Origin: an uncultured Maribacter sp.
GTDB lineage: Bacteria > Bacteroidota > Bacteroidia > Flavobacteriales > Flavobacteriaceae
DNA: 64,000 nucleotides
Direction of reading: 5' to 3'
Assembly: GCA_947504045.1 (NCBI GenBank)
Contig: CANNFY010000001.1
Coordinates: 310,001-374,000 of the forward strand
Position 1 is the stretch's first letter. Each line of letters opens with the position of its first letter. Positions 1-64,000 of this stretch are shown piece by piece. The notes under the pieces are model-generated. The model ran no database searches, was not told the origin of the DNA, and saw only the letters and a program-made list of their open reading frames with translations. The position numbers and the translations under genes were made by a program.

Positions 1-230
1 GTATGTGTACCATGTGCATGTGGATTAAAACTAATTGTATTAAAATTAGTAGAACTGCCCTCGCTAACTTTACCAATAAATGCACCATCGGTATGCGGTT
101 CTATTGTTGGGTGTTCTACATACCAAGCGTTTACATTAGATGCCTCACCTTTTAGTGGCATAGAAATGTCTAAAGGCTGCAATAAATTAATCTTTATTGT
201 TTTGGTTTTATGTTGTATAGTTGCTAACAA
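1..230 (-). CDS. Cyclase family protein (kynurenine formamidase-like), N-terminal part
   Basis: Reading the minus strand from a TTG at 228-230 gives an open frame that runs off the window edge, about 76 residues. It contains QPLDISMPL, then a VNAWYVEHP segment and, near the edge, NPHAHGTH. The HGTH element is the start of the metal-binding HxGTHxD motif of the cyclase (kynurenine formamidase) family, metal-dependent hydrolases. The TTG is chosen because an in-frame stop lies just upstream at 237-239 and the resulting N-terminus has the expected length; an internal ATG at 159-161 would cut into the PLDIS segment. It lies 41 nt after hemW in the same direction and may share its transcript. The substrate cannot be told. 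Confidence 0.72.
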   Translation of the reverse strand, partial: MLATIQHKTKTIKINLLQPLDISMPLKGEASNVNAWYVEHPTIEPHTDGAFIGKVSEGSSTNFNTISFNPHAHGTH

Positions 231-271
231 TGTATCTTATTTTAATTACTAGTTAAAGATAAATTGTAATC

Positions 272-1399
272 TTATGTAATCCTAAATAAATCAGAAGCAA
301 TTCCGTCTGTTAAAAAGTTACCTTTAGTTGTTACTACCAAAACATTTTCTTTAACAATTAGCAGTCCTTCGTCTATATATTTTTTAGATTGCTTTTGAAT
401 ATATTTATAATAGTCTTCGCCAAATTCCGATTTTATTCTATTTAAAGATACTCCCCAAATAGTTCGTAACCCTGTCATTACATACTCATTATACCTATCT
501 AGAACACTTAGTTCCTCTACCTCAGCAGCAAGCTCTCCTTTTTCTAATAACTTAATATATTTAGGATTGCTAGCTATGTTCCAACTTCTGTTTTTTCCGT
601 TATAAGAATGCGCAGATGGCCCAATACCAATATATTTTTTGCCTAACCAATATGCTGTATTATTCTTAGAAAAGTAGTTAGGTTTACCAAAGTTAGAAAC
701 TTCATAGCCAATAAAACCTTCTTTTTCTAAACGCTCTTTTAATATAAAAAAATGTTCTTGAGCCAACGCTTCATCTAAAGGTTTTAACTTCCCTTTTTTT
801 ATAAAGTTTGCTAAAGCGGTTTTGGGTTCTACAGTTAATGCGTAGCTAGATATATGTGGTACTCCAAAAGATAAAGCTGTTTCTATGTTTTGCAACCAAC
901 GTTCCTTTGTCATATTAGGCATGCCATAAATTAAATCGATAGAAATATTATCAAATAAAGCTGTTGCCTCTTTTATAGATTGATGCGCTTGTGTGCTAGA
1001 GTGTGCCCTGTTCATTAGCTTTAAATCCTCTTCAAAAAAAGATTGTACTCCTATACTTAGCCTATTAATACCGGATGCTTTAAGTTGTTGTAGTTTTTCT
1101 GAGGTTAAATCATCGGGGTTTGCCTCTAAAGTAATTTCTGGCTTTTCTGCCACTTTATAATTTATATAAACCGTTTTTAAGAGCGCTGTAATTTCTGTAG
1201 TATCTAATACAGATGGTGTTCCTCCGCCAAAATATATGGTTTCTACTACTTGATTATTAAATTCTACTTTTCTAATTTCTAATTCTTGCTCTAAAGCAGC
1301 TAACATAGCTTCTTTTTTTCCCAGACTTGTAGAAAAGTGAAAATCGCAATAGTGGCAAGCTTGCTTGCAAAAAGGGATATGAATGTAGATTCCGCTCAT
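272..1399 (-). CDS. hemW: HemW-type radical SAM protein (haem chaperone family)
   Basis: 375 residues, the usual HemW length. The N-terminus carries IHIPFCKQACHYCDF, the CxxxCxxC motif binding the radical-SAM 4Fe-4S cluster, with the extra Cys-Phe environment of HemW/HemN. GGGTPS follows, the glycine-rich SAM-binding strand, and later IGVQSF and DLIYGMP. HemW is related to oxygen-independent coproporphyrinogen oxidase but is thought to insert haem into respiratory proteins rather than make it; a true hemN is present at 22756-24117, which supports that assignment. It lies downstream of ruvC, with a four-copy heptamer repeat between the genes. Older annotation would call this HemN-like. Confidence 0.9.
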   Translation of the reverse strand: MSGIYIHIPFCKQACHYCDFHFSTSLGKKEAMLAALEQELEIRKVEFNNQVVETIYFGGGTPSVLDTTEITALLKTVYINYKVAEKPEITLEANPDDLTSEKLQQLKASGINRLSIGVQSFFEEDLKLMNRAHSSTQAHQSIKEATALFDNISIDLIYGMPNMTKERWLQNIETALSFGVPHISSYALTVEPKTALANFIKKGKLKPLDEALAQEHFFILKERLEKEGFIGYEVSNFGKPNYFSKNNTAYWLGKKYIGIGPSAHSYNGKNRSWNIASNPKYIKLLEKGELAAEVEELSVLDRYNEYVMTGLRTIWGVSLNRIKSEFGEDYYKYIQKQSKKYIDEGLLIVKENVLVVTTKGNFLTDGIASDLFRIT

Positions 1400-1406
1400 T
1401 TCTTTA

Positions 1407-1434
1407 CTGTTGGCTGTTGGCTGTTGGCTGTTGG
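1407..1434. repeat. Four-copy heptanucleotide tandem repeat (CTGTTGG)
   Basis: Four perfect consecutive copies of CTGTTGG, seven nucleotides upstream of the hemW start codon (minus strand). The unit is G+C richer than its surroundings. A heptamer array this close to a start could vary in copy number by slippage and alter the hemW leader, but nothing in the sequence proves that. Confidence 0.9.
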
Positions 1435-1490
1435 CAAATATTAATTATTTACTGAAAACTTTCCTATTGTAAATGGCCATTTGCAATGAA

Positions 1491-2060
1491 TTACTTTTTA
1501 CTTTTTACTTTCGCAACACGGGACTCATTCTGCTTTACAAAAGCGTCCCAACCAGTATAACTTTTACCAACCTCAACTCTACCCGAATTATAAAAATGGC
1601 ATACCGCAGCAGCTAAACCATCTGTACTATCTAGGTTTTTAGGTAGCGTTTTTAAACCTAGCATACTCTGTAGCATTTTTGCTACTTGTTCTTTACTAGC
1701 ATTACCATTACCTGTAACAGCCATTTTTATTTTTTTTGGTAAATATTCTGTAATTGGTATTTGCCTAGATAAACCCGCAGCCATTGCTACACCTTGTGCT
1801 CTACCAAGTTTTAGCATAGATTGTACGTTTTTACCAAAAAAAGGAGCTTCAATAGCAATTTCATCTGGGTGATAGGTATCTATAAGCTCAATAGTACGTT
1901 CAAAAATAAGTTTTAGCTTGGTATAAGGGTCTTTATATTTTTGAAGAAGCAACTCATTCATCTGCACAAACTCCATCTTCTTATTTACCACCTTAATAAC
2001 ACCAAAACCCATTATGGTAGTTCCAGGATCAATACCTAATATAATTTTCTCGTTTGCCAA
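1491..2060 (-). CDS. ruvC: Crossover junction endodeoxyribonuclease RuvC
   Basis: RuvC resolves Holliday junctions together with RuvAB. The protein opens with ILGIDPGTTIMGFGV, the first catalytic Asp in the RNase H-like fold, and has IAIEAPFFGKN (catalytic Glu) and a C-terminal STDGLAAAVCH segment with the last acidic residues. I prefer the TTG at 2058-2060, which gives MANEKIILGIDPG, the normal family N-terminus, and 189 residues. An upstream ATG at 2087 would add nine unlike residues and overlap the preceding gene by 20 nt. It sits between a lipoprotein gene and hemW in one orientation. C-terminal lysine-rich tail is ordinary. Confidence 0.92.
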   Translation of the reverse strand: MANEKIILGIDPGTTIMGFGVIKVVNKKMEFVQMNELLLQKYKDPYTKLKLIFERTIELIDTYHPDEIAIEAPFFGKNVQSMLKLGRAQGVAMAAGLSRQIPITEYLPKKIKMAVTGNGNASKEQVAKMLQSMLGLKTLPKNLDSTDGLAAAVCHFYNSGRVEVGKSYTGWDAFVKQNESRVAKVKSKK

Positions 2061-2067
2061 GTTTTTT

Positions 2068-2544
2068 TTAATTACTATGTAATACAATTGGAATTCTAAA
2101 CTTTGTAGTAACAGGAATTCCTTTTTTTAATGCTGGGTCTATTTCTGGCAAGCTTTTAAGGCTTTGTGTTATTACACCATCAAACTCTGGCATTTGTTCC
2201 AAAATTGCTGGGTCTTTTTCTATATCTAAAACTTTTATTTTTCCAAAGGTGTTTATTACAAAAACTACATATGCAGTGGAATCTACATCTGGTGCAATGG
2301 TAAACTCAAACTCTTTTAAGGTTTTAGAAAAATGAGAAACTAATTCGTTTTCAAAACAAATTCGTTGTTGTTCTTTTGAAACCGTTTCATCACACGTATA
2401 AAAAAGAGGGTAATTATCAATAGTATTCCAATCCATTTCAAACAACTCTTTATCTACTAGTTCTTGGGTTTTTTGTTCTTTAGATACAAAAGGGTTACAT
2501 GAAGCTACGCTACATAACACCATTAAGACCCAAAATTTATTCAT
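2068..2544 (-). CDS. Small lipoprotein, TonB C-terminal-like domain (weak)
   Basis: 158 residues beginning with a signal peptide and lipobox (VLCSVASC), so it is probably lipidated and exported. The C-terminal half contains TAYVVFVINTFGKIKVLDIE and a later SLKSLPEIDPA, a pattern resembling the TonB C-terminal fold used by many small Bacteroidota proteins. I do not recognise a specific function. It is the first gene of the minus-strand run leading into ruvC and hemW; the next gene starts within a few bases. The TonB-like reading rests on a short pattern and could be wrong. Confidence 0.7.
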   Translation of the reverse strand: MNKFWVLMVLCSVASCNPFVSKEQKTQELVDKELFEMDWNTIDNYPLFYTCDETVSKEQQRICFENELVSHFSKTLKEFEFTIAPDVDSTAYVVFVINTFGKIKVLDIEKDPAILEQMPEFDGVITQSLKSLPEIDPALKKGIPVTTKFRIPIVLHSN

Positions 2545-2708
2545 TATATACTATTCTTTGGGGAAAATTACGATATTTTACCGACTTTAATATTTGTGTA
2601 AATTTATTTTACTAAAGACGCTGATTAAATTTAATAAACATTCTATTTAAAAAGTATTTATTTTGTAACATTAACCAATTAATTTCGTCTTATTTTAAAA
2701 CTCATAAA

Positions 2709-3218
2709 ATGGATATTTTCTTAGTAATCTTAGGTTTTGCATTAATGCTTGTTGGCATTATTGGCAGTTTTTTACCCATACTTCCTGGGCCACCAATAAG
2801 CTGGTTAGGAATTTTAGTTTTGCATTTAACATCTGTAGTTCCTAAAGACTATTGGATACTTGGCTCTACATTAGCCGTTGCTTTAGTTATTTGGGTTCTA
2901 GATTATATAATTCCAATAATTGGCGCAAAAAAGTTTGGCGGTACTAAAGCTGGTATGATTGGTACTGCTGTTGGTTTAGTGCTTGGTATTATTATACCCA
3001 TACCTGGAGGAATAATTATTGGGCCTTTTGTAGGTGCATTAGTTGGCGAATTAACTACTAAAGTTGACCAAAAAACAGCGCTTAAAGCTGCTTTTGGTTC
3101 TTTTTTAGGCTTTCTTACAGGAACTTTCTTAAAGTTTGTAGTTTCTATACTATTCTTAGTCCTATATATTTCTATTACATGGGATTATAAAGAGGAGCTT
3201 TTTACGTTTATAAACTAA
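2709..3218 (+). CDS. DUF456 family membrane protein
   Basis: 169 residues, almost wholly hydrophobic, with about four membrane segments. The signature is LPILPGPPISWLGIL near the N-terminus and a repeated glycine-rich hairpin (GTAVGLVLGIIIPIPGG, GPFVGALVGEL), which matches the DUF456 family of small inner-membrane proteins. The role of this family is not established. It stands alone on the plus strand, ending one base before the convergent nitroreductase stop. Confidence 0.85.
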   Translation: MDIFLVILGFALMLVGIIGSFLPILPGPPISWLGILVLHLTSVVPKDYWILGSTLAVALVIWVLDYIIPIIGAKKFGGTKAGMIGTAVGLVLGIIIPIPGGIIIGPFVGALVGELTTKVDQKTALKAAFGSFLGFLTGTFLKFVVSILFLVLYISITWDYKEELFTFIN

Positions 3219-3219
3219 A

Positions 3220-3771
3220 TTATAACCACGTTACTTTATCTTCTATAGGTTTTCTAACCCCTTCTGTTATCTCATCATCAGAATACCCCATATAGAAAAA
3301 GCCAAGACATTTTTCTCCTTCTTTTAAGGATAGAAACTCATTCATATATTTTATTAATGCTGGAGAACTCCAATAACTACCTATTCCCATTTGAGTGCAA
3401 CATAACCACATATTTTGCACTGCCATTGCTACTGCAGCAATCTCTTCCCATTCTGGCACACTTTCTAAAGGGTCTCTTTGCATACATATTGCAATTATAA
3501 CCGCTGCCTTTTTAGGGTTTTCTATTAGTTTTTTAGACTTTACTTGTTGGGGTTTAGGGGTTATATCTATATAAGTGTTTGATAAAAACTCTCCTAATGC
3601 TGCCTTTTTATCGCCTTGAATAATTTTAAATCGCCAAGGTTCTGTTTTTCTATGGCTAGGTGCCCAATTAGCAGCTTCTAGTATTTTTAAAATATCTTCT
3701 TTTGCTATTGGCTTACTGTTATATTGTACAGGAAAAACGGAACGTCTATTTTTAATAAGATCAAAAATCAT
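3220..3771 (-). CDS. Nitroreductase family protein (YdjA-like)
   Basis: 183 residues, a short NADH/FMN nitroreductase of the single-domain type. The N-terminus has LIKNRRSVFPVQYNSKPI, the FMN phosphate-binding RRS element, then EAANWAPSHRKTEPWRF, typical of YdjA-like enzymes, and GIGSYWSSP in the FMN-binding core. It should be a cytoplasmic homodimeric flavoprotein reducing nitro compounds or quinones; the true substrate is unknown. Single gene, convergent with the DUF456 gene, with a 243-nt upstream region shared divergently with the metal-uptake set. Confidence 0.88.
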   Translation of the reverse strand: MIFDLIKNRRSVFPVQYNSKPIAKEDILKILEAANWAPSHRKTEPWRFKIIQGDKKAALGEFLSNTYIDITPKPQQVKSKKLIENPKKAAVIIAICMQRDPLESVPEWEEIAAVAMAVQNMWLCCTQMGIGSYWSSPALIKYMNEFLSLKEGEKCLGFFYMGYSDDEITEGVRKPIEDKVTWL

Positions 3772-3961
3772 TTTTCAATTATTTTATTTTAGAGCAAAAT
3801 AAGAGAAAATGACTGAATATAATTACTCTAAAAACTATTAATTATTTAATTACACAATAAAAGAATTACACGCCTATAAATCAAAAATAACTCATTAAAA
3901 ACAGCTATAAACAAGAATTATTCAACTAATTAGTTAAAAAACACAATATGAAAGAATAAAG

Positions 3962-4005
3962 TTTCTCCTTATTAAATTCTTTTATAGATTTGCAAATCGT
4001 TATCA
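3962..4005 (+). promoter_or_regulatory. Promoter with Fur/Zur-like box
   Basis: A TAGATTTG -7 element at 3985-3992 matches the Bacteroidota TAnnTTTG consensus exactly. TTTC at 3962-3965 stands 19 nt upstream as a near -33 element. Overlapping the -7 end is TGCAAATCGTTATCA (3991-4005), identical at 12 of 15 positions to the classical Fur core TGATAATCATTATCA. A Fur-family repressor bound there would cover the transcription start. This fits the downstream metal-uptake-like genes, but I cannot tell Fur from Zur. Confidence 0.55.
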
Positions 4006-4014
4006 ATAAACCTA

Positions 4015-4350
4015 ATGGGGAAAAAATTAAAAATAAGCAAGGTATTAACATCGGTATTTTTACTGGTTGTTATGTTAATGCCTACCCTTATTCAATTTTC
4101 TCATACTTTTGATTACCATAAGCATATTACTTTTTCTGAAGATTTTGATGATGTACATTTAGAAAGTGTAGATTGTAGTATCTGCGATTTTGAGTTTTTT
4201 GCTTTTAATTCTACAATTTCGATATTTATAGAGCAAATAAAAACTGTTATCTCTTCTAAGGAAAAAATTAGTTTTATTTCTTTATTTACAAATGCTTTTG
4301 CCAATAATAACAATCTACTAAGGGGGCCTCCCAGTTTCTTGCTTAATTAA
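4015..4350 (+). CDS. Small exported Cys/His protein before a TonB receptor
   Basis: 111 residues. An N-terminal hydrophobic segment (LTSVFLLVVMLMPTLIQF) is followed by SHTFDYHKH, a run of acidic residues, and DCSICDFEFF, so histidines, acidic residues and a CxxC pair cluster in the exported part. The protein ends in RGPPSFLLN. Small proteins of this kind are often placed directly before metal-linked TonB receptors in Flavobacteriia. I do not know a proven function; metal binding is my inference from residues and neighbours. First gene behind the Fur/Zur-like promoter, 40 nt before the receptor. Confidence 0.7.
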   Translation: MGKKLKISKVLTSVFLLVVMLMPTLIQFSHTFDYHKHITFSEDFDDVHLESVDCSICDFEFFAFNSTISIFIEQIKTVISSKEKISFISLFTNAFANNNNLLRGPPSFLLN

Positions 4351-4390
4351 GAAAACTTTTTTTATTATTTAACAAGAATATATATACTAT

Positions 4391-6787
4391 ATGCGCATTT
4401 ACGCACTGATGTTGGTGCTATTAAGTAGCATTTCATCTATTTCGCAAGATTGCAACAATTCCCTTTCTGGAAAAGTAGTTGATTTACATGACGGTACCAT
4501 TTTAAAAGGAGCAATGATTATTGTTGCCGGAACAGAACAAGTTGTTATTTCTGATGACGATGGAATGTTTACAATTACTAATTTATGTAACCAAACCTAT
4601 GCTTTACAAATATCGCATCCGTACTGTTCAACAAACGGATACAAGATTAAACTGGATGGCAATTTAAATAGGACATTTAAATTAGAACACCATTTAGAGG
4701 AGCTTAATGAGATTATTATAAAAGGAAAAACTGTTCAAAAACAAGCTACACTACAAGAAAAAAAGGTAGCTTCTGAAACTATAGAACAATATAGTAATGG
4801 TTCTTTAGGCGATGTTTTAAATACTATATCTGGTGTATCTTCTTTAAACACAGGAAGCACTATTGTTAAACCTATTATTAATGGGCTTCATAGCAGTCGT
4901 ATTTCTATTATAAACAACGGCGTGCGTATGGAGGATCAAGAGTGGGGTGTAGAACATGCTCCAAACCTTGATGTTAATACTGCAGAAAATATTACGGTAA
5001 TTAAAGGTGCTGGGGCTTTACAATATAGTGGAGATGCTATTGCAGGTGTAATAATTACAGAGCCTAGCAAAATATTTATTAAAGATAGCTTATACGGTAA
5101 AACCTTACTCTCTTTAAGTTCTAATGGTCAAGGGGGTACATTAACCTCTAAACTTACAAAAAGCTATGAAAATGGCTGGTTTGGCACAGTACAAGGAACC
5201 CTAAAACGGTATGGTGATTTTGAAGCCCCAGATTATGTTTTGAGTAATACAGGTTCTTATGAGCGTAATGCATCTTTACGTTTTGGTCTTAATCGTATAA
5301 ATTATGGCTTAGAAGGGTATTATTCTTTATACAAAAACAATATTGGAATTTTGCGCGCCTCTCATATAGGTGGTGCAGAAGATCAAGTTAGCGCTATAAA
5401 CAGCTCTGTTCCTTTAATTATAAATGATTTTACTTATGATATAAGCCAACCTAGACAAGATATTACGCACCATTTAGCACGTATAAAAGGGTTTAAAAAG
5501 TTTAATTCTCTAGGTAAAGTAAGTGTACAATACGATTACCAACAAAACCATAGGTTAGAATATGATATTCGTGTTGGTGATGATGCTGATAAAGCCTCTT
5601 TAGACCTAGTCTTAAAAACCCATACTTTACTAGCAGATTTAGATAGTAGGTTATCTGATAAAATAAACTTAAAATCAGGCATTACAGCTCGCTACCAAGA
5701 TAATTTTGCAGACCCAACTACAGGAGTAAGAAGACTAATACCAGATTATGAAAAGTATGATTTAGGCATTTATGGCGTTGGCACTTTACAACTACAAGAT
5801 AATTGGCTAGTAGAGGCTGGCGCAAGATTTGACTATACTTATATGGATGTTTTTAAATGGTATAGAACTTCTTTTTGGGAATCTAGAAATTACGATGAGC
5901 TTTTTCCTGAAATTGTTATTAGAGAAGAAAATAGTCAAACACTTACCAATCCAGAATACAATTTTAACAACCTTTCTGCTACACTAGGAACAACTTACTC
6001 TATTTCTGATAATTATAAATTATTTTTTAATTATTCTTTAGCATCACGTGTACCAAACCCTTCAGAACTTTTTAGTGAAGGTTTACACCATTCTGCATCA
6101 AGAATAGAATTAGGAGATTTACAATTTACCTCCGAAATTTCAAATAAAATAGCTCTAACTTTTCAAAAACAGAACACTAATTTTGGGTTCTCTATTCAGC
6201 CGTTTGTTAATACTATTCAAAATTTTATAATTATTGAACCTACAAGTGTATTGCAAACTATTAGAGGAAATTTTCAAGTATGGGAATATAGACAAACAGA
6301 TGCACAATTGTATGGTGTAGATATTGATGCATCTTATGAATTTGCTAATAATTTTACATACAACCATCAATTTTCTTTTGTAAAAGGGTATGACCGTACT
6401 AATGGAGGTCCAATAATAAGTATGCCACCTGTTAATACTACTAACGAGCTTACCTACCAAAATGCCGATATAAACAACCTAAACATAGCAATACAAAGTG
6501 AATTTGTATTTAGGCAGAATGAATACCCAGACAATAATTTTGAAGTATATATACCAACTACAGAAACTTTTGAAATTGTAGATGTAAGCACCCCACCAGA
6601 CGCCTATCACCTATTAAACTTTAGATCTAGTATAGATTTTTCTTTACAAAAAAAATCTAAGCTTACTCTAGGTTTAAATGTTACAAACATACTTAACACA
6701 TCTTATAGAAATTACCTAAATAACCTACGTTTTTACGCAGATGATTTAGGCCGAAACTTTTTATTAAACATTAAATTCAATTATTAA
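4391..6787 (+). CDS. TonB-dependent receptor, possibly ZnuD-like metal transporter
   Basis: 798 residues: signal peptide (about 1-19), CarboxypepD_reg-like beta-sandwich (LSGKVVDLHDGTILKGAMI, about 25-100), plug (about 125-225) and a 22-strand-type barrel ending in the aromatic NIKFNY expected of outer-membrane proteins. The plug segment INGLHSSRISIINNGVRMED, followed by a HAPNLD element and VIKGAGALQYSGDAIAGVI, resembles the group that includes ZnuD zinc receptors. It lies in an apparent operon between a small Cys/His protein and an acidic lipoprotein, behind a Fur/Zur-like box. I infer uptake of zinc or another metal; a siderophore or haem substrate is not excluded. Confidence 0.85.
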   Translation: MRIYALMLVLLSSISSISQDCNNSLSGKVVDLHDGTILKGAMIIVAGTEQVVISDDDGMFTITNLCNQTYALQISHPYCSTNGYKIKLDGNLNRTFKLEHHLEELNEIIIKGKTVQKQATLQEKKVASETIEQYSNGSLGDVLNTISGVSSLNTGSTIVKPIINGLHSSRISIINNGVRMEDQEWGVEHAPNLDVNTAENITVIKGAGALQYSGDAIAGVIITEPSKIFIKDSLYGKTLLSLSSNGQGGTLTSKLTKSYENGWFGTVQGTLKRYGDFEAPDYVLSNTGSYERNASLRFGLNRINYGLEGYYSLYKNNIGILRASHIGGAEDQVSAINSSVPLIINDFTYDISQPRQDITHHLARIKGFKKFNSLGKVSVQYDYQQNHRLEYDIRVGDDADKASLDLVLKTHTLLADLDSRLSDKINLKSGITARYQDNFADPTTGVRRLIPDYEKYDLGIYGVGTLQLQDNWLVEAGARFDYTYMDVFKWYRTSFWESRNYDELFPEIVIREENSQTLTNPEYNFNNLSATLGTTYSISDNYKLFFNYSLASRVPNPSELFSEGLHHSASRIELGDLQFTSEISNKIALTFQKQNTNFGFSIQPFVNTIQNFIIIEPTSVLQTIRGNFQVWEYRQTDAQLYGVDIDASYEFANNFTYNHQFSFVKGYDRTNGGPIISMPPVNTTNELTYQNADINNLNIAIQSEFVFRQNEYPDNNFEVYIPTTETFEIVDVSTPPDAYHLLNFRSSIDFSLQKKSKLTLGLNVTNILNTSYRNYLNNLRFYADDLGRNFLLNIKFNY

Positions 6788-6796
6788 CCATTTAAA

Positions 6797-7357
6797 ATGA
6801 AAATGAAAATGAAAACAATTAAATTATTAAGCCTATCCGTATTAGCAGCTTTAACTTTCACAGCATGTTCTGATGATGATGAAACTCCAGATGTTGTGCA
6901 CGAAGAAGAAGTAATTACTACCTTAACAGTTAGTCTTGTTTCCGGTAATGAAACTATTACATTACAAACACAAGATTTAGACGGAGATGGTCCAGATACT
7001 CCTGTTATTACTGTTTCTGGAAACTTAGCTGCAAACACTGTTTATGACGGTTCTATAGTTCTTTTAAATGAAACTGAAGACCCTGCAGAAGACATTACAG
7101 AAGAAGTAGAAGAAGAAGATGAAGAACACCAATTTTTCTATACTGTAGGAACTGGTCTTGATGTAACTACAGAATACACAAATTTTGATGCTAATGGAGA
7201 TGAATTAGGTACAGAGTTTACCTTAACAACTGGCGATGCTAGTTCTGGAGAATTAACATTCACATTAATTCATGAGCCAACAAAACCAAATACAGGTCTT
7301 GAAGATGCTGGAGGTGAAACGGATATTTCTGCTACATTTGATATAGTTGTAGAATAA
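6797..7357 (+). CDS. Acidic surface lipoprotein linked to the TonB receptor
   Basis: 186 residues with a lipobox (ALTFTAC) followed by SDDDE, so probably an outer-membrane lipoprotein. The body repeats Thr-rich beta-strand patterns and carries a very acidic stretch, ITEEVEEEDEEHQFFYTVG. The gene follows the receptor by only 9 nt and is closed by a strong terminator. Such lipoproteins are regular partners of this receptor type in Flavobacteriia. A capture role for a cation is an inference from charge and context. Three in-frame ATG codons crowd the start (MKMKMKTIK), so the exact start is uncertain by a few residues. Confidence 0.75.
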   Translation: MKMKMKTIKLLSLSVLAALTFTACSDDDETPDVVHEEEVITTLTVSLVSGNETITLQTQDLDGDGPDTPVITVSGNLAANTVYDGSIVLLNETEDPAEDITEEVEEEDEEHQFFYTVGTGLDVTTEYTNFDANGDELGTEFTLTTGDASSGELTFTLIHEPTKPNTGLEDAGGETDISATFDIVVE

Positions 7358-7375
7358 GCCCTTTTTTAATCTTTT

Positions 7376-7414
7376 AAAAACACCCTTTAAATACTGTATT
7401 TAAAGGGTGTTTTT
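7376..7414 (+). terminator. Intrinsic terminator, 18-bp perfect stem
   Basis: Arms 7376-7393 and 7397-7414 are perfectly complementary (AAAAACACCCTTTAAATA and its complement) around a CTG loop, ending in a T-run. It lies 18 nt after the lipoprotein stop and ends the metal-uptake operon. Confidence 0.9.
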
Positions 7415-7433
7415 ATTTTTACAATAATTGCAC

Positions 7434-7531
7434 AAAAAAAGCCTCCCATTATGGAAAGCCTTTCATTGGATAGTATCGATCACCATCGATATCTACACCT
7501 GGCTTCAATAAAAATTGAAGCACAACACAAC
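7434..7531 (-). ncRNA. Candidate small structured RNA with own promoter and terminator
   Basis: On the minus strand an exact TATCTTTG (-7 type) at 7543-7536 would start a transcript near 7531. Within the next 98 nt are a perfect 8-bp hairpin GCTTCAAT/ATTGAAGC (7502-7521, four-base loop), a second hairpin TATCGAT/ATCGATA (7474-7491, four-base loop, extended by GUAG/CUAU with a bulge), and a final 12-bp stem AAAGGCTTTCCA/TGGGAGGCTTTT followed by T residues. The last stem uses three G-U pairs that would be A-C mismatches in plus-strand RNA, so the direction is minus. No long open frame lies here. I do not recognise the family; it lacks the GGAAGCAGCC-type loop of SRP RNA. Confidence 0.6.
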
Positions 7532-7787
7532 GGCTCAAAGATACTAAAGGTTTTTATATAAAACCATATGTTTATAGTAACTTTATAATACAATTGAAAT
7601 ATAATAAACATTATTTTTTTTAAATAACGCACCTCTAAATATACCTGCAAACCATTAGAAAGTAGGTTTCATCGATACTAAAAAAATTACCTTCCTAAAA
7701 TTTCACCTAGTTTACCATTAAAAAAAGTAACCAATCGATAAAAAAGACAATACAGCGTATATCTCTATCATTGTTACTTTACCAATC

Positions 7788-7795
7788 TAACTTTG
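7788..7795 (+). promoter_or_regulatory. -7 promoter element TAACTTTG
   Basis: Exact TAnnTTTG element. It would place the transcription start near 7800 and so excludes the TTG at 7793 as the start of the next gene, supporting the ATG at 7820. The rest of 7544-7787 holds only scattered ATCGAT words and A/T-rich sequence; I see no gene in it. Confidence 0.5.
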
Positions 7796-7819
7796 CATAA
7801 AGATAGAAACAAACCTACT

Positions 7820-9019
7820 ATGCATAAATTCTATTTCATTACAACGTTAATAGTTCTGGGGTTAAGTTCCTGTTCTAAAGAAGAAATAATTTTTGAAGAA
7901 TCTTCTGTAACTGATGAGTTAAATGCAGAAATAATACCAATAGAAGACTCTACTCCCATTAGTATAAACCTATCTACAGCTGCTACCAAAACAAGTACAT
8001 GGGTTACCAATATGCAACAAACAAACGGATTATTAGAGAGTTCTGAAAATTCTGATTTTGTTTCTTTATATGACAATTCTTTAACAGCCTTAGTTTACCT
8101 TAAACTTGGAAAAATTACACAGGCCGAGAAAATATTTGATTTTTTTAATAGTAAACTCCATATAGAATTTTTACAAGGGTCAGGGGGTTTTTATCAATTT
8201 AGAAATAGCAATGGCGAAGAAGGTAGTAGAACTTGGATGGGAGATAACGCCTGGTTATTAATTGCCCTAAACCACTACCATAATATTACCAAAACACAAA
8301 AATATAGTACAATGGCTGCTGCTATAGAAAATTGGCTGCGTTCTTTACAGTTAGAAGATGGCGGTTTAATTGGTGGCTATAATGAAGATGGCTCGCAAAT
8401 ACCAAAAGTTACCGAAGGTATTATTACTGCTTATAATGCTGTGCAGGGTTATGACAGTTTTCATTCTAACATATTAACTTATTTAAAAAATAACCGTTGG
8501 GATAGTGAAGAAAAATTACTAATAGCATGGCCAGAAAATGAAGACTATAAATATGCTTTAGATTTACATAGCTTAAGTGCTGGTATTTTTCCTGATTTTC
8601 CTACTGAAGTATTAACAAAAATAGACCGGTATAAAACCACTCAAATTAATACTACAAATGGAGAAGAAGTTACTGGATATTCTTTTGATGAAGATAAAGA
8701 TGTAATTTGGTTAGAAGGAACTGCACAAGTTTTAGTTGCTTACCAACAAGCAAATAAAAAAGCCGAAGCCGCTTTACTTATTAATAATTTAGAAAAAACA
8801 TTTATTAATAGCGCATCTTTAAGCAATGCTCAAGGCATACCTTATACTACAAATTACGGCACAACATATGGGGCTGGGCTCTTGTGGGATCATGCGGATC
8901 TTACACCCGCAATATCTTCGTCTGTTTGGTATCTTTTTGCACAATTAGAATTTAACCCTTTAACTCTAGGAAATAATAAAAACATTCCGGATTCAGATAA
9001 ATTTTGGAACGTTAATTAA
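7820..9019 (+). CDS. Lipoprotein with alpha/alpha-toroid (six-hairpin-like) fold, unknown function
   Basis: 399 residues from the ATG at 7820, which directly gives a signal peptide and lipobox (VLGLSSC). The body has helical repeats typical of toroid glycosidases and related proteins: GDNAWLLIALNHY, a DGGLIGGYNEDG turn, DLHSLSAGIFPDFP, VIWLEGTAQVLVAY, and a C-terminal SSSVWYLFAQLEFNPL. Acidic residues beside aromatic ones (W-L-E-G-T) recall sugar-binding clefts, but I cannot name catalytic residues or a GH family. It is a single gene with its own promoter, convergent with usp. Glycan processing is a guess from fold alone. Confidence 0.65.
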   Translation: MHKFYFITTLIVLGLSSCSKEEIIFEESSVTDELNAEIIPIEDSTPISINLSTAATKTSTWVTNMQQTNGLLESSENSDFVSLYDNSLTALVYLKLGKITQAEKIFDFFNSKLHIEFLQGSGGFYQFRNSNGEEGSRTWMGDNAWLLIALNHYHNITKTQKYSTMAAAIENWLRSLQLEDGGLIGGYNEDGSQIPKVTEGIITAYNAVQGYDSFHSNILTYLKNNRWDSEEKLLIAWPENEDYKYALDLHSLSAGIFPDFPTEVLTKIDRYKTTQINTTNGEEVTGYSFDEDKDVIWLEGTAQVLVAYQQANKKAEAALLINNLEKTFINSASLSNAQGIPYTTNYGTTYGAGLLWDHADLTPAISSSVWYLFAQLEFNPLTLGNNKNIPDSDKFWNVN

Positions 9020-9022
9020 TTT

Positions 9023-9925
9023 TTATTTTTCTTGTAAGACCCTTTCTTCTTTTTTTACACTAGTAGAAGACACCATTCCTAATTCTGGAATTACTAATAA
9101 TGGTATTTGCGTATGAAAAGCTACGCGTTTTACAATAGGCTCTCTAGTCATTTTTTCCATATAACTATGTTGGTAATTAAGCATAGCTAATAAATGAATA
9201 TCTAACTCTGCACTAAAAACCTCTAAAGTTTTAGAAACAGAATTTAGTTCAGATACGGTGTGTACATAATGTTCTACATCTTTAAAATATTTACGCAACA
9301 TTCCTAAATTAAAATGCTGTAACTCTGTTAAAGCTTTTATAGAGTATTGCACATGTACAATACGTATTACAGATTTAAACGTTTTTGCCAAGGCAAGTAA
9401 AGGCTCTAATTCTGATTTAGAATAAAACCTATTTAAATCAGTAGCAAAAGCAATTTCAGAAGGTGTACTAAAATTAAAATATTGTGGTATTGCTAAAACC
9501 GGACAATTTTTAATAGATTTTATAATACGTACCGTATTACTACCCATAAAAACTTCTTCTAAACCAGAAGAACCTTTTGTTCCTGTTACAATTAAATCTA
9601 TCTTTTTTTCTTCTACAATATCTTTAATTTCATCTATAAGCAAACTAAAAGAAGATATTGTATAAAAACTATGTTTAGGGTTAGTATACTTAGTTTTTAT
9701 CCTTTTTAAAACCTCTTGCAACCCTTTTTTAGAAGCCAAAGCAATACCATCTTCTAATTGAGCTCCATTTAAAGCTGCTGCCATAAAACGGCTATTAGCA
9801 ATAGCTGGGGTATAGGTGTTTACTATATAAAAAACACATTCTTCCTCTTTAAAAAGTTCTAATGCATAGGTTGTAGCATTCCAGGAATTTTCCGAAAAAT
9901 CGGTAGGTAGTAGTATATTTTTCAT
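9023..9925 (-). CDS. Universal stress protein, tandem UspA domains, FNR-controlled
   Basis: 300 residues made of two UspA-type domains. The first begins ILLPTDFSENSWNATTYALE and contains VTGTKGSSGLEEVFMGSNT, the GxxGxxx nucleotide-binding loop; the second is less conserved and ends IPLLVIPE. Tandem Usp proteins are common beside respiratory genes. The gene starts 17 nt after a predicted transcription start that is preceded by an FNR-like box (9978-9989) at the activator position, so induction under low oxygen is likely. The molecular role of such proteins remains loosely defined. Confidence 0.9.
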   Translation of the reverse strand: MKNILLPTDFSENSWNATTYALELFKEEECVFYIVNTYTPAIANSRFMAAALNGAQLEDGIALASKKGLQEVLKRIKTKYTNPKHSFYTISSFSLLIDEIKDIVEEKKIDLIVTGTKGSSGLEEVFMGSNTVRIIKSIKNCPVLAIPQYFNFSTPSEIAFATDLNRFYSKSELEPLLALAKTFKSVIRIVHVQYSIKALTELQHFNLGMLRKYFKDVEHYVHTVSELNSVSKTLEVFSAELDIHLLAMLNYQHSYMEKMTREPIVKRVAFHTQIPLLVIPELGMVSSTSVKKEERVLQEK

Positions 9926-9946
9926 GCTATTCTTTTAACTTAGGTG

Positions 9947-9989
9947 TAAAGTTAATCTTAGCATCTTTTTTAAACTATGACAAATGTCA
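9947..9989 (-). promoter_or_regulatory. FNR-type box and -7 element for usp
   Basis: TGACAAATGTCA (9978-9989) is a palindrome apart from its two central bases. TAACTTTA (9954-9947 on the minus strand) is the -7 element. The distance from box centre to the last base of the -7 element is 36.5 nt, identical to four other promoters in this window. Confidence 0.75.
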
Positions 9990-10012
9990 GTTTTAGAATT
10001 GAAAATATTTAT

Positions 10013-10702
10013 TTAAAAACCATCTATTAAGTCTTGCAACTCTTTCTCTTTAACAATAGCCACACGTTTTCCTGAAGTTTTAAGAAGCTCTTTTTTCTTA
10101 AATTCTGATATAATACGAATGCAAGATTCTGTAGCTGTACCAACAACATTGGCTATATCCTCTCTAGATAATGTTAGATTTAAAAAACCTTCTTCATCTA
10201 CTCCATAGTTATTTTTTAAATACATAAAAGCCTCTGCCACTCTTTGTTTTACCGTTTTTTGAGACATGTTTACAATAACATCATCTGCCTCTTTTAAATC
10301 GTGAGCCATATGGCGTAAAACCTCTAAAGTAAAATCTGGGTTTTTATGCATAGTGCCTACAATTATTTCTTTAGGCACAAAACAAACCTCCACATCATTA
10401 ACCGCAATAGCACTTAAATTTGTTGGTTCTTCTACAATTACAGCACGTTGCCCCATAACTTCTCCTGTAGTGGCTAATTTTACAATTTGATCTTTACCAT
10501 TTGCGCTTAATTTTGAAAGTTTAGAAACACCGTTTCTAACACAATAAACACCATTTAGTTTTTCTCCTTCTTCAAAAAGTGCTTCTCCTTTTTTAAACTT
10601 TTTATACACCTTATTATCAGAAACTTGTTTTAATTCTTCTTTATTCATTGCTCTTAAAGAATTAAATTTTCGGACTATACAATTCTCACATCTAGTTTCC
10701 AT
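10013..10702 (-). CDS. Crp/Fnr family transcription regulator, FNR-like
   Basis: 229 residues: an N-terminal cyclic-nucleotide-binding-like domain (about 25-140), dimer helix and a C-terminal winged HTH with LSREDIANVVGTATESCIRI. In the recognition helix Glu and Arg of the FNR E-xxx-R pattern are kept while the intervening Ser is Ile. The N-terminus has RCENC (CxxC), and Cys residues recur in YCVRNG and VCFVPKE, so an iron-sulphur oxygen sensor is possible, though the third N-terminal Cys of E. coli FNR is not evident. It is divergent from ccoI and is the natural candidate to bind the five TGAYAWWTRTCA boxes. A TAATTTTG element at 10733-10726 may drive it. Confidence 0.88.
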   Translation of the reverse strand: METRCENCIVRKFNSLRAMNKEELKQVSDNKVYKKFKKGEALFEEGEKLNGVYCVRNGVSKLSKLSANGKDQIVKLATTGEVMGQRAVIVEEPTNLSAIAVNDVEVCFVPKEIIVGTMHKNPDFTLEVLRHMAHDLKEADDVIVNMSQKTVKQRVAEAFMYLKNNYGVDEEGFLNLTLSREDIANVVGTATESCIRIISEFKKKELLKTSGKRVAIVKEKELQDLIDGF

Positions 10703-10755
10703 ACCTATTTTTTTCCTAACACCACAAAATTAAACGTAACTGCATAAACAAAACC

Positions 10756-10798
10756 TGACAAATATCATGTTTTTCCCATATGCTTATAACAACCTTTG
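10756..10798 (+). promoter_or_regulatory. FNR-type box and -7 element for ccoI
   Basis: TGACAAATATCA (10756-10767) and AACCTTTG (10791-10798), centre to end 36.5 nt. The box lies in the divergent region with the fnr-like gene; seen from that gene it is 35.5 nt from TAATTTTG, so autoregulation is possible. Confidence 0.75.
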
Positions 10799-10814
10799 TA
10801 TCAGGTATTAGCAA

Positions 10815-13217
10815 ATGTTTAATAAAATGGAAAAATGTTACCACTGTGGTGATTCTTGCTTACAAGTTACAATAGATTTTGATGAAAAAAAATTCTGTTG
10901 CAATGGTTGTAAAACGGTTTACGAAATTTTCTCTACTAATAACTTATCTTATTATTATGATATAGAATCCTCTGCAGGAGCCACACCTAAAATTGTAGAA
11001 GGTAAATATGACTTTTTAGAAAATTCTGAAATTACAGACAAGCTTTTAGAATTTAAAGACACTAGTATTCAAATAATAAATTTATATATACCTCATATAC
11101 ATTGTAGTTCTTGTATTTGGGTGTTAGAAAATCTAAACAAATTAAATTCTGGAATAACTAATTCTCAAGTAGATTTTCCTAAAAAAATGGTTCGTATTAC
11201 GTATAATCCGAAAACCATTTCTTTAAAAGCCATTGCTATGTTACTGTCGCGCATTGGTTATGAGCCTACTATTTCTTTAGAAGATTACACCACAACTAAA
11301 AAAAGTACCAACAACACATTACTTTATAAATTAGGCGTTGCAGGTTTTGCTTTTGGCAATGTTATGTTTTTATCTTTTCCTGAATATTTTGATCTAGCCT
11401 CTAGTGCCCAAAATGGCGGCGAATTTTGGTTAAACAAATACCAAGATATTTTCCGATGGATTATGTTTACTTTTTCTCTTCCTGTGGTTTTTTATGCTGC
11501 ACAAGATTATTTTATATCGGCATATAAAGGAATAAGGTCTAGGCTTTTAAATATTGATGTTCCTATTGCGCTTGGAATTTTAGTTTTGTTTTTAAGAAGT
11601 ACAATAGAAATAATTTTAAAATGGGGACCTGGTTTTTTTGACAGCTTAACAGGTCTTGTATTCTTTTTACTACTAGGAAAATTTTTTCAACAAAAAACCT
11701 ACTCTTTTTTATCTTTTGAAAGAGATTATAAATCCTATTTCCCTATTGCTGTTACACGTATTCTTAAAAATGGCAAAGAAGAAAACACCCAAGTTTACAA
11801 TATAAAAAGGGGAGACAAAATACTTATTAGAAATGAAGAGCTTATACCTGTAGATGGTATTTTACTAAGCAAGCACACCCAAATAGATTATAGTTTTGTT
11901 ACTGGAGAATCTGAACCCGTAACAAAAGTTTCTGGAGACAAAGTTTTTGCAGGAGGCAAGCAATTAAATAGTGCTATAGAAATGGAAGCCCTAAAATCTG
12001 TTTCTCAAAGTTACCTTACACAACTATGGAGTAACTCTATTTTTAAGCACAACAAATCCAGTGCATTTCAATCTATTACAGATAGTATTGGAAAACGTTT
12101 TACTGTAGGCGTTTTAAGCATTGCTTTTTTAGCTACTATTTTCTGGTTTTTTTATAACCCAAGTATGGCATTAAATGTATTTACAGCTGTTTTAATAATT
12201 GCTTGCCCATGCGCAATTGCACTAGCCTCGCCTTTTACACTCGGAAATATGTTACGCATTTTTGGGAAAAATAAATTTTACTTAAAAGATACTTATACTA
12301 TAGAACAACTTGCTAAAATAGACACTGCAATTTTTGATAAAACAGGTACTATTACTACTGCAAAAAAAAATACTATTACCTATGAAGGTTACACACTAAC
12401 AAAAGAAGAAGAATCTTTATTAAAAAACACACTTCGTTCCTCCAATCACCCTTTAAGTAGATCTTTATATAATATGCTTTTAGAACAAAATATTGTAACA
12501 TTAGACGAATATGAAGAACATTTAGGAAAAGGAATAATAGGAACAAAAAAGAATGCTACAATAAAAATTGGTTCGGCAAGCTTTGTTAAAAACGCCAGTA
12601 CAAAAGAAGTGAATAACACTGCAGTACACATTAGTAGCAACAACAATTACAAAGGAAAATTTGTTTTTAAAAATGAGTATAGAAAAGGGGTTTCTAAGTT
12701 ATTTAAAACAATGTCTAACACCTTACAGCTTGCAATATTATCTGGAGATAATGCTGGCGAAAAAAATAGGCTAGAAAAATTACTCCCAAAACTTACTCCG
12801 CTATTTTTTAATCAAAAACCAGAAGATAAATTAGAGTTTATAAGATCGCTTCAAGACCAAGGAAAAACGGTAATGATGGTTGGTGATGGTCTAAATGATG
12901 CTGGAGCTTTAGCCCAAAGTAATGTTGGCATTGCTATATCAGAAAATGTAAATGTTTTTTCTCCTGCATGCGATGGCATTTTAGATGCTACAAAATTTCA
13001 GGAATTATACACTTATATCCTAGCTTCTAAAAAAGCTATAAAAATAATAAAATGGAGTTTTCTACTCTCTTTATTTTACAATATTATAGGGTTATACTTT
13101 GCCATTACAGGACAATTAGAGCCCGTAATAGCTGCCATATTAATGCCTTTAAGTTCTATAAGCGTGGTTGCATTTACTACAATTGCTACCAACCTATTAG
13201 GTGAAAAATTACGCTAA
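10815..13217 (+). CDS. ccoI: Copper-translocating P-type ATPase CcoI/FixI
   Basis: 800 residues. It opens with a Cys-rich metal-binding module (CYHCGDSC ... FCCNGCKTVYEIF), then an HMA domain with IHCSSCIWVLENL, membrane segments, the phosphatase TGES-like TGESEPVTK, the CPC ion-binding motif (IACPCAIALASP), the phosphorylation site FDKTGTIT and GDGLNDAGAL. This arrangement is that of the CopA2/FixI subgroup, which exports copper for cbb3 oxidase assembly. A second ATG at 10827 (MEKCYHCGD) is an alternative start; the predicted transcription start lies near 10803. It heads the cco genes and carries its own FNR box. Confidence 0.93.
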   Translation: MFNKMEKCYHCGDSCLQVTIDFDEKKFCCNGCKTVYEIFSTNNLSYYYDIESSAGATPKIVEGKYDFLENSEITDKLLEFKDTSIQIINLYIPHIHCSSCIWVLENLNKLNSGITNSQVDFPKKMVRITYNPKTISLKAIAMLLSRIGYEPTISLEDYTTTKKSTNNTLLYKLGVAGFAFGNVMFLSFPEYFDLASSAQNGGEFWLNKYQDIFRWIMFTFSLPVVFYAAQDYFISAYKGIRSRLLNIDVPIALGILVLFLRSTIEIILKWGPGFFDSLTGLVFFLLLGKFFQQKTYSFLSFERDYKSYFPIAVTRILKNGKEENTQVYNIKRGDKILIRNEELIPVDGILLSKHTQIDYSFVTGESEPVTKVSGDKVFAGGKQLNSAIEMEALKSVSQSYLTQLWSNSIFKHNKSSAFQSITDSIGKRFTVGVLSIAFLATIFWFFYNPSMALNVFTAVLIIACPCAIALASPFTLGNMLRIFGKNKFYLKDTYTIEQLAKIDTAIFDKTGTITTAKKNTITYEGYTLTKEEESLLKNTLRSSNHPLSRSLYNMLLEQNIVTLDEYEEHLGKGIIGTKKNATIKIGSASFVKNASTKEVNNTAVHISSNNNYKGKFVFKNEYRKGVSKLFKTMSNTLQLAILSGDNAGEKNRLEKLLPKLTPLFFNQKPEDKLEFIRSLQDQGKTVMMVGDGLNDAGALAQSNVGIAISENVNVFSPACDGILDATKFQELYTYILASKKAIKIIKWSFLLSLFYNIIGLYFAITGQLEPVIAAILMPLSSISVVAFTTIATNLLGEKLR

Positions 13218-13248
13218 AAAAGCAGTTTTCAAAAATAATTTTAAAACC

Positions 13249-13291
13249 TGATAAATGTCATATAATAGGTGTTATAGCAGACGTAATTTTA
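13249..13291 (+). promoter_or_regulatory. FNR-type box and -7 element for ccoS-ccoNOQP
   Basis: TGATAAATGTCA (13249-13260) and TAATTTTA (13284-13291), centre to end 36.5 nt. This gives the structural oxidase genes a promoter of their own in addition to the one before ccoI. Confidence 0.72.
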
Positions 13292-13310
13292 CACTGTAAA
13301 TCAGGTAGGT

Positions 13311-13505
13311 ATGAGCGTTATATATGTATTATTAACCATAAGTATTATTGTTGCTATTCTTTTTTTTGCAGCTTTTATTTTTTCTGTAAAAAATGGGCAA
13401 TATGAAGATTCTTATACCCCGTCTGTACGCATGCTTTTTGAGGATGAACTTGTTGCAAAAGCTACAAAAGAAAAAGACACTACAAATAAATATCCAACTA
13501 AATAA
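13311..13505 (+). CDS. ccoS: cbb3 oxidase maturation protein CcoS
   Basis: 64 residues with a single N-terminal membrane helix (VIYVLLTISIIVAILFFAAF) followed by SVKNGQYED and a short soluble tail; this N-terminal pattern defines CcoS/FixS. CcoS is needed to insert cofactors into cbb3 oxidase. It lies 14 nt before ccoNO and about 90 nt after ccoI, behind its own FNR-type promoter. Confidence 0.9.
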   Translation: MSVIYVLLTISIIVAILFFAAFIFSVKNGQYEDSYTPSVRMLFEDELVAKATKEKDTTNKYPTK

Positions 13506-13519
13506 AAGAGTAATTAATT

Positions 13520-15721
13520 ATGGAAGTACAACAGTTTTATTACGATAATAAAATCGTAAAAAATTTCCTTTATGCCACAATGTTTTGGGGTATAATAGGA
13601 ATGTCCGTAGGACTATTATTAGCCTTTATGTTTTTGTTCCCTAATGTAACAGATGGCATACCTTGGCTTAGTTTTGGTCGCTTGCGTCCTTTACATACAA
13701 ATGCCGTTATTTTCGCCTTTGTAGGTAATGCAATTTTTGCAGGAGTTTACTACTCTACACAACGCTTACTTAAAGCCAGAATGTTTAGCGATTTTTTAAG
13801 CAAATTTAATTTCTGGGGATGGCAACTTATTATTGTTGCAGCAGCAATTACTCTACCATTAGGGTATACAACATCTAAAGAATATGCGGAACTGGAGTGG
13901 CCTATAGATATTGCTATTGCTTTAGTTTGGGTTGCTTTTGGAGTAAACCTAATTGGTACCATGATAAAAAGAAGACAACGCCATTTATATGTTGCCATCT
14001 GGTTTTATGCGGGCACATTTGTAACGGTAGCCGTACTACATATATTTAACAGTTTAGAACTTCCGGTAAGTGCTTTAAAAAGTTATTCTGTTTACGCAGG
14101 TGTACAAGATGCTTTGGTACAATGGTGGTATGGGCATAATGCCGTAGCATTTTTCTTAACTACGCCATTCTTAGGGCTTATGTATTATTTTGTTCCTAAA
14201 GCCGCTAATAGACCTGTTTATTCGTATAAACTTTCTATTGTTCACTTTTGGTCTTTAATATTTATTTATATCTGGGCAGGACCACACCATTTACTATATT
14301 CTTCTTTACCAGATTGGGCACAAAATTTAGGTGTTGCATTTTCTATTATGCTTATTGCTCCTTCTTGGGGCGGTATGATAAATGGATTATTAACTCTAAG
14401 AGGTGCCTGGGATAAAGTAAGAACAGACCCAACCTTAAAATTTATGGTTGTAGCTATTACTGGCTATGGTATGGCAACGTTTGAAGGACCTATGCTTTCA
14501 TTAAAAAATGTAAATGCTATTGCTCATTTTAGTGATTGGATTATTGCTCACGTGCACGTAGGTGCATTAGCTTGGAATGGCTTTATGACTTTTGGAATGA
14601 TCTATTGGTTAGCTCCAAAAATGTTTAAAACCAAATTATATTCTAATGGTTTAGCAAACTTCCATTTCTGGATTGGCACACTAGGTATTATTCTATATGC
14701 ATTACCAATGTATGTTGCTGGTTTTTTACAAGCATTAATGTGGAAAGAGTTTAATCCTGATGGTACTTTAGCGTATGGAAACTTCTTAGAAACTGTTACC
14801 GAAATTATACCAATGTACTGGATGCGTGCAATAGGTGGCTCTCTATATATAATTGGTGCGTTAGTAATGGTATACAATATTGTATTAACTATAAAATCTG
14901 GCGTAAAAGTTGAAGACGAATTAGCAGAAGCTGCTCCTCTTACTAGAGTTTCTAAAAAGAGAACTGCTGGCGAAACTTTTCACACTTGGTTAGAGCGTAA
15001 GCCAATACAATTAACCATTTTGGCTACTGTTGCTATTTTAATAGGTGGTATTATTCAAATTATACCAACTATTATGGTAAAATCTAACATACCAACAATT
15101 ACCAGTGTAAAACCATATACACCGTTAGAATTAGAAGGCAGAGATTTATACATAAGAGAAGGTTGTGTTGGTTGCCATTCGCAAATGGTTAGACCATTTA
15201 GAAGTGAGGTAGAACGTTACGGAGAATATGCAAAAGCAGGAGAGTTTGTATATGACCATCCATTCTTATGGGGTAGTAAACGTACCGGGCCAGACTTATT
15301 ACGTGTTGGAGGTAAATACTCAGACAACTGGCATTTAAACCATATGTACGACCCACAAAGTACCTCCTCTGGTTCTATTATGCCAGCATACCAATGGTTG
15401 GTAAGAGACAAGCATGATCGTAGTGGCGTACAAGCAAAAATGCAAGCTATGGTTAGCTTAGGAGTACCTTATACAGAAGATGACATTGCCTTAGCAAATA
15501 TTTCTATGGAAAAACAAGCAGAAAAGATTGAGAAAAACCTTTATGCAGATCCAGATTTTGCTAAAAGCTATGAACAAGATAAAAAATATGCTGCAGAAAA
15601 CGGACAAGATTTTGTAGAGATGCGAGACAGAGAAATAGTCTCTCTTATTGCGTATCTACAACGTTTAGGAACCGATATAAAAGTTAAAGAAACCGGAGAA
15701 TTAATTTCTGAAAATAAATAA
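13520..15721 (+). CDS. ccoNO: cbb3 cytochrome c oxidase, fused subunits I and II (CcoNO)
   Basis: 733 residues. Residues 1-470 are the haem-copper catalytic subunit with about twelve helices: RPLHTNAVIFAF, WYGHNAVAFF and the GPHHLLYSS pair for CuB and haem ligands, and AHVHVGALAWNG. A linker helix (about 495-515) leads to the CcoO part with the c-type haem site EGCVGCHSQM and a later SGSIMPAYQWL that supplies the Met ligand region. The fusion of the two subunits is normal in Bacteroidota. The enzyme reduces oxygen at high affinity and pumps protons in the inner membrane. Confidence 0.95.
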   Translation: MEVQQFYYDNKIVKNFLYATMFWGIIGMSVGLLLAFMFLFPNVTDGIPWLSFGRLRPLHTNAVIFAFVGNAIFAGVYYSTQRLLKARMFSDFLSKFNFWGWQLIIVAAAITLPLGYTTSKEYAELEWPIDIAIALVWVAFGVNLIGTMIKRRQRHLYVAIWFYAGTFVTVAVLHIFNSLELPVSALKSYSVYAGVQDALVQWWYGHNAVAFFLTTPFLGLMYYFVPKAANRPVYSYKLSIVHFWSLIFIYIWAGPHHLLYSSLPDWAQNLGVAFSIMLIAPSWGGMINGLLTLRGAWDKVRTDPTLKFMVVAITGYGMATFEGPMLSLKNVNAIAHFSDWIIAHVHVGALAWNGFMTFGMIYWLAPKMFKTKLYSNGLANFHFWIGTLGIILYALPMYVAGFLQALMWKEFNPDGTLAYGNFLETVTEIIPMYWMRAIGGSLYIIGALVMVYNIVLTIKSGVKVEDELAEAAPLTRVSKKRTAGETFHTWLERKPIQLTILATVAILIGGIIQIIPTIMVKSNIPTITSVKPYTPLELEGRDLYIREGCVGCHSQMVRPFRSEVERYGEYAKAGEFVYDHPFLWGSKRTGPDLLRVGGKYSDNWHLNHMYDPQSTSSGSIMPAYQWLVRDKHDRSGVQAKMQAMVSLGVPYTEDDIALANISMEKQAEKIEKNLYADPDFAKSYEQDKKYAAENGQDFVEMRDREIVSLIAYLQRLGTDIKVKETGELISENK

Positions 15722-15724
15722 GCT

Positions 15725-15913
15725 ATGTTAAAATTTGTCAAAGGATACATGGAAACTATAGACGGTGTTGCAACATACCCAATGCTATCTTTATTAATCT
15801 TCTTTTTCTTTTTTGTTATTCTTTTTTGGTGGGTACTTACTGCTTCAAAAGAACACATAAAAGAAGTAAGTAATATTCCATTAGAAAATAATAACCAACC
15901 TAAAAATAATTAA
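15725..15913 (+). CDS. ccoQ: CcoQ/FixQ-like small subunit
   Basis: 62 residues with one membrane helix (MLSLLIFFFFFVILFWWVL) and a short polar tail, in the standard position between ccoNO (3 nt away) and ccoP (1 nt away). The assignment rests on size, topology and position more than on sequence. CcoQ stabilises the oxidase complex. Confidence 0.8.
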   Translation: MLKFVKGYMETIDGVATYPMLSLLIFFFFFVILFWWVLTASKEHIKEVSNIPLENNNQPKNN

Positions 15914-15914
15914 T

Positions 15915-16802
15915 ATGAAAAATATAGCACCCTGGTGGATTAGAATTCCTGTTATTTTTTTCCTCGTTTTTGGAACAATGGAGTACTTTATAGATTCCGG
16001 AGCTAAACCTGCGTTTATAGAATACCCTATTACCCTACTCTTTTTAATCGTTGTTTTATTTCTTTTAATAGCAATAGAAGTAATATTAAAAGCTATAGAA
16101 AATGTATTCTTTCAAACCTTATCCGAAGATGCAAAAAAACGCTATTTAGAATCTAAAAATAAAAAGTGGAATTACGGTTCTAACTTATATAAAAAGCTAA
16201 CAAAAAATAGACCCATTGAAGAAGAAGGAGAAATAGTTCTAGATCACAATTATGATGGTATTAGAGAGCTAGATAACACGTTACCACCATGGTGGGTTTA
16301 TATGTTTTACGGGACCATAATTTTTGCTATAGTTTACTTATTACGTTTTCATGTTTTTAATGATTATGATCAAAGTTTAGAGTATGAGCAAGAAGTAGCC
16401 GCAGCACAAATTGCAATCGAAGAATATAAAAAAACTGCTAAAAATTTGGTTGATGCTAGCACGGTAGAGCTATTAACAGAGGCTTCTGATATTAAGTCCG
16501 GTCAAGCCATTTTTACAGCAAACTGTATTGCTTGTCATATGGCAGATGGTGGTGGCGGTATTGGCCCTAACCTTACCGATAAAAATTGGATACTTGGCGG
16601 AGGTATTAAAAATGTATTTACAACAATATCTGAAGGTGGCCGAGACGGTAAAGGAATGGTAGCATGGAAACAAAGTTTAAAACCAGTAGAAATTGCTCAG
16701 GTTGCAAGTTATGTACTTGTAGAAATTAATGGCAAAGAACCTGCAAATCCTAAAGCCCCAGAAGGAGATATCTGGGAAGAGCCAAACACAACACAAGAAT
16801 AA
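15915..16802 (+). CDS. ccoP: cbb3 oxidase subunit III CcoP, one c-type haem
   Basis: 295 residues: two N-terminal helices, a cytoplasmic segment, then NTLPPWWVYMFYGTIIFAIV, the conserved FixP membrane helix, and a periplasmic cytochrome domain with FTANCIACHMADGGGG and the Met-ligand stretch GKGMVAWKQ. Only one CxxCH motif is present, whereas proteobacterial CcoP has two; single-haem versions with an extra N-terminal membrane part are known in Bacteroidota. It passes electrons from soluble cytochromes to CcoO. Followed closely by ccoG. Confidence 0.92.
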   Translation: MKNIAPWWIRIPVIFFLVFGTMEYFIDSGAKPAFIEYPITLLFLIVVLFLLIAIEVILKAIENVFFQTLSEDAKKRYLESKNKKWNYGSNLYKKLTKNRPIEEEGEIVLDHNYDGIRELDNTLPPWWVYMFYGTIIFAIVYLLRFHVFNDYDQSLEYEQEVAAAQIAIEEYKKTAKNLVDASTVELLTEASDIKSGQAIFTANCIACHMADGGGGIGPNLTDKNWILGGGIKNVFTTISEGGRDGKGMVAWKQSLKPVEIAQVASYVLVEINGKEPANPKAPEGDIWEEPNTTQE

Positions 16803-16842
16803 TATTTATAAAACTAGAATGTACTATTAAGAAGCGTTTGTA

Positions 16843-18258
16843 ATGGCACAAAACGAAAATTTTAGAGACACTATAGGCACCATCAATAAAGAGGGGAAAC
16901 GCGCTTGGATTTTTCCCAAAAAACCAAGTGGTAAATTCTACGATTATCGTAAATGGGTAAGCTATGCGCTTTTATTATTTTTAGTTGCTTCGCCATTTAT
17001 TAAAATAAACGGAAATCAGTTTTTACTCTTTAATGTTTTAGAAAGACGCTTTACTATTTTTGGATTCCCTTTTTGGCCTCAAGATTTTCATTTGTTTGTA
17101 ATCTCAATGATTATTGGTGTAATTTTTATTGCACTTTTTACGGTAGCTTTTGGTCGTATTTTTTGCGGATGGATGTGCCCGCAAACTATTTTTTTAGAAA
17201 TGGTTTTTAGAAGAATAGAATTTTGGATTGATGGGGACCGTGGCGCACAAATAAAACTAGAAAGACAACCTTGGAATGCAGAAAAAATAAGAAAACGCGT
17301 TTTAAAATGGTTTATATTTTTCATCATTTCTTTTCTTATTGCTAACGTTTTTCTTGCCTATTTAATTGGCAGCGATCGCCTAATACAATACATAACAGAC
17401 AACCCTTTAAACCATATAAGCACCTTAATTTCTTTGCTAATATTTACAGGCGTTTTCTACTTTGTTTTTGTTTGGTTTAGAGAACAAGTTTGCATTATTG
17501 CTTGTCCTTATGGCAGAATGCAAGGCGTACTTTTAGACAACAAATCTATTGTAGTTGCCTATGACCATAAACGTGGCGAAGGGGAAAACGGCAGAAAAAA
17601 ATTTAGAAAAAACGAAGACCGCTCTGCACTGGGTAACGGAGACTGTATAGACTGTATGCAATGTGTACATGTTTGCCCAACGGGTATAGATATTAGAAAC
17701 GGAACACAACTAGAATGTGTAAACTGTACTGCTTGCATAGATGAGTGCGATACTATTATGGAAAAAGTAAATCTTCCAAAGGGATTAATACGTTACGCAA
17801 GTGAAGATAATATAGAAAAAAAAGCAAAATTTAAGTTTACACCAAGGTTAAAAGGATACTCTGCTGTGCTTTTTATTTTAGTTGGAATACTTGCCGGAAT
17901 GCTTTTTTTAAGAAACGAAGTGGAAGCAACTATTTTACGATTACCTGGCCAATTATACGAGCATAAAGAAGATAATATTATTAGTAATGTGTACACCTAT
18001 AAACTAGTAAACAAAACTTCTAAAAATATTGATGATATAAGCTTTAAACTCTTATCGCATAAAGGTACTATAGAGCTAGTTCGCCATGATAATTTTACGG
18101 TACCTGCACAAGAATTAGCAGAAGGAACTTTATTTATAGAAATAAATAATTCTACCTTGAATGGCGATAAAGACAAACTAAAAATAGGAATATTTAGTAA
18201 AGATAAACTCATTGAAACTACAACGGCTCGTTTTTTAGGGCCTAGAAGTTATAAGTAA
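16843..18258 (+). CDS. ccoG: cbb3 oxidase accessory ferredoxin CcoG/FixG/RdxA
   Basis: 471 residues. Several membrane helices carry FCGWMCPQTIF and CIIACPYGRMQ, followed by two 4Fe-4S motifs (CIDCMQCVHVCP and CVNCTACIDEC), a further membrane helix near 345-360 and a C-terminal immunoglobulin-like domain (about 370-471). This is the complete FixG plan. CcoG is proposed to reduce copper for oxidase assembly. It is the fifth gene of the ccoS-to-SafE run. Confidence 0.93.
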   Translation: MAQNENFRDTIGTINKEGKRAWIFPKKPSGKFYDYRKWVSYALLLFLVASPFIKINGNQFLLFNVLERRFTIFGFPFWPQDFHLFVISMIIGVIFIALFTVAFGRIFCGWMCPQTIFLEMVFRRIEFWIDGDRGAQIKLERQPWNAEKIRKRVLKWFIFFIISFLIANVFLAYLIGSDRLIQYITDNPLNHISTLISLLIFTGVFYFVFVWFREQVCIIACPYGRMQGVLLDNKSIVVAYDHKRGEGENGRKKFRKNEDRSALGNGDCIDCMQCVHVCPTGIDIRNGTQLECVNCTACIDECDTIMEKVNLPKGLIRYASEDNIEKKAKFKFTPRLKGYSAVLFILVGILAGMLFLRNEVEATILRLPGQLYEHKEDNIISNVYTYKLVNKTSKNIDDISFKLLSHKGTIELVRHDNFTVPAQELAEGTLFIEINNSTLNGDKDKLKIGIFSKDKLIETTTARFLGPRSYK

Positions 18259-18366
18259 CTACCTATAGGAAAATCTATAAGGTATGTAATGGAAAATTAA
18301 TATAATATTTCGACCCAAGCGTCGATACAAATAAATCTCGATTATCGAGTTATAAAAAGAAAGATT

Positions 18367-18813
18367 ATGAAAATTAATTGGGGAACAAGTATTGTAATTG
18401 CGTTTATTGGTTTTATAAGTTTTATACTCTTTTTTGTGGTTAAAATGAGCACTGATAATAGAGCTAATCATGATTTAGTTACCGAAGAATATTACAAAGC
18501 AGAACTAGGGTACCAAAAAGAAATTAATGCAACTGTAAATGCTAATAAAATAAATATAAAAATCTTAAAAACTTCAGAAGGACTGTCTATACAATTTCCA
18601 TCTGATATAGAAAAAGAACAAATTAAAGGCACTGTGTTCCTATATAGGCCGTCTAATAAGCACTTGGATTTTGATTTACTATTTCATCTATCCAATTCAC
18701 ATTTGCTCATACCTGACAAACGTTTGTTAGATGGCCGATGGAACATAAAAATACTCTGGGAGCATAATGGCACAGAATTTCTTTACAAAGAAAACATTAC
18801 CTACATAAAATAA
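18367..18813 (+). CDS. ccoH: FixH family protein CcoH
   Basis: 148 residues with one N-terminal membrane helix (GTSIVIAFIGFISFILFFVV), then TEEYYKAELGYQKEINA, the FixH signature, and a periplasmic beta-rich domain ending LDGRWNIKILWEHNG. It helps assemble cbb3 oxidase with CcoI and CcoG. The 108-nt gap after ccoG contains two small inverted repeats (TCGAC/GTCGA and CTCGA/TCGAG) of no clear purpose. Confidence 0.88.
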   Translation: MKINWGTSIVIAFIGFISFILFFVVKMSTDNRANHDLVTEEYYKAELGYQKEINATVNANKINIKILKTSEGLSIQFPSDIEKEQIKGTVFLYRPSNKHLDFDLLFHLSNSHLLIPDKRLLDGRWNIKILWEHNGTEFLYKENITYIK

Positions 18814-18816
18814 AAT

Positions 18817-19521
18817 ATGCTACTATCTGCTTTACTATTAGGACTTATGGGTAGTTTGCACTGCGTAGGCATGTGTGGCCCCATTGCATTTATGCTCCCG
18901 GTAGATAGAGAAAGTAATCTTAAAAAATTTACACAAATTTTTATTTACCACTTTGGAAGGTTATTAGCCTATAGCATTATGGGGCTTTTATTTGGACTTT
19001 TAGGAAAGAGCTTACAGGTATTTGGTTTACAACAAAAACTCTCCATTATTATTGGTGTAGTAATGATATTGGTAATTCTTATTCCCTATAAAACGTTTCA
19101 TAAATACAATTTTTCTACCCCCATTTACAAAGTAATAAGCAAGGTTAAATCGCAACTAGGAAAAGAATTGCAAAAGAAAACTCCAGATACTTTTTTAACT
19201 ATAGGGTTCTTAAATGGTTTTCTCCCTTGTGGATTGGTGTATATGGCTTTATTTGGCGCAATTGCAATGGCTAATATTTTGGAAAGCTCTTTATACATGC
19301 TCCTTTTTGGAATAGGCACAATACCATTAATGACAACTGCAATTTATTTTAGTAATTTATTAAAAGGAGTAACAAAACAAAAAATACAAAAACTAATTCC
19401 TACTTTTGTAATTATAATGGGTATTCTTTTTATTTTAAGAGGTTTAGGCCTTGGCATACCCTATATTTCTCCAAAGCCAGTTACCGAAATTGTTTCCTCT
19501 AAAATGGAATGCCATAATTAA
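18817..19521 (+). CDS. SafE/TauE-like membrane protein of the cbb3 cluster
   Basis: 234 residues, six or so membrane helices. The N-terminal LMGSLHCVGMCGPIAFMLP and the related NGFLPCGLVYMALFGAI form the two-fold repeat with conserved Cys residues seen in cluster-associated SafE family proteins, formerly listed as heavy-metal or sulphite exporters. In this position, 3 nt after ccoH, it very probably serves copper delivery or thiol redox for the oxidase; that role is inferred. Confidence 0.85.
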   Translation: MLLSALLLGLMGSLHCVGMCGPIAFMLPVDRESNLKKFTQIFIYHFGRLLAYSIMGLLFGLLGKSLQVFGLQQKLSIIIGVVMILVILIPYKTFHKYNFSTPIYKVISKVKSQLGKELQKKTPDTFLTIGFLNGFLPCGLVYMALFGAIAMANILESSLYMLLFGIGTIPLMTTAIYFSNLLKGVTKQKIQKLIPTFVIIMGILFILRGLGLGIPYISPKPVTEIVSSKMECHN

Positions 19522-19548
19522 CTATCTTCCCATTTTAATAGATAGAAT

Positions 19549-19950
19549 ATGTCCAAAAAGAAAGATATAGAAAATAGAAGCGATGTAAAATTGCTTGTAC
19601 ATACCTTTTATAACAAAATAAGAGTACACAACATTTTAGGCCCAATTTTTAATTCTATTATTAATGATTGGGACGAACATCTAAATTTATTGACCGATTT
19701 TTGGGAAACCCAACTCTTTCTAAAACGTAAATACTACGGTAACCCTGTTACTGCACACCAAGAGGTAGATGCTAAAACTAATGGTACTATTACTACAGAA
19801 CATTTTGGTTTGTGGTTAAATACTTGGTATGCTACTATTGATGACTTGTTTGATGGCGAAACCGCCTGGATTGCAAAAAACAGAGCGCAAAAAATGTCAA
19901 CCATGTTATTTATGAAAATGTTTGAAAGCAGAAAAAATAATTTAAGGTAA
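19549..19950 (+). CDS. Group III truncated haemoglobin
   Basis: 133 residues. It has the two-over-two globin length and group III features: HNILGPIFNSIINDWDEHL, TDFWETQLF, and TTEHFGLWLNTWYATIDDLF, with the proximal histidine expected in the EHFGLW region. Group III globins bind oxygen or nitric oxide; their role varies. It sits 27 nt after the SafE-like gene at the end of the cbb3 run, which suggests a link to low-oxygen or nitrosative conditions. Confidence 0.88.
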   Translation: MSKKKDIENRSDVKLLVHTFYNKIRVHNILGPIFNSIINDWDEHLNLLTDFWETQLFLKRKYYGNPVTAHQEVDAKTNGTITTEHFGLWLNTWYATIDDLFDGETAWIAKNRAQKMSTMLFMKMFESRKNNLR

Positions 19951-19968
19951 TTAAACTCATCTAAGAAC

Positions 19969-20011
19969 TGACATATATCATATTCTAAGAGCCAGAATAG
20001 TAGAAAATTTG
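19969..20011 (+). promoter_or_regulatory. FNR-type box and -7 element for the 598-residue gene
   Basis: TGACATATATCA (19969-19980) and AAAATTTG (20004-20011), centre to end 36.5 nt, followed by a leader of about 36 nt. Confidence 0.7.
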
Positions 20012-20051
20012 CAGTTGGTTATTTTTATAAAACTGCAAAACAAAAATATTC

Positions 20052-21848
20052 ATGGCAAATACACATTCTTTTCATATTCCTGTAATGGGAATTGGGTTTA
20101 CAATAGATTCTCCTTTAAAAGTATCGCACTTAGGAATAGACTCTGTAATCTCTTTAGTAGATGATATTTTATTAGAAAAACTACGCAAAATGTATTGCGA
20201 TCTTTCTAATTTACCATATACAGAAATTACAGATAAAACAGAAGATTTTAGGGCTTTAAGAATAACATCTTACTTAAATCTTATTCAAAATTTAGCCGAA
20301 GAAAAGTTTCAAGCACTAAAGGTGGCAACCCAAGAATCTAGTTCCGAAATAAAAAAATACTTTTCTATTTTACCAGACAGTTCCTACTTAAAAAAAGAAT
20401 TTAATAAACGAACTAAAACCAATTTCAATCTAGAAGAAATTAAAAATTGGTTAAAAGAAAATCTTACTATGGGTAGTATTGATGTTAATATTATGACCAA
20501 AGTAGATAAAGACAATTATATAAAAAACAAACAACTACCAACAGAATATAACGATGCGCATGCTGCACTTAGAGGATATGCTAATAGTAACGTTAATTCT
20601 TCTCTTATTTTATCGGCAGGGATGAATCCTAGGTTGTATAGCTACATAGAACAGTTTGATGACTTTTTTCCTGACAAAAACGGATACATTAAAAAGAAAA
20701 TTGTTCTTAAGGTTAGCGATTATAGGTCTGCCTTAATACAAGGTAAATTTTTAGCAAAAAAAGGACTTTGGGTGTCGGAATACCGTATAGAATCTGGTTT
20801 AAACTGTGGCGGACATGCATTTGCAACAGACGGATATTTAATGGGACCTATATTAGAACAATTTAAAAACGAAAAAGAAGATTTAGCCGCATCTATTTAT
20901 GGTATTTTGGTATCTGCTTTAGAAAGAAAAAACAAACCTTTACCAAAACATATACTTCCTATTAAACTAACTGCGCAAGGCGGTGTTGGCACTGCAGAAG
21001 AACATAACTTTATTTTAAACCACTACCAAGTAGACTCTGTTGGTTGGGGCTCACCTTTTTTACTAGTTCCAGAAGCTACAACAGTAGATAAAGCTACCGT
21101 AGAAAAACTTGCAACCGCTAAAGAAAAAGATTTATACTTAAGTAATATTTCGCCATTAGGAATTCCTTTTCACAGTTTAAAAGGCAATACAAAAGATGAA
21201 GAAAAAGCAAAAAATATTGCCAAAAACAGACCCGGAAGTTCCTGCCCTAAAAAGTTTGTTTCTTTAAACAAAGACTTTAAAGAGTCTGGTTTATGTACGG
21301 CATCTAGACAATACCAACATTTAAAAATAAAAGCCTTAGAAAAAGAGAATTTATCTAAAGAAGCGTACAAAAAACAATATGCCCAAATTATCGAAAAATC
21401 TTGTACTTGTGTTGGTTTAGGAACCTCTGCATTACTAACATATGGTTTAGACACAAAGACAGAAGGAGATGGCGTATCCGTATGTCCTGGTCCAAACATG
21501 GCATATTTTTCTAAAACTATGAAACTAACTGAAATTACAGACCATATTTATGGTCGCAACAATGTAATTAGTAGAAAAGACCGCCCACATATGTTCCTTA
21601 AAGAACTATCTATATATTTAACCTATTTGCAAGAAAAGGTTAAAGAAACCTCTTCTAAAAGTTCTATTAAACAACTAAAATATCTTTCTACTTTTAAAAA
21701 TAATTTAGCCGATGGAATAAAATATTATGAAGCTATTTTTAAAACAAATACTAGTTTTATTAAAACCCTTAATAGTTACAAAATTACTTTTTCTAAATTA
21801 TCTGAAGATATTAGTAAAAAGCAAACACTAAACAATGTAGTGCATTAA
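20052..21848 (+). CDS. Unrecognised 598-residue protein, TIM-barrel-like with conserved Cys, FNR-controlled
   Basis: No signal peptide or membrane helix is evident. The middle holds ESGLNCGGHAFATDGYLMGP and LTAQGGVGTAEEHNFI ... DSVGWGSPFLLVPEA, which recall the phosphate-binding end of FMN barrels such as nitronate monooxygenase or glutamate synthase. Further on are Cys motifs GSSCPKK, GLCTASRQ, KSCTCVGLG and VCPGPNM, able to hold an iron-sulphur cluster. The C-terminal 100 residues are helical. An FNR-type promoter, and neighbours for micro-oxic respiration and anaerobic haem synthesis, point to an oxygen-sensitive redox enzyme. I do not recognise a family, and the flavin and cluster readings are inference. 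Confidence 0.6.
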   Translation: MANTHSFHIPVMGIGFTIDSPLKVSHLGIDSVISLVDDILLEKLRKMYCDLSNLPYTEITDKTEDFRALRITSYLNLIQNLAEEKFQALKVATQESSSEIKKYFSILPDSSYLKKEFNKRTKTNFNLEEIKNWLKENLTMGSIDVNIMTKVDKDNYIKNKQLPTEYNDAHAALRGYANSNVNSSLILSAGMNPRLYSYIEQFDDFFPDKNGYIKKKIVLKVSDYRSALIQGKFLAKKGLWVSEYRIESGLNCGGHAFATDGYLMGPILEQFKNEKEDLAASIYGILVSALERKNKPLPKHILPIKLTAQGGVGTAEEHNFILNHYQVDSVGWGSPFLLVPEATTVDKATVEKLATAKEKDLYLSNISPLGIPFHSLKGNTKDEEKAKNIAKNRPGSSCPKKFVSLNKDFKESGLCTASRQYQHLKIKALEKENLSKEAYKKQYAQIIEKSCTCVGLGTSALLTYGLDTKTEGDGVSVCPGPNMAYFSKTMKLTEITDHIYGRNNVISRKDRPHMFLKELSIYLTYLQEKVKETSSKSSIKQLKYLSTFKNNLADGIKYYEAIFKTNTSFIKTLNSYKITFSKLSEDISKKQTLNNVVH

Positions 21849-21858
21849 AATTGCATAA

Positions 21859-21890
21859 AAAAAGGGAGGCCAACTACAACCTCCCTTTTT
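21859..21890. terminator. Bidirectional intrinsic terminator
   Basis: AAAAAGGGAGG (21859-21869) pairs with CCTCCCTTTTT (21880-21890) around a ten-base loop, with A and T runs on both sides. It lies between the plus-strand 598-residue gene and the minus-strand usp stop and can serve both. Confidence 0.88.
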
Positions 21891-21919
21891 CACCAATTAA
21901 AATCTACAACCCACTATAA

Positions 21920-22744
21920 TTATTTCATTTTAAAAGTAACCACTGGCATATTTGCATGGTTAACAACATCTTCTCCTATACTTCCCATAAAAAAATGAGA
22001 TAACCCTTTACGTCCATGAGTAGGAATACCAATAATATCGGCACCATTAGCATTGCTATAGTTTAATATTCCTTCCTCTATACTATAATCGTTATATATG
22101 GTAACCTCAGCTCCTATATTGCCTTCTTTTAAAAAAATATTAATTTTTTCATAGGCATCTTTTGTGCTTAAAAAATTATCGCCAGGCACATTTATATACA
22201 ACAAGTCTAATTTTGCTCGTAACATTGCGGCAAAGTCTTTTGCTTTTTTAAATGCAGGCAACTTATCTAGTTTAAAATCACATGCAAAAACAAAACGATC
22301 AATCTTAAAATTTTTATGTTCTTTTTTTATTACTAAAACAGGAACTTCAGAATTTCTAACTACTTTTTCGGCATTAGATCCTATAAATAGTTCTTTTAAA
22401 CCATCTGTGCCATGAGAACCCATTATTATTAAATCTGCGCTATGCTTTTTAGCTACTTCATTAACTTCTGAGAAAACTTTAAAATGTTTTATTATTGGTG
22501 TTACCTCAACATCTGCTAAATAGTCCTTATCTAAAAACTCTTTAATTCTTTTTTCTGCAAGCTTTAAAAAAAATACGGTTTGCTCTGGGTGTATATTTGC
22601 TTCTGAAGTTATTATAGTATTATTAAGTTCTAACATATGTAATACTAAAATCTCCGAAGTATGTTTCTTGGCTAAAGAAACTGCTACTTTTAATGCATTT
22701 TCAGATTGCTCCGAAAAATCTATAGGTACAATTATTTTTTTCAT
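21920..22744 (-). CDS. Universal stress protein, tandem UspA domains
   Basis: 274 residues, two UspA domains. The first begins IIVPIDFSEQSENALKVAV and has IIMGSHGTDGLKELFIGSNA; the second has IIGIPTHGRKGLSHFFMGS, so both keep the GxxGx(9)G(S/T) nucleotide-binding loop, unlike the other Usp at 9023-9925 whose second domain is degenerate. It starts 11 nt after hemN and very likely shares the FNR-type hemN promoter. Known Usp proteins bind ATP or act as stress modulators; no precise role can be given. Confidence 0.9.
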   Translation of the reverse strand: MKKIIVPIDFSEQSENALKVAVSLAKKHTSEILVLHMLELNNTIITSEANIHPEQTVFFLKLAEKRIKEFLDKDYLADVEVTPIIKHFKVFSEVNEVAKKHSADLIIMGSHGTDGLKELFIGSNAEKVVRNSEVPVLVIKKEHKNFKIDRFVFACDFKLDKLPAFKKAKDFAAMLRAKLDLLYINVPGDNFLSTKDAYEKINIFLKEGNIGAEVTIYNDYSIEEGILNYSNANGADIIGIPTHGRKGLSHFFMGSIGEDVVNHANMPVVTFKMK

Positions 22745-22755
22745 GATTTTAGTTT

Positions 22756-24117
22756 TTAAATTGTCATTGAAAATAATTTAGTTTCAGGGGCTTTTCTATG
22801 TAAATGCACATCAAAAGCCATACATATATTTCTAATAAAAGGTTTCCCCTTTTCTGTTACTTCTAATTTTTTATCTGATATAATTACCAAATTATCTAAA
22901 TGCATTTCTTTTAAATTATCTAATACTACTGTTACTTCGTTAAAATTCATAGTATCATATTCCCAAGAAGTTTGGTAAGTACACATAAGGTTTAGAATAT
23001 GTTTTCTTATTATTTGGTCTTCTTGTGTTAGAATATGCCCTCTATATATTGGTATTATATTATTATTTACTAAATGCTTATACTCTTCTATATTTTTTAC
23101 ATTTTGGGCAAAGCTATACCAACTATCGCCAATACTAGACACTCCTAAGCCAACCATAAGTTGTGTTTTAGATGCCGTATATCCCATAAAATTACGATGC
23201 AACTTTTTAGACTCCATTGAGGCATACAAGCTATCCGTAGCAAGAGCAAAGTGATCCATTCCTATTTCTGTATATCCTACTTGTGCTAATAATTTTTTAC
23301 CTTCTTCATACTGCGCTCTTTTTTCCTCTGCAGATGGCAAATCGCTATCTTTATAACCCCTTTGCCCATTGCCTTTTAACCATGGTACATGTGCGTAACT
23401 ATAAAATGCTAAGCGATCTGGTCGTAAGCTTTTTGTTTTTAAAATACTTTCTTTAACATGTTCTAAAGTTTGGTGTGGTAATCCAAAAATAATATCATGA
23501 CCTACAGAAGTATATCCGATATTTCTAGCAATTTCTGTAACTCTTTTTACATTTTTAAAAGGTTGTACTCTATGAATTGCTTTTTGTACCGTAATATTAT
23601 AATCTTGCACGCCAAAACTTACTCTTCTAAAACCTACATTATATAAAGCTTGTAAATGCTCTTCTGTGGTGTTATTAGGGTGCCCTTCAAAACTAAATTC
23701 GTAGTCTTTTGCTTTTTCTGCTTGTTTAAAAATTCCTTCCATAAGAAATTTTAAATTTTCTGGCGAAAAAAAAGTTGGAGTTCCTCCTCCCAAATGAAGC
23801 TCTTTAATAATAGGTTTTTCTGAAAACATTTGGGTATACAATGCCCATTCTTTTAAAACCGTGTTTATATATGGCACTTCAACATTATGTTGTTTTGTTA
23901 TACGTTTATGACAACCACAAAAAGTACACATACTTTCACAAAAAGGTAAATGTATATATAAACTAATTCCTTCTTTAGCATTACTTTCTGTAAAGCTTTT
24001 TTTAAGCGTAACTTCCCATTTAGCACCAGAAAAAGTTTCTAAATTCCAATAAGGGACTGTAGGGTAACTAGTATATCTAGGTCCCGAAACATTATATTTT
24101 TTAATTAAACTGCACAT
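22756..24117 (-). CDS. hemN: Oxygen-independent coproporphyrinogen III oxidase
   Basis: 453 residues, full HemN length. It has KYNVSGPRYTSYPTVPYW at the N-terminus, SLYIHLPFCESMCTFCGCHK with the CxxxCxxCxC radical-SAM motif of true HemN, GGGTPTF, and FSFEGHPNNTT. The enzyme decarboxylates two propionates in the absence of oxygen, feeding haem synthesis. The four-Cys motif and N-terminal part separate it from HemW at 272-1399. The promoter has an FNR box, as expected for an anaerobic isoenzyme. It forms an operon with the downstream usp. Confidence 0.94.
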   Translation of the reverse strand: MCSLIKKYNVSGPRYTSYPTVPYWNLETFSGAKWEVTLKKSFTESNAKEGISLYIHLPFCESMCTFCGCHKRITKQHNVEVPYINTVLKEWALYTQMFSEKPIIKELHLGGGTPTFFSPENLKFLMEGIFKQAEKAKDYEFSFEGHPNNTTEEHLQALYNVGFRRVSFGVQDYNITVQKAIHRVQPFKNVKRVTEIARNIGYTSVGHDIIFGLPHQTLEHVKESILKTKSLRPDRLAFYSYAHVPWLKGNGQRGYKDSDLPSAEEKRAQYEEGKKLLAQVGYTEIGMDHFALATDSLYASMESKKLHRNFMGYTASKTQLMVGLGVSSIGDSWYSFAQNVKNIEEYKHLVNNNIIPIYRGHILTQEDQIIRKHILNLMCTYQTSWEYDTMNFNEVTVVLDNLKEMHLDNLVIISDKKLEVTEKGKPFIRNICMAFDVHLHRKAPETKLFSMTI

Positions 24118-24134
24118 ACCTGTTATTTACACTA

Positions 24135-24177
24135 CAAACATAGTTATGTATAGATCTAAAAAATATGATAATTGTCA
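24135..24177 (-). promoter_or_regulatory. FNR-type box and -7 element for hemN-usp
   Basis: TGATAATTGTCA (24166-24177) and, on the minus strand, an exact TATGTTTG (24142-24135); centre to end 36.5 nt. The leader to the hemN ATG is about 13 nt. Confidence 0.78.
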
Positions 24178-24355
24178 TATAAACACTCTGTTATTTGCCT
24201 TATTCATAATACTTGAATTTATACCTAAAAATAATTTGAGTTTTCTTTTAATTACACAAAACAAAATATTAGTTTTAACGTTAAATTTTAATGCTAACCA
24301 AATTTTGAAATACCTTTATTGTAGTACAAATGCTACTCTTTAACATTTTTAAATT

Positions 24356-25246
24356 ATGACGTTATTATTAATGGCTGCCGGACGCGGAAGCCGATATGGA
24401 AAATTAAAACAGTTTGATGATTTAGGCCCTAACGGTGAACTATTAATGGAGTATAGTATTTTTGATGCTATAGAAGCCGGATTTACCCAAATCGTTGTCA
24501 TTACTCAAAAAGACAAAGTAGACTTTACGCTCAATTACTTAGACGAACGTATTCCTGAAGACATAGAGTTAGATGTTATTGCACAAGAAACTTCCGATAT
24601 ACCTTATGGCGTTGCCTTTATGGGAGACAGAGAAAAACCTTGGGGAACTGCACATGCAGTTTGGTCTGCAAGAAATGTAATAGAAGATTCTTTTGTTGTA
24701 TTAAATGCAGATGATTATTATGATAAAGATGCTTTTATAAATGCTGCTAATTTTATTAATAACCCAGAAAATGAAGATAACTACGCTTTAATAGGGTATA
24801 CTTTAAAAGAAACTCTATCTGCAAGCGGTTCCGTTTCTAGAGGTGTTTGTAGTGTAGATTCTAATAGTAATTTAACGGCTATAGAAGAGCATTTAAAAAT
24901 TGAACAAAATAATACTACTATTGTAGACACTGCTACCAATACTAATTTTACAGGAGAAGAATTGGTAAGCATGAATTTTTGGGTTTGTCAACCAGATATA
25001 TTTCAAGCTATTGAAGAAGATTTTATTGCCTTTTTAGAAGATGAACGTTTAGTAAAAAACAGTGAAATTTATCTTCCTAAAGTAATGAAAAACATTATGG
25101 AATCTGGAGAAAACACAATTAAAGCAATTCCTTCTAAAGGAAAATGGTTTGGTGTTACTTATGCGGGTGACAGGCAAAATGTTGTAGATGCGCTTAAAGA
25201 AAGAACAGATAATAATGAATATCCTGTTCCTATGTGGCAAGATTAA
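24356..25246 (+). CDS. Sugar-phosphate nucleotidyltransferase-like protein
   Basis: 296 residues. The start MTLLLMAAGRGSRYGKLKQF is the G-x-G-x-RxG nucleotide-binding loop of sugar-1-phosphate nucleotidyltransferases; later VLNADDYYDKDAF supplies the metal-binding Asp. It stops 3 nt before a NahK-like kinase gene. A kinase making a sugar 1-phosphate followed by a nucleotidyltransferase making the activated sugar is a natural salvage pair. The sugar, perhaps an N-acetylhexosamine, and the nucleotide are inferred. Confidence 0.82.
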   Translation: MTLLLMAAGRGSRYGKLKQFDDLGPNGELLMEYSIFDAIEAGFTQIVVITQKDKVDFTLNYLDERIPEDIELDVIAQETSDIPYGVAFMGDREKPWGTAHAVWSARNVIEDSFVVLNADDYYDKDAFINAANFINNPENEDNYALIGYTLKETLSASGSVSRGVCSVDSNSNLTAIEEHLKIEQNNTTIVDTATNTNFTGEELVSMNFWVCQPDIFQAIEEDFIAFLEDERLVKNSEIYLPKVMKNIMESGENTIKAIPSKGKWFGVTYAGDRQNVVDALKERTDNNEYPVPMWQD

Positions 25247-25249
25247 ATT

Positions 25250-26320
25250 ATGCAACCGTATTCTACCATTGCATTAGAAAACATATTATCTAACTTTATA
25301 AACACCACTACAACAAAGTATAATTTTTCTCCAATTACAAACGGATTAATTAATACTACGTATTTAGTAACCGAAAATAAAACTCCAAAATATATTTTAC
25401 AACAGATAAATTCTGCTGTTTTTTTGGATACTAATGCTTTAATGCAAAATATAACCAATGTTGTTGCCGCTTTACAGCAAGATAATTATACAAAGGTTGT
25501 TTATTTAAAAACAATAGACCATAAAAGCTATTTATCTACTACAAATGGTAATTGGCGCTTAATGCATTATATTAAAGATAGTATTGTTTATACTACCACC
25601 AAAAATCCTACTATTGCTTTTGAAGCGGGTAAAATTATCGGAACTTTTCATGCTATTTTACAAAATGAAAATACTACAAAGTATGTAGATACTATTTCTG
25701 ATTTTATGGATCTAGAAGTGCGAAAAAAGCAATTTTTATACGCATTAAAAAATACAACTAAAGAGCGTAAAATAAATGCCAAAAAAGCTATTGAAATAAC
25801 CAATAGCTTTTTTTCTATTCTAGCGCCATTACAACAGCAAAAAATACCTGTTAGAATATGCCATAATGATACCAAACTAAATAATATCTTATTTTCTAAA
25901 TTAGAACATAAAGCACTTTGTCTTATAGATTTAGACACCGTAATGAAAGGACACTTTTTTTATGATTTTGGCGATGCTATACGTACTATTGTAAACACTG
26001 CAGTAGAAGATGAAAAAGGCCTGAGTAAAATAACATTTAATAAAAAATTGTTTATTGCATTTTTAAATGGCATATCTGCCAAAACAAATTTTTTAACCAA
26101 CACAGAAATAAAAACACTACCATTAGGTGTTATTTACATGCCATTTATTCATGGTTTAAGAGCATTAACAGACTATTTAAGCGGAGACAAATATTTTACT
26201 ATTAGCTATAAAACACAAAATTTAGAACGCAGTATTAGTCTTTTTACTTTTGCAGAAAAAGCATTTACCGAATTAGATGTTATAACCAATCTAATTTACG
26301 ATAAATACAACCTTACTTAG
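25250..26320 (+). CDS. NahK-like N-acetylhexosamine 1-kinase (phosphotransferase family)
   Basis: 356 residues of the APH/choline-kinase fold. Landmarks are NGLINTTYLV, ILQQINSAVF, the catalytic ICHNDTKLNNILF and metal-binding IDLDTVMKGHFFYDFGDAIR, all in the arrangement of N-acetylhexosamine 1-kinase. The paired upstream nucleotidyltransferase supports a cell-wall or glycan amino-sugar salvage role, in the manner of AmgK-MurU. Aminoglycoside resistance is unlikely. The 3' end overlaps the convergent rubredoxin-domain gene by 8 nt. Confidence 0.78.
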   Translation: MQPYSTIALENILSNFINTTTTKYNFSPITNGLINTTYLVTENKTPKYILQQINSAVFLDTNALMQNITNVVAALQQDNYTKVVYLKTIDHKSYLSTTNGNWRLMHYIKDSIVYTTTKNPTIAFEAGKIIGTFHAILQNENTTKYVDTISDFMDLEVRKKQFLYALKNTTKERKINAKKAIEITNSFFSILAPLQQQKIPVRICHNDTKLNNILFSKLEHKALCLIDLDTVMKGHFFYDFGDAIRTIVNTAVEDEKGLSKITFNKKLFIAFLNGISAKTNFLTNTEIKTLPLGVIYMPFIHGLRALTDYLSGDKYFTISYKTQNLERSISLFTFAEKAFTELDVITNLIYDKYNLT

Positions 26321-27755
26321 ACCCTAAAACTAAATGGGTTTCTTTAAAGCTACTTTTTGGAGCCTCACAAACAGGACAAGAATAATTTTCTGGTAAATTT
26401 TCAAATTCTGTACCTGCTTTTACATTTCGTTTAAAATCTCCATAAAAAGGATCATAAATGGTAAAACAAGAATTGCATTGGTATACTTGTGATGGTTCTT
26501 CCGGATTTGCTTTTATTTTCTTTTTTGTAGGTATAGATACGCTTCCTAACTGTCCAAAATACTTTTTACTAAGTTCCATTAATAAACCAGGTAGTTCTAT
26601 TTTATCTACATCTTGGGCATACATTTGATATACCTGAGTATTAGGATCAAAGTTTTTAAAGTGTAATACATTATAGCTTGGTCTAACCTCAAAATCTTTT
26701 ACAATAGTTGGTGCTGTATTTTTTTCTATTAACACCGATGCAAAATGAGTTCTTTTACCTGGAGTATCACTAATACCAAAGGTAAGACCATAAGTACTAA
26801 TATCATTTTGATCAAAACTACGAACCAAGAATTTTTTTAATTCTAAAGCTTCTTTATCTTCTACTGGCAAATGCCAGTTCATTTCTAATTGAGAATGACG
26901 AATATTAATTCCCCACTGACCTAAAAAGCGCTCTAATAAAGGCCTTGCTTCTACTTTTATTCCTTTTACAATAAAAGATTTCCAAGGTGTTATACATATT
27001 TTTCCAATGCTATTATCTAAACAAAATTCGCAGAAATGCTTTAAAAAATCTAAATCGTACTTATTATTTCGCCAATATAAACCCAACCAATATTCATCTA
27101 ACCCCATACGGTTCATACCTTCATAATACGGAAAAGTAAGGTATGGAATATGCAACTCTTTATCCATAACCTTATTATTGGTGTCTAATTTTTTATTTAA
27201 AAGAAAAAAGATATCGTCTACAGATGCTACTTCTTCATAAATATCTTCAATAGCGCTAGAAATTTTTGTAATGTCCCAACTGTATACTAAAACAGGGTAA
27301 TATGCACCTTCTTTCCAACCGGGTAATTTTATATGTAAATACCAATAATCTTCACTTTCTGATGCAATAAAATTTAAATTTCCACTAAAAATAGGAACTA
27401 ATCGTTGCTTTGGGTCTGTAATATTAATTTTAAGTAGTGGTTGGTAATTAAACCCTTCTAAAATATAAAGATAAGTAGAGCCTTTTAACCAATGCGTCAT
27501 ATTAAAAATATCTGCAGAAACGTAAGAACAGACTATATTTTGATAACTTCTTTCCGATTGAATATCGGTATTAAATTGTGATAAGCTTTCTAATTGCTTT
27601 TCACTAACATCTTTTAATGGAAAAAGTAGATCTTGACGAGAACCAAAGTACACTTCTTTTAAGCCAGCAGCTTCTAGCATGGTAATACTATCTTTTAATT
27701 CTCCTGGAGAAGTAATTCCACCTTTTATTAATATTCTATGTAAATCATCATTCAT
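26313..27755 (-). CDS. Rubredoxin-tailed protein with nitrite/sulphite reductase-like half domain
   Basis: 480 residues. The last 60 form a rubredoxin with YQCNSCFTIYDPFYGD and YSCPVCEAPKSSF, the two CxxC iron ligands. The N-terminal 400 residues show the ferredoxin-like half-domain pattern of siroheme reductases (HRILIKGGITSPGELKDS, FGQLGSVSIPTKKK), but without siroheme cysteines. It follows the nitrate reductase by 11 nt and is almost surely cotranscribed. I infer an electron carrier or assembly partner of the assimilatory nitrate reductase; a direct catalytic role looks unlikely because cofactor ligands are absent outside the rubredoxin. Confidence 0.75.
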   Translation of the reverse strand: MNDDLHRILIKGGITSPGELKDSITMLEAAGLKEVYFGSRQDLLFPLKDVSEKQLESLSQFNTDIQSERSYQNIVCSYVSADIFNMTHWLKGSTYLYILEGFNYQPLLKINITDPKQRLVPIFSGNLNFIASESEDYWYLHIKLPGWKEGAYYPVLVYSWDITKISSAIEDIYEEVASVDDIFFLLNKKLDTNNKVMDKELHIPYLTFPYYEGMNRMGLDEYWLGLYWRNNKYDLDFLKHFCEFCLDNSIGKICITPWKSFIVKGIKVEARPLLERFLGQWGINIRHSQLEMNWHLPVEDKEALELKKFLVRSFDQNDISTYGLTFGISDTPGKRTHFASVLIEKNTAPTIVKDFEVRPSYNVLHFKNFDPNTQVYQMYAQDVDKIELPGLLMELSKKYFGQLGSVSIPTKKKIKANPEEPSQVYQCNSCFTIYDPFYGDFKRNVKAGTEFENLPENYSCPVCEAPKSSFKETHLVLGSK

Positions 27756-27766
27756 ACTTCTACAAT

Positions 27767-30700
27767 TTAAACTGTTGCTAATTGGGCATTTAAAATATCT
27801 TTTATTTCTGGTTTACAACTACCACAACCTAAACCACCACCGGTTTCTGCACATAATTTTGTAAATTCTGTACAACCATTTTGTATAGCTTCTACAATAT
27901 TACCTTCGCCTACTTGGCTGCAAGAACAAACTAATTTTCCTTTTAAAGGAACTGTATTTGTTGCACCTCGGAGAAGTTCATTTCTTTTTTCTGAAAGCTC
28001 TATTTCTTCTTCAATTAATCTTTTAAACTCTGCAAATTCATTTTTATCTCCCATTAAAATAGCTCCCTTAAGCATATCATCTTTTACAATACATTTTTTA
28101 TAAAAGCGCTTACTAACATCCATTAAAATAATTTCTTCATAACTAGGGTCATTTTCTGGCGCATAAGCCATACCAATACTACAAAGGTCTAAATTTTCAA
28201 ATTTTAATATGTTCATTAAAACAGAGCCAGTATACATACTACCATAATCTCCTAAAATATAGTTAGCGGCAATATCTGCTTGTTGTTCAGCTGCTGAGGT
28301 AATACCAAATAAAGAGTTTTGATATTCTGCTATTTCTCCTAATGCAAAAATAGAAGGCTCGCTAGTTTGTAAATACGAATTTACTACTACACCACGCCTA
28401 GTATCTATATTAGTTTGTTTAGCAAGTTCTATATTTGGTCTTGTACCAATAGCATATACTATAGCGTTGCATTTTATAGTACGTCCTGTTTTTAAATTTA
28501 CTAAAAGGGTATGTTCGTTATCTTTTTCTTGAAAAACAGTACTAACTTCATTATCAAAATAAATAGTAATACCACGCTCTCTAACATCTTCTGCTAACAG
28601 TCTACTTGCAACCTGATCTAGTTGGCGTTCCATTAAACGTGGAGCACGTTGTATAATACTTATATTTACATTTATTTTTTTTAGTGCTGCAGCTAGTTCT
28701 AAACCTAATAAACCTCCACCAACAATTACCACATGTTGCTCTTTTGCCGGTAAGCCAGTTTCTCCTAAATATTTTTTTAGTTTATCCGCATCACCACGTT
28801 CTCTCATGGTAAAACGGCCAGGTAAATTTATTTGCACATCCGCAGGTACAAAAGCCCTACTTCCTGTTGCCATTACAAGCAAATCATACGTATGGGTATT
28901 TCCTTTTTCGTCTATTACGGTTTTGTCTTCTGCATTAATATTTGCAATTCCGTTTCCAGGATGCAAGCTAACTTCTAACTTTTCTAACTCTCCTTTTTTA
29001 AGTTTCTCTAAGGCCTCCCACGAAAGCTCATCACTAACATATTCTGGTAAAAGTACTCGGTTATAAAAAGGGTCTTTTTCTTTAGAAAAAACATGAATTT
29101 CATCTGCTTCATTCTTTTCTCTATAAGATTGTATAAAACGGTAAGCAGCTGCTCCTGCTCCAATTACAATTATTTTTTGTTCTTTTTTACTAAACTTTTC
29201 TACTTGTACTGCACAATATTTAAAATCGGGTTCTTTAGAAATTGGGTCTACCAATTCGCTAGTAAGGTTATTTGCTCTACCAAAATCGTTATTTAGTATT
29301 TTACCCCAATGCATTGGTAAAAAAACCACGTTTTCTCTAATATCGTAGTTAATTTTAACCTTTACTTGTACCTCTCCTCTACGGCTTTTTACTACTGCAA
29401 TATCTCCTTCTTTAAGGTTTCGTAAATAAGCATCTACCTTATTCATTTCTAAATAAGGTTGTGGTATGTGTGTAAGTAAACGTTTTACTTTTCCTGTTTT
29501 AGTTCGTGTATGCCACTGATCTCTAACTCTTCCTGTATTTAGTATTAGAGGAAAGCTAGCATTTGTTTCTTCTGACTTATTGTACAAATTTTTTGGCGCA
29601 TTAAAATGTGCTTTGCTATCTCCTGTATAAAACTCTTTGTCTTCAAATAACCTTGGTGTACCAGGATGTTTACTGTGTGGTACTGGCCATTGAAAACTGC
29701 CTTCGTTTTTTAATCGATCATAAGAAAGACCAGAAATATCAATCTTTGTTCCTTTGGTTAATAAACAATGTTCATCATATACTTCACTTGCATTATTATA
29801 ATCAAAGCCTTTATAATCCATAGCCTGTGCAAATTTCCAAAGTATTTCTGCATCTGGCAATGCTTCTCCTGGAGCATCTATTACTTTAGGCAAATAACTA
29901 ATTCTACGTTCTGAATTTGTCATGGTACCTTCTTTCTCTAACCAGCCAGCTGCTGGCAAAAGTAAATCTGCATATTTAGAAGTTTCTGAATTATGTGATA
30001 TATCTTGTACAACTACAAAACTTGCGTTCTTAAGTGCACGTTCAATTTTTTTAGCATTAGGCATAGATACTACTGGATTTGTACAAATAATCCAAATAGC
30101 TTTTAGCTCACCTTTATCTAAGGCATCAAACATTTCTGTTGCTGTATAACCTGCTTGTGCTTGTATTTCTTTACCTCCCCAAAAGTCTGATACTTCTTTA
30201 CGGTGCTCCGGATTTTCTAAATCTTTATGCGCTGCTAATAAACTGGCCATACCACCAACCTCACGGCCTCCCATAGCGTTTGGTTGTCCTGTAAGCGAAA
30301 ATGGCCCAGAACCTGGTTTTCCTATTTGGCCTGTTAAAAGAGATATATTAAATAAAGAAACATTTTTATCTACTCCTATTACACTTTGGTTAAGCCCCAT
30401 TGTCCACATACTAATAAACCCAGAAGCATCTCCAATATAATTAGCTGCCCTACGAATATCTTCTGCAGGAACACCACACTTTTCTGCTGCCTGGCGTACC
30501 GATAATTGGTATGCACTTTCTTTACAAGCTTCAAAATTTACCGTGTGTTGTTTTATAAATTTTTTATCTATTTTTTTCTTGTCTATTAAACAACGTGCAA
30601 TAGCATTAAACAGAATAACATCGGTACCAGGTAAAATTTGTAAGTGCAAATCTGCAGAGGCACAAGTTTGTGTTTTTCTAGGGTCTACTACTATTATTTT

Positions 30701-31294
30701 AATATCAGGATTTTCCTCTTTATGTTTTTCTATTCGTCTGTATAAAATAGGATGACACCAAGCTGGGTTTGCTCCTGCTATTAAAAAACAATCCGCCAGT
30801 TCTATATCTGCATATGCAATAGGAACAGAATCTTCTCCCACAGTTTTTTTATAACCTACCACAGCAGAACTCATACATAAACGTGAATTGGTATCTATAT
30901 TATTAGTTCCAATAAAACCCTTAGTAAGTTTATTTACCAAATAATACTCCTCTGTTAAACACTGGCCAGACACATAAAACCCTACACTATTAGGCCCATG
31001 TTTTTCTATAATACTTTTAAAAACCCCTGCAGCTCGTTGAAAAGCTGTATCCCAAGAAATTCTTTGCATTGGGTGGTTACGACTCCATCTCATTTCTGGA
31101 TATAAAATACGATCCGTAGTATCTTGCGCCACATAATTAAGATTCATACCCTTAGAACATAACATTCCGTAATTAACCGGGTAATCCTCGTCTCCTGTTA
31201 CTGCAATAGTTCCTTTATTGTCTACCGAAACATCTATACCACAGCCTACGCCGCAATAGCTACAAATAGTTTTATGAGTCTTATTTTTTTGCAT
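27767..31294 (-). CDS. nasC: Assimilatory nitrate reductase fused to NAD(P)H-flavin and BFD-type 2Fe-2S domains
   Basis: 1175 residues from the ATG at 31294, chosen because the predicted transcription start near 31336 rules out the longer frame. Order: N-terminal 4Fe-4S (TICSYCGVGCGIDVSV ... LCSKGMNL), molybdopterin oxidoreductase core (VDPRKTQTCASADLHLQI, SLLTGQIGKPGSGPFSLTGQ), dinucleotide-binding C-terminal module near 600-710, then a NirB-like FAD/NADH oxidoreductase from IIVIGAGAAAYRF (near 710) and a final BFD-like 2Fe-2S domain (CSCSQVGEGN ... GLGCGSCKPEI). It would take electrons from NAD(P)H to nitrate in one chain in the cytoplasm. The symbol is by analogy. A 16-bp nitrate-type palindrome overlaps its promoter. 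Confidence 0.88.
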   Translation of the reverse strand: MQKNKTHKTICSYCGVGCGIDVSVDNKGTIAVTGDEDYPVNYGMLCSKGMNLNYVAQDTTDRILYPEMRWSRNHPMQRISWDTAFQRAAGVFKSIIEKHGPNSVGFYVSGQCLTEEYYLVNKLTKGFIGTNNIDTNSRLCMSSAVVGYKKTVGEDSVPIAYADIELADCFLIAGANPAWCHPILYRRIEKHKEENPDIKIIVVDPRKTQTCASADLHLQILPGTDVILFNAIARCLIDKKKIDKKFIKQHTVNFEACKESAYQLSVRQAAEKCGVPAEDIRRAANYIGDASGFISMWTMGLNQSVIGVDKNVSLFNISLLTGQIGKPGSGPFSLTGQPNAMGGREVGGMASLLAAHKDLENPEHRKEVSDFWGGKEIQAQAGYTATEMFDALDKGELKAIWIICTNPVVSMPNAKKIERALKNASFVVVQDISHNSETSKYADLLLPAAGWLEKEGTMTNSERRISYLPKVIDAPGEALPDAEILWKFAQAMDYKGFDYNNASEVYDEHCLLTKGTKIDISGLSYDRLKNEGSFQWPVPHSKHPGTPRLFEDKEFYTGDSKAHFNAPKNLYNKSEETNASFPLILNTGRVRDQWHTRTKTGKVKRLLTHIPQPYLEMNKVDAYLRNLKEGDIAVVKSRRGEVQVKVKINYDIRENVVFLPMHWGKILNNDFGRANNLTSELVDPISKEPDFKYCAVQVEKFSKKEQKIIVIGAGAAAYRFIQSYREKNEADEIHVFSKEKDPFYNRVLLPEYVSDELSWEALEKLKKGELEKLEVSLHPGNGIANINAEDKTVIDEKGNTHTYDLLVMATGSRAFVPADVQINLPGRFTMRERGDADKLKKYLGETGLPAKEQHVVIVGGGLLGLELAAALKKINVNISIIQRAPRLMERQLDQVASRLLAEDVRERGITIYFDNEVSTVFQEKDNEHTLLVNLKTGRTIKCNAIVYAIGTRPNIELAKQTNIDTRRGVVVNSYLQTSEPSIFALGEIAEYQNSLFGITSAAEQQADIAANYILGDYGSMYTGSVLMNILKFENLDLCSIGMAYAPENDPSYEEIILMDVSKRFYKKCIVKDDMLKGAILMGDKNEFAEFKRLIEEEIELSEKRNELLRGATNTVPLKGKLVCSCSQVGEGNIVEAIQNGCTEFTKLCAETGGGLGCGSCKPEIKDILNAQLATV

Positions 31295-31340
31295 TGTCTT
31301 TGTATTATAAGGGGCATTTATATTCTGAGCATGCAATATA

Positions 31341-31362
31341 TAAAATTACGTATTAATACGTA
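31341..31362 (-). promoter_or_regulatory. Nitrate-type palindrome over the nitrate reductase -7 element
   Basis: TACGTATTAATACGTA (31347-31362) is a perfect 16-bp palindrome. Its TA at 31347-31348 is also the TA of TAATTTTA (31348-31341, minus strand). The centre is 13.5 nt from the last base of that element. The remaining 31363-31646 before the next gene is A/T-rich and I see nothing else in it. Confidence 0.7.
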
Positions 31363-31646
31363 GTGATTATATCGCAATAGTTTTAGCGATAAAAAACAAA
31401 ATTCTCAAAAAACACCACCTATAAACAATAATATGCATAGTAAATACATTGCATTAGAATGACAAAAAATAGCATACTACACTTTGTTTTCTAAGTAGTT
31501 ACACTTAAAACAAGTTGCCTTTAATTGTAGAAAAATATAATAACATCCAAATTATAGGTTATAGAAAATTATAAGAAACATAAAACCAATTATTAATGTT
31601 AAAATATAATCTTACACTAAGTATTCTTAAAAAACGTTATTTATGT

Positions 31647-32498
31647 ATGAAAAGAAAATTATTTAAGCTTTTTGTGTTGTTTATTTTTGCTTTTATCTCT
31701 TGTGATAAAGAGGAGAAAAATACCGAAGAACCAATAAAACAAACTTTTATATTTAAAGATGGTTTTGAAACTGAAAACAATCAAATAAATGAACTTTTTA
31801 CCATAGATGGAGAAAGGTGGACAACAATACAACAAACCAACCCAACAAATGCTACCAATAAAATTACAATTAGCTCCTCTACTTTTACAGAAGGTAAAAA
31901 TGCAATTCGGTTTTTATCCAATAAATCTGATAGTCAATTATCTAAAATAGACATTGAAAAAAATGGTTTACAAATAGTTGAAGGTGATAAAGTTACAATT
32001 ACAGCAAATTTTTATATTGTTGGCACAGATAGTATTGAAAACCTTTTACTTATAGATTTAGAATGTTGTTCTTGTTGGGATCCAACTGTAGGGGATAATT
32101 ATGGCGCAGAAAATCAATGTCCAGGAATAAGACTTATGATGTCTGGTGGTAATGATTATCTTTCTATAGAAAGAGGTAAAATATCTGGAACAACAATACA
32201 ACAAACAAACTTTGCATTCCCAAGAGACCAATGGGTTACTGTAGAATGGGAAATGGTAATGTCTACAACTAATACAGGCACTAATAAATTACGTATTAAC
32301 CAAACTCAAGTAATTAACCAACCAGGCATGAACATGCCTAATGCGCAAGTTTTTAAAGATGCTTTTATAGAGGAGGGTATTAATTTTTCTTTACAAGAAC
32401 CTGTCTCTTATGAGCGAGTGCAAATTGGAGCTACTGCAAATCCGACGGCTAATAATGTAGAATTATTTGTAGATGATTTTTCTATTAAAATAGAATAA
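31647..32498 (+). CDS. Lipoprotein with jelly-roll-like (polysaccharide-lyase-type) domain, unknown function
   Basis: 283 residues from the ATG at 31647, which gives a basic signal peptide MKRKLFKLF and lipobox FAFISC. A frame extending to 31596 adds 17 residues without signal character. The mature part has FKDGFETENN, SKIDIEKNGLQIVEGDKVTI, DQWVTVEWEMVMS and a final VELFVDDFSIKI, the pattern of concanavalin-like beta-sandwiches in polysaccharide lyases and glycan-binding proteins. A CCSCWD stretch in the middle may form disulphides. No catalytic residues can be assigned. It is a single gene before the beta-lactamase. Confidence 0.62.
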   Translation: MKRKLFKLFVLFIFAFISCDKEEKNTEEPIKQTFIFKDGFETENNQINELFTIDGERWTTIQQTNPTNATNKITISSSTFTEGKNAIRFLSNKSDSQLSKIDIEKNGLQIVEGDKVTITANFYIVGTDSIENLLLIDLECCSCWDPTVGDNYGAENQCPGIRLMMSGGNDYLSIERGKISGTTIQQTNFAFPRDQWVTVEWEMVMSTTNTGTNKLRINQTQVINQPGMNMPNAQVFKDAFIEEGINFSLQEPVSYERVQIGATANPTANNVELFVDDFSIKIE

Positions 32499-32548
32499 AA
32501 AAATTACCTCATAAACTTAAAACAAACTTTTAGTATCTTGTAAAACAT

Positions 32549-33298
32549 ATGTTATACACTATGCAAAAATTGTTGTTTTTACTTACACTACCTTTTCTCT
32601 TTTACGCTTGTTCTTCTACTAAAAAAACAGCTTTTGATTTAAATACTGAAACCTTAAAAATTAAACAAGTAAGTACTAATACTTTTGTTCATGTTTCTTA
32701 TTTAAAAACTAATGATTTTGGAAACGTTGCCTGTAATGGCATGATTTATTTTGATAAAAATGAAGCCATTGTTTTTGACACACCTACCAATGACTCTGTT
32801 TCTAAACAGTTAATAAATTGGATAGAAAAAAAACAAAAAAAGAACATAACTGCTATTGTAGCAACCCATTTTCATGACGATTGCTTAGGTGGTTTAAATG
32901 CTTTTCATTCTAACGGAACAAAAAGCTATGCAAGTGCTAAAACTATTGCTTTAGCAAAAAAAAATAAAGTTTTAACATTACCACAAAAAAGTTTTGACAC
33001 GCAATTAAACCTTACAATTGGCAATAAAACTGTATACACAAAATTTTACGGTGAAGGCCATACCGTAGACAATGTAGTAGCCTATATTCCAAAAGAAAAA
33101 GTAATTTTTGGCGGTTGTTTAGTTAAATCTTTAAATGCTGCAAAAGGGTATTTAGGAGATGCCAACGTAAACGAATGGTCTACTACAGTTACCAAAATAA
33201 AAAAAGAACACCCTAATGTAAAAGTGGTTATTCCTGGTCATGGAGAAACAGGAAATTCAGAACTTTTAGATTACACTATTACTTTATTTTCTGATTAA
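32549..33298 (+). CDS. bla: Subclass B1 metallo-beta-lactamase, lipoprotein type
   Basis: 249 residues. All B1 zinc ligands are visible in order: THFHDDCLGG (His, His, Asp), GEGHTVDN (His), GGCLVKS (Cys) and IPGHGE (His). The hydrophobic N-terminus ends in LFYAC, a lipobox, so the enzyme is probably membrane anchored. A second ATG at 32561 (MQKLLFLLT) makes a cleaner signal peptide. Flavobacteriaceae often carry intrinsic chromosomal B1 enzymes; I see no mobile element nearby and base composition matches the neighbours, so it appears resident. Hydrolysis of carbapenems is expected from the family but not demonstrated. Confidence 0.88.
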   Translation: MLYTMQKLLFLLTLPFLFYACSSTKKTAFDLNTETLKIKQVSTNTFVHVSYLKTNDFGNVACNGMIYFDKNEAIVFDTPTNDSVSKQLINWIEKKQKKNITAIVATHFHDDCLGGLNAFHSNGTKSYASAKTIALAKKNKVLTLPQKSFDTQLNLTIGNKTVYTKFYGEGHTVDNVVAYIPKEKVIFGGCLVKSLNAAKGYLGDANVNEWSTTVTKIKKEHPNVKVVIPGHGETGNSELLDYTITLFSD

Positions 33299-33341
33299 TT
33301 AAAAAAGCTATTTTTTAATTAATCAATCACATACAAAACCT

Positions 33342-33429
33342 TTATTTAGATTTATTATAAATAATTTGGAGAACTAAACTTCAAATAATACATTTGCCGA
33401 AATTAATTATTTTTAATAAATCTAAATAA
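33342..33429 (+). promoter_or_regulatory. Canonical promoter between two inverted operator-like copies
   Basis: TTTG (33365-33368) and TACATTTG (33389-33396) are separated by 20 nt, a textbook Bacteroidota promoter. It lies between inverted copies of one 25-nt element, 33342-33366 and 33405-33429, which differ at a single base. The outer 16 bases, TTATTTAGATTTATTA, are identical. Within the left copy TTATTTA and TAAATAA are themselves symmetrical over 9 nt, as in Fur-type operators. One copy overlaps the -33 element and the other lies just after the start of transcription. Iron control is inferred from the siderophore receptor downstream. Confidence 0.65.
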
Positions 33430-33435
33430 GAATAA

Positions 33436-35835
33436 ATGAATAATCCACTACCAATTTTATTTCTTTTTTTACTAACACAAATAGCATTTTCGCAAAGTGC
33501 AAGTATTACAGGTTCTATTACCGACAATTCTAAAGAACCACTATTAGGAGTAAATGTAATTCTTAACAATACCACAAATGGTGCGCAAACAAACGAAAAT
33601 GGAGATTTTAAAATTGAAAATGTAGATAATGGTCAATACACCATATCAATATCTTATATTGGTTATAAAACCAAAGAAATAGCAGTAAATATTAGCAACA
33701 ACACTCCTATTAACTTAGGTTCTATTATACTTTTAGAGGGTAACGAAATGCTTAATGAAGTAATTGTAGAAGCAAGTAGACCAAATAAATTTTCTAGAAA
33801 AAAGAGTGCTTATGTTTCTAAAATGCCATTAAAAAACATAGACAACTCTCAGGTATACAACACAATTACTAGCCAATTACTTGTTTCCCAATCTGTAAAC
33901 ACTTTTGAAGAAGCCTTAAAAAATGCAGCAGGTATTTCTAAACTATGGTCTTCTACTGGAAGAAGTGGCGATGGTGCTGGCTATTATTCTAGTCGTGGTT
34001 TTGCAGTACAACCACAATTAGTAAATGGGGTAGCAGGTATAACTAATGGTTTTATAAACCCATCCAATGTAGAAAGAGTAGAAGTTATTAAAGGACCTTC
34101 TGGAACTTTATTTGGAAGTTCTGTTACATCTTACGGAGGGTTAATAAATATTATTACCAAAAAACCATACAACAGTACTGGAGGAGAAATTACTGTATCT
34201 GGTGGTTCTAATGATTTTGCAAAAGTAATTGCAGATGTAAATATTACCGATGGAGAAAAAGTATCTTTACGTTTTAATACTGGCTTTCAAAAAGACAATA
34301 GTTTTCAAGATGCAGGCTTTAAAAAATCTGTTTTTATAGCACCATCTTTAACGTATAAGGTAAATAATAATTTAGCTTTAAACTTTTCATACGAAGCTTC
34401 AAATAACGAACAAACCAACGAAACATTTTTATTTTTAAATAGATACGGCACACTAGCATTTAATTCTATTGAGGAATTAGGTTACGACACTAATTTATCT
34501 TTTACAAATAACGATGTAACTATAGAAAATGTAACCCAAAATTACAGAGGCGAAATTGCCTGGAAAATTACAGATAACTGGTCTTCACAAACACTTATAG
34601 CTGGTGGTATTGCAAAATCTAATGGATTTTACACCTATTTATGGAACTATGCAGATTACACAGATCCAAGTGCTCCAGTTGGTACAGAAAATTTTAGCTT
34701 GTACGCTCAAGACACAGATGCAAGAACAAAAACATTAAACCTACAACAGAATTTTACTGGCGATTTTAAATTAGGTGATTTACAAAATAAATTATTAGTT
34801 GGAGTAGACTATTTAGACTCAAAGACTATAGACAATAGTTCTAATTGGGGATATTTACATACTATAAATATTCAAGGCGATTTAATTTTTGGTGAGCCAG
34901 AAATTAATGCTCAAAACCTAAATACTGCATTATCTGGTTTAGGAAATATAGATAGCGATGTTCGTCAAAATATATTTGGCGCTTATATTTCTGATGTTAT
35001 AAATATACTTCCTTCTTTATCTATTATGGGTAGTGTACGTTATGACAGGTTTGACTATCAAGGAGATCAAAAAACAGATGCAGATGACGATACCGAATAT
35101 ACCCAATCTACTTGGTCTCCAAAATTTGGAATAGTTTTTCAACCCATACTTAATGAGGTTTCTATATTTGCAAACTATCAAAATGGATTTTCATATGTTA
35201 ATCCAGAATATGTAACAGATTTTAGTACTGGAGAAACCTTTTTACAATCTTATGATGTAGAAGAAGCTAATCAAATAGAGTTTGGTATTAAAACAAATTT
35301 ATTTCATAACAAGTTAGAAACAACTTTAAGCTACTATAATATAAATGTTGACAATAAATATTATTGGGCAACAAACACACAAGATCTTGCTATAAATAGC
35401 CAAGGAATAGAGTTAGAGTTAAATGCTAGCCCAATTAAAAATCTTAATATACACAGTGGCTTTAGTTATAACGATTCTGAAATTACCGACTCTCCTTCAG
35501 TAACTGGTTTAGAAGGTAACCGTTATGGAGAATCTGGACCAGAAATTACCTATAATTTATGGGCAGATTATAAATTTCTTGAAAAATTTGGTATTGGAGC
35601 AGGGCTTAATGGAGCATCAGAATACGACACAATGGTAGACTATAAAGCAACTACTGGTAGTTTCTACATACCATCTTATACTATTTTTAACGCATCTGTT
35701 TATTATGAAACTGACACTTTTAGATTTAGTATAAAAGGCAACAACCTAAGTAACAAAACTTATTACTCAGGGTGGAGCACCGTAACACCACAACAACAAA
35801 GAGTTATTTTAGGAGCCGTAAATTATAAGTTTTAA
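33436..35835 (+). CDS. TonB-dependent siderophore receptor
   Basis: 799 residues: signal peptide (ending about residue 20), CarboxypepD_reg-like domain (ITGSITDNSKEPLLGVNVIL, 22-110), plug and barrel finishing in NYKF. The plug features NTFEEALKNAAGISK, YYSSRGFAVQPQLVNG and VERVEVIKGPSGTLFG, which mark the FhuA/FpvA-like ferric-siderophore group. The following gene is a PepSY reductase-like membrane protein, a usual partner that releases iron from the siderophore. A promoter with operator-like inverted repeats precedes it. The particular siderophore cannot be told. Confidence 0.9.
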   Translation: MNNPLPILFLFLLTQIAFSQSASITGSITDNSKEPLLGVNVILNNTTNGAQTNENGDFKIENVDNGQYTISISYIGYKTKEIAVNISNNTPINLGSIILLEGNEMLNEVIVEASRPNKFSRKKSAYVSKMPLKNIDNSQVYNTITSQLLVSQSVNTFEEALKNAAGISKLWSSTGRSGDGAGYYSSRGFAVQPQLVNGVAGITNGFINPSNVERVEVIKGPSGTLFGSSVTSYGGLINIITKKPYNSTGGEITVSGGSNDFAKVIADVNITDGEKVSLRFNTGFQKDNSFQDAGFKKSVFIAPSLTYKVNNNLALNFSYEASNNEQTNETFLFLNRYGTLAFNSIEELGYDTNLSFTNNDVTIENVTQNYRGEIAWKITDNWSSQTLIAGGIAKSNGFYTYLWNYADYTDPSAPVGTENFSLYAQDTDARTKTLNLQQNFTGDFKLGDLQNKLLVGVDYLDSKTIDNSSNWGYLHTINIQGDLIFGEPEINAQNLNTALSGLGNIDSDVRQNIFGAYISDVINILPSLSIMGSVRYDRFDYQGDQKTDADDDTEYTQSTWSPKFGIVFQPILNEVSIFANYQNGFSYVNPEYVTDFSTGETFLQSYDVEEANQIEFGIKTNLFHNKLETTLSYYNINVDNKYYWATNTQDLAINSQGIELELNASPIKNLNIHSGFSYNDSEITDSPSVTGLEGNRYGESGPEITYNLWADYKFLEKFGIGAGLNGASEYDTMVDYKATTGSFYIPSYTIFNASVYYETDTFRFSIKGNNLSNKTYYSGWSTVTPQQQRVILGAVNYKF

Positions 35836-35864
35836 ATACACCTACCTTATGTTGCTTAATTAAT

Positions 35865-35890
35865 TCTAGGTGATGTTCCCCCCACCTAGA
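35865..35890 (+). other. 8-bp hairpin between receptor and PepSY genes
   Basis: TCTAGGTG (35865-35872) and CACCTAGA (35883-35890) are perfectly complementary around a ten-base C-rich loop. There is no T-run, so it is not an ordinary terminator; it may separate mRNA levels of the two genes or protect the 3' end of the receptor message. Confidence 0.5.
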
Positions 35891-35924
35891 GTTAATAACC
35901 TTTTATATAAACATACATTTACAA

Positions 35925-37043
35925 GTGAAAAAAGTTATATTCCAACTACATAAAATATTAGGCTTAGTTACTGGTATTGTCGTATTTATTGTTTCTATAA
36001 CTGGCTGCTGTTGGGCTTTTAGAGAAGAAATAGAAAGTCTTTATGATGATTATAAAAAGGTAGAAGTACAAAATAAAGCTATACTAACACCAACTGAAGC
36101 CAAGTTTTATGCTGAAAGAGCATTACCAAATAACACAATTCATGGCACTATATTTAGAAAAGCAGATGATGCTATTGAAGTTATTTTCTATGATGCAGAA
36201 CCAGAATTTTATCAAAGTGTTTTTTTAAATCCTTATACCGGAAAAGTTATACAAATAGATGACCACCTTTCTGGTTTTTTTGCTTTTATTCTAAAAGGGC
36301 ATATGCGTTTATGGTTTCCTAAAAATATAGGAGAACAAGTGGTAGGTGCATCTATATTAATTTTTATACTAATTATTATTTCAGGTTTTATTTTATGGAT
36401 TCCTAAAAAAAGGAAAAATTTAAAACAACGCTTAAAATTTGATTGGAAAAAAACCACTAAATGGAAACGTAAAAATTTTGATTTACACACCGTAATTGGT
36501 TTTTACATTTGCTCTTTTGCTTTAATTCTAGCTTTTACAGGCTCTATGATCTCTTATAACTGGCTTAAATATGTAGTTTACATATCTACTGGCGGAGACA
36601 AAGACCCACGTTTTATAACCCCAGAAAATACCAGCAAACCTATAGTAGATGAGAAAACTGTTCCTATGGATTTTTTAATAACCAAACTTTTAAAAGAGTC
36701 TCCTGAAGCAGATAGTTTTGAATTGCATTACCCTAAAACAAAAGAAGAAAGTATTTATATAGAGGTGTCTAATAATAAAAGTACATTTTACGATTCAGAT
36801 TTTCGATTTTTTGACCAAAATACTTTAGAAGAACTAGAAACTAACAGCATTTACGGAAAATACAAAAATGCAAAAGTAGCCGATAAAATACTACGTATGC
36901 ATTATGATATTCACATAGGAGCTATTGGCGGAATTTTTGGTAAAATAATTGCTTTTTTAGTCAGTTTACTTACAGCTAGTTTGCCTATAACAGGAATATT
37001 ACTTTGGTATGGAAGAAATTATAAAAAGAAAAAAGTTTCGTAA
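35925..37043 (+). CDS. PepSY-associated membrane protein, siderophore reductase-like
   Basis: 372 residues from a GTG start, four membrane helices (about 10-30, 140-160, 190-215, 340-360). The N-terminal LHKILGLVTGIVVFIVSITG, WAFREEI, GHMRLWFP and FDLHTVIGFYICSFALILAF carry the conserved His and Arg of PepSY-TM proteins such as FoxB/FegB. These bind haem and reduce ferric siderophores taken up by the matching receptor. It follows the receptor by 89 nt. Assignment to this family is firm; the reductase function is by family and neighbour. Confidence 0.85.
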   Translation: MKKVIFQLHKILGLVTGIVVFIVSITGCCWAFREEIESLYDDYKKVEVQNKAILTPTEAKFYAERALPNNTIHGTIFRKADDAIEVIFYDAEPEFYQSVFLNPYTGKVIQIDDHLSGFFAFILKGHMRLWFPKNIGEQVVGASILIFILIIISGFILWIPKKRKNLKQRLKFDWKKTTKWKRKNFDLHTVIGFYICSFALILAFTGSMISYNWLKYVVYISTGGDKDPRFITPENTSKPIVDEKTVPMDFLITKLLKESPEADSFELHYPKTKEESIYIEVSNNKSTFYDSDFRFFDQNTLEELETNSIYGKYKNAKVADKILRMHYDIHIGAIGGIFGKIIAFLVSLLTASLPITGILLWYGRNYKKKKVS

Positions 37044-37105
37044 AAACCTACCAAAAACGATCGCTATATTTTTAAATTTGCTCTACTACCATTACATAAA
37101 AAATA

Positions 37106-37597
37106 ATGCAGCGCAAAATTTCTTTAGTAGACGGGCAATATTTACTTCAGAAATTTCCTGGTAAAGGCGGTTGGACGTATGCCAAAATACCCGAAATTAC
37201 TCAAAACAAAAACAACCCTTTTGGCTGGGTAAAAGTAAAAGGCTCTATTGATTCCTATTTGCTAAAACAATATAAACTAATGCCTATGGGAAATGGCAAA
37301 TTGTTTTTACCAGTAAAAGCTGAAATTCGAAAAAAAATTAAAAAACAAGCAGGAGATTATGTGCATATTGTTTTATATGCAGATAACTCTACTTTAGAAA
37401 TTCCGTCCGAAATTTTAGCTTGTTTTAAAAATGAACCCAAACAAGTATTACAAAACTTTACTTCTTTTACCGAAGGGGAACAAAAAATGTATTTAGATTG
37501 GATTTATAAAGCAAAAACGGAAGAAACTAAAGCCAATAGAATTGCAAAAATGCTATTGAATGTAGAGAAAAAAATACGTTTTCAAGATAAAGAATAA
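37106..37597 (+). CDS. YdeI/OmpD-associated family protein (DUF1905)
   Basis: 163 residues. The first 95 match DUF1905 (GGWTYAKIPEI, FGWVKVKGSIDSYLLKQYKLMPMGNG split over two strands, RKKIKKQAGDYVHIVL). The C-terminal part has FTSFTEGEQKMYLDWIYKAK and a conserved basic helix found in the YdeI group. Cytoplasmic, no signal. Proteins of this family have been tied to polymyxin or bacteriocin tolerance in other bacteria; I cannot say whether that applies here. Confidence 0.75.
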   Translation: MQRKISLVDGQYLLQKFPGKGGWTYAKIPEITQNKNNPFGWVKVKGSIDSYLLKQYKLMPMGNGKLFLPVKAEIRKKIKKQAGDYVHIVLYADNSTLEIPSEILACFKNEPKQVLQNFTSFTEGEQKMYLDWIYKAKTEETKANRIAKMLLNVEKKIRFQDKE

Positions 37598-37614
37598 CCT
37601 AATACTAAATTAAT

Positions 37615-38103
37615 ATGCTACACTTAATTGTTGGTAATACAGGGTCCGGAAAAACCACCTACTCTAATACTTTAAAAACAAAAAACAATGGTGTTATTTT
37701 TTCTATTGACAACTGGAATAACACTTTATTTCTATCAGACAAAAAAGAAACTGATGGCTTAGAATGGTTTTTAGAAAGAATTGAAAGAGCAGAAAAAATA
37801 ATTTGCAACTTAATATGTCAATTAGAATCTTCTGGTGTAGACTCTATCTTAGACCTAGGGCTTTCTAAATTAGAACATCGCGAAAAATTTAGAACGTTTG
37901 CTGCATTAAAAGGTTTTAAAACAACTACGCATTTTTTAGATATTTCTAAAGAAATAAGACTGCAGAGAGTATTGCAAAGAAATACAGAAAAAGGAGAAAC
38001 CTTTGCTTTTGAAGTAAGTAAAGAAAATTTTGATTTTATGGAAACTTGGTTTGAAAAACCTTCTGAAATAGAAATGAAAAATGGCATTACAATACAAGAA
38101 TAA
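37615..38103 (+). CDS. Small P-loop ATPase/kinase (AAA_33-like)
   Basis: 162 residues with a Walker A loop at the very start, LIVGNTGSGKTTYSNTL, a FSIDNWNN second element and a conserved RLQRVLQRN lid with arginines, the pattern of small zeta-toxin/AAA_33-like kinases. No substrate can be named. It starts 17 nt after the YdeI-like gene and may be cotranscribed. I see no antitoxin partner, so a toxin role is not supported. Confidence 0.72.
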   Translation: MLHLIVGNTGSGKTTYSNTLKTKNNGVIFSIDNWNNTLFLSDKKETDGLEWFLERIERAEKIICNLICQLESSGVDSILDLGLSKLEHREKFRTFAALKGFKTTTHFLDISKEIRLQRVLQRNTEKGETFAFEVSKENFDFMETWFEKPSEIEMKNGITIQE

Positions 38104-38171
38104 ATTTTATAACTTACCATAGCAAAGAGCTTCCCCCAGCAAAGTATTGTATAACCTTTAATTTATTTGTT

Positions 38172-38543
38172 ATGAAACTAGGAGCATTTTCTATTAGTCT
38201 AACCGTTAAAGACCTTAAAAAATCTAAACAATTTTATGAAAAAATAGGATTTACTGTATTTGCCGGAGAAATGGATAAGCGGTATTTAATTATGAAAAAT
38301 CAAAAAACTTTAATTGGCCTTTTTCAAGACATGTTTAATAAAAACATACTAACTTTTAACCCTGGTTGGGATAACAATGCCCAAAAATTAGATTCGTATA
38401 CCGATATTAGAACTATTCAAAAACAATTACTTGAAAAAGGAATTTCTATTCCTAATAAAATAGACACAACAAAAACAGGTCCTGCAAGTTTTATAATAAC
38501 CGACCCCGACGGTAACCCAATTTTATTTGACCAACATGTATAG
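38172..38543 (+). CDS. VOC (glyoxalase/dioxygenase-fold) family protein
   Basis: 123 residues, one VOC domain: ISLTVKDLKKSKQFYEKIGF at the start, IGLFQDMF in the middle and ITDPDGNPILFDQH at the end. The paired beta-alpha-beta-beta-beta units are clear. Metal ligands of glyoxalase I are not obviously complete, so function (enzyme or binding protein) is open. Preceded by a 68-nt gap and followed by a DUF5995 gene in the same direction. Confidence 0.82.
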   Translation: MKLGAFSISLTVKDLKKSKQFYEKIGFTVFAGEMDKRYLIMKNQKTLIGLFQDMFNKNILTFNPGWDNNAQKLDSYTDIRTIQKQLLEKGISIPNKIDTTKTGPASFIITDPDGNPILFDQHV

Positions 38544-38561
38544 CTTAACTTTTACACAAAC

Positions 38562-39317
38562 ATGCATAAACCTACTACAATATCTGAAGTTTTAGTAGAA
38601 CTAGATCTTATAATTGAAGATGCCATTACTAACAATGATCGTTTGGGCTTATTTGCCTATGTATATAGACGAACAACTGCTGAAGTGCTTAAAGAAGTAG
38701 AACTCGGAAATTTTAAAGACAACGACCAATTGCAGAAAATGGATGTTGCTTTTGCTAATTTATATTTAGAGGCCTACCACAACTATAAAAAAGGGTTACC
38801 TGTAAGCAAATGTTGGGAGTTTTCTTTTAAATGCAAAACAGAACGTCTTACTATTTTACAGCACATTATGCTTGGCATTAATGCACATATAAATTTAGAT
38901 TTGGGTATTGCAACTAGCCAAACCATGAAGGGTAAAGATATTGCCGCTATAGAATCTGATTTTAATAAAGTAAATACCGTTCTTTTTAACATTACCAACG
39001 AGCTTCAAAAAAGATTAGGAAGAGTATCTCCTCTATTATTCTTATTAGATGTTATTGGTGTAAAATCGGATGAACAAATTATAGATTTTAGCATGCGAAA
39101 AGCAAGAGAACAATCTTGGATTAGCGCAATGCATTTACACGCTTTAGATGGTAATGCAAATAAAAAAGCTATTGAAGACCTAGACCAATTAGTAGTCTCT
39201 TTAAGTACAATTATAAAAGCTCCAAAGGCTTTTCTTATAAGAACAGGTTTAAAACTAATTAGCTTTTTTGAAGAAAAAAATGTTGGTAAAATTATCCAAA
39301 GACTAAAAGAGGACTAA
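38562..39317 (+). CDS. DUF5995 family protein
   Basis: 251 residues, all-helical, no signal peptide. The segments RLGLFAYVYRRTTAEVLK, LYLEAYHNYKKG, HIMLGINAHINLDLGIA and SPLLFLLDVIG match the DUF5995 family, in which a conserved His-Asp pair (the AHINLDLG stretch) is typical. The function of that family is not known to me. The stop codon abuts the stop of the convergent response regulator gene. Confidence 0.75.
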   Translation: MHKPTTISEVLVELDLIIEDAITNNDRLGLFAYVYRRTTAEVLKEVELGNFKDNDQLQKMDVAFANLYLEAYHNYKKGLPVSKCWEFSFKCKTERLTILQHIMLGINAHINLDLGIATSQTMKGKDIAAIESDFNKVNTVLFNITNELQKRLGRVSPLLFLLDVIGVKSDEQIIDFSMRKAREQSWISAMHLHALDGNANKKAIEDLDQLVVSLSTIIKAPKAFLIRTGLKLISFFEEKNVGKIIQRLKED

Positions 39318-39995
39318 TTAAATACTAGTTAAATTATAATCTTGGGCTTTTTTAGAAAGCTCCATTAAATTTTTAACCTCCATTTTACGCATTAAATTAA
39401 ACCTATGCGTTTCTACTGTACGCTTACTATTTTGTAATTTTTCTGATATTTCTTTGTTGGTTAGCCCAGATAAAACTAGCTCAAGTACTTTTAACTCTTT
39501 ATTCGTAAGGTTAAAAGGGGTTTCTTTTTCTGCCTCTTTAGTAACTTCTTCAACTATTTCTTTAGAAGGGTTTAATAAATTATTTACAAGCACATTAGAT
39601 ATTGCTCCACTAAAATACTTTCCTCCTTCTCTAACCGTTTGTATAGCCTTAATAAACTCTATTTTACCCGTGTCTTTTAATAAATAACCATTAGCTCCTG
39701 CGCTTACAGATTTTAAGATATATTCTTCAGAATCGTGCATAGAAAGTATAATTGTCTTAACTGCAACATTAGCTTTATTTAATTGCGCTACAGCATCTAT
39801 ACCATTTAAAACAGGCATACGTATATCTATAATTAAAACGTCTGGTTTTTTATCTTTAACCATAGCAATAGCTTCTTGTCCGTTAGAAGCTTCTCCTATA
39901 ACCACTAAGTCCTGCTCGCTCTCTAACAAAGACCTAATACCGTCCCTTACTAAAGAGTGATCATCTGCTAGAACTATGCTTGTAGTTGAATTCAT
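39318..39995 (-). CDS. NarL/FixJ-type response regulator
   Basis: 225 residues. Receiver domain: IVLADDHSLVRDGIRSLL (acidic pocket), DVLIIDIRMPVLNGID (phospho-acceptor Asp), and YLLKDTGKIEF (Lys). The C-terminal LuxR-type HTH has FNLTNKELKVLELVLSGLTN and NSKRTVETHRFNLMRKM as recognition helix. It has no kinase next to it; the HisKA_3-type kinase at 56547-58385 in the nirBD operon is the best partner. Its own promoter carries the nitrate-type palindrome, so it belongs to the nitrate circuit. NarL-family sites are often 7-2-7 inverted heptamers, the same overall size as that palindrome. Confidence 0.88.
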   Translation of the reverse strand: MNSTTSIVLADDHSLVRDGIRSLLESEQDLVVIGEASNGQEAIAMVKDKKPDVLIIDIRMPVLNGIDAVAQLNKANVAVKTIILSMHDSEEYILKSVSAGANGYLLKDTGKIEFIKAIQTVREGGKYFSGAISNVLVNNLLNPSKEIVEEVTKEAEKETPFNLTNKELKVLELVLSGLTNKEISEKLQNSKRTVETHRFNLMRKMEVKNLMELSKKAQDYNLTSI

Positions 39996-40013
39996 AAAAA
40001 AATCAAATTTTTA

Positions 40014-40035
40014 CAAATATAATTTAAAATACGTA
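40014..40035 (-). promoter_or_regulatory. Degenerate nitrate-type palindrome over the response-regulator -7 element
   Basis: TAATTTAAAATACGTA (40020-40035) has one perfect half (TACGTA) and one weak half. Its TA at 40020-40021 is the TA of an exact TATATTTG (40021-40014, minus strand); centre to end is 13.5 nt as at other nitrate promoters. TTTG stands 17 nt upstream of the -7 element. Confidence 0.6.
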
Positions 40036-40110
40036 GTACAAAAAAAGTTACCACAACCACTAAAAAAAATGGCCATGATAACTTGCTCGAAGCAAAGCTT
40101 CTTTTATATC

Positions 40111-41364
40111 TTATTTTTTAGCTGTATTTAAAAACTTAGGCTTTATAATTAACATTGCCCATGCCCAGTTTTGTGTTGATTTAGCTTCTGGATTTCCTGC
40201 TGGATTAGGAAAATCATCACTTTCAAAGAATTGAGAATAACCAGCTACTAACTTATACCCTTTAAATCCTTTTGCAATTACTAAATCTATTTCTGAACCT
40301 AAAGAGTTTTTATCATTAGATGCTTCTGAAAACGTGTGTCCTTTTAAAGAAATATTATACCCTTTACCAACATTAAATTTAGCACCAAGGTTTATGTCTA
40401 CTAAACCATTACCTACTGCATGGTTACCTACATAAAATCTATCCATTAAACCATTAAACTTGTGGTTTGTACCATATAGTGGAAAGAAAGGAGCTGAATC
40501 GTCTTCTGCACCAGAAATAGCCTCAACACCTGCAAGAACTGTAATTTTATCTGATGCTTTAAGAGTAGCATCCAAACTTAATAAAGATGCTCCTTTTACA
40601 TCTACAGCGCCAGCTCTTTCTCCAGATTGTAAGTATGCGTTTGCAGCTAATCCTAATTTACCAAATTTAGCCATTGCATGTACACCTGCAGTTAAAAGGT
40701 TAGATTTATCTTCTGTACCAGCTTGGAATGTAGTGTTCATAATTAAACCGCTAATGCTAAATTTTTCAGACTTTTTACTAATATGTGCAAAAGCTAAGTT
40801 TCTATAAGAAAATAATAATGCGCTGTCATAAATATTATCTCCAAGTGTATTTACAGAGTAACCAGCATCTAAAGCAAAGCTAGCTTTCTTATATTTTAGC
40901 ACCCCAACATCATGCGTACGCGCTTGTTGTGCCCAACCTAGGCCTCCTAATATTCTTTGATCATCATAAGAAAGTGGTTGTCTTCCTAATTTAAAACTCC
41001 AAAATTCTGAAAGTTTTAAATCTGCCCAAGCTTCTTGTATTCTAAAGTTACCATTACCTGAGGCTGCTATTTGAGTTCTATCTCCAAAGTTAAATACCTC
41101 TTGTATACCCACATACATGGTATAACTTTCAGAAATATACTTACTATTTAATGCTACTCTTACAGAGGTTCCTACGTAAGCATCTGTACCCTCACGGCCA
41201 GATAAATTCCCCGCAGGTGCAGCTGTAGCAGGTTGGTAACGGTAATTAAATCCATTATTAAATAATTCCGCTCTTGGTCTAAATTCTCCTTCTAAAGAGA
41301 ACTGAGCTGTTATACATTGCAAAGAAAATAGTGCAATTCCGATTAAAAATAATTGTTTTTTCAT
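40111..41364 (-). CDS. Alginate-export-like outer-membrane porin of the nitrate operon
   Basis: 417 residues with a signal peptide cleaved after QCITA, then alternating beta strands throughout: FSLEGEFRPRAELFNNGF, RIQEAWADLKLSEFWSFKLG, GRQPLSYDDQRILGGLGW, and a final strand ending in phenylalanine and lysines. The RQxxxYDDQR element is typical of the Alginate_exp beta-barrel family. It lies 24 nt after nrtD, so I infer an outer-membrane channel for nitrate or nitrite rather than alginate. Confidence 0.8.
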   Translation of the reverse strand: MKKQLFLIGIALFSLQCITAQFSLEGEFRPRAELFNNGFNYRYQPATAAPAGNLSGREGTDAYVGTSVRVALNSKYISESYTMYVGIQEVFNFGDRTQIAASGNGNFRIQEAWADLKLSEFWSFKLGRQPLSYDDQRILGGLGWAQQARTHDVGVLKYKKASFALDAGYSVNTLGDNIYDSALLFSYRNLAFAHISKKSEKFSISGLIMNTTFQAGTEDKSNLLTAGVHAMAKFGKLGLAANAYLQSGERAGAVDVKGASLLSLDATLKASDKITVLAGVEAISGAEDDSAPFFPLYGTNHKFNGLMDRFYVGNHAVGNGLVDINLGAKFNVGKGYNISLKGHTFSEASNDKNSLGSEIDLVIAKGFKGYKLVAGYSQFFESDDFPNPAGNPEAKSTQNWAWAMLIIKPKFLNTAKK

Positions 41365-41388
41365 AGTGTTAGTTTTTTATTTAGTTTT

Positions 41389-42219
41389 TTAATGTTCTAA
41401 GAAATCAATTAAATGTTTTCTGTATTTATAATAATCGTCGTGTTCTAAAACCGATTTTCTTGTTCTAGGTCTTTCAAAATCTATATTTAGAATATCTCCG
41501 ATTTTTGCTCTTGGACCACTGGTCATCATTACAACACGATCTGCAAGAAAAATTGCTTCATCCACATCATGCGTAATCATAACTGCAGTAATTTTTTCTT
41601 TATTCCATATTTCAATTAAAATATCTTGTAATTCTCCCCTTGTTAAAGAATCTAACATTCCAAAAGGTTCATCTAACAATAAAACTTTAGGTTTTATGGC
41701 AAAGGCTCTTGCTATTCCTACACGTTGTTGCATACCCTGAGATAGTGCTATTGCTTTTTTATCAAAAGAACCATCTAAGCCAACTTTATGTAAATAATAT
41801 TTAGCTATATCTTTTCGTTCTTTTTTTGATGCATGAGGAAAAACTTGGTTTACTCCTAACATTACATTTTCTAAAGCAGTCATCCAAGGCATAAGACTAG
41901 GTGCTTGAAAAATTACACCTCGGTCTGGACCAGGCCCTTTAACAGGATTACCTAATACTGCTATATTTCCTCCTGATATAGGATTTAAACCAGCAATCAT
42001 AGATAACATTGTTGTTTTACCACAACCTGAATGCCCTATAATAGTTACAAACTCTTCTTTTAATATTTGAAGATTTAAATCTTCTAATACCACATAATCT
42101 CCTTTTGGAGTTGGATACACCTTTTTTAAATTATGTAGGTCTAACATTACTTTAGAAGGAAATTCAATTCCGTTTTCTGATAATGCAGTAGCATCTGTAT
42201 TTAATGTTGCTGTTTTCAT
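41389..42219 (-). CDS. nrtD: Nitrate ABC transporter ATP-binding protein (NrtD-like)
   Basis: 276 residues. Walker [12 protein letters not shown], signature [14 protein letters not shown], Walker [20 protein letters not shown] and the switch His in [16 protein letters not shown] are all present. This is the SsuB/NrtCD type. It is the second of two ATPase genes after the permease, 11 nt apart. The signature starts LSQGM rather than LSGGM, a small change that is tolerated in the family. Substrate nitrate is inferred from the surrounding genes. Confidence 0.88.
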
Positions 42220-42230
42220 ACTGTGTTTTT

Positions 42231-43070
42231 TTATGCTACAAAGCTTTTTGGACTTATTTCTAGAAGTTCATAAGTTTCATTAGAAACAGATTTACGCTGA
42301 TCACCAATATCCATTAAGTATTCTATAATGGCGTTTCTATTTTTCTTATAGGTTTCATTATCATTTAATGACGTTTTATCTCTTGGCCTTTCAATATTTA
42401 TTTTAAATTCTGGCCCAAGTGTTGCATTTGGTCCTGGTTTAAGAGGAATAATGCGATCTGCCATATAAATACCTTCATCAACATCATTAGTAATTAACAA
42501 AGCGGTACGTTTATCTTTAGACCAAATATTTAATATTTCGTCTTGTAAATTTCCTCTTGTTAATGCATCTAAAGCTCCTAAAGGTTCGTCCATAATTATC
42601 ATTTCTGGATTCATTGCTAAAGCTCTAGCCACAGCAACTCTTTGGCGCATACCACCAGAAAGTTCTTTTGGCTTTTTATTAATTGCCGGAGATAAACTAA
42701 CCATGGCAACATAGTCTTTTACAATAGCCTGTAATTTTTCTTTACTTTCTTTTGGAAAAGCCTCTTTAACAGCCATATAAACATTCTGACCAACGGTAAG
42801 CCAAGGAAGCAAAGAATAATTTTGAAAAATAACGCCACGTTCATGACTGGTATCTGTTACAGGAACTCCTTTAAAAAGAACTTCTCCACTTGTTGGTTTT
42901 ATTAAACCGTTAATTAAATTTACAAGAGTTGTTTTTCCACTTCCAGTAAAACCCACTATAGCTACAAATTCTCCTTCTTCTATAGTTAAGTTAATATTAG
43001 AAAGTACCTCTGTACCACCTGAGGCATCTTCATATGTTTTGCATACATTTTTTAGTTCTAAATAAGCCAT
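42231..43070 (-). CDS. nrtC: Nitrate ABC transporter ATP-binding protein (NrtC-like, without solute-binding fusion)
   Basis: 279 residues. Walker [12 protein letters not shown], signature [19 protein letters not shown], Walker [19 protein letters not shown], and [17 protein letters not shown] where Asn stands in place of the usual switch His. In cyanobacteria NrtC carries a C-terminal solute-binding domain; that is absent here, so the protein is a plain ATPase. The His-to-Asn change at the switch suggests that one of the two ATPase sites of the heterodimer is weak or degenerate. Confidence 0.88.
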
Positions 43071-43087
43071 AGTCGTAATTTTATTAG

Positions 43088-44194
43088 TTATACCCCTTCA
43101 TTCTTATTGAAAGAAACCATGTTTTGTATAGTTAACATAATACGATCTAGTAAAAATCCTATTATACCAATTACGAACATTGCTACAATAATTTTAGAGT
43201 TAGAATCTATTGCTCCATTTTGAAATTCTTCCCAAACAAAGGAACCTAAGCCCGGACTTTGTGCTAAAAGCTCAATAGCAATTAATACCATCCAAGCAAC
43301 AGAAAGCGTAATACGTAATCCTGTAAAAATTAACGGCAATGAGGAAGGTAATATAACTTTAAACACTTTTTGCATTGGTCCTAATTTTAGAACCTTTGCC
43401 ACATTTATATAATCTTTATCCACTGATGAAACCCCCATTGCCGTATTTACTAAAGTTGCCCACATAGAGCAAAGCCCTACACTAATAAATGATATTATAA
43501 AGGCACTATCTGAATTAGAGTCTTTGGTTAGTGTTTTAACAATCATAAATACAAGTAATAACCAAACTACAGGAGATACCGGCTTAAATATTTGAATTAA
43601 CCAATTAAAAGAACTTCTTAATGTTGTACTTAAACCAATTACAACACCTATTGGCACAGCAATTAATAAGGCTAATAAAAACCCTGCAAATACTGTTTTT
43701 AAGCTCGTAAATATTTGATCTACAAAAGAAGGTCTTCCAGTATACGTAATTGGTTCTTTACCAGCAGCAATTCTTTTTTCATTCATTGCTGCAGTTTTTT
43801 CTTTAAAAGCAAGTTTATCTGCACTAATAATTTTATGATCCTCTAATAAGGTTTTAAAAGAAGCCCATACCTGAGAAGGTGATGGCAATGTATTTGGCTG
43901 GCAACTAATTTCTCCAGAAGCAATACACGCTCTCATTTCATCAGCAGCAGCTTGACCTTGATCTGCTAAAGCTTTTTCTATTTTATAATTAGCTTCTTTA
44001 TTAAAAAGAGCTGTTGAACCTCCTTGCCAAACTCCTAAAAATAAAAGAATAGATAAAATTGGTACAACAATCTTTTTTAGAAAGTTTACTACATCTTCTT
44101 TTTGCGGTTTTCCTGTAAATAGCGCTGTAATGGGTTTTAAAAAACCAAAACCCATTAATTGCGTTATTTTATTTAAAGTAATACTTTGCTTCAT
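43088..44194 (-). CDS. nrtB: Nitrate ABC transporter permease (NrtB-like)
   Basis: 368 residues. After a first helix ([17 protein letters not shown]) comes an unusual soluble stretch of about 80 residues, then [23 protein letters not shown] and the binding-protein-dependent transport EAA-type loop ([30 protein letters not shown]). The family is the SsuC/TauC/NrtB permeases. The inserted loop after helix one contains [20 protein letters not shown], with two Cys residues in a likely periplasmic region. Inner membrane. Confidence 0.88.
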
Positions 44195-44220
44195 AATTAT
44201 TAGTTTAAATAAGTTAGTAT

Positions 44221-45588
44221 TTAGTCTTTGTTTCCTATTGAAAAGCTATTGATGTATCCGATTGGATCTTTTGCATCATATTTTGTACCATCTATAAAAT
44301 CTGTAGTAGCTGGCTTATACCCATCTGTATCTGGAATATCAGCTGCAGGAATATGACCTTCTGCTACTAGTATTTTTGCCGCTTTTTCCCATATATCTGG
44401 TCTGTAGATATCTTTTATTGTTTTAGAATACCACTCTGCTGGCTTAGCGTCAGGAATTTGCCCCCATCTTCTCATTTGTGTTAAGAACCAAGTTCCATCA
44501 GAATAGAATGGGTATGTTGCATTATACTTATAGAACACATTAAAGTCTGGCATCTCACGCTTATCACCTTTTTCAAATTCAAATGTTCCTGTCATAGAGT
44601 TAGCTAAAACTGCCTCATCTGCTCCTACGTACTGAGACATTGATAATATTTTTACTGCCTCTGCTCTATTACTTGGCTCATCTAACCATTTACCTGCTCT
44701 AATAAGTGCTTTTGTAACCGCTACAGCTGTATTAGGATTTTCTTCTACAAACTTCTTTGTCATTACAAATACTTTTTCTGGGTTGTTTTTCCAGATATCA
44801 TAGTTTGTTGTAACTGGAACTCCAATACCTTTAAATACCGCTTGTTGGTTCCATGGTTCTCCTACACAGTATCCATAAATAGTACCTGCTTCAAGAGTTG
44901 CTGGCATTTGTGGCGGAGGAGTTACAGACAATAAAACTTCTGCATCAATCTGCCCTTGCACATTGTCTTTTGTATACATTCCTGGGTGAATACCAGCTGC
45001 TGCTAACCAATAACGAATTTCATAGTTATGTGTAGATACTGGAAAAACCATTCCCATTTTAAATGCCTTACCAGAATTTTTATAATCTGTAATTACTGGC
45101 TTTAAAGCATCTGCTTTAATTGGGTGTACTGGTTTACCATCTGGACCTTTAGGTACATTTGGTTTCATTTTAGACCAAACATCATTAGATACCGTAATTC
45201 CGTTTCCGTTTAAATCCATAGAAAAAGGAGTAACTAATTCTGCTTGTCTACCAAAACCTGCTCCTGCAGCAATTGGTTGCCCTGCTAACATATGTGAACC
45301 ATCTAATTGACCATCAATAACACGATCTAAAATATTTTTCCAGTTAGATTGTGCCTCTACAGATACAAACAAACCTTCTTCTTCAAAGAAACCTTTTTCT
45401 TTTGCTATGGCTAACGGAGCCATATCTGTTAACTTTATAAATCCAAAAGTTAACTGTGGTTTTTCAATTTCTAATGTTGCTACAGCATCAGTTGCTGTTT
45501 CTGTTGCTGCTTTTTTTGTTTTATCACCACAAGATGCCACAAAGACAAGAAGTAATAAAAAAGCGGTCTTTTTAAGGATAGTTTTCAT
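44221..45588 (-). CDS. nrtA: Nitrate-binding lipoprotein (NrtA-like)
   Basis: 455 residues with a lipobox (LVFVASC), then [20 protein letters not shown], the standard start of NrtA/CmpA solute-binding proteins, and [57 protein letters not shown], all characteristic of the nitrate/bicarbonate-binding group. The neighbourhood (nitrate and nitrite reductases) favours nitrate. First gene of an operon with nrtB, the two ATPases and the porin. Confidence 0.9.
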
Positions 45589-45607
45589 TTTTATAAATTT
45601 AATGTTC

Positions 45608-45638
45608 TACGTATTTATACTTATTTGAGACAAATGTA
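45608..45638 (-). promoter_or_regulatory. nrtA promoter with downstream nitrate-type palindrome
   Basis: TACATTTG (45638-45631, minus strand) is an exact -7 element. TACGTATTTATACTTA (45608-45623) lies directly downstream of it, over the expected start of transcription. Identical bases surround the -7 element of the globin operon promoter. Confidence 0.6.
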
Positions 45639-45839
45639 TACGTAATAACAAAAGTATCTTATGGCATTACCCATAATAATATCGCTTTTTACGCCACATT
45701 ATATACTTCTTATTAATAGGTAAAAACATGCTAAAAAACAGCTTTTTTCATAAGTGGTTCACTATCAATATTTTAAAAATACGTAGATACTAGTTTTTAA
45801 ATTAAATTTAGCTACGTAACTATTACTTAGAAAAATAAA

Positions 45840-45881
45840 AAAAGCCAGTATTATACATAAAAATGTATAATACTGGCTTTT
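45840..45881 (-). terminator. Intrinsic terminator, 19-bp perfect stem, of the globin/cytochrome operon
   Basis: Arms 45840-45858 and 45863-45881 (AAAAGCCAGTATTATACAT and its complement) around AAAA, with a T-run on the minus strand. It ends the operon 31 nt after the pentahaem cytochrome stop. Between here and the nrtA promoter the 45660-45839 stretch has two TACGTA half sites (45780, 45815) without a properly spaced partner and nothing else I can name. Confidence 0.9.
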
Positions 45882-45911
45882 AATTTTATAAATATCTATC
45901 TTATATAAACA

Positions 45912-46625
45912 CTACTCTTTTTGAAGGTGCAATTTAATCCACTCTGGCTCAGATAAACCAATATATTTTTTGTCTGTTCCGTAAGGATCTTCTCCGCCTT
46001 TAAAATAATTATTTATTACTCGCATCGGAATAGTATCTTTCAACTTAACAGGTACTTCATACCTATGGTTACCATGAAAATCATGGCATTGTATACAGGT
46101 ATTCCATTGTTCTTCTGCTATAAGTGTTTCATGCGCAACATCTATTGGATCATCTTCAACTTTTAGATCTTGATGGCAGTTCATACAATAATTAACAGAG
46201 GCAATGGTAACCCTTTCTCCATTATGTTCTGAATGACATGTTATGCAAGTAGTAGCATCTATTTTTTTTATTATTTCTTTAAATCTTGGTTCTGAAAAAC
46301 GATGATTTGGATGTCTATCATTTGGTCTATCATGGCATTGTAAACAATTATCTACAGAAACATCTTGGGTACCAAAATCTACATTACTTTCTCTAATACC
46401 AATTGCAAACTGAATATTAGATTGTATTTGTTGGGATAAATTTCCTTTAGCATCTGCATGGCAGGTAACACAAGACATATCATCATGCCCTTCATTCATA
46501 GGCCCTAATGAAATATACTCTTCTGAAGATTTTAAGGTAAAAAAAAGGATAGCGCAAACCCCAATTAAAACCCCTATAATACCGCCAGTAAATTGTCTTT
46601 TTCTTAATGGACTTATCTTAAACAT
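45912..46625 (-). CDS. Membrane-anchored pentahaem cytochrome c
   Basis: 237 residues. One N-terminal membrane helix (GGIIGVLIGVCAILFFTL) is followed by a periplasmic part with five CxxCH haem sites: CVTCHA, CLQCHD, CITCHS, CMNCHQ and CIQCHD. The spacing resembles cytochrome c3/NapC-type electron carriers, but I cannot assign a named family. It is the last gene of the globin operon, 5 nt after the flavin reductase. Probable role: transfer of electrons between the membrane and a periplasmic partner, inferred from fold and neighbours. Confidence 0.8.
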   Translation of the reverse strand: MFKISPLRKRQFTGGIIGVLIGVCAILFFTLKSSEEYISLGPMNEGHDDMSCVTCHADAKGNLSQQIQSNIQFAIGIRESNVDFGTQDVSVDNCLQCHDRPNDRHPNHRFSEPRFKEIIKKIDATTCITCHSEHNGERVTIASVNYCMNCHQDLKVEDDPIDVAHETLIAEEQWNTCIQCHDFHGNHRYEVPVKLKDTIPMRVINNYFKGGEDPYGTDKKYIGLSEPEWIKLHLQKE

Positions 46626-46630
46626 AAATT

Positions 46631-47659
46631 CTAAAGATTAATTACTACGTTTTCGCTTGCAGGATAACTTATACAGGTTAATATTTTACCTTCACTTACT
46701 TCTTCAGGTGACATAAAATGGCCTTCCGTCATTACAACCTCGCCAGTGGAACAAGATGCTTTACACGTAGAGCACATACCTGACCTACAAGAATAAGGCA
46801 AAGCAATATTATTAACCATTGCCATTTGTAAAATAGATTTATTCTTAGGCACTTTAATTTTATACGATTCATTATCATAATTTATCTGAACATCGCATTC
46901 TTGATTTTCCCCTACTACCGCAATTTTAGGACTTGCAAAAACCTCCACTTTAATTTTAGAAGGAGGTACATTATTTTTACTAAGTAGTTCTTTAGCACAC
47001 TCCATATATCCAAATGGGCCACAAATCATATATTCATTATCCTGAAAACTTAATTTATGTTTTTGCATAATTGCAACTAAAAGCTCTTCTGTTAATAATC
47101 CAGAATGATGCTTTATTTTACTCTCTCCTGCTTTGGATAATATATGTTCTACACTAAAAGATGCGCTGTATTGTTTTTCTAAAGCCTCTATAGCATCTTT
47201 AAAAATAATTGCTTCATAATTTTGATTTGCGTAGATAAGTAAAATCTTAGATTTTGGCTCTTTATTAAGAATAGATTTTAGAATAGAAAATATTGGTGTT
47301 ATACCACTACCACCGGCAAAAAAAACATATTGCTTTTCGTTTTCTTTATTAGGAGTAACATAAAAACCTCCAGTAGGTTTTTCTACTTCAAACTTATCGC
47401 CTACTTTAAAAAGATCATGTATATAGTTTGAAATTAATCCTTTTTCTACGCGCTTAACCGTAATTTTTAAATCGTTATCCGTTATAGGGTTACTACTAAA
47501 TGAGTAAGCTCTCTTGTGCACTGTGTTATTTACAGGAACACTTATTGTCATAAACTGCCCTGGTTTATAGGTTAGCTTTTTAAAAAAGTTCCCATTTTTA
47601 AAACAAATAGTTATTGCATCTTTAGTTTCCTTTATTATTTCTTTTACTACTAACTTCAT
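46631..47659 (-). CDS. Ferredoxin-NAD(P)H reductase with C-terminal 2Fe-2S (PaaE/Hcr/Hmp-reductase-like)
   Basis: 342 residues in three modules: FAD-binding barrel (KRAYSFSSNP), NAD(P)-binding domain (FFAGGSGITPIFSILKSI ... YMICGPFGYME) and plant-type 2Fe-2S ferredoxin (LPYSCRSGMCSTCKASC ... ILTCISYP). This is the class of PaaE, Hcr and flavohaemoglobin reductases. With a separate globin in the same operon it may supply electrons for nitric oxide dioxygenation, or feed the cytochromes. No signal peptide, so it acts in the cytoplasm. Confidence 0.87.
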   Translation of the reverse strand: MKLVVKEIIKETKDAITICFKNGNFFKKLTYKPGQFMTISVPVNNTVHKRAYSFSSNPITDNDLKITVKRVEKGLISNYIHDLFKVGDKFEVEKPTGGFYVTPNKENEKQYVFFAGGSGITPIFSILKSILNKEPKSKILLIYANQNYEAIIFKDAIEALEKQYSASFSVEHILSKAGESKIKHHSGLLTEELLVAIMQKHKLSFQDNEYMICGPFGYMECAKELLSKNNVPPSKIKVEVFASPKIAVVGENQECDVQINYDNESYKIKVPKNKSILQMAMVNNIALPYSCRSGMCSTCKASCSTGEVVMTEGHFMSPEEVSEGKILTCISYPASENVVINL

Positions 47660-47667
47660 AAATTAAT

Positions 47668-48150
47668 TTATTTATAATAAAATACCATGGCAATATGGAA
47701 ACACATTAAAATTGATATGATAATAGAAAATGCTACATGAAAAATCATCCAACCCTTAAATAGAATTTCTCCTTTACTTTTTATAACATCTAAATTTATA
47801 TATCCTAAAAGCGCATTAAAAAAAAACAAATAAGACATAAGTGCAATATACCCGTAACCTAATTTTGTACTATGTATATAAAAAAGAACAGGACTTAAAG
47901 CACCAACCCACTTATGTATTGTTGCCATTTTCATCGCATTAGGTCTAAACTTTTTTACAACACGGGTAAGGGTTAACACCCATTGAAATATTATAAAAAG
48001 CGCTACCCCTAAGCCGGACCAGCGCTTATACATTTCTTGTTGCTGAAGTTCTTGCAACCATAACCATTCTATATTTAAAAAATATAAAATAAAGAAGGCT
48101 GATAATAGTACCAATCCTAAAATAGTGGAGTTGTTCTTAGTAGTTTTCAC
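47668..48150 (-). CDS. Four-helix membrane protein with conserved His, b-type cytochrome-like
   Basis: 160 residues, four membrane helices. Histidines stand in or beside helices at positions suited to haem: ATIHKWVGALSPVLFYIHST (two, spaced as in cytochrome b561/ferric reductase proteins), IFHVAFS and CFHIAMV. I infer a dihaem b-type membrane electron carrier; the sequence alone does not prove haem binding. Its operon partners (flavin reductase 8 nt downstream, cytochromes on both sides) fit a trans-membrane electron path. Confidence 0.68.
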   Translation of the reverse strand: MKTTKNNSTILGLVLLSAFFILYFLNIEWLWLQELQQQEMYKRWSGLGVALFIIFQWVLTLTRVVKKFRPNAMKMATIHKWVGALSPVLFYIHSTKLGYGYIALMSYLFFFNALLGYINLDVIKSKGEILFKGWMIFHVAFSIIISILMCFHIAMVFYYK

Positions 48151-48192
48151 TAATTTAATATCTATTAAAGGTTATCAATTTTGCTATACAGT

Positions 48193-49026
48193 TTAGTCTC
48201 TTACTGCCACTAATTTTTTCATTGTTTTATAAGATGTTAATTTCTTAACACTATCTAAAAACACTTCTGATGTAGGTAAATAATTTCCTTCTTCTGGCCA
48301 TTTATTTCCAATTGTTGGTTTTTCACTTTCTTTAAAGGCTGCAATTTCATTTAAATACTCTACGTATATATCTACTGTTCCTTTAGCATAGGAGTTTAAT
48401 ACATCTACTGTTTCTTTGTAGGTTAGAGAGTCCTTTGGATATTGCCATGTTGTTGCTCCCATTACATCTCCTAACTTCCAATCATCTTTTGTAGTTTGTG
48501 GGTGTTTGTTATGGCAAGTAACACATGCTGCAGCACTAGCCAAATCTGCAAACATAGCGGTATGTAATTTTGTATCTTCCTCGTAAAAGAATTGTGGCTT
48601 TTGGTCTTCTTTTATTTTAGCAAAAAGCTCTGCTTGTTTTCCTTCAAATTTATTTGCTGCATTTACTGGAAAGTCTGACCCTAAATATAAACCTAATGGC
48701 ACTGGGCTTTTTCTAATACTTGTAGCTACTCCTCTTAAAAAAAGAGCTGGTAAAGGACCCGCTTCAACATCATCTTTTCTCCAATCTTCATCAAATTTCA
48801 TACCTTGTAGTTTTCCTTTTCCTACTATAGCTTTGGTATATAAAGTTCTTGTAACATCATTCTCTTCTGCAACCATTTCTAAAACTTCTTCTACAGAAAA
48901 AGCATTATTTGCCATTTCGCCTTCCTTTACTTTTTCTTCCGGAACACCGCCGCATGAATTTAAAAGAAGAAAGCTTGTTATTAAAACAATAATTACTAAA
49001 AATGGGTTATTTTCTAGTCTTTTCAT
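48193..49026 (-). CDS. DUF3365 lipoprotein with one c-type haem
   Basis: 277 residues with a lipobox (LLLNSC). The middle carries AACVTCHNKHPQTTKDDWKL followed by GDVMGA, the signature of DUF3365 (Tll0287-like) haem-binding domains, known as redox or gas-sensing modules in other bacteria. A preceding FLRGVATSIRKSPVPLG element belongs to the same domain. Here it stands alone, not fused to a kinase, which suggests an electron-transfer or ligand-binding lipoprotein. It lies 21 nt after the globin gene. Confidence 0.8.
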   Translation of the reverse strand: MKRLENNPFLVIIVLITSFLLLNSCGGVPEEKVKEGEMANNAFSVEEVLEMVAEENDVTRTLYTKAIVGKGKLQGMKFDEDWRKDDVEAGPLPALFLRGVATSIRKSPVPLGLYLGSDFPVNAANKFEGKQAELFAKIKEDQKPQFFYEEDTKLHTAMFADLASAAACVTCHNKHPQTTKDDWKLGDVMGATTWQYPKDSLTYKETVDVLNSYAKGTVDIYVEYLNEIAAFKESEKPTIGNKWPEEGNYLPTSEVFLDSVKKLTSYKTMKKLVAVRD

Positions 49027-49047
49027 AGTGTGTTTTTTTTAGTTAAA

Positions 49048-49461
49048 TTAATACGATGCTTTTATCATTACATCAGCCATTGTTCCATAAACTTTAGTCC
49101 ATGCTTCTTTAACTTCAGGAGTAAAATCATCTCCTAAACCAACAGAAAGAGTATCTAATAAAGCTGCTCCTACAGTTGTATAATGAGAAGGCTCAACTTT
49201 ATAGTCTACATGTTTTTTTCCAAGATTTTCTAAAACTGGCACTAACATTTCTAGATTGCTTAAACCTGCAACTGCACTACCTAACATCGTCATTAATTTA
49301 TTGCCTTGTGTTGCCATTTTTTCTTCATCTGAAGGAAATAAAGGTTTTAATGCAGGGTCTAACTCAAATAGCTTTGTATAAAAAATTCCTGCTGCTGTAG
49401 ATGCTATAGGTTTTACTTTTTCGAATGATTCTTGAACAAGAGAAATTGTTTTTTCTTCCAT
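49048..49461 (-). CDS. Single-domain globin (flavohaemoglobin-type)
   Basis: 137 residues, a classical three-over-three bacterial globin. It has FYTKLFELDPALKPLFP, a long E-helix region, and LGKKHVDYKVEPSHYTTVG, where the His of KKHVDY is the expected proximal ligand and the following HY...G matches the flavohaemoglobin globin domain. The reductase part of flavohaemoglobin is missing but a separate reductase of that type lies in the operon (46631-47659). A split nitric oxide dioxygenase protecting nitrate-assimilating cells is my inference; oxygen delivery in the manner of Vgb is the alternative. Confidence 0.87.
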   Translation of the reverse strand: MEEKTISLVQESFEKVKPIASTAAGIFYTKLFELDPALKPLFPSDEEKMATQGNKLMTMLGSAVAGLSNLEMLVPVLENLGKKHVDYKVEPSHYTTVGAALLDTLSVGLGDDFTPEVKEAWTKVYGTMADVMIKASY

Positions 49462-49499
49462 AATAGATTGTTTTAGTTGTGGTTACTTATAAAGTAAAG

Positions 49500-49534
49500 T
49501 ACGTATTTTACGTATTTTTACTTAGACAAATGTA
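49500..49534 (-). promoter_or_regulatory. Globin operon promoter with nitrate-type palindromes
   Basis: An exact TACATTTG -7 element (49534-49527, minus strand) is followed by TACGTATTTTTACTTA (49509-49524) and an overlapping TACGTATTTTACGTA (49500-49514). The ten bases GACAAATGTA are shared with the nrtA promoter, suggesting joint control. Confidence 0.6.
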
Positions 49535-49638
49535 GTCTCCGAAATTCAAACTTTGTATGATTAAAAACAGACAGAAATATTTATTAAAACAGAAATAATT
49601 ATGGCTTTTGTTTTTATAAAAAATATTTTTTTACATAA

Positions 49639-49664
49639 AAAAGGCTGCATAAATGCAGCCTTTT
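49639..49664 (-). terminator. Intrinsic terminator of narK-crp
   Basis: AAAAGGCTGCA (49639-49649) pairs with TGCAGCCTTTT (49654-49664) around TAAA, with a T-rich tail on the minus strand, 47 nt after the crp-family stop. Confidence 0.85.
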
Positions 49665-49711
49665 ACAATGTTTGAAAAAATATAAACAACTAACTAATAA
49701 CAAACACTTAA

Positions 49712-50464
49712 TTATGTGTCTAAATAAAAATTATGTTCCGATATCTCTCTTTTAAAGAGTTGAACATCTGGAATACCAATACGTTTTCCTTTTGCTATTA
49801 TTAGGTTTTCTTTTTTCAAAACAGATAAAATACGTATTACTTGTTCTTCTGTAGTACCGGCATAGTCTGCGTATTCTTTTCTACTTAATTGTAAATCTAT
49901 ATATCCATTAACTTGCCCAAATTTTCTGCTTACATATAACAAGGTATCTATAACCCTTTCTCTAACTGTCATTTGAGAAATTGACTTTACCTTAGCTTCA
50001 CTTCTATTTAATTCATCCGCATAAAAAAGCATTAAATCATAAGTAAAAGTTGCATCTTTTTTCAGAGCTTCTTGTAATAAATTCTTAGAAAAATAGCATA
50101 GTGTGGTATTTTCTAAAGCTATAGCAGAAATAGAATAATATTCTTCAGTACCAAAACCTCTATGCCCAATTATTTCTCCTTCTTTAGCAAAACGTACAAT
50201 TTGCTCTCTACCATTAATACCTGTTCTAAAAACTTTTACTTTTCCTTTTAAAATAAAAAACAAACCATTTACAGGAGCTCCCTCCATTATAAATTGTTGT
50301 CCTTTTTTACAATTTAAATCTGTTTTTTTATAGGAGAATTCTGAAACTACGCTTGATGCTATATTTTTTTTCATTAAACACTCTACATTTTCACAAGTGG
50401 TACATAAAACACCAGAAATTGGCATTCGATGACTTCGCTGTATATTTTCTGTGTTTAATTGCAT
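49712..50464 (-). CDS. Crp/Fnr family regulator of the nitrate cluster
   Basis: 250 residues: cyclic-nucleotide-binding-like domain (KKGQQFIMEGAPVNGLFFIL, RFAKEGEIIGHRGFG), long dimer helix and HTH with LSRKEYADYAGTTEEQVIRI. The N-terminus holds CTTCENVEC (CxxCx4C) and further Cys in DLNCKKG and TTLCYFSK, close to but not identical with the FNR cluster ligands, so an iron-sulphur sensor for oxygen or nitric oxide is possible. It starts 39 nt after narK and ends at a terminator, so it is cotranscribed with narK under the nitrate-type palindrome. It is one of two candidates to bind that palindrome. Confidence 0.86.
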   Translation of the reverse strand: MQLNTENIQRSHRMPISGVLCTTCENVECLMKKNIASSVVSEFSYKKTDLNCKKGQQFIMEGAPVNGLFFILKGKVKVFRTGINGREQIVRFAKEGEIIGHRGFGTEEYYSISAIALENTTLCYFSKNLLQEALKKDATFTYDLMLFYADELNRSEAKVKSISQMTVRERVIDTLLYVSRKFGQVNGYIDLQLSRKEYADYAGTTEEQVIRILSVLKKENLIIAKGKRIGIPDVQLFKREISEHNFYLDT

Positions 50465-50503
50465 ATGTATCAGTTTAATCGTTCAAAAAAAATATTTAAT
50501 CCA

Positions 50504-51904
50504 TTATTTATTTACTTGCAGCGCTACTTCTGGAGCTTCTTCTGTTACCGTAGAAAATTTAATCGTCAAAGCTAAAATTCCTGCTAAAACAACAAAACCT
50601 CCTATTATAAAATAGCCACTAGAAACTGCCGATGCTGATGCCGCCATCTGCGCTGTTTTAATAGCTTCTTCACCTAACTGACTATTAGATGCTATTGCAG
50701 CACTTTCTGCTACAGCAGATTTAGATTTTAATAACATAGCAGCAACAAAGGCCCCTACATTACCGCCAGCTCCTACTATACCAGAAATAGAACCTATAGC
50801 TTTTTTATTAATAAAAGGCACCACTGAAAATGTTGCTCCTTCTGCCATTTGTACACTTAAACTAAAAGCAATTAAGAAGCCCATTCCAACGGTTATACTT
50901 GTTGTTGTAGAAAATGTTGTAAGAACAATGCCCTCTATAGCAAGAATTACTGCTAAAAAAAATACACGTCCTCTTAAACCTTTAAGTCTTCCAAACATAT
51001 CGCCAAAATACCCTCCTAGAGTTCTAGCAAAAATATTCATTAATGCAAAAGACAAAACTAGGTTTCCTGCAAAACTTCTACTAAGTCCAAATCTATTTTG
51101 CAAATAATCATCCATGGTACCATAAACTGTAAGCTCCATACCAAAACAAGCAGCATATATTAAAAAGAGTATCCAAACTCTATAATCTTTTAATACTTCT
51201 AAAAAACCAATTTCATCTTTTTTACTAGTTGGCAACTCACCTTTTTCTTTTAACTCTTTATAATTTCCGTTAGGAGTATCTTGTGTAAAAAAGAAATATA
51301 CGATACCCATTAAAAAACAAGTAACACCCGCAATTATCATAGAGTATCTCCAAGCATTTTCCGCTTCTGCAATTCCTAAACTTACTACAGCAGCAGCTAT
51401 TATTGGCATACCTAACCTATTAGCTCCACCTCCTAAGTTACCCCAACCAGCAGAAGTTGCATTTGCTGTACCTACAATATTTGAAGCAAACATTATAGAG
51501 GTATGCACTTGGGTTATTACAAAAGATGCTCCAATAAAACCAATAAACAACCTACATATTAAAAATTGCTCTGGAGTCTGAACAAAACCTATTAAAATAA
51601 CCGGCAGGGCACCAATTATCAACATCCATGTATAACATAAGCGTGGACCATACTTATCACAAAGTTTACCTATTGCCAATCTTGCAAACACAGTACCTGA
51701 AACAGCCAAAATAATAGAATTCCATTTTTGTTCTGGTGTTAACCCTAAATCTTTAACCACATCTGGCATAAATGGTACTATACCAAACCAAGAAAAAAAG
51801 CATAAAAAGAATGCTATAGAGGTTATCCAAAATGTTCTTGTTGAAATACTTTTAAAGTTTAACAACTCTAATTTTGTTGCCTTCTTTGAAGATAAATTTT
51901 CCAT
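50504..51904 (-). CDS. narK: NarK-type nitrate/nitrite MFS transporter
   Basis: 466 residues, twelve membrane helices. The nitrate signature appears twice: GWGNLGGGANRLGMP and GIVGAGGNVGAFVAAML, the NNP-family motifs, and RLAIGKLCDKYGPR is the MFS loop. Conserved arginines of helices 2 and 8 appear in TVFARLAIG and ARTLGGYFGD. It would exchange or import nitrate and nitrite across the inner membrane beside the NrtABCD system. First gene of narK-crp. Confidence 0.92.
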   Translation of the reverse strand: MENLSSKKATKLELLNFKSISTRTFWITSIAFFLCFFSWFGIVPFMPDVVKDLGLTPEQKWNSIILAVSGTVFARLAIGKLCDKYGPRLCYTWMLIIGALPVILIGFVQTPEQFLICRLFIGFIGASFVITQVHTSIMFASNIVGTANATSAGWGNLGGGANRLGMPIIAAAVVSLGIAEAENAWRYSMIIAGVTCFLMGIVYFFFTQDTPNGNYKELKEKGELPTSKKDEIGFLEVLKDYRVWILFLIYAACFGMELTVYGTMDDYLQNRFGLSRSFAGNLVLSFALMNIFARTLGGYFGDMFGRLKGLRGRVFFLAVILAIEGIVLTTFSTTTSITVGMGFLIAFSLSVQMAEGATFSVVPFINKKAIGSISGIVGAGGNVGAFVAAMLLKSKSAVAESAAIASNSQLGEEAIKTAQMAASASAVSSGYFIIGGFVVLAGILALTIKFSTVTEEAPEVALQVNK

Positions 51905-51935
51905 AATTATGTATTTATATACTTAGATTATATTT

Positions 51936-51957
51936 CAAATCTACGTATTTATACTTA
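51936..51957 (-). promoter_or_regulatory. Nitrate-type palindrome over the narK -7 element
   Basis: TACGTATTTATACTTA (51942-51957). Its TA (51942-51943) is the TA of an exact TAGATTTG (51943-51936, minus strand); centre to end 13.5 nt. The same 16 bases occur before nrtA. Confidence 0.72.
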
Positions 51958-52062
51958 ACAACAGATGATTTTATACATAAAAAAGAAAAAATTACGAAAA
52001 TGAAAAAAAGCAGCTATTCAAAAACAGAAAATCATAAATAAACCTGCTAAAAGTCATATAAA

Positions 52063-52836
52063 CTATATATAATCGTGTAATACTCTTTGTAATTCTTCTT
52101 CAAAAAAAGCAGGATGTTCTGATACTACATTGCCAATTACAATAATTCCTGGTTGTGCAGAATCTACATTTGTAAACAACTCTAAACCATTACCTAAAGT
52201 TCCTATAATACAAGATTCATTCTTTAAAGTTCCATTCTGAATTAACGCTATAGGTGTATTATCTTCTCTAAAATTTGCAACCTGTTTAATTATCGTATTA
52301 ATTTTACGTACTCCCATTAAAATTACCATGGTTGCAGAGGATTGTGATGCTAATTTTAAATCTTCAGAAAAACTATTGTCTTTCTTTGTTGCCGTCATTA
52401 CCCAAAAACTACTACTTATTCCTCTTTTTGTTAAAGGAATACCTTGGCTTTGTGGAACTGCAATAGCACTTGTTACTCCTGGAACTATAGTAACAGGTAT
52501 TCCAAAATTTTCCGCATATTCTATTTCCTCGCTAGCGCGTCCAAAAACAAAAGGATCACCACCTTTTAAGCGCACCACGTGCCCATACTCAAAAGCTTTT
52601 TCTACTAGTAATTTATTAATAGATTCCTGAGAATAAGAATGTGCATTACACCTTTTACCTACATAAATTTTTGGTATCGCATCATCAATTTCATGCAACA
52701 ATTCTTTACTAACTAAAGCATCAAATAAAATAACATCTGCAGATTGCAGTATAGAAAAGCCTCTACGCGTTATAAGATCACTACTACCAGGGCCTGCGCC
52801 TACTAAACTTACTCTTGGTTTCTTATCTCTTATCAT
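52063..52836 (-). CDS. cobA: Uroporphyrinogen-III C-methyltransferase
   Basis: 257 residues, single SUMT domain: VSLVGAGPGSSDLITRRGF, the SAM-binding start, VRLKGGDPFVFGRASEE, and TIVPGVTSAIAVPQ with GIPLTKRG. It makes precorrin-2 for siroheme, the nitrite reductase cofactor; the next steps are given by the Met8-like protein at 58389-58982. It is divergent from nirB, and the 127-nt space between them holds a nitrate-type palindrome for each gene. Confidence 0.93.
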   Translation of the reverse strand: MIRDKKPRVSLVGAGPGSSDLITRRGFSILQSADVILFDALVSKELLHEIDDAIPKIYVGKRCNAHSYSQESINKLLVEKAFEYGHVVRLKGGDPFVFGRASEEIEYAENFGIPVTIVPGVTSAIAVPQSQGIPLTKRGISSSFWVMTATKKDNSFSEDLKLASQSSATMVILMGVRKINTIIKQVANFREDNTPIALIQNGTLKNESCIIGTLGNGLELFTNVDSAQPGIIVIGNVVSEHPAFFEEELQRVLHDYI

Positions 52837-52877
52837 AATTTCTAAGTTTTTAAGACAATCTATTATGAATTATGCAA

Positions 52878-52899
52878 CAAAACTACGTGTTTATTTTGA
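52878..52899 (-). promoter_or_regulatory. Degenerate nitrate-type palindrome over the cobA -7 element
   Basis: TACGTGTTTATTTTGA (52884-52899) matches TACGTA-TTTA-TACTTA at 12 of 16 positions and shares TA with an exact TAGTTTTG (52885-52878, minus strand); centre to end 13.5 nt. Confidence 0.55.
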
Positions 52900-52916
52900 T
52901 AAAAACATATAAAAAA

Positions 52917-52938
52917 TACGTATAATTACGTATTTTTG
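52917..52938 (+). promoter_or_regulatory. Nitrate-type palindrome over the nirB -7 element
   Basis: TACGTATAATTACGTA (52917-52932), two perfect TACGTA halves with four bases between. Its last TA (52931-52932) is the TA of an exact TATTTTTG (52931-52938); centre to end 13.5 nt. No TTTG-type -33 element is evident. Confidence 0.72.
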
Positions 52939-52963
52939 TAATGTAATATCTAAATAAGTACGT

Positions 52964-55480
52964 ATGAAAACCATAATAGTTGTTGGAAATGGGATGGTTG
53001 GTTATAAATTTTGCGAAAAATTTGTTGCCAAAAAAGATAGCGAAGAATATAAGATTGTAGTTTTTGGAGAAGAACCAAGACCTGCTTATGATCGTGTACA
53101 TTTAAGTGAGTATTTTAAAAACCAAGACGCTAAGGCATTAGAAATGGCCCCAGCAGAATGGTATGCAGAAAATAATATAGATTTAATTGTTGGCGAACGT
53201 GTTACTGATATCCACAGATCAACTAAAATAATAACTACTGCAAAAGACCGTGAGTTATCTTATGACTATTTAGTTTTAGCTACTGGATCTTCTGCTTTTG
53301 TTCCACCTATTAAAGGAGTAGAAAAAGAAGGGGTTTTTGTTTATAGAACTATTGAGGATCTAGAGGGCATGCTGGAGTATGCTGCAAAAATTAAAAAAAC
53401 AAAACCTAATGCTAAAGCTGCCGTTTTAGGTGGTGGATTATTAGGCTTAGAGGCAGGAAAAGCTGTTATGGATATGGGGTTAGAGCCGCATATTGTAGAA
53501 TTTGCTCCTAAATTAATGCCAAGACAATTAGATTCTAGAAGTAGCCAGGTATTACAACTAAAATTAGAATCTATAGGTTTAAACATACATTTAAGTAAAG
53601 CTACCAACCAAATTTTAGGAGACAAAGCTATTACAGGAATGGAATTTGGAGAAGATGATGTATTAGATGTAGATATGCTAATTATATCTGCAGGTATTAG
53701 ACCTAGAGATGAGCTAGCTAAAACATGTGATTTAGAAATGGGAGTACGTGGTGGTATAGTTGTAGATAACAAAATGCAAACCTCTGACCCAAATATATAT
53801 GCTATTGGAGAAATTGCGCTTTATAATCAGATGATATATGGTTTAGTTGCTCCAGGTTATGATATGGCCGGAATTGTAGTAGACCAAATATTAGGTGATA
53901 GCAAGAGTTTAATGGCAGAAGAAATAGACATGTCTACCAAACTAAAACTTATAGGTGTAGATGTTGCTAGTTTTGGAGAACCTTTTATGCCTGCATCTAA
54001 AGGACACTCCATTATTTTTGAAAATAAGACACAACATTTATACAAAAGAATAAATGTAAGTTTAGATGGTAAAAAACTATTAGGAGGTATTTTGGTAGGA
54101 GATGCTTCTGATTATAGCATGTTGCATCAAATATATTTAAACGGAATGGCAATTCCTGAAGATCCTGCACAATTAATTTTGCCGGCAACTGAAGGTGGAG
54201 GCTCTTTTGGAGATGTTATGGATTTACCCGATGAAGCACAAATATGTTCTTGTGAAAATGTTACTAAAGGACAAATTTGTAGTACCATAGAAAGTGGAGA
54301 ATCTAAAGATTTAGCAGATGTGGTTAGTTGCACTAAAGCTGGTACAGGTTGCGGTGGTTGTAAACCAATGGTAAAAGACCTTACAGAGGCTACTTTAAAA
54401 TCGTTAGGTATAGAAGTAAAAGATTCTATTTGCGAACATTTTGATTTAAACAGACAAGATTTATACAAAATTATTCAAGTAAAAGGATATAAAACTTTTA
54501 ATGAAGTTCTGGATAATCATGGTAATGGAGGTCATGGTTGTGAACTATGTAAACCAGTTGTAGCATCGTTAATGGCTAGTATAAATGCAGATACTGCTAA
54601 TAAAGAATATGCAATACAAGATTCTAATGATAGATTTTTAGCTAATATTCAACGTAATGGAACATACTCTGTAGTTCCTCGTGTACCTGGAGGAGAAATT
54701 ACACCAGATAAATTAATTGCTCTTGGAGAAATTGCAAAAAAATATGATTTATATACTAAAGTAACTGGTGGTGTTCGTATCGATTTATTTGGCGCAACAT
54801 TAAACCAATTACCATTAATATGGAAAGATTTAATAGATCATGGTTTTGAAAGTGGCCATGCATACGGAAAATCGTTACGTACTGTAAAAACTTGTGTAGG
54901 TTCTACATGGTGCCGCTACGGTATGGATGAAAGCGTAAGCTTTGGTATTGAACTAGAAAATAGATATAGAGGTATACGAGCTCCGCATAAAATTAAAGGT
55001 GGTGTTTCTGGCTGTATTAGAGAATGTGCAGAAGCAAGAGGAAAAGATTTTGGCTTAATTGCTGTTGAAGGTGGTTGGAACCTATATCTTGGAGGAAACG
55101 GTGGTGCCACACCAAGACATGCCGAATTATTTGCAGAGCAAATTGATAATGAAACTGTTATTAAATATATAGACCGTTACCTAATGTTATACATGCGTAC
55201 TGCAAAACCTTTACAAAGAACCGCAGCATGGCAAGAACGTTTAGAAGGTGGTATTGATTATTTAAAAGAAGTAATTATTGAGGATAAATTAGGAATTGCT
55301 GAAGACTTAGAAAATGAAATGCAAACTTTAGTTAATAAGTTTGAATGCGAGTGGACACAAGCTATTAATGACCCTGAAATGATGAAACGTTTTAATCATT
55401 TTGTAAATAGCGATGAAGAAGATGACAACTTAGTATTTGTGCCATTAAGAGAGCAAAAAATGCCAGAAAAATGGTCTTAA
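52964..55480 (+). CDS. nirB: NADH-dependent assimilatory nitrite reductase, large subunit
   Basis: 838 residues, full NirB plan: FAD/NADH oxidoreductase (IVVGNGMVGYKFCEKFV, VLGGGLLGLEAGKAV), two BFD-type 2Fe-2S domains (ICSCENVTKGQ ... GCGGCKPMVK, then GHGCELCKPVV), and the siroheme/4Fe-4S reductase part with TCVGSTWCRYGMDES and GCIRECAEARG, the C-x5-C and C-x3-C ligands. It reduces nitrite to ammonia in the cytoplasm. Heads the nirBD-DUF4202-kinase-met8 operon. Confidence 0.95.
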   Translation: MKTIIVVGNGMVGYKFCEKFVAKKDSEEYKIVVFGEEPRPAYDRVHLSEYFKNQDAKALEMAPAEWYAENNIDLIVGERVTDIHRSTKIITTAKDRELSYDYLVLATGSSAFVPPIKGVEKEGVFVYRTIEDLEGMLEYAAKIKKTKPNAKAAVLGGGLLGLEAGKAVMDMGLEPHIVEFAPKLMPRQLDSRSSQVLQLKLESIGLNIHLSKATNQILGDKAITGMEFGEDDVLDVDMLIISAGIRPRDELAKTCDLEMGVRGGIVVDNKMQTSDPNIYAIGEIALYNQMIYGLVAPGYDMAGIVVDQILGDSKSLMAEEIDMSTKLKLIGVDVASFGEPFMPASKGHSIIFENKTQHLYKRINVSLDGKKLLGGILVGDASDYSMLHQIYLNGMAIPEDPAQLILPATEGGGSFGDVMDLPDEAQICSCENVTKGQICSTIESGESKDLADVVSCTKAGTGCGGCKPMVKDLTEATLKSLGIEVKDSICEHFDLNRQDLYKIIQVKGYKTFNEVLDNHGNGGHGCELCKPVVASLMASINADTANKEYAIQDSNDRFLANIQRNGTYSVVPRVPGGEITPDKLIALGEIAKKYDLYTKVTGGVRIDLFGATLNQLPLIWKDLIDHGFESGHAYGKSLRTVKTCVGSTWCRYGMDESVSFGIELENRYRGIRAPHKIKGGVSGCIRECAEARGKDFGLIAVEGGWNLYLGGNGGATPRHAELFAEQIDNETVIKYIDRYLMLYMRTAKPLQRTAAWQERLEGGIDYLKEVIIEDKLGIAEDLENEMQTLVNKFECEWTQAINDPEMMKRFNHFVNSDEEDDNLVFVPLREQKMPEKWS

Positions 55481-55524
55481 TTAAATTATAAAGCAACCTA
55501 TTTCTAAATTTTAATATTAAAAAA

Positions 55525-55902
55525 ATGAATATAGTTTCTAATAAATATAAAACAGTAAAACCAGAAAATGTAAAAGTTTGGTTTAAAGCAGCACCTACAA
55601 ATGTGTTTCCAATAGATGGAGGTGCTTGTGTAAAATATAAAGATTTACAAATTGCAGTATTTAATTTTACAAGATTAAATACGTGGTATGCTTGTCAAAA
55701 CCTATCTCCTGAAAAGCAAGAAATGGTTTTAAGCAGAGGAATGATAGGTGATCACAAAGGCATTCCTATGGTTGCTTGCCCTTTGCACAAAAAAACTTTT
55801 TCATTAGAAAACGGAGAAAATTTAAACGGAGATCTAGAAGCAATTGCAACATATCCTGTAAAAATTGAAGATGACTTTGTGTATGTAGGTTTTTCTGAAT
55901 AG
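55525..55902 (+). CDS. nirD: Nitrite reductase small subunit NirD
   Basis: 125 residues of Rieske-like fold directly after nirB. The second Rieske pair survives as ACPLHKKTFSLENG, but the first CxH pair is replaced (WYACQNLSPE), so a 2Fe-2S cluster is unlikely; loss of Rieske ligands is common in NirD. SRGMIGDHKGIPMVACPLHK is the typical NirD segment. It partners NirB in nitrite reduction. Confidence 0.9.
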   Translation: MNIVSNKYKTVKPENVKVWFKAAPTNVFPIDGGACVKYKDLQIAVFNFTRLNTWYACQNLSPEKQEMVLSRGMIGDHKGIPMVACPLHKKTFSLENGENLNGDLEAIATYPVKIEDDFVYVGFSE

Positions 55903-55927
55903 CTTTGGTTTTCTAATCCTAGCTAAA

Positions 55928-56515
55928 ATGGCAACAACAGAAAAATTACAAGAAGCATATACTTTATTTGATGCTGCAAATGAGAAAGACCCAAATAAAG
56001 AAGAATATCAAGGTAAAGTATATGCCAAAGAAGTGCTCTATGCAATAAGAATGACCAACAAATTAAATGCATTTGCTCCAAATGCATCTGAAGCGTTACA
56101 ACTTACTGCGCGTTGCCAACATATATGCAGATGGGAAATAGCTAGAGATAGTTATGAAATGAACAGAACTGGCTATTTAAAATGGAGACAAGACCTAAAA
56201 AAATACCATGCAAAAAAGTCTTCAGAAATCTTAGAAAAAGTTGGTTACAACCAAGAAACAATTGATAAAGTTGCTTTTTTATTAGAAAAAAAACAACTTA
56301 AAAAAAATGAAGAAACCCAAACGCTAGAAGATGTAATTTGTTTAGTTTTTTTAGAATTTTATTTTGAGCCCTTTGCTAAAAAATATTCCGAAGAAAAATT
56401 AATAGATATATTACAAAAAACTTGGCGTAAAATGTCTGAAAAAGGACATGAAGCTGCTCTAAAATTACCTTTATCAGATTCTTCTTTAGCTTTAGTAAAA
56501 AAAGCATTAGCGTAA
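55928..56515 (+). CDS. DUF4202 family protein
   Basis: 195 residues, helical, no signal. LFDAANEKDPNKE, ALQLTARCQHICRWEIARD and YLKWRQDLKKYHAKKS followed by a C-terminal EDVICLVFLEFYF match the DUF4202 family, which regularly neighbours nitrite or sulphite assimilation genes. The His and Asp/Glu residues recall an HD-like fold but I cannot show a metal site. Third gene of the nirB operon, 25 nt after nirD. Function unknown. Confidence 0.82.
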   Translation: MATTEKLQEAYTLFDAANEKDPNKEEYQGKVYAKEVLYAIRMTNKLNAFAPNASEALQLTARCQHICRWEIARDSYEMNRTGYLKWRQDLKKYHAKKSSEILEKVGYNQETIDKVAFLLEKKQLKKNEETQTLEDVICLVFLEFYFEPFAKKYSEEKLIDILQKTWRKMSEKGHEAALKLPLSDSSLALVKKALA

Positions 56516-56546
56516 GGTATAATAGTAAAAAAGGTAATAATCTAAT

Positions 56547-58385
56547 ATGAGCGAAGATAAGTTGCAACAATCATTAGATACGGAAACCTTTAACAGGATT
56601 CGTAAATGGTATTTATTTGCACTATCCGGAATAGCGCTAACAATTATTATTGCGCAAATTTTAATACAAACAAGTATTAATACTCAATTAGACGATTCTA
56701 GAATAATAAATATAGCAGGTAGACAAAGAGCATTTAGTCAAAAATTGGTGAAAGAAATACTTTTACTAAAGGAGGTGAAAAACAAAAATGAACAAAACAC
56801 CATTAAATCCGAAATAAAAAACACCTTATCTAAATGGATTGCTTCACATAATGCATTACAGTTTGGAGACCAAACAATGGATATTATTGCTGATAATAAT
56901 ACTATTGTTACCAATTTATTTAACCAAATAAATCCTCACCATGAAAACATGGTTAATGCAATTAAACAAATAAATAGTGCATCCAACATAAATAACTACA
57001 TTACTACAAAAGAGTACCAAGAAAATGTATCTATTTTATTAAAAAACGAAAGAACTTTTCTAGCTAAAATGGATGCTATAGTTAATGCTTATGATAAGCA
57101 AAGTAAAAATGAACTAGAGAAATTAAAAAATAAAGAATATTTACTACTTGCTTTTTCATTACTAATTCTACTATTAGAAATGATTTTTATTTTTAAGCCT
57201 CTTTCTATACAAATTAGAAATAGTGTTTCTACTTTAATGAAACATAAACTAGAATCTGATAAAAACACCCAACAAATACAGCGTTTATACAACGAAAAAG
57301 AAAAGTCTTTAAAAGAACTTCAAGAATTAAATTTTGTGATTGACAATGCTGCATTGTTTGCAAGTGCTAGAGAAGATGGTAGTATTGTTTTTATTAGTAA
57401 AAAATTTATTAGACTATTAGGTTGCCTACCAGAAGATTTAAAAAAACCACTACAAGAACTTTTAACTATTGATCAAGGGCAACAAAAGTATTTAAAAGAA
57501 ATTTTAAAAAGCACAAAAAAAACTAGCATACGCACCGAAGAAATTAAAATAACCACTGCTACAAAAAAAATTATTTGGCTAGATATATCTATAATTCCAA
57601 TGCATAAATCTAGTAAGCAGCAAAGTGTATTAATACTTTGTTCAGATATTACAGAGAGGAAAAAACATATTTTACAAGTAGAAAAGCTTACAAAAGAAAA
57701 TTATGAAGAAAGAATTCTTCAAAAAAATAGACAAGCAAGCCAAATTGTAGAAGGGCAAGAGGAAGAACGCAAACGTATTGCTAAAGACATACATGATGGT
57801 ATTGGCCAAATGCTAACAGCATTACGTTTTAATATAGAATCTATAGACCTTAATAATCAAGAAAAAACTGCAGAAAAAATAGTTTACCTTAAAAAACTAA
57901 CATCCGATTTAATTAAAGGAGTACGTACCGCAACTTTTAATTTAACGCCACCAGAACTAAGCGATCATGGTATACTACCTGCATTACAAAAAATGACAAC
58001 CGAACTTTCTAGACTAACTGGAAAAAATATTCTTTTTGAAAATAAAACAAAAGAAAATATACGCTTTAACTCTTTAGCAGAAACAAATATTTATAGAGTA
58101 ACACAAGAAGCTATAAATAATGCTATAAAATATGCCCAATCTAATTATATTTTGCTTACTATAAATTACACCGATAACATTTTAAGTGTAACAATAGATG
58201 ATGATGGGATTGGTTTTGACCCAATAATTTTAGAAAAACCTCCAAAAAATAATAGCGATGGAGGTATGGGTTTATTTTTTATGAAAGAAAGAATAAGTTA
58301 TATTAATGGTAGATTATTTATCAATTCTGTTCCGGGAGAAGGCAGTAGAGTTACTATAAATTACAAAACTAATAAAGAAGAGTAG
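56547..58385 (+). CDS. NarX-like sensor histidine kinase
   Basis: 612 residues. Two membrane helices (about 22-42 and 197-217) enclose a periplasmic four-helix domain that starts RIINIAGRQRAFSQKLVKE, the PilJ/NarX-type ligand-binding motif. A PAS domain (about 265-370) and a HisKA_3 core follow, with ERKRIAKDIHDGIGQMLTAL (phospho-His), YRVTQEAINNAIKYA and DDDGIGFD ATP-binding boxes. It has no receiver next to it. Membership in the nirBD operon and the NarX-like sensor argue for nitrate or nitrite sensing, with the regulator at 39318-39995 as likely partner. Confidence 0.87.
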   Translation: MSEDKLQQSLDTETFNRIRKWYLFALSGIALTIIIAQILIQTSINTQLDDSRIINIAGRQRAFSQKLVKEILLLKEVKNKNEQNTIKSEIKNTLSKWIASHNALQFGDQTMDIIADNNTIVTNLFNQINPHHENMVNAIKQINSASNINNYITTKEYQENVSILLKNERTFLAKMDAIVNAYDKQSKNELEKLKNKEYLLLAFSLLILLLEMIFIFKPLSIQIRNSVSTLMKHKLESDKNTQQIQRLYNEKEKSLKELQELNFVIDNAALFASAREDGSIVFISKKFIRLLGCLPEDLKKPLQELLTIDQGQQKYLKEILKSTKKTSIRTEEIKITTATKKIIWLDISIIPMHKSSKQQSVLILCSDITERKKHILQVEKLTKENYEERILQKNRQASQIVEGQEEERKRIAKDIHDGIGQMLTALRFNIESIDLNNQEKTAEKIVYLKKLTSDLIKGVRTATFNLTPPELSDHGILPALQKMTTELSRLTGKNILFENKTKENIRFNSLAETNIYRVTQEAINNAIKYAQSNYILLTINYTDNILSVTIDDDGIGFDPIILEKPPKNNSDGGMGLFFMKERISYINGRLFINSVPGEGSRVTINYKTNKEE

Positions 58386-58388
58386 CAA

Positions 58389-58982
58389 ATGGAACGTAAT
58401 GAGTTATATCCAATTTTTTTAAAAGTATCTCAACTCAACATTTTAGTTGTAGGTGGTGGTAATGTTGGCTTAGAAAAATTAACTTTTTTATTAAAATCTA
58501 GCCCAAATGCAAAAGTAGAAATGGTGTCTATAGATTTTTTAGAAGAAACCTTAGCACTTGCAAAAAAACATGATGTTAAAATTACACAAGACTCCTATCA
58601 TGAAAAATACTTAAAAGAAAAACATATAGCTATAGCAACAACAGATAATGTTAGTGTAAATGAACAAGTTTATTATGATTGTAGAAAAAGAAGTATACTT
58701 GTAAACGTTGCCGATAATCCACCTTTTTGCGATTTTTACATGGGCGGTATTGTAACCAAAGGAAATGTAAAAGTTGCTATTTCTACCAACGGCAAATCTC
58801 CTACTACAGCTAAAAGATTACGTCAATTTTTTGAAGATGTAATACCAGAAAATATTGATGATCTAGTTAAAAACTTAAATGAGTTTAGAAAAACAATAAA
58901 AGGAGACTTTGAAGAAAAAGTAGAAACATTAAACGAGTTTACTAAAGGTTTAGTCAGTAAAAAAAATACCCATGAAAATTAG
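58389..58982 (+). CDS. Precorrin-2 dehydrogenase/sirohydrochlorin ferrochelatase (Met8/CysG N-terminal type)
   Basis: 197 residues. N-terminal LNILVVGGGNVGLEKLTFLL is the NAD-binding loop; VNVADNPPFCDFYMGGIV and VAISTNGKSPTTAKRLR are the conserved CysG-N segments with the catalytic Asp. It should oxidise precorrin-2 and insert iron to give siroheme for NirB, completing the pathway begun by CobA. It begins 3 nt after the kinase and overlaps the next gene by 11 nt. Confidence 0.9.
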   Translation: MERNELYPIFLKVSQLNILVVGGGNVGLEKLTFLLKSSPNAKVEMVSIDFLEETLALAKKHDVKITQDSYHEKYLKEKHIAIATTDNVSVNEQVYYDCRKRSILVNVADNPPFCDFYMGGIVTKGNVKVAISTNGKSPTTAKRLRQFFEDVIPENIDDLVKNLNEFRKTIKGDFEEKVETLNEFTKGLVSKKNTHEN

Positions 58983-59337
58983 AATCAGAGGAAATTCAGT
59001 ACGCCTAAGGCTTACTAAAACAGAAGTAAATGATTTATGCCAAAAAGGAGCTTTTACAGAAAAAATAGTATTTCCAAATAACACCTTAACCTATACCATT
59101 AAAGCAAAAGAATCTATAGAAAATATGGATGCTAGCTATACAGATAACTGCATTACCATATATATTCCTAAAAAAGATTGTAAAGAATGGCCCACAAATA
59201 CTATAATTGGTTTTAAACATATTTTAAATATAGACTCTGTAAACTCTTTATCTATTTTAGTAGAAAAAGATTTTGTTTGTATGGATGAAACAGTAGAAGA
59301 CCAGTCAGATAATTACCCAAATCCTAAAGCAAATTAA
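58972..59337 (+). CDS. Small hypothetical protein of the nir operon (DUF7009-like)
   Basis: 121 residues, soluble. It starts MKIRIRGNSVRLRLTKTEVN and has a central YIPKKDCKEWPTNTIIGF; the pattern resembles small proteins of the DUF7009 type found in Bacteroidota, sometimes near nitrite or haem genes. No catalytic motif is visible. Its start overlaps the preceding gene by 11 nt, so it is translationally linked to siroheme synthesis. A role in siroheme or reductase maturation is only a guess. Confidence 0.65.
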   Translation: MKIRIRGNSVRLRLTKTEVNDLCQKGAFTEKIVFPNNTLTYTIKAKESIENMDASYTDNCITIYIPKKDCKEWPTNTIIGFKHILNIDSVNSLSILVEKDFVCMDETVEDQSDNYPNPKAN

Positions 59338-59656
59338 TTACCCATATAACAACTGTTAGTTTTTTTAATTTTTATAATTATAGCCTAATTAACAAACCGT
59401 ATTTTTAGTATTTAAACACATTTATTACACTTTAAACCCCTAAAAATGTGATGGTTTTTCCTTCTATTTTTATTTAAAACGCCTTAATTTACTCATAAGT
59501 AAGAATTTAGCCACGCAAACTAAATTCTTCTACTAAAGTAATTTTTATATTGCGCATTAAATAAACACTAACCATTATATCATATAACAAAATGCTATAC
59601 TAAAATATAGCATTTTGTGATGAAAAAAACTTCTAGTAAAAACTAGATTATAAAAT
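59338..59656. other. Intergenic region with a 13-bp inverted repeat
   Basis: No gene is evident in these 319 bases. The main feature is ACAAAATGCTATA (59587-59599) and its perfect complement (59606-59618) around a six-base loop. It lacks a clear T-run and lies 39 nt before the next start, so it could be a terminator for the nir operon or an operator of the following regulator. An AAAATTTG word at 59652-59659 resembles a -7 element but would start transcription inside the next frame. Confidence 0.5.
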
Positions 59657-60319
59657 TTGAAACTTAGTATAAAAATTTTAATGGTCGATGACCATCCTAT
59701 AATTCTAAAAGGGTATGAACTGTCGTTAAATGAATTTAGTGACCACTATACATTTGAATTTTACAAAGCGCAAAATAGTTCAGAAGCATTAAGACTAATT
59801 GAACAAAATAAACCCGATTTTTTTCATATAATATTTTTAGACATACGTTTACCTGTTAATAATGACTATGCTTTAATTAATGGAGAAGATTTAGGAATAA
59901 AAATTAGAAAAACCATAAATTCTAAAATCATAGTTCTTAGTTCTATTGGAGATACGCAAAGAATTTATAGCATACTTAATAATCTGCAACCAGATGGTTA
60001 TATTATTAAAACAGAAACTACTCCTGAAATATTATTAGAAGCTATTGATGCTGTTTTACATAATAGAAATTACTTTTCTGATAAAATTAAAAAATTAAAA
60101 AAAGTACAAAATTCTGAAAATCCCACTTTAGATGTGTACGATATAAAAATTTTATATTTCTTATCTGTAGGTGAAAAAATGAAAAATTTGCCCGATTATG
60201 TTCATCTTTCTATAGCTAGTATAGAAAGAAGAAAGAAAAAGATAAAAGCTTATTTTGGTAATAAAGAGGCAACAGATAGAGAACTAATTGAAACCGCTAA
60301 GAAAAAAGGGTTTATATAA
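59657..60319 (+). CDS. Response regulator with atypical C-terminal HTH
   Basis: 220 residues from a TTG start (the only in-frame start before the first receiver strand). Receiver: IKILMVDDHPIILKGYELSL, HIIFLDIRLPVNNDYALI with the phospho-Asp, and GYIIKTETTPE with Lys. The C-terminal 70 residues (YDIKILYFLSVGEKMKNLPD, LSIASIERRKKKIKAYFG) place a helix-turn-helix where LuxR-type regulators do, but the sequence is unlike ordinary GerE domains. No kinase is adjacent. It is found singly between the nir operon and upp; targets unknown. Confidence 0.78.
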   Translation: MKLSIKILMVDDHPIILKGYELSLNEFSDHYTFEFYKAQNSSEALRLIEQNKPDFFHIIFLDIRLPVNNDYALINGEDLGIKIRKTINSKIIVLSSIGDTQRIYSILNNLQPDGYIIKTETTPEILLEAIDAVLHNRNYFSDKIKKLKKVQNSENPTLDVYDIKILYFLSVGEKMKNLPDYVHLSIASIERRKKKIKAYFGNKEATDRELIETAKKKGFI

Positions 60320-60336
60320 TATAAAAACCCTTTTTT
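60302..60336. terminator. Bidirectional terminator overlapping the regulator stop
   Basis: AAAAAAGGGTTT (60302-60313) pairs with AAACCCTTTTTT (60325-60336). The left arm lies inside the last codons of the response regulator gene, and the structure also faces the upp stop on the minus strand. Confidence 0.78.
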
Positions 60337-60341
60337 AAAGT

Positions 60342-60995
60342 TTATAATTTAACTCCATAAGACAAATCTCCAGAATCTCCTAAACCAGGAATAATATACC
60401 CTCTAGAGTTAATTTCTTTGTCTATATCTGCAATCCACAAGTGTGTATTTTTCGGAAATTTATTTTCTATATATTTTACCCCTTCTTCAGAACCTATTAC
60501 TGCAATAATATGAATTTGTTGCGCCGTACCATAAGGCTCTAATGCTTTTAAAACATTTTCTAAGGTTTTACCTGTAGCTAACATAGGGTCAGCCAAAATT
60601 AATGTCTTTTTTTCTATAGAAGGAGCTGCTAAATAATTTACAACAACTTCAAAGTTATCTTCCCCGTTTGGATGGTGCCTATATGCAGATATAAATGCAT
60701 TTTCAGCAGTATCAAAATAGTTTAACACTCCCTGATGTAATGGCAATCCTGCGCGCATAATAGAGCACAAAACAATAGCATCTATATATTCTGCTGTTTT
60801 TTTAACCCCTAAAGGAGTTATAACCTCTGTAGTTTTAAAAGATAGTGTCTTACTTAACTCATAACACAAAATCTCTCCTATACGCTCTATATTTCTTCTA
60901 AAGCGCATTTTATCTTGTTGTATAGTAACATCACGTATTTCGGTAATAAACGTATTTAATATTGAATTTTCTAAAGCTAAGTGATGAACAGTCAT
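60342..60995 (-). CDS. upp: Uracil phosphoribosyltransferase
   Basis: 217 residues. The PRPP-binding loop LILADPMLATGKTLENVL, AIVLCSIMRAGLPLHQGVL and the C-terminal uracil-binding stretch YIIPGLGDSGDLSYGVKL are all intact. It salvages uracil to UMP in the cytoplasm. The N-terminal part is slightly extended (MTVHHLALENSI) as usual in Bacteroidota. Single gene. Confidence 0.93.
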   Translation of the reverse strand: MTVHHLALENSILNTFITEIRDVTIQQDKMRFRRNIERIGEILCYELSKTLSFKTTEVITPLGVKKTAEYIDAIVLCSIMRAGLPLHQGVLNYFDTAENAFISAYRHHPNGEDNFEVVVNYLAAPSIEKKTLILADPMLATGKTLENVLKALEPYGTAQQIHIIAVIGSEEGVKYIENKFPKNTHLWIADIDKEINSRGYIIPGLGDSGDLSYGVKL

Positions 60996-61074
60996 ACAAT
61001 TTAATTTACAACACTAAATTACAGATTTAAAACCTTAAAAATACATTGGTATAACTTACTTTTGAAATTATACT

Positions 61075-62073
61075 ATGGACTCACTTACTCAAATTATATT
61101 AGGCGCAGCGGTTGGAGAAGTTGCATTAGGAAAAAAAATTGGGAACAAAGCCATGCTGTATGGTGCAATTGCAGGCACAATACCTGACTTAGATGTATTA
61201 AGCTCCTATTTTACAGATACCGTATCTGCACTTGAAATTCATAGAGGATTTACCCATTCTATTCTTTTTTCGGTCATTTTTGCCCCTATTTTTGGTTGGC
61301 TTGTTAATAGTTATGAAAAATATAAAAACATAAAGGGTTGGTCTTGGCTATTCTTTTGGGCATTTATTACCCATCCTATTTTAGATGCACAAACAACTTG
61401 GGGAACACAACTATTTTGGCCTTTAGATTTACGCTTAGCTTTTAAAAACATATTTGTAATTGACCCACTTTACACCTTACCTTTTTTAGTGTTTTTAATA
61501 TTAACCATGCAGCAAAAGCGTAATACAAAAAAACGAAGCTTTTATAATAACACAGGCTTATTATTAAGCTCTGGGTATTTAATACTAACATTTATATTTA
61601 AATGGATTGCCTACAATCAATTTAAATCTGCCTTAGAAAAGCAAAATATAAATTACACACAAGTAGATATACGCCCCTCTGCAATGAACACTATTCTTTG
61701 GAGTGCAAATGTTGAAACTAAGGATAGTTATTTATTAGGAGATTATTCCTTTTTTGATACCCAACCAATACATTTTAAACACTACCCTAAAAACCATCAT
61801 CTTATAAAAGAAATAAAAGAGAGTAAAAATGTACAAAGAATGATTGCTATTTCTGAAGGATGGTATACAATTCATAAAAAAAACAACATATTGTATTTTA
61901 ATGATCTACGTTTTGGTCTTTTAAGTTTAGAACCTAACTCGCAAAACTTTGTGTTTAAATATAAGATTACTGTAAGCGACTCTAATGAAGTTCTATTTTC
62001 CGAAGTTCCAAAAAGTCCTCGAAATGCAAAAAAACTATTCCGCAATTTATGGAGCCGCATAAAAGGAAATTAA
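61075..62073 (+). CDS. YdjM/DUF457-type membrane-bound metal-dependent hydrolase
   Basis: 332 residues. N-terminal MDSLTQIILGAAVGEVALG, GTIPDLDVLSSYF, HRGFTHSILFSVIFAP and FITHPILDAQTTWG carry the conserved Asp and His residues of the YdjM family, set among five membrane helices in the first 190 residues. The C-terminal 140 residues form a soluble domain. Family members are predicted membrane hydrolases of unknown substrate. Its stop overlaps the convergent gene by 4 nt. Confidence 0.83.
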   Translation: MDSLTQIILGAAVGEVALGKKIGNKAMLYGAIAGTIPDLDVLSSYFTDTVSALEIHRGFTHSILFSVIFAPIFGWLVNSYEKYKNIKGWSWLFFWAFITHPILDAQTTWGTQLFWPLDLRLAFKNIFVIDPLYTLPFLVFLILTMQQKRNTKKRSFYNNTGLLLSSGYLILTFIFKWIAYNQFKSALEKQNINYTQVDIRPSAMNTILWSANVETKDSYLLGDYSFFDTQPIHFKHYPKNHHLIKEIKESKNVQRMIAISEGWYTIHKKNNILYFNDLRFGLLSLEPNSQNFVFKYKITVSDSNEVLFSEVPKSPRNAKKLFRNLWSRIKGN

Positions 62074-62363
62074 TTTATTTTATTGGAAATTAGTTTTGCT
62101 AGTATTAAACCTATAATTCCACCAAATACAGATACTATTAAATTTACAATTAACCGTAAGCCATCAAAATCTCCATCATTCATAATATTCCAAGGACTAA
62201 AGCCTAACCTTCCAAAAAGTTTAATAAACAATATACTGCCAAAAACACCAATTATAGTATTTCCTATACTACCAAAAGAATATTTTTTATAAATATAAGC
62301 CGTGCTATTTGCAGCTATTATTCCTACTAAAATACTTATTAAAGATAGTAACGTTCCTGTCAT
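62070..62363 (-). CDS. Small three-helix membrane protein (GlsB/YeaQ/YmgE-like)
   Basis: 97 residues with three membrane helices and glycine-rich turns: SIGNTIIGVFGSILFIKLFG and LIVNLIVSVFGGIIGLILAK. The paired GN..G and GG..G patterns resemble the transglycosylase-associated (GlsB/YmgE) family, though the middle loop is longer. Role unknown, often stress-related. It lies 33 nt after cydB in the same direction and may be part of its transcript. Confidence 0.65.
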   Translation of the reverse strand: MTGTLLSLISILVGIIAANSTAYIYKKYSFGSIGNTIIGVFGSILFIKLFGRLGFSPWNIMNDGDFDGLRLIVNLIVSVFGGIIGLILAKLISNKIN

Positions 62364-62396
62364 ACCTAAATTTATATGTAGAAGTTACCTATACGT

Positions 62397-63470
62397 TTAA
62401 TGTCCATAATCCATAGCATCTATTTTTCCGCCCAATAATCTTTTTTGTATAATTAGATATATTGAAATAAGAATAAAACCAATTATCCCCCAATTTAGCG
62501 CTACAGATAAACCGTATTCTGGAGCCGAAGTATTATAAATTGTTAAAGGGTCATTTACAGCATTAACAGAAGGTAAAAGCACAGGAAATAACGAAGCTAA
62601 TGAAGATGTAATTCCTCCAATAATTAATAAACAAGACAATATAAAACTATATATATCTTTTCTAATTTTTTTAATAAAAAACAACCCTATTAATCCTGTA
62701 AGGTAAATAATAGGAAATACCATTAAATAAGGGTTATCTATAAAATTATTTAAAGAATTAGGGTTAATTATTTGCCATATAACTAAAGAGAATATTGTAA
62801 ATACAGCAAGTATGCTATTTAAATTAAAAACTACCTTTTTAAGCTTAGTATTTATGGTTGAATTTGTTTTTAATACAATCCAATTAGCACCATGTATGGC
62901 TAATGTAATTACAGATATTATTCCGATAACAATTGTAAACCAATCTATAACACCAGGTGTTTTACTTAAGGGGCTAAAACTACTATCCCATAACGGTAAA
63001 AAGAAGTAATGCCCTTCATAAACAGACACTCCTTTTTCTACACCACCTAAATTTACACCCCTTACAATATTACCTAATGCAATACCAAAAAATAGCGCTA
63101 GCAACAAACTAGACACTCCAAAAGAAACATCCCAAATGTCTTTCCACATTTGAAACTTAAATTGGCTTCTAAGTTCTAAGCCTATTGCCCTAAAAATAAT
63201 TAACCATAAAACTAAAATTAATGGCAAATAAAACCCACTAAAAACAGATGCATAAAAAGTTGGAAATGCCATAAAAAGCATACCGCCTGCAGCAACTAAC
63301 CAAACCTCATTAGAATCCCAAAATAGGCCTGCAGATTTTGCAATTACTTCTTTATCTTTTTCTTTTTTCGCCAAAAATAAATGGATTATTCCTGTACCAA
63401 AATCATAACCATCTAAAATAAAAAATACTGCTAAAACAATTGCTATTGCTATATACCAAAATAGTTCCAT
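62397..63470 (-). CDS. cydB: Cytochrome bd oxidase subunit II
   Basis: 357 residues, eight or nine membrane helices. It opens WYIAIAIVLAVFFILDGYDFG, the defining GYDFG motif, and has SAGLFWDSNEVWLVAAGG and FRAIGLELR. It forms the membrane quinol oxidase with CydA, a second high-affinity oxygen reductase beside cbb3. Starts 3 nt after cydA. Confidence 0.95.
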   Translation of the reverse strand: MELFWYIAIAIVLAVFFILDGYDFGTGIIHLFLAKKEKDKEVIAKSAGLFWDSNEVWLVAAGGMLFMAFPTFYASVFSGFYLPLILVLWLIIFRAIGLELRSQFKFQMWKDIWDVSFGVSSLLLALFFGIALGNIVRGVNLGGVEKGVSVYEGHYFFLPLWDSSFSPLSKTPGVIDWFTIVIGIISVITLAIHGANWIVLKTNSTINTKLKKVVFNLNSILAVFTIFSLVIWQIINPNSLNNFIDNPYLMVFPIIYLTGLIGLFFIKKIRKDIYSFILSCLLIIGGITSSLASLFPVLLPSVNAVNDPLTIYNTSAPEYGLSVALNWGIIGFILISIYLIIQKRLLGGKIDAMDYGH

Positions 63471-63473
63471 AAT

Positions 63474-64000
63474 TTAATGTGTTTGGTGTTTTGGACCTTC
63501 GTTAATAGTTTTTCCAACTAAGACTAAAAATAATAATCCTAGAAGCATATATAAGGCAACAAAACCTAGTAAAGTAAATAATGTATTACCAGATGAAACT
63601 GTTGGAGAAATACCCTCGCTTGTTCGTAACAAACCATATACCAAATAAGGTTGTCTTCCTAATTCTGCTGTATACCATCCTGTAAGGTTTGCAATGTAAG
63701 GAAACGGAACTAAAAACATTATTACCCATAATAAAGGTTTTAATTGGTATAATTTTTTTTTCCATAAAAAGAACGCGGATATAAACATAACCCCTATAAA
63801 TATTGTACCTAAACCAACCATTATATGATATGCATAATATAACGCCGGAATATTATCTGGTAATTCTTCTTTTTTAAATTGATCCATTCCTGGAATTTGT
63901 CTACTCCAGTCTTGGTAGGTTAAAAAGCTTAGAATATTAGGTACTGCAATTTTATTATCTAGCTTTTTTTCTTGCATATTTGGCTGCCCTATTAGTACAA
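63474..64000 (-). CDS. cydA: Cytochrome bd oxidase subunit I, C-terminal part
   Basis: The frame is open to the window edge, giving about 174 C-terminal residues; an ATG at 63977 is internal, because the residues before it (VLIGQPN) continue the family sequence. Visible are IPALYYAYHIMVGLGTIFIG, with haem b/d region residues, NLTGWYTAELGRQPYLVYGL, the conserved GWxxxExGRQPW-like segment, and a final helix. Quinol-oxidising and haem-bearing subunit of the bd oxidase. The N-terminal part lies outside the window. Confidence 0.94.
   Translation of the reverse strand, partial: VLIGQPNMQEKKLDNKIAVPNILSFLTYQDWSRQIPGMDQFKKEELPDNIPALYYAYHIMVGLGTIFIGVMFISAFFLWKKKLYQLKPLLWVIMFLVPFPYIANLTGWYTAELGRQPYLVYGLLRTSEGISPTVSSGNTLFTLLGFVALYMLLGLLFLVLVGKTINEGPKHQTH

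Follow-up and report, generated by a model that had tools for sequence, protein, structure and literature searches.

The sigma factor and the promoter of Bacteroidota are divergent, and searches of the open-access literature brought up little on the positions of activators there. A 64-kb stretch of DNA from an uncultured Maribacter sp. (the window, which here means the whole stretch analysed) raises the question of whether an activator site is held at a set distance from such promoters, and by which protein it is read. The analysis described below suggests that low-oxygen genes of marine flavobacteria appear to be switched on by an FNR-like protein at one fixed promoter distance. In the searches of open-access papers, no description of an FNR operator or of a fixed activator spacing in Flavobacteriaceae was found.

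Six promoters on five operators in the window

The box TGAYAWWTRTCA occurs five times without mismatch in the window (Table 1) against 0.14 occurrences expected, and none of 100 dinucleotide shuffles reached five; the five boxes of the initial annotation are thereby all confirmed, at a number far above chance. The whole Maribacter genome (3,455,399 bases, 42 contigs) holds seven such boxes, five of them inside one 14-kb stretch. For the other two, which lie on contigs C3 and C10, gaps of 4-40 on either side bring up no -7 match of at least 5/6. At each window box, 23 nt separate the box from a TAnnTTTG-like -7 element downstream, which corresponds to 36.5 nt between the box centre and the last base of the element. 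Of the six fixed letters in TAnnTTTG, the hemN element matches all (6/6), whereas the four elements that precede usp, ccoI, ccoS and the gene for the 598-aa protein have one mismatch each (5/6). Shuffling of the flanks (20,000 times, any common gap of 4-44 allowed) brought at most three boxes to one gap, and 20,000 draws of five random 60-mers from the window brought four there once, so that the invariant spacing on both strands, as first annotated, is reproduced and lies beyond every random set. Operator 2 serves two divergent promoters, with a second -7 element (6/6, gap 23) on its minus-strand side, and the window thus contains six such promoters on five operators. This additional promoter, which belongs to the FNR-like gene itself and shares the ccoI operator from the opposite side, was absent from the initial annotation.

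Table 1. Operators, -7 elements and genes of the window. Start positions are predicted from the -7 elements.
Feature	Position	Strand	Remarks
usp, universal stress protein gene, 300 aa	9023-9925	-	domain search
-7 element TAACTTTA of usp	9947-9954	-	gap 23
Operator 1 TGACATTTGTCA (read towards usp)	9978-9989	-	centre -41.5 for usp; predicted start 9942
FNR-like regulator, 229 aa	10013-10702	-	cNMP-binding and HTH_Crp; invariant C5, C8, C54, C107
-7 element TAATTTTG of FNR-like gene	10725-10732	-	gap 23, 6/6; predicted start 10720
Operator 2 TGACAAATATCA, common to divergent FNR-like gene and ccoI	10756-10767	.	-41.5 for both
-7 element AACCTTTG of ccoI	10791-10798	+	gap 23; predicted start 10803
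ccoI, P-type ATPase, 800 aa	10815-13217	+	domains; name ccoI from initial annotation and context
Operator 3 TGATAAATGTCA, upstream of ccoS	13249-13260	+	box match
-7 element TAATTTTA of ccoS	13284-13291	+	gap 23; predicted start 13296
ccoS, fused ccoNO, then oxidase/assembly genes	13311-19521	+	ORFs, domains
Operator 4 TGACATATATCA, upstream of 598-aa gene	19969-19980	+	box match
-7 element AAAATTTG of 598-aa gene	20004-20011	+	gap 23; predicted start 20016
598-aa protein gene	20052-21848	+	fold prediction closest to FabX/PfaD/FabK flavoenzymes
hemN, oxygen-independent coproporphyrinogen III oxidase, 453 aa	22756-24117	-	family model match
-7 element TATGTTTG of hemN	24135-24142	-	6/6, gap 23; predicted start 24130
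Operator 5 TGACAATTATCA (read towards hemN)	24166-24177	-	-41.5 for hemN

The 598-aa protein has no match in Pfam or NCBIfam, and its predicted fold points to a FabX-like enzyme.

Promoter type and position of the operators

Mapped starts in Flavobacterium psychrophilum place TAnnTTTG at -12 to -5 of sigma-A promoters (PMC9723704). Because this element follows the box at gap 23, all six promoters have their operator centred at the class II position of -41.5; the offset comes from one Flavobacteriaceae species only, and the window starts are predictions from the position of the -7 element. Two of the six promoters, those of hemN and of the FNR-like gene, have a complete Bacteroidota sigma-A -7 element (6/6), and the other four score 5/6. 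The class II placement put forward in the initial annotation is thus supported by the reported F. psychrophilum starts (PMC9723704) together with the comparative evidence given below. Its further statement that these promoters lack a good -33 element does not stand as worded. Upstream of ccoI and ccoS, relatives keep a run of T from -33 to -30 (T in 77-97% per position), the mirror image of a run of A from -52 to -50, and the state of the -33 region is inseparable from the operator's own symmetric flanks. The first base of the ccoI -7 element is T in none of the 71 promoters that score 5/6 at gap 23, and the first T is likewise missing at 15 of 17 loci of the 598-aa gene, as expected if these promoters need an activator.

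Spacing across Flavobacteriaceae and beyond

The search of related genomes that had been suggested for the box at equal spacing was run on 120 Flavobacteriaceae genomes, one per genus, and gap 23 recurs in other genera. A box followed after 8-38 nt by TAnnTTTG gives 427 matches, compared with 32 for a reversed control, and among the 150 of these that were listed, 103 have a gap of 23, 10 of 22, 7 of 9 and 6 of 24. With the gap fixed at 23, there are 313 matches against 1 for the reversed control. Orthologous promoters were counted when a relaxed box was followed at gap 23 by a -7 element of at least 5/6; as they share descent, the gene-by-gene counts are not independent, and the arrangement is present at 72 of 72 ccoS loci and 45 of 57 usp loci (window included in both), 71 of 76 ccoI loci, 27 of 30 hemN loci (the best 30 from 42 genomes with a match, the window's included; no box in the remaining 3/30), and 17 of 29 loci of the 598-aa gene, which divide into 17/20 inside the family and 0/9 outside. 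A first scan of hemN within 81 FNR-like loci had given gap 23 in 4/10, with 6/7 extrapolated starts running off the locus. Inside the cco operon, ccoN, ccoP, ccoG, ccoH and the next gene have no gap-23 -7 element with a box (0/72, 0/71, 0/69, 0/65 and 0/64, respectively); two relaxed boxes are found upstream of ccoG in relatives, without a gap-23 -7 element.

A survey by pattern alone in nine chosen genomes (40 matches, with one genome represented by 2 of its 5; 3 matches without an ORF found and one site printed twice) returned hemN, ccoS, usp, cytochromes and a multicopper oxidase-cytochrome fusion, as well as pyruvate formate-lyase, phosphate acetyltransferase, PEP carboxykinase, pyruvate phosphate dikinase and some unrelated genes. 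Across the phylum, with gaps of 18-28 allowed, 65 of 296 genomes have a match. Among the matches listed, 24 come from other families, of which 13 are at gap 23 (binomial 3e-8), although these derive from ten genomes of nine genera and are not independent; in six listed matches from one of these families, which belongs to the order of Flavobacteriaceae, the gap is 24, 25, 25, 26, 27 and 27. A reach of the gap-23 rule past Flavobacteriaceae is a lead only.

The FNR-like gene's own promoter exists mainly in two states. Among 81 loci, the gap is 23 in 30, 9 in 28 and 10 in 1; both gaps occur in 3, neither in 6, and the box is missing in 13. Gap 9, seen in other genera, moves the box to -27.5, over the promoter, and from these positions we infer autoactivation at gap 23 and autorepression at gap 9.

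The FNR-like protein and a second type of regulator

FNR cluster ligands form a CX2CX5C motif plus a fourth Cys. The protein encoded at 10013-10702 contains Pfam domains PF00027 (cNMP-binding) and PF13545 (Crp helix-turn-helix), and its structure model (pLDDT 83; residues 1-7 under 50) finds the Porphyromonas gingivalis Crp/Fnr protein 2gau as top solved Foldseek match (TM 0.85) and also Aliivibrio fischeri FNR 5e44 (TM about 0.77, 28% identity). The NCBIfam FNR model PRK11161 is the best of 13 families at 107.5 bits, with a cut-off of 228. C5, C8 and C107 align with E. coli FNR C20, C23 and C122, whereas the C29 position is Asn14 (77/81), so that the third cysteine of the ligand motif is missing; an extra cysteine, C54, is invariant (81/81), and may be an Fe-S cluster ligand. 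With its FNR fold and this cysteine set, the protein is FNR-like and not FNR proper. Two alignments combine the window protein with 25 of 30 fetched loci: A1, of FNR-like loci, omits four close copies as well as that of the window, and A2 omits the window's copy, an internal-stop copy, a partial one and two others. Elsewhere, a Flavobacteriales Crp/Fnr protein has been assigned to MalR rather than FNR (PMC8510549).

The gap-23 pattern follows the presence of either of two regulators. It is found in 41 of 45 genomes with the FNR-like protein only (the strict match being absent in 4/45), in 26 of 27 with a receiver-CRP fusion only, and in 25 of 26 with both, compared with 3 of 22 with neither (Fisher 4e-14); among genomes of at least 3 Mb with neither regulator, it occurs in 1/7 (Fisher 5e-6). 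Both regulators have the recognition-helix consensus ATESxIR, a comparison that covers 14 of 15 fusion proteins (L170, with its start cut by ORF choice, is left out). Crp/Fnr proteins were inspected in 20 of the 49 genomes without the FNR-like protein, and in the FNR-less genera seen, receiver and CRP parts form one protein encoded beside a kinase gene. FixL-type heme-PAS kinases carry a proximal heme His and a distal Arg in the PAS domain. The one kinase tested (G078) has a PAS domain with FixL (1d06) and DosP as nearest solved relatives, and both residues align to those of the two, which makes it FixL-like as judged from this alignment. By comparison of sequences, a different oxygen sensor, of the two-component kind, seems in related genera to act on the same site at an unchanged distance. 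The initial annotation had named one regulator; the fusion is a second type, found in relatives. As to the FNR-type regulon with the protein at 10013-10702 as its likely binder, the genome comparison speaks in favour of that proposal.

Proposed mechanism and alternatives

We propose that the boxes are dimer-binding operators of the form AAAnnTGAYAWWTRTCAnnTTT for the CRP/FNR-family protein at 10013-10702. At low oxygen, this protein, which probably holds an Fe-S cluster on C5, C8, C107 and perhaps C54, would bind the operator. As 36.5 nt separate the operator centre from the last base of TAnnTTTG, the bound protein would then be located at -41.5, immediately upstream of the sigma-A polymerase of Bacteroidota, and lead to class II activation. 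Besides its own gene, the regulator would target usp, ccoI, the ccoS-NOP operon, hemN and the gene of the FabX-like enzyme in the window. We infer that the FNR-like protein binds the boxes, senses oxygen, contacts the polymerase and acts with a positive sign, and it is very probably a low-oxygen class II activator at -41.5 operators.

The binder could instead be a second Crp/Fnr protein of 250 aa, encoded at 49712-50464 in the window. Its set of FNR-like cysteines (CxxCxxxxC plus C) is fuller, and its gene lies next to a NarK-like transporter gene and nirB. Its recognition helix, however, reads TTEEQVIR rather than ATESxIR, and gap-23 boxes are kept both in a genome in which the FNR-like protein is the one Crp/Fnr match (G008, 2 boxes) and in four in which the fusion is the only match (G101, G069, G090 and G074, with 4, 4, 6 and 2 boxes). 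As operator 2 is, in addition, common to the FNR-like gene and ccoI, we consider a role of the second protein improbable. CRP/FNR proteins can in general also repress, and in those other genera where the FNR-like gene has a gap-9 promoter, the box does lie over the promoter; that the boxes are mainly sites for an aerobic repressor of this family is nevertheless slightly less probable still, as gap 23 puts the box upstream of the core promoter at one position, where a repressor site should tolerate more, and the -7 elements without a first T at ccoI and the 598-aa loci point to promoters that need an activator.

The spacing is as rigid as that between two promoter elements, and the box might on this ground be read by a sigma factor without any regulator. 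We give this very little credence, as the box is a 12-bp dyad, one copy serves two divergent promoters at once, and the gap-23 box is nearly absent where both candidate regulators are missing. Least credible of all is chance, or a selection of examples in the initial annotation: the gap was indeed chosen after looking at the sequence, but five boxes at a common gap arose in none of the 20,000 shuffles and none of the 20,000 draws, and gap 23 was recovered independently in other genera. Activation by the FNR-like protein is hence the reading we retain. In its widest form, which we favour with some reserve, Flavobacteriaceae would have one low-oxygen code (TGAYAWWTRTCA at -41.5 of a TAnnTTTG promoter) on which two oxygen-sensing inputs are exchanged, one an FNR-like protein whose set of cysteines (C5, C8, C54, C107) is new, the other a FixL-like heme kinase that drives the receiver-CRP fusion. 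The feedback of the FNR-like gene would flip from self-activation to self-repression or back by a -7 element moved 14 bp under one operator.

A single spacing at hundreds of promoters provides a directly testable rule for activator placement, and the gap-23 rule offers a simple predictor of low-oxygen regulons in flavobacterial genomes as well as a basis for reporter design. Regulator exchange and two-state autoregulation would represent natural experiments in which a network keeps its DNA code and changes its sensor and the sign of its feedback.

Comparison with known systems

Class II promoters of E. coli and A. fischeri FNR carry the site TTGATnnnnATCAA at -41.5, and the cluster ligands are C20, C23, C29 and C122. 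The Maribacter system shares with these the CRP/FNR fold, the 12-bp dyad TGAY-N4-RTCA, the predicted centre at -41.5 and, among the targets of gap-23 boxes, cbb3, hemN and fermentation genes; it differs in its Bacteroidota TAnnTTTG promoter, in the half site (TGAY with AAA/TTT flanks, compared with TTGAT) and in having Asn14 for the third cysteine along with the invariant C54. FixLJ-FixK is a rhizobial system, which the FNR-less genera resemble in having a kinase gene beside a receiver and CRP gene, whereas the flavobacterial receiver and CRP parts are fused, and the presence of the fusion tracks the box and gap of the FNR-like protein of sister genera.

BT4338 (MalR/Cur) of Bacteroides thetaiotaomicron is likewise a CRP-family activator of the phylum Bacteroidota, and at fusA2 a putative -7 element lies downstream of its site (PMC6989115). 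Unlike the Maribacter boxes, this site reads wwwTATGTTnTAnAACATAwww, and no fixed distance is stated in the account given of it (PMC6989115); a strict form of the pattern, used for a second test of the -41.5 rule, had no match in 198 genomes, and a relaxed form had 12 matches in 149 genomes with no preferred gap, counts that weigh on neither side. The main text of the F. psychrophilum study contains neither of the words FNR and Crp, and no description of such an operator was found in the study (PMC9723704). Its sigma-A promoters are of the same TAnnTTTG type as those of the window, and its cbb3 oxidase and heme genes are induced by oxygen limitation (PMC9723704).

Operator spacing in the window and across the family

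The initial annotation had claimed five FNR-type operators at a constant distance from their promoters, and both claims were borne out. The window contains five strict boxes (12-bp TGAY-N4-RTCA-type dyads) against 0.14 expected, at least five occurring in 0/100 shuffles, and each is followed exactly 23 nt downstream (gap 23) by a -7 element (TAnnTTTG-like) matching 5/6 or 6/6 fixed letters. All five are genuine, and so high a count is improbable. When any common gap of 4-44 was allowed, at most 3/5 boxes agreed among 20,000 shuffles, and 4/5 was reached once, as the maximum, among 20,000 sets of 60-mers picked at random from the window, against the real 5/5. The entire 3.46-Mb genome holds seven strict boxes, and the remaining two lack a -7 element at every gap tested from 4 to 40. 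The relaxed box TGAYNNNNRTCA has six matches in the 64-kb window, where the only gap-23 promoters are the annotated five and one more, that of the FNR-like gene (Table).

PMC9723704 places TAnnTTTG of F. psychrophilum at -12 to -5, with starts mapped by 5′-end RNA-seq. With the last base of the -7 element at -5 and the box centre 36.5 nt further up, the box would be centred at -41.5. The same paper gives a median leader of 24 nt for that species (predicted leaders of the window, Table) and strong induction of cbb3 oxidase and heme synthesis enzymes on oxygen limitation.

The initial annotation had proposed searching related genomes for the same spacing. When 120 family genomes, each from a different genus and including that of the window, were scanned, a strict box followed after 8-38 nt by TAnnTTTG gave 427 matches versus 32 for the reversed pattern; among the 150 matches listed, the gap is 23 in 103, 22 in 10, 24 in 6 and 9 in 7. 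Fixed at 23, the search gave 313 matches versus 1 for the reversed control; the original observation and the central idea drawn from it stand, and apply to the family at large.

Orthologous promoters were counted in the window itself and another 80 fetched loci (relaxed box, -7 of at least 5/6, gap 23). The arrangement precedes ccoS in 72/72 loci, ccoI in 71/76 and usp in 45/57, and is absent from internal cco genes (0/72, 0/71, 0/69, 0/65, 0/64), ccoG having two relaxed boxes, none with a gap-23 -7 element; it is likewise absent from a further gene (133 aa) in the four loci where that was found (0/4). hemN is poorly covered in this set (gap 23 in 4/10, most extrapolated starts being wrong); among its best 30 loci (the window's genome and 29 other genera), three have no box, and 27 have one, at gap 23 in 27/27. 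For the 598-aa gene, 17/29 loci show the arrangement: 17/20 in the family (8 of these in Maribacter) and 0/9 outside.

Five genomes of one family in the same order (G143, G484, G537, G549, G553) have gaps of 24-27, not 23, which may reflect chance or a different geometry. Genome G044 carries two near-identical boxes, separated by ∼1.1 kb and probably the product of a local duplication; the -7-like element of each lies at gap 35.

Table. Features and predicted transcription starts (window coordinates unless a genome or locus is named)
Feature	Position	Strand	Remarks
-7 element TAATTTTG of FNR-like gene	10732-10725	minus	6/6, gap 23; box common with ccoI
Predicted start, usp	9942		leader 17 nt
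Predicted start, FNR-like	10720		leader 18 nt
Predicted start, ccoI	10803		leader 12 nt
Predicted start, ccoS	13296		leader 15 nt
Predicted start, 598 aa	20016		leader 36 nt
Predicted start, hemN	24130		leader 13 nt
Common FNR-like/ccoI operator	10703-10814; homologous loci L035-L114		FNR-like side gap 23 or 9 by genus
ccoI -7 element	10791-10798 and homologues		first base T in 0/71; other five fixed letters kept
Kinase, receiver + cNMP + Crp-HTH fusion, usually usp	L158-L174, e.g. L136:7972-10539		genera without FNR-like protein
598-aa gene	20052-21848
Second 598-aa gene copy	G143:C1:4371176-4372883		split into several reading-frame pieces
1189-aa ORF	27767-31336
Second Crp/Fnr gene, 250 aa	49712-50464		CxxCxxxxC + one further Cys
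NarK-like transporter gene	50504-51904		just under NCBI's cut-off
nirB	52964-55480
Paired boxes of G044	G044:C1:37800-37854 and 38893-38947

Genes downstream of gap-23 boxes

In nine hand-chosen genomes, 40 gap-23 matches were taken by DNA pattern alone and the next gene read; at three sites no ORF was found. hemN follows five times, ccoS and usp three times each. Family tests, run on part of the genes, left several without a match and named formate C-acetyltransferase, phosphate acetyltransferase, PEP carboxykinase and pyruvate phosphate dikinase (NCBIfam), cytochrome c, a COX1-family oxidase and a multicopper oxidase-cytochrome c protein (Pfam), besides fasciclin, ArsR, thioredoxin-like and acetyltransferase genes of no obvious anaerobic role.

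The 598-aa protein matches no known domain family; its predicted fold is nearest the FabX/PfaD/FabK flavoenzymes, extended at the C-terminus by a helical part. Several of its Cys are invariant, and it is possibly an enzyme of anaerobic fatty-acid desaturation. Elsewhere in the window, the second Crp/Fnr gene adjoins those of the NarK-like transporter and nirB. The 1189-aa ORF resembles a fused reductase, every match lying under its cut-off: its first 710 residues are similar to molybdopterin nitrate reductase/formate dehydrogenase subunits and its last 470 to the N-terminal part of NirB.

Candidate binders of the box

Domain search, structure model and structure comparison assign a CRP/FNR fold to the regulator, whose best match is the NCBI FNR model at a score far under cut-off; it is therefore named ‘FNR-like’. 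C5, C8, C54 and C107 are kept in 81/81 sequences. Three of the four FNR ligands align with C5, C8 and C107, the remaining position (C29) is Asn in 77/81, and A. fischeri FNR has Ala opposite C54; we suggest that C54 may be the fourth ligand.

Several genomes without the FNR-like protein keep gap-23 boxes. Crp/Fnr proteins were inspected in 20 of the 49 genomes that lack it, and 18 (not G023 or G048) encode a ∼350-residue protein, in those tested a fusion of receiver, cNMP-binding domain and Crp helix-turn-helix. A kinase-like ORF lies directly 5′ of the fusion in the 15 loci read (kinase domains confirmed in three) and a usp-like ORF directly 3′ in 13/15 by eye. For the one kinase compared (G078), FixL and DosP are the best PDB alignments of the N-terminal PAS domain, and the proximal His and the Arg fall in line with theirs. 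The fusion proteins lack C5, C8, C54 and C107, except for one Cys at the C107 column.

At cut-offs of our own choice, the FNR-like protein (E <= 1e-40) is found in 71/120 genomes and the fusion (E <= 1e-60) in 53/120, the window's genome lacking the latter. At least one gap-23 match occurs in 41/45 genomes with the FNR-like protein only, 26/27 with the fusion only, 25/26 with both and 3/22 with neither (Fisher 4e-14), and in genomes of at least 3 Mb the counts are 33/36, 21/22, 23/24 and 1/7 (Fisher 5e-6). The tracking of the box with either protein is a correlation across genera. The two share the recognition-helix consensus ATESxIR, with A190, E192, I195 and R196 kept in 81/81 FNR-like and 14/14 fusion proteins, and T191 and S193 in most. 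In the second Crp/Fnr protein of the window (250 aa), this helix has the sequence TTEEQVIR.

Possible autoregulation and promoter strength

Across 81 loci, the -7 element of the FNR-like gene lies at gap 23 in 30, gap 9 in 28, both in 3, gap 10 in 1 and neither in 6, with no box in 13; the ccoI side of the common operator stays at gap 23 (71/76). Eight of the 14 short-gap matches (9-12) listed in the blind scan lie directly upstream of an FNR-like gene, coordinates being compared by eye. On the published -7 numbering, gap 9 would put the centre of the box at -27.5, where it would overlie the promoter. Self-repression would be expected from this position, suggesting that autoregulation may have changed sign between genera. 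A quick protein tree with many weak forks requires at least three switches between the two states.

Of the ccoI promoters at 5/6 and gap 23, 71/71 lack the initial T of the -7 element (75/75 boxes without that filter), as do 15/17 of the 598-aa gene; this T is present in 72/72 of ccoS and 45/45 of usp. Its absence would fit activator-dependent promoters, although this is only suggestive.

Relation to known systems

Searches of the open-access literature did not turn up the Bacteroidota-promoter setting, the constancy of the spacing from genus to genus, or the proposed exchange of regulators and two-state autoregulation. Class II activation by CRP/FNR proteins is itself a known kind of mechanism.
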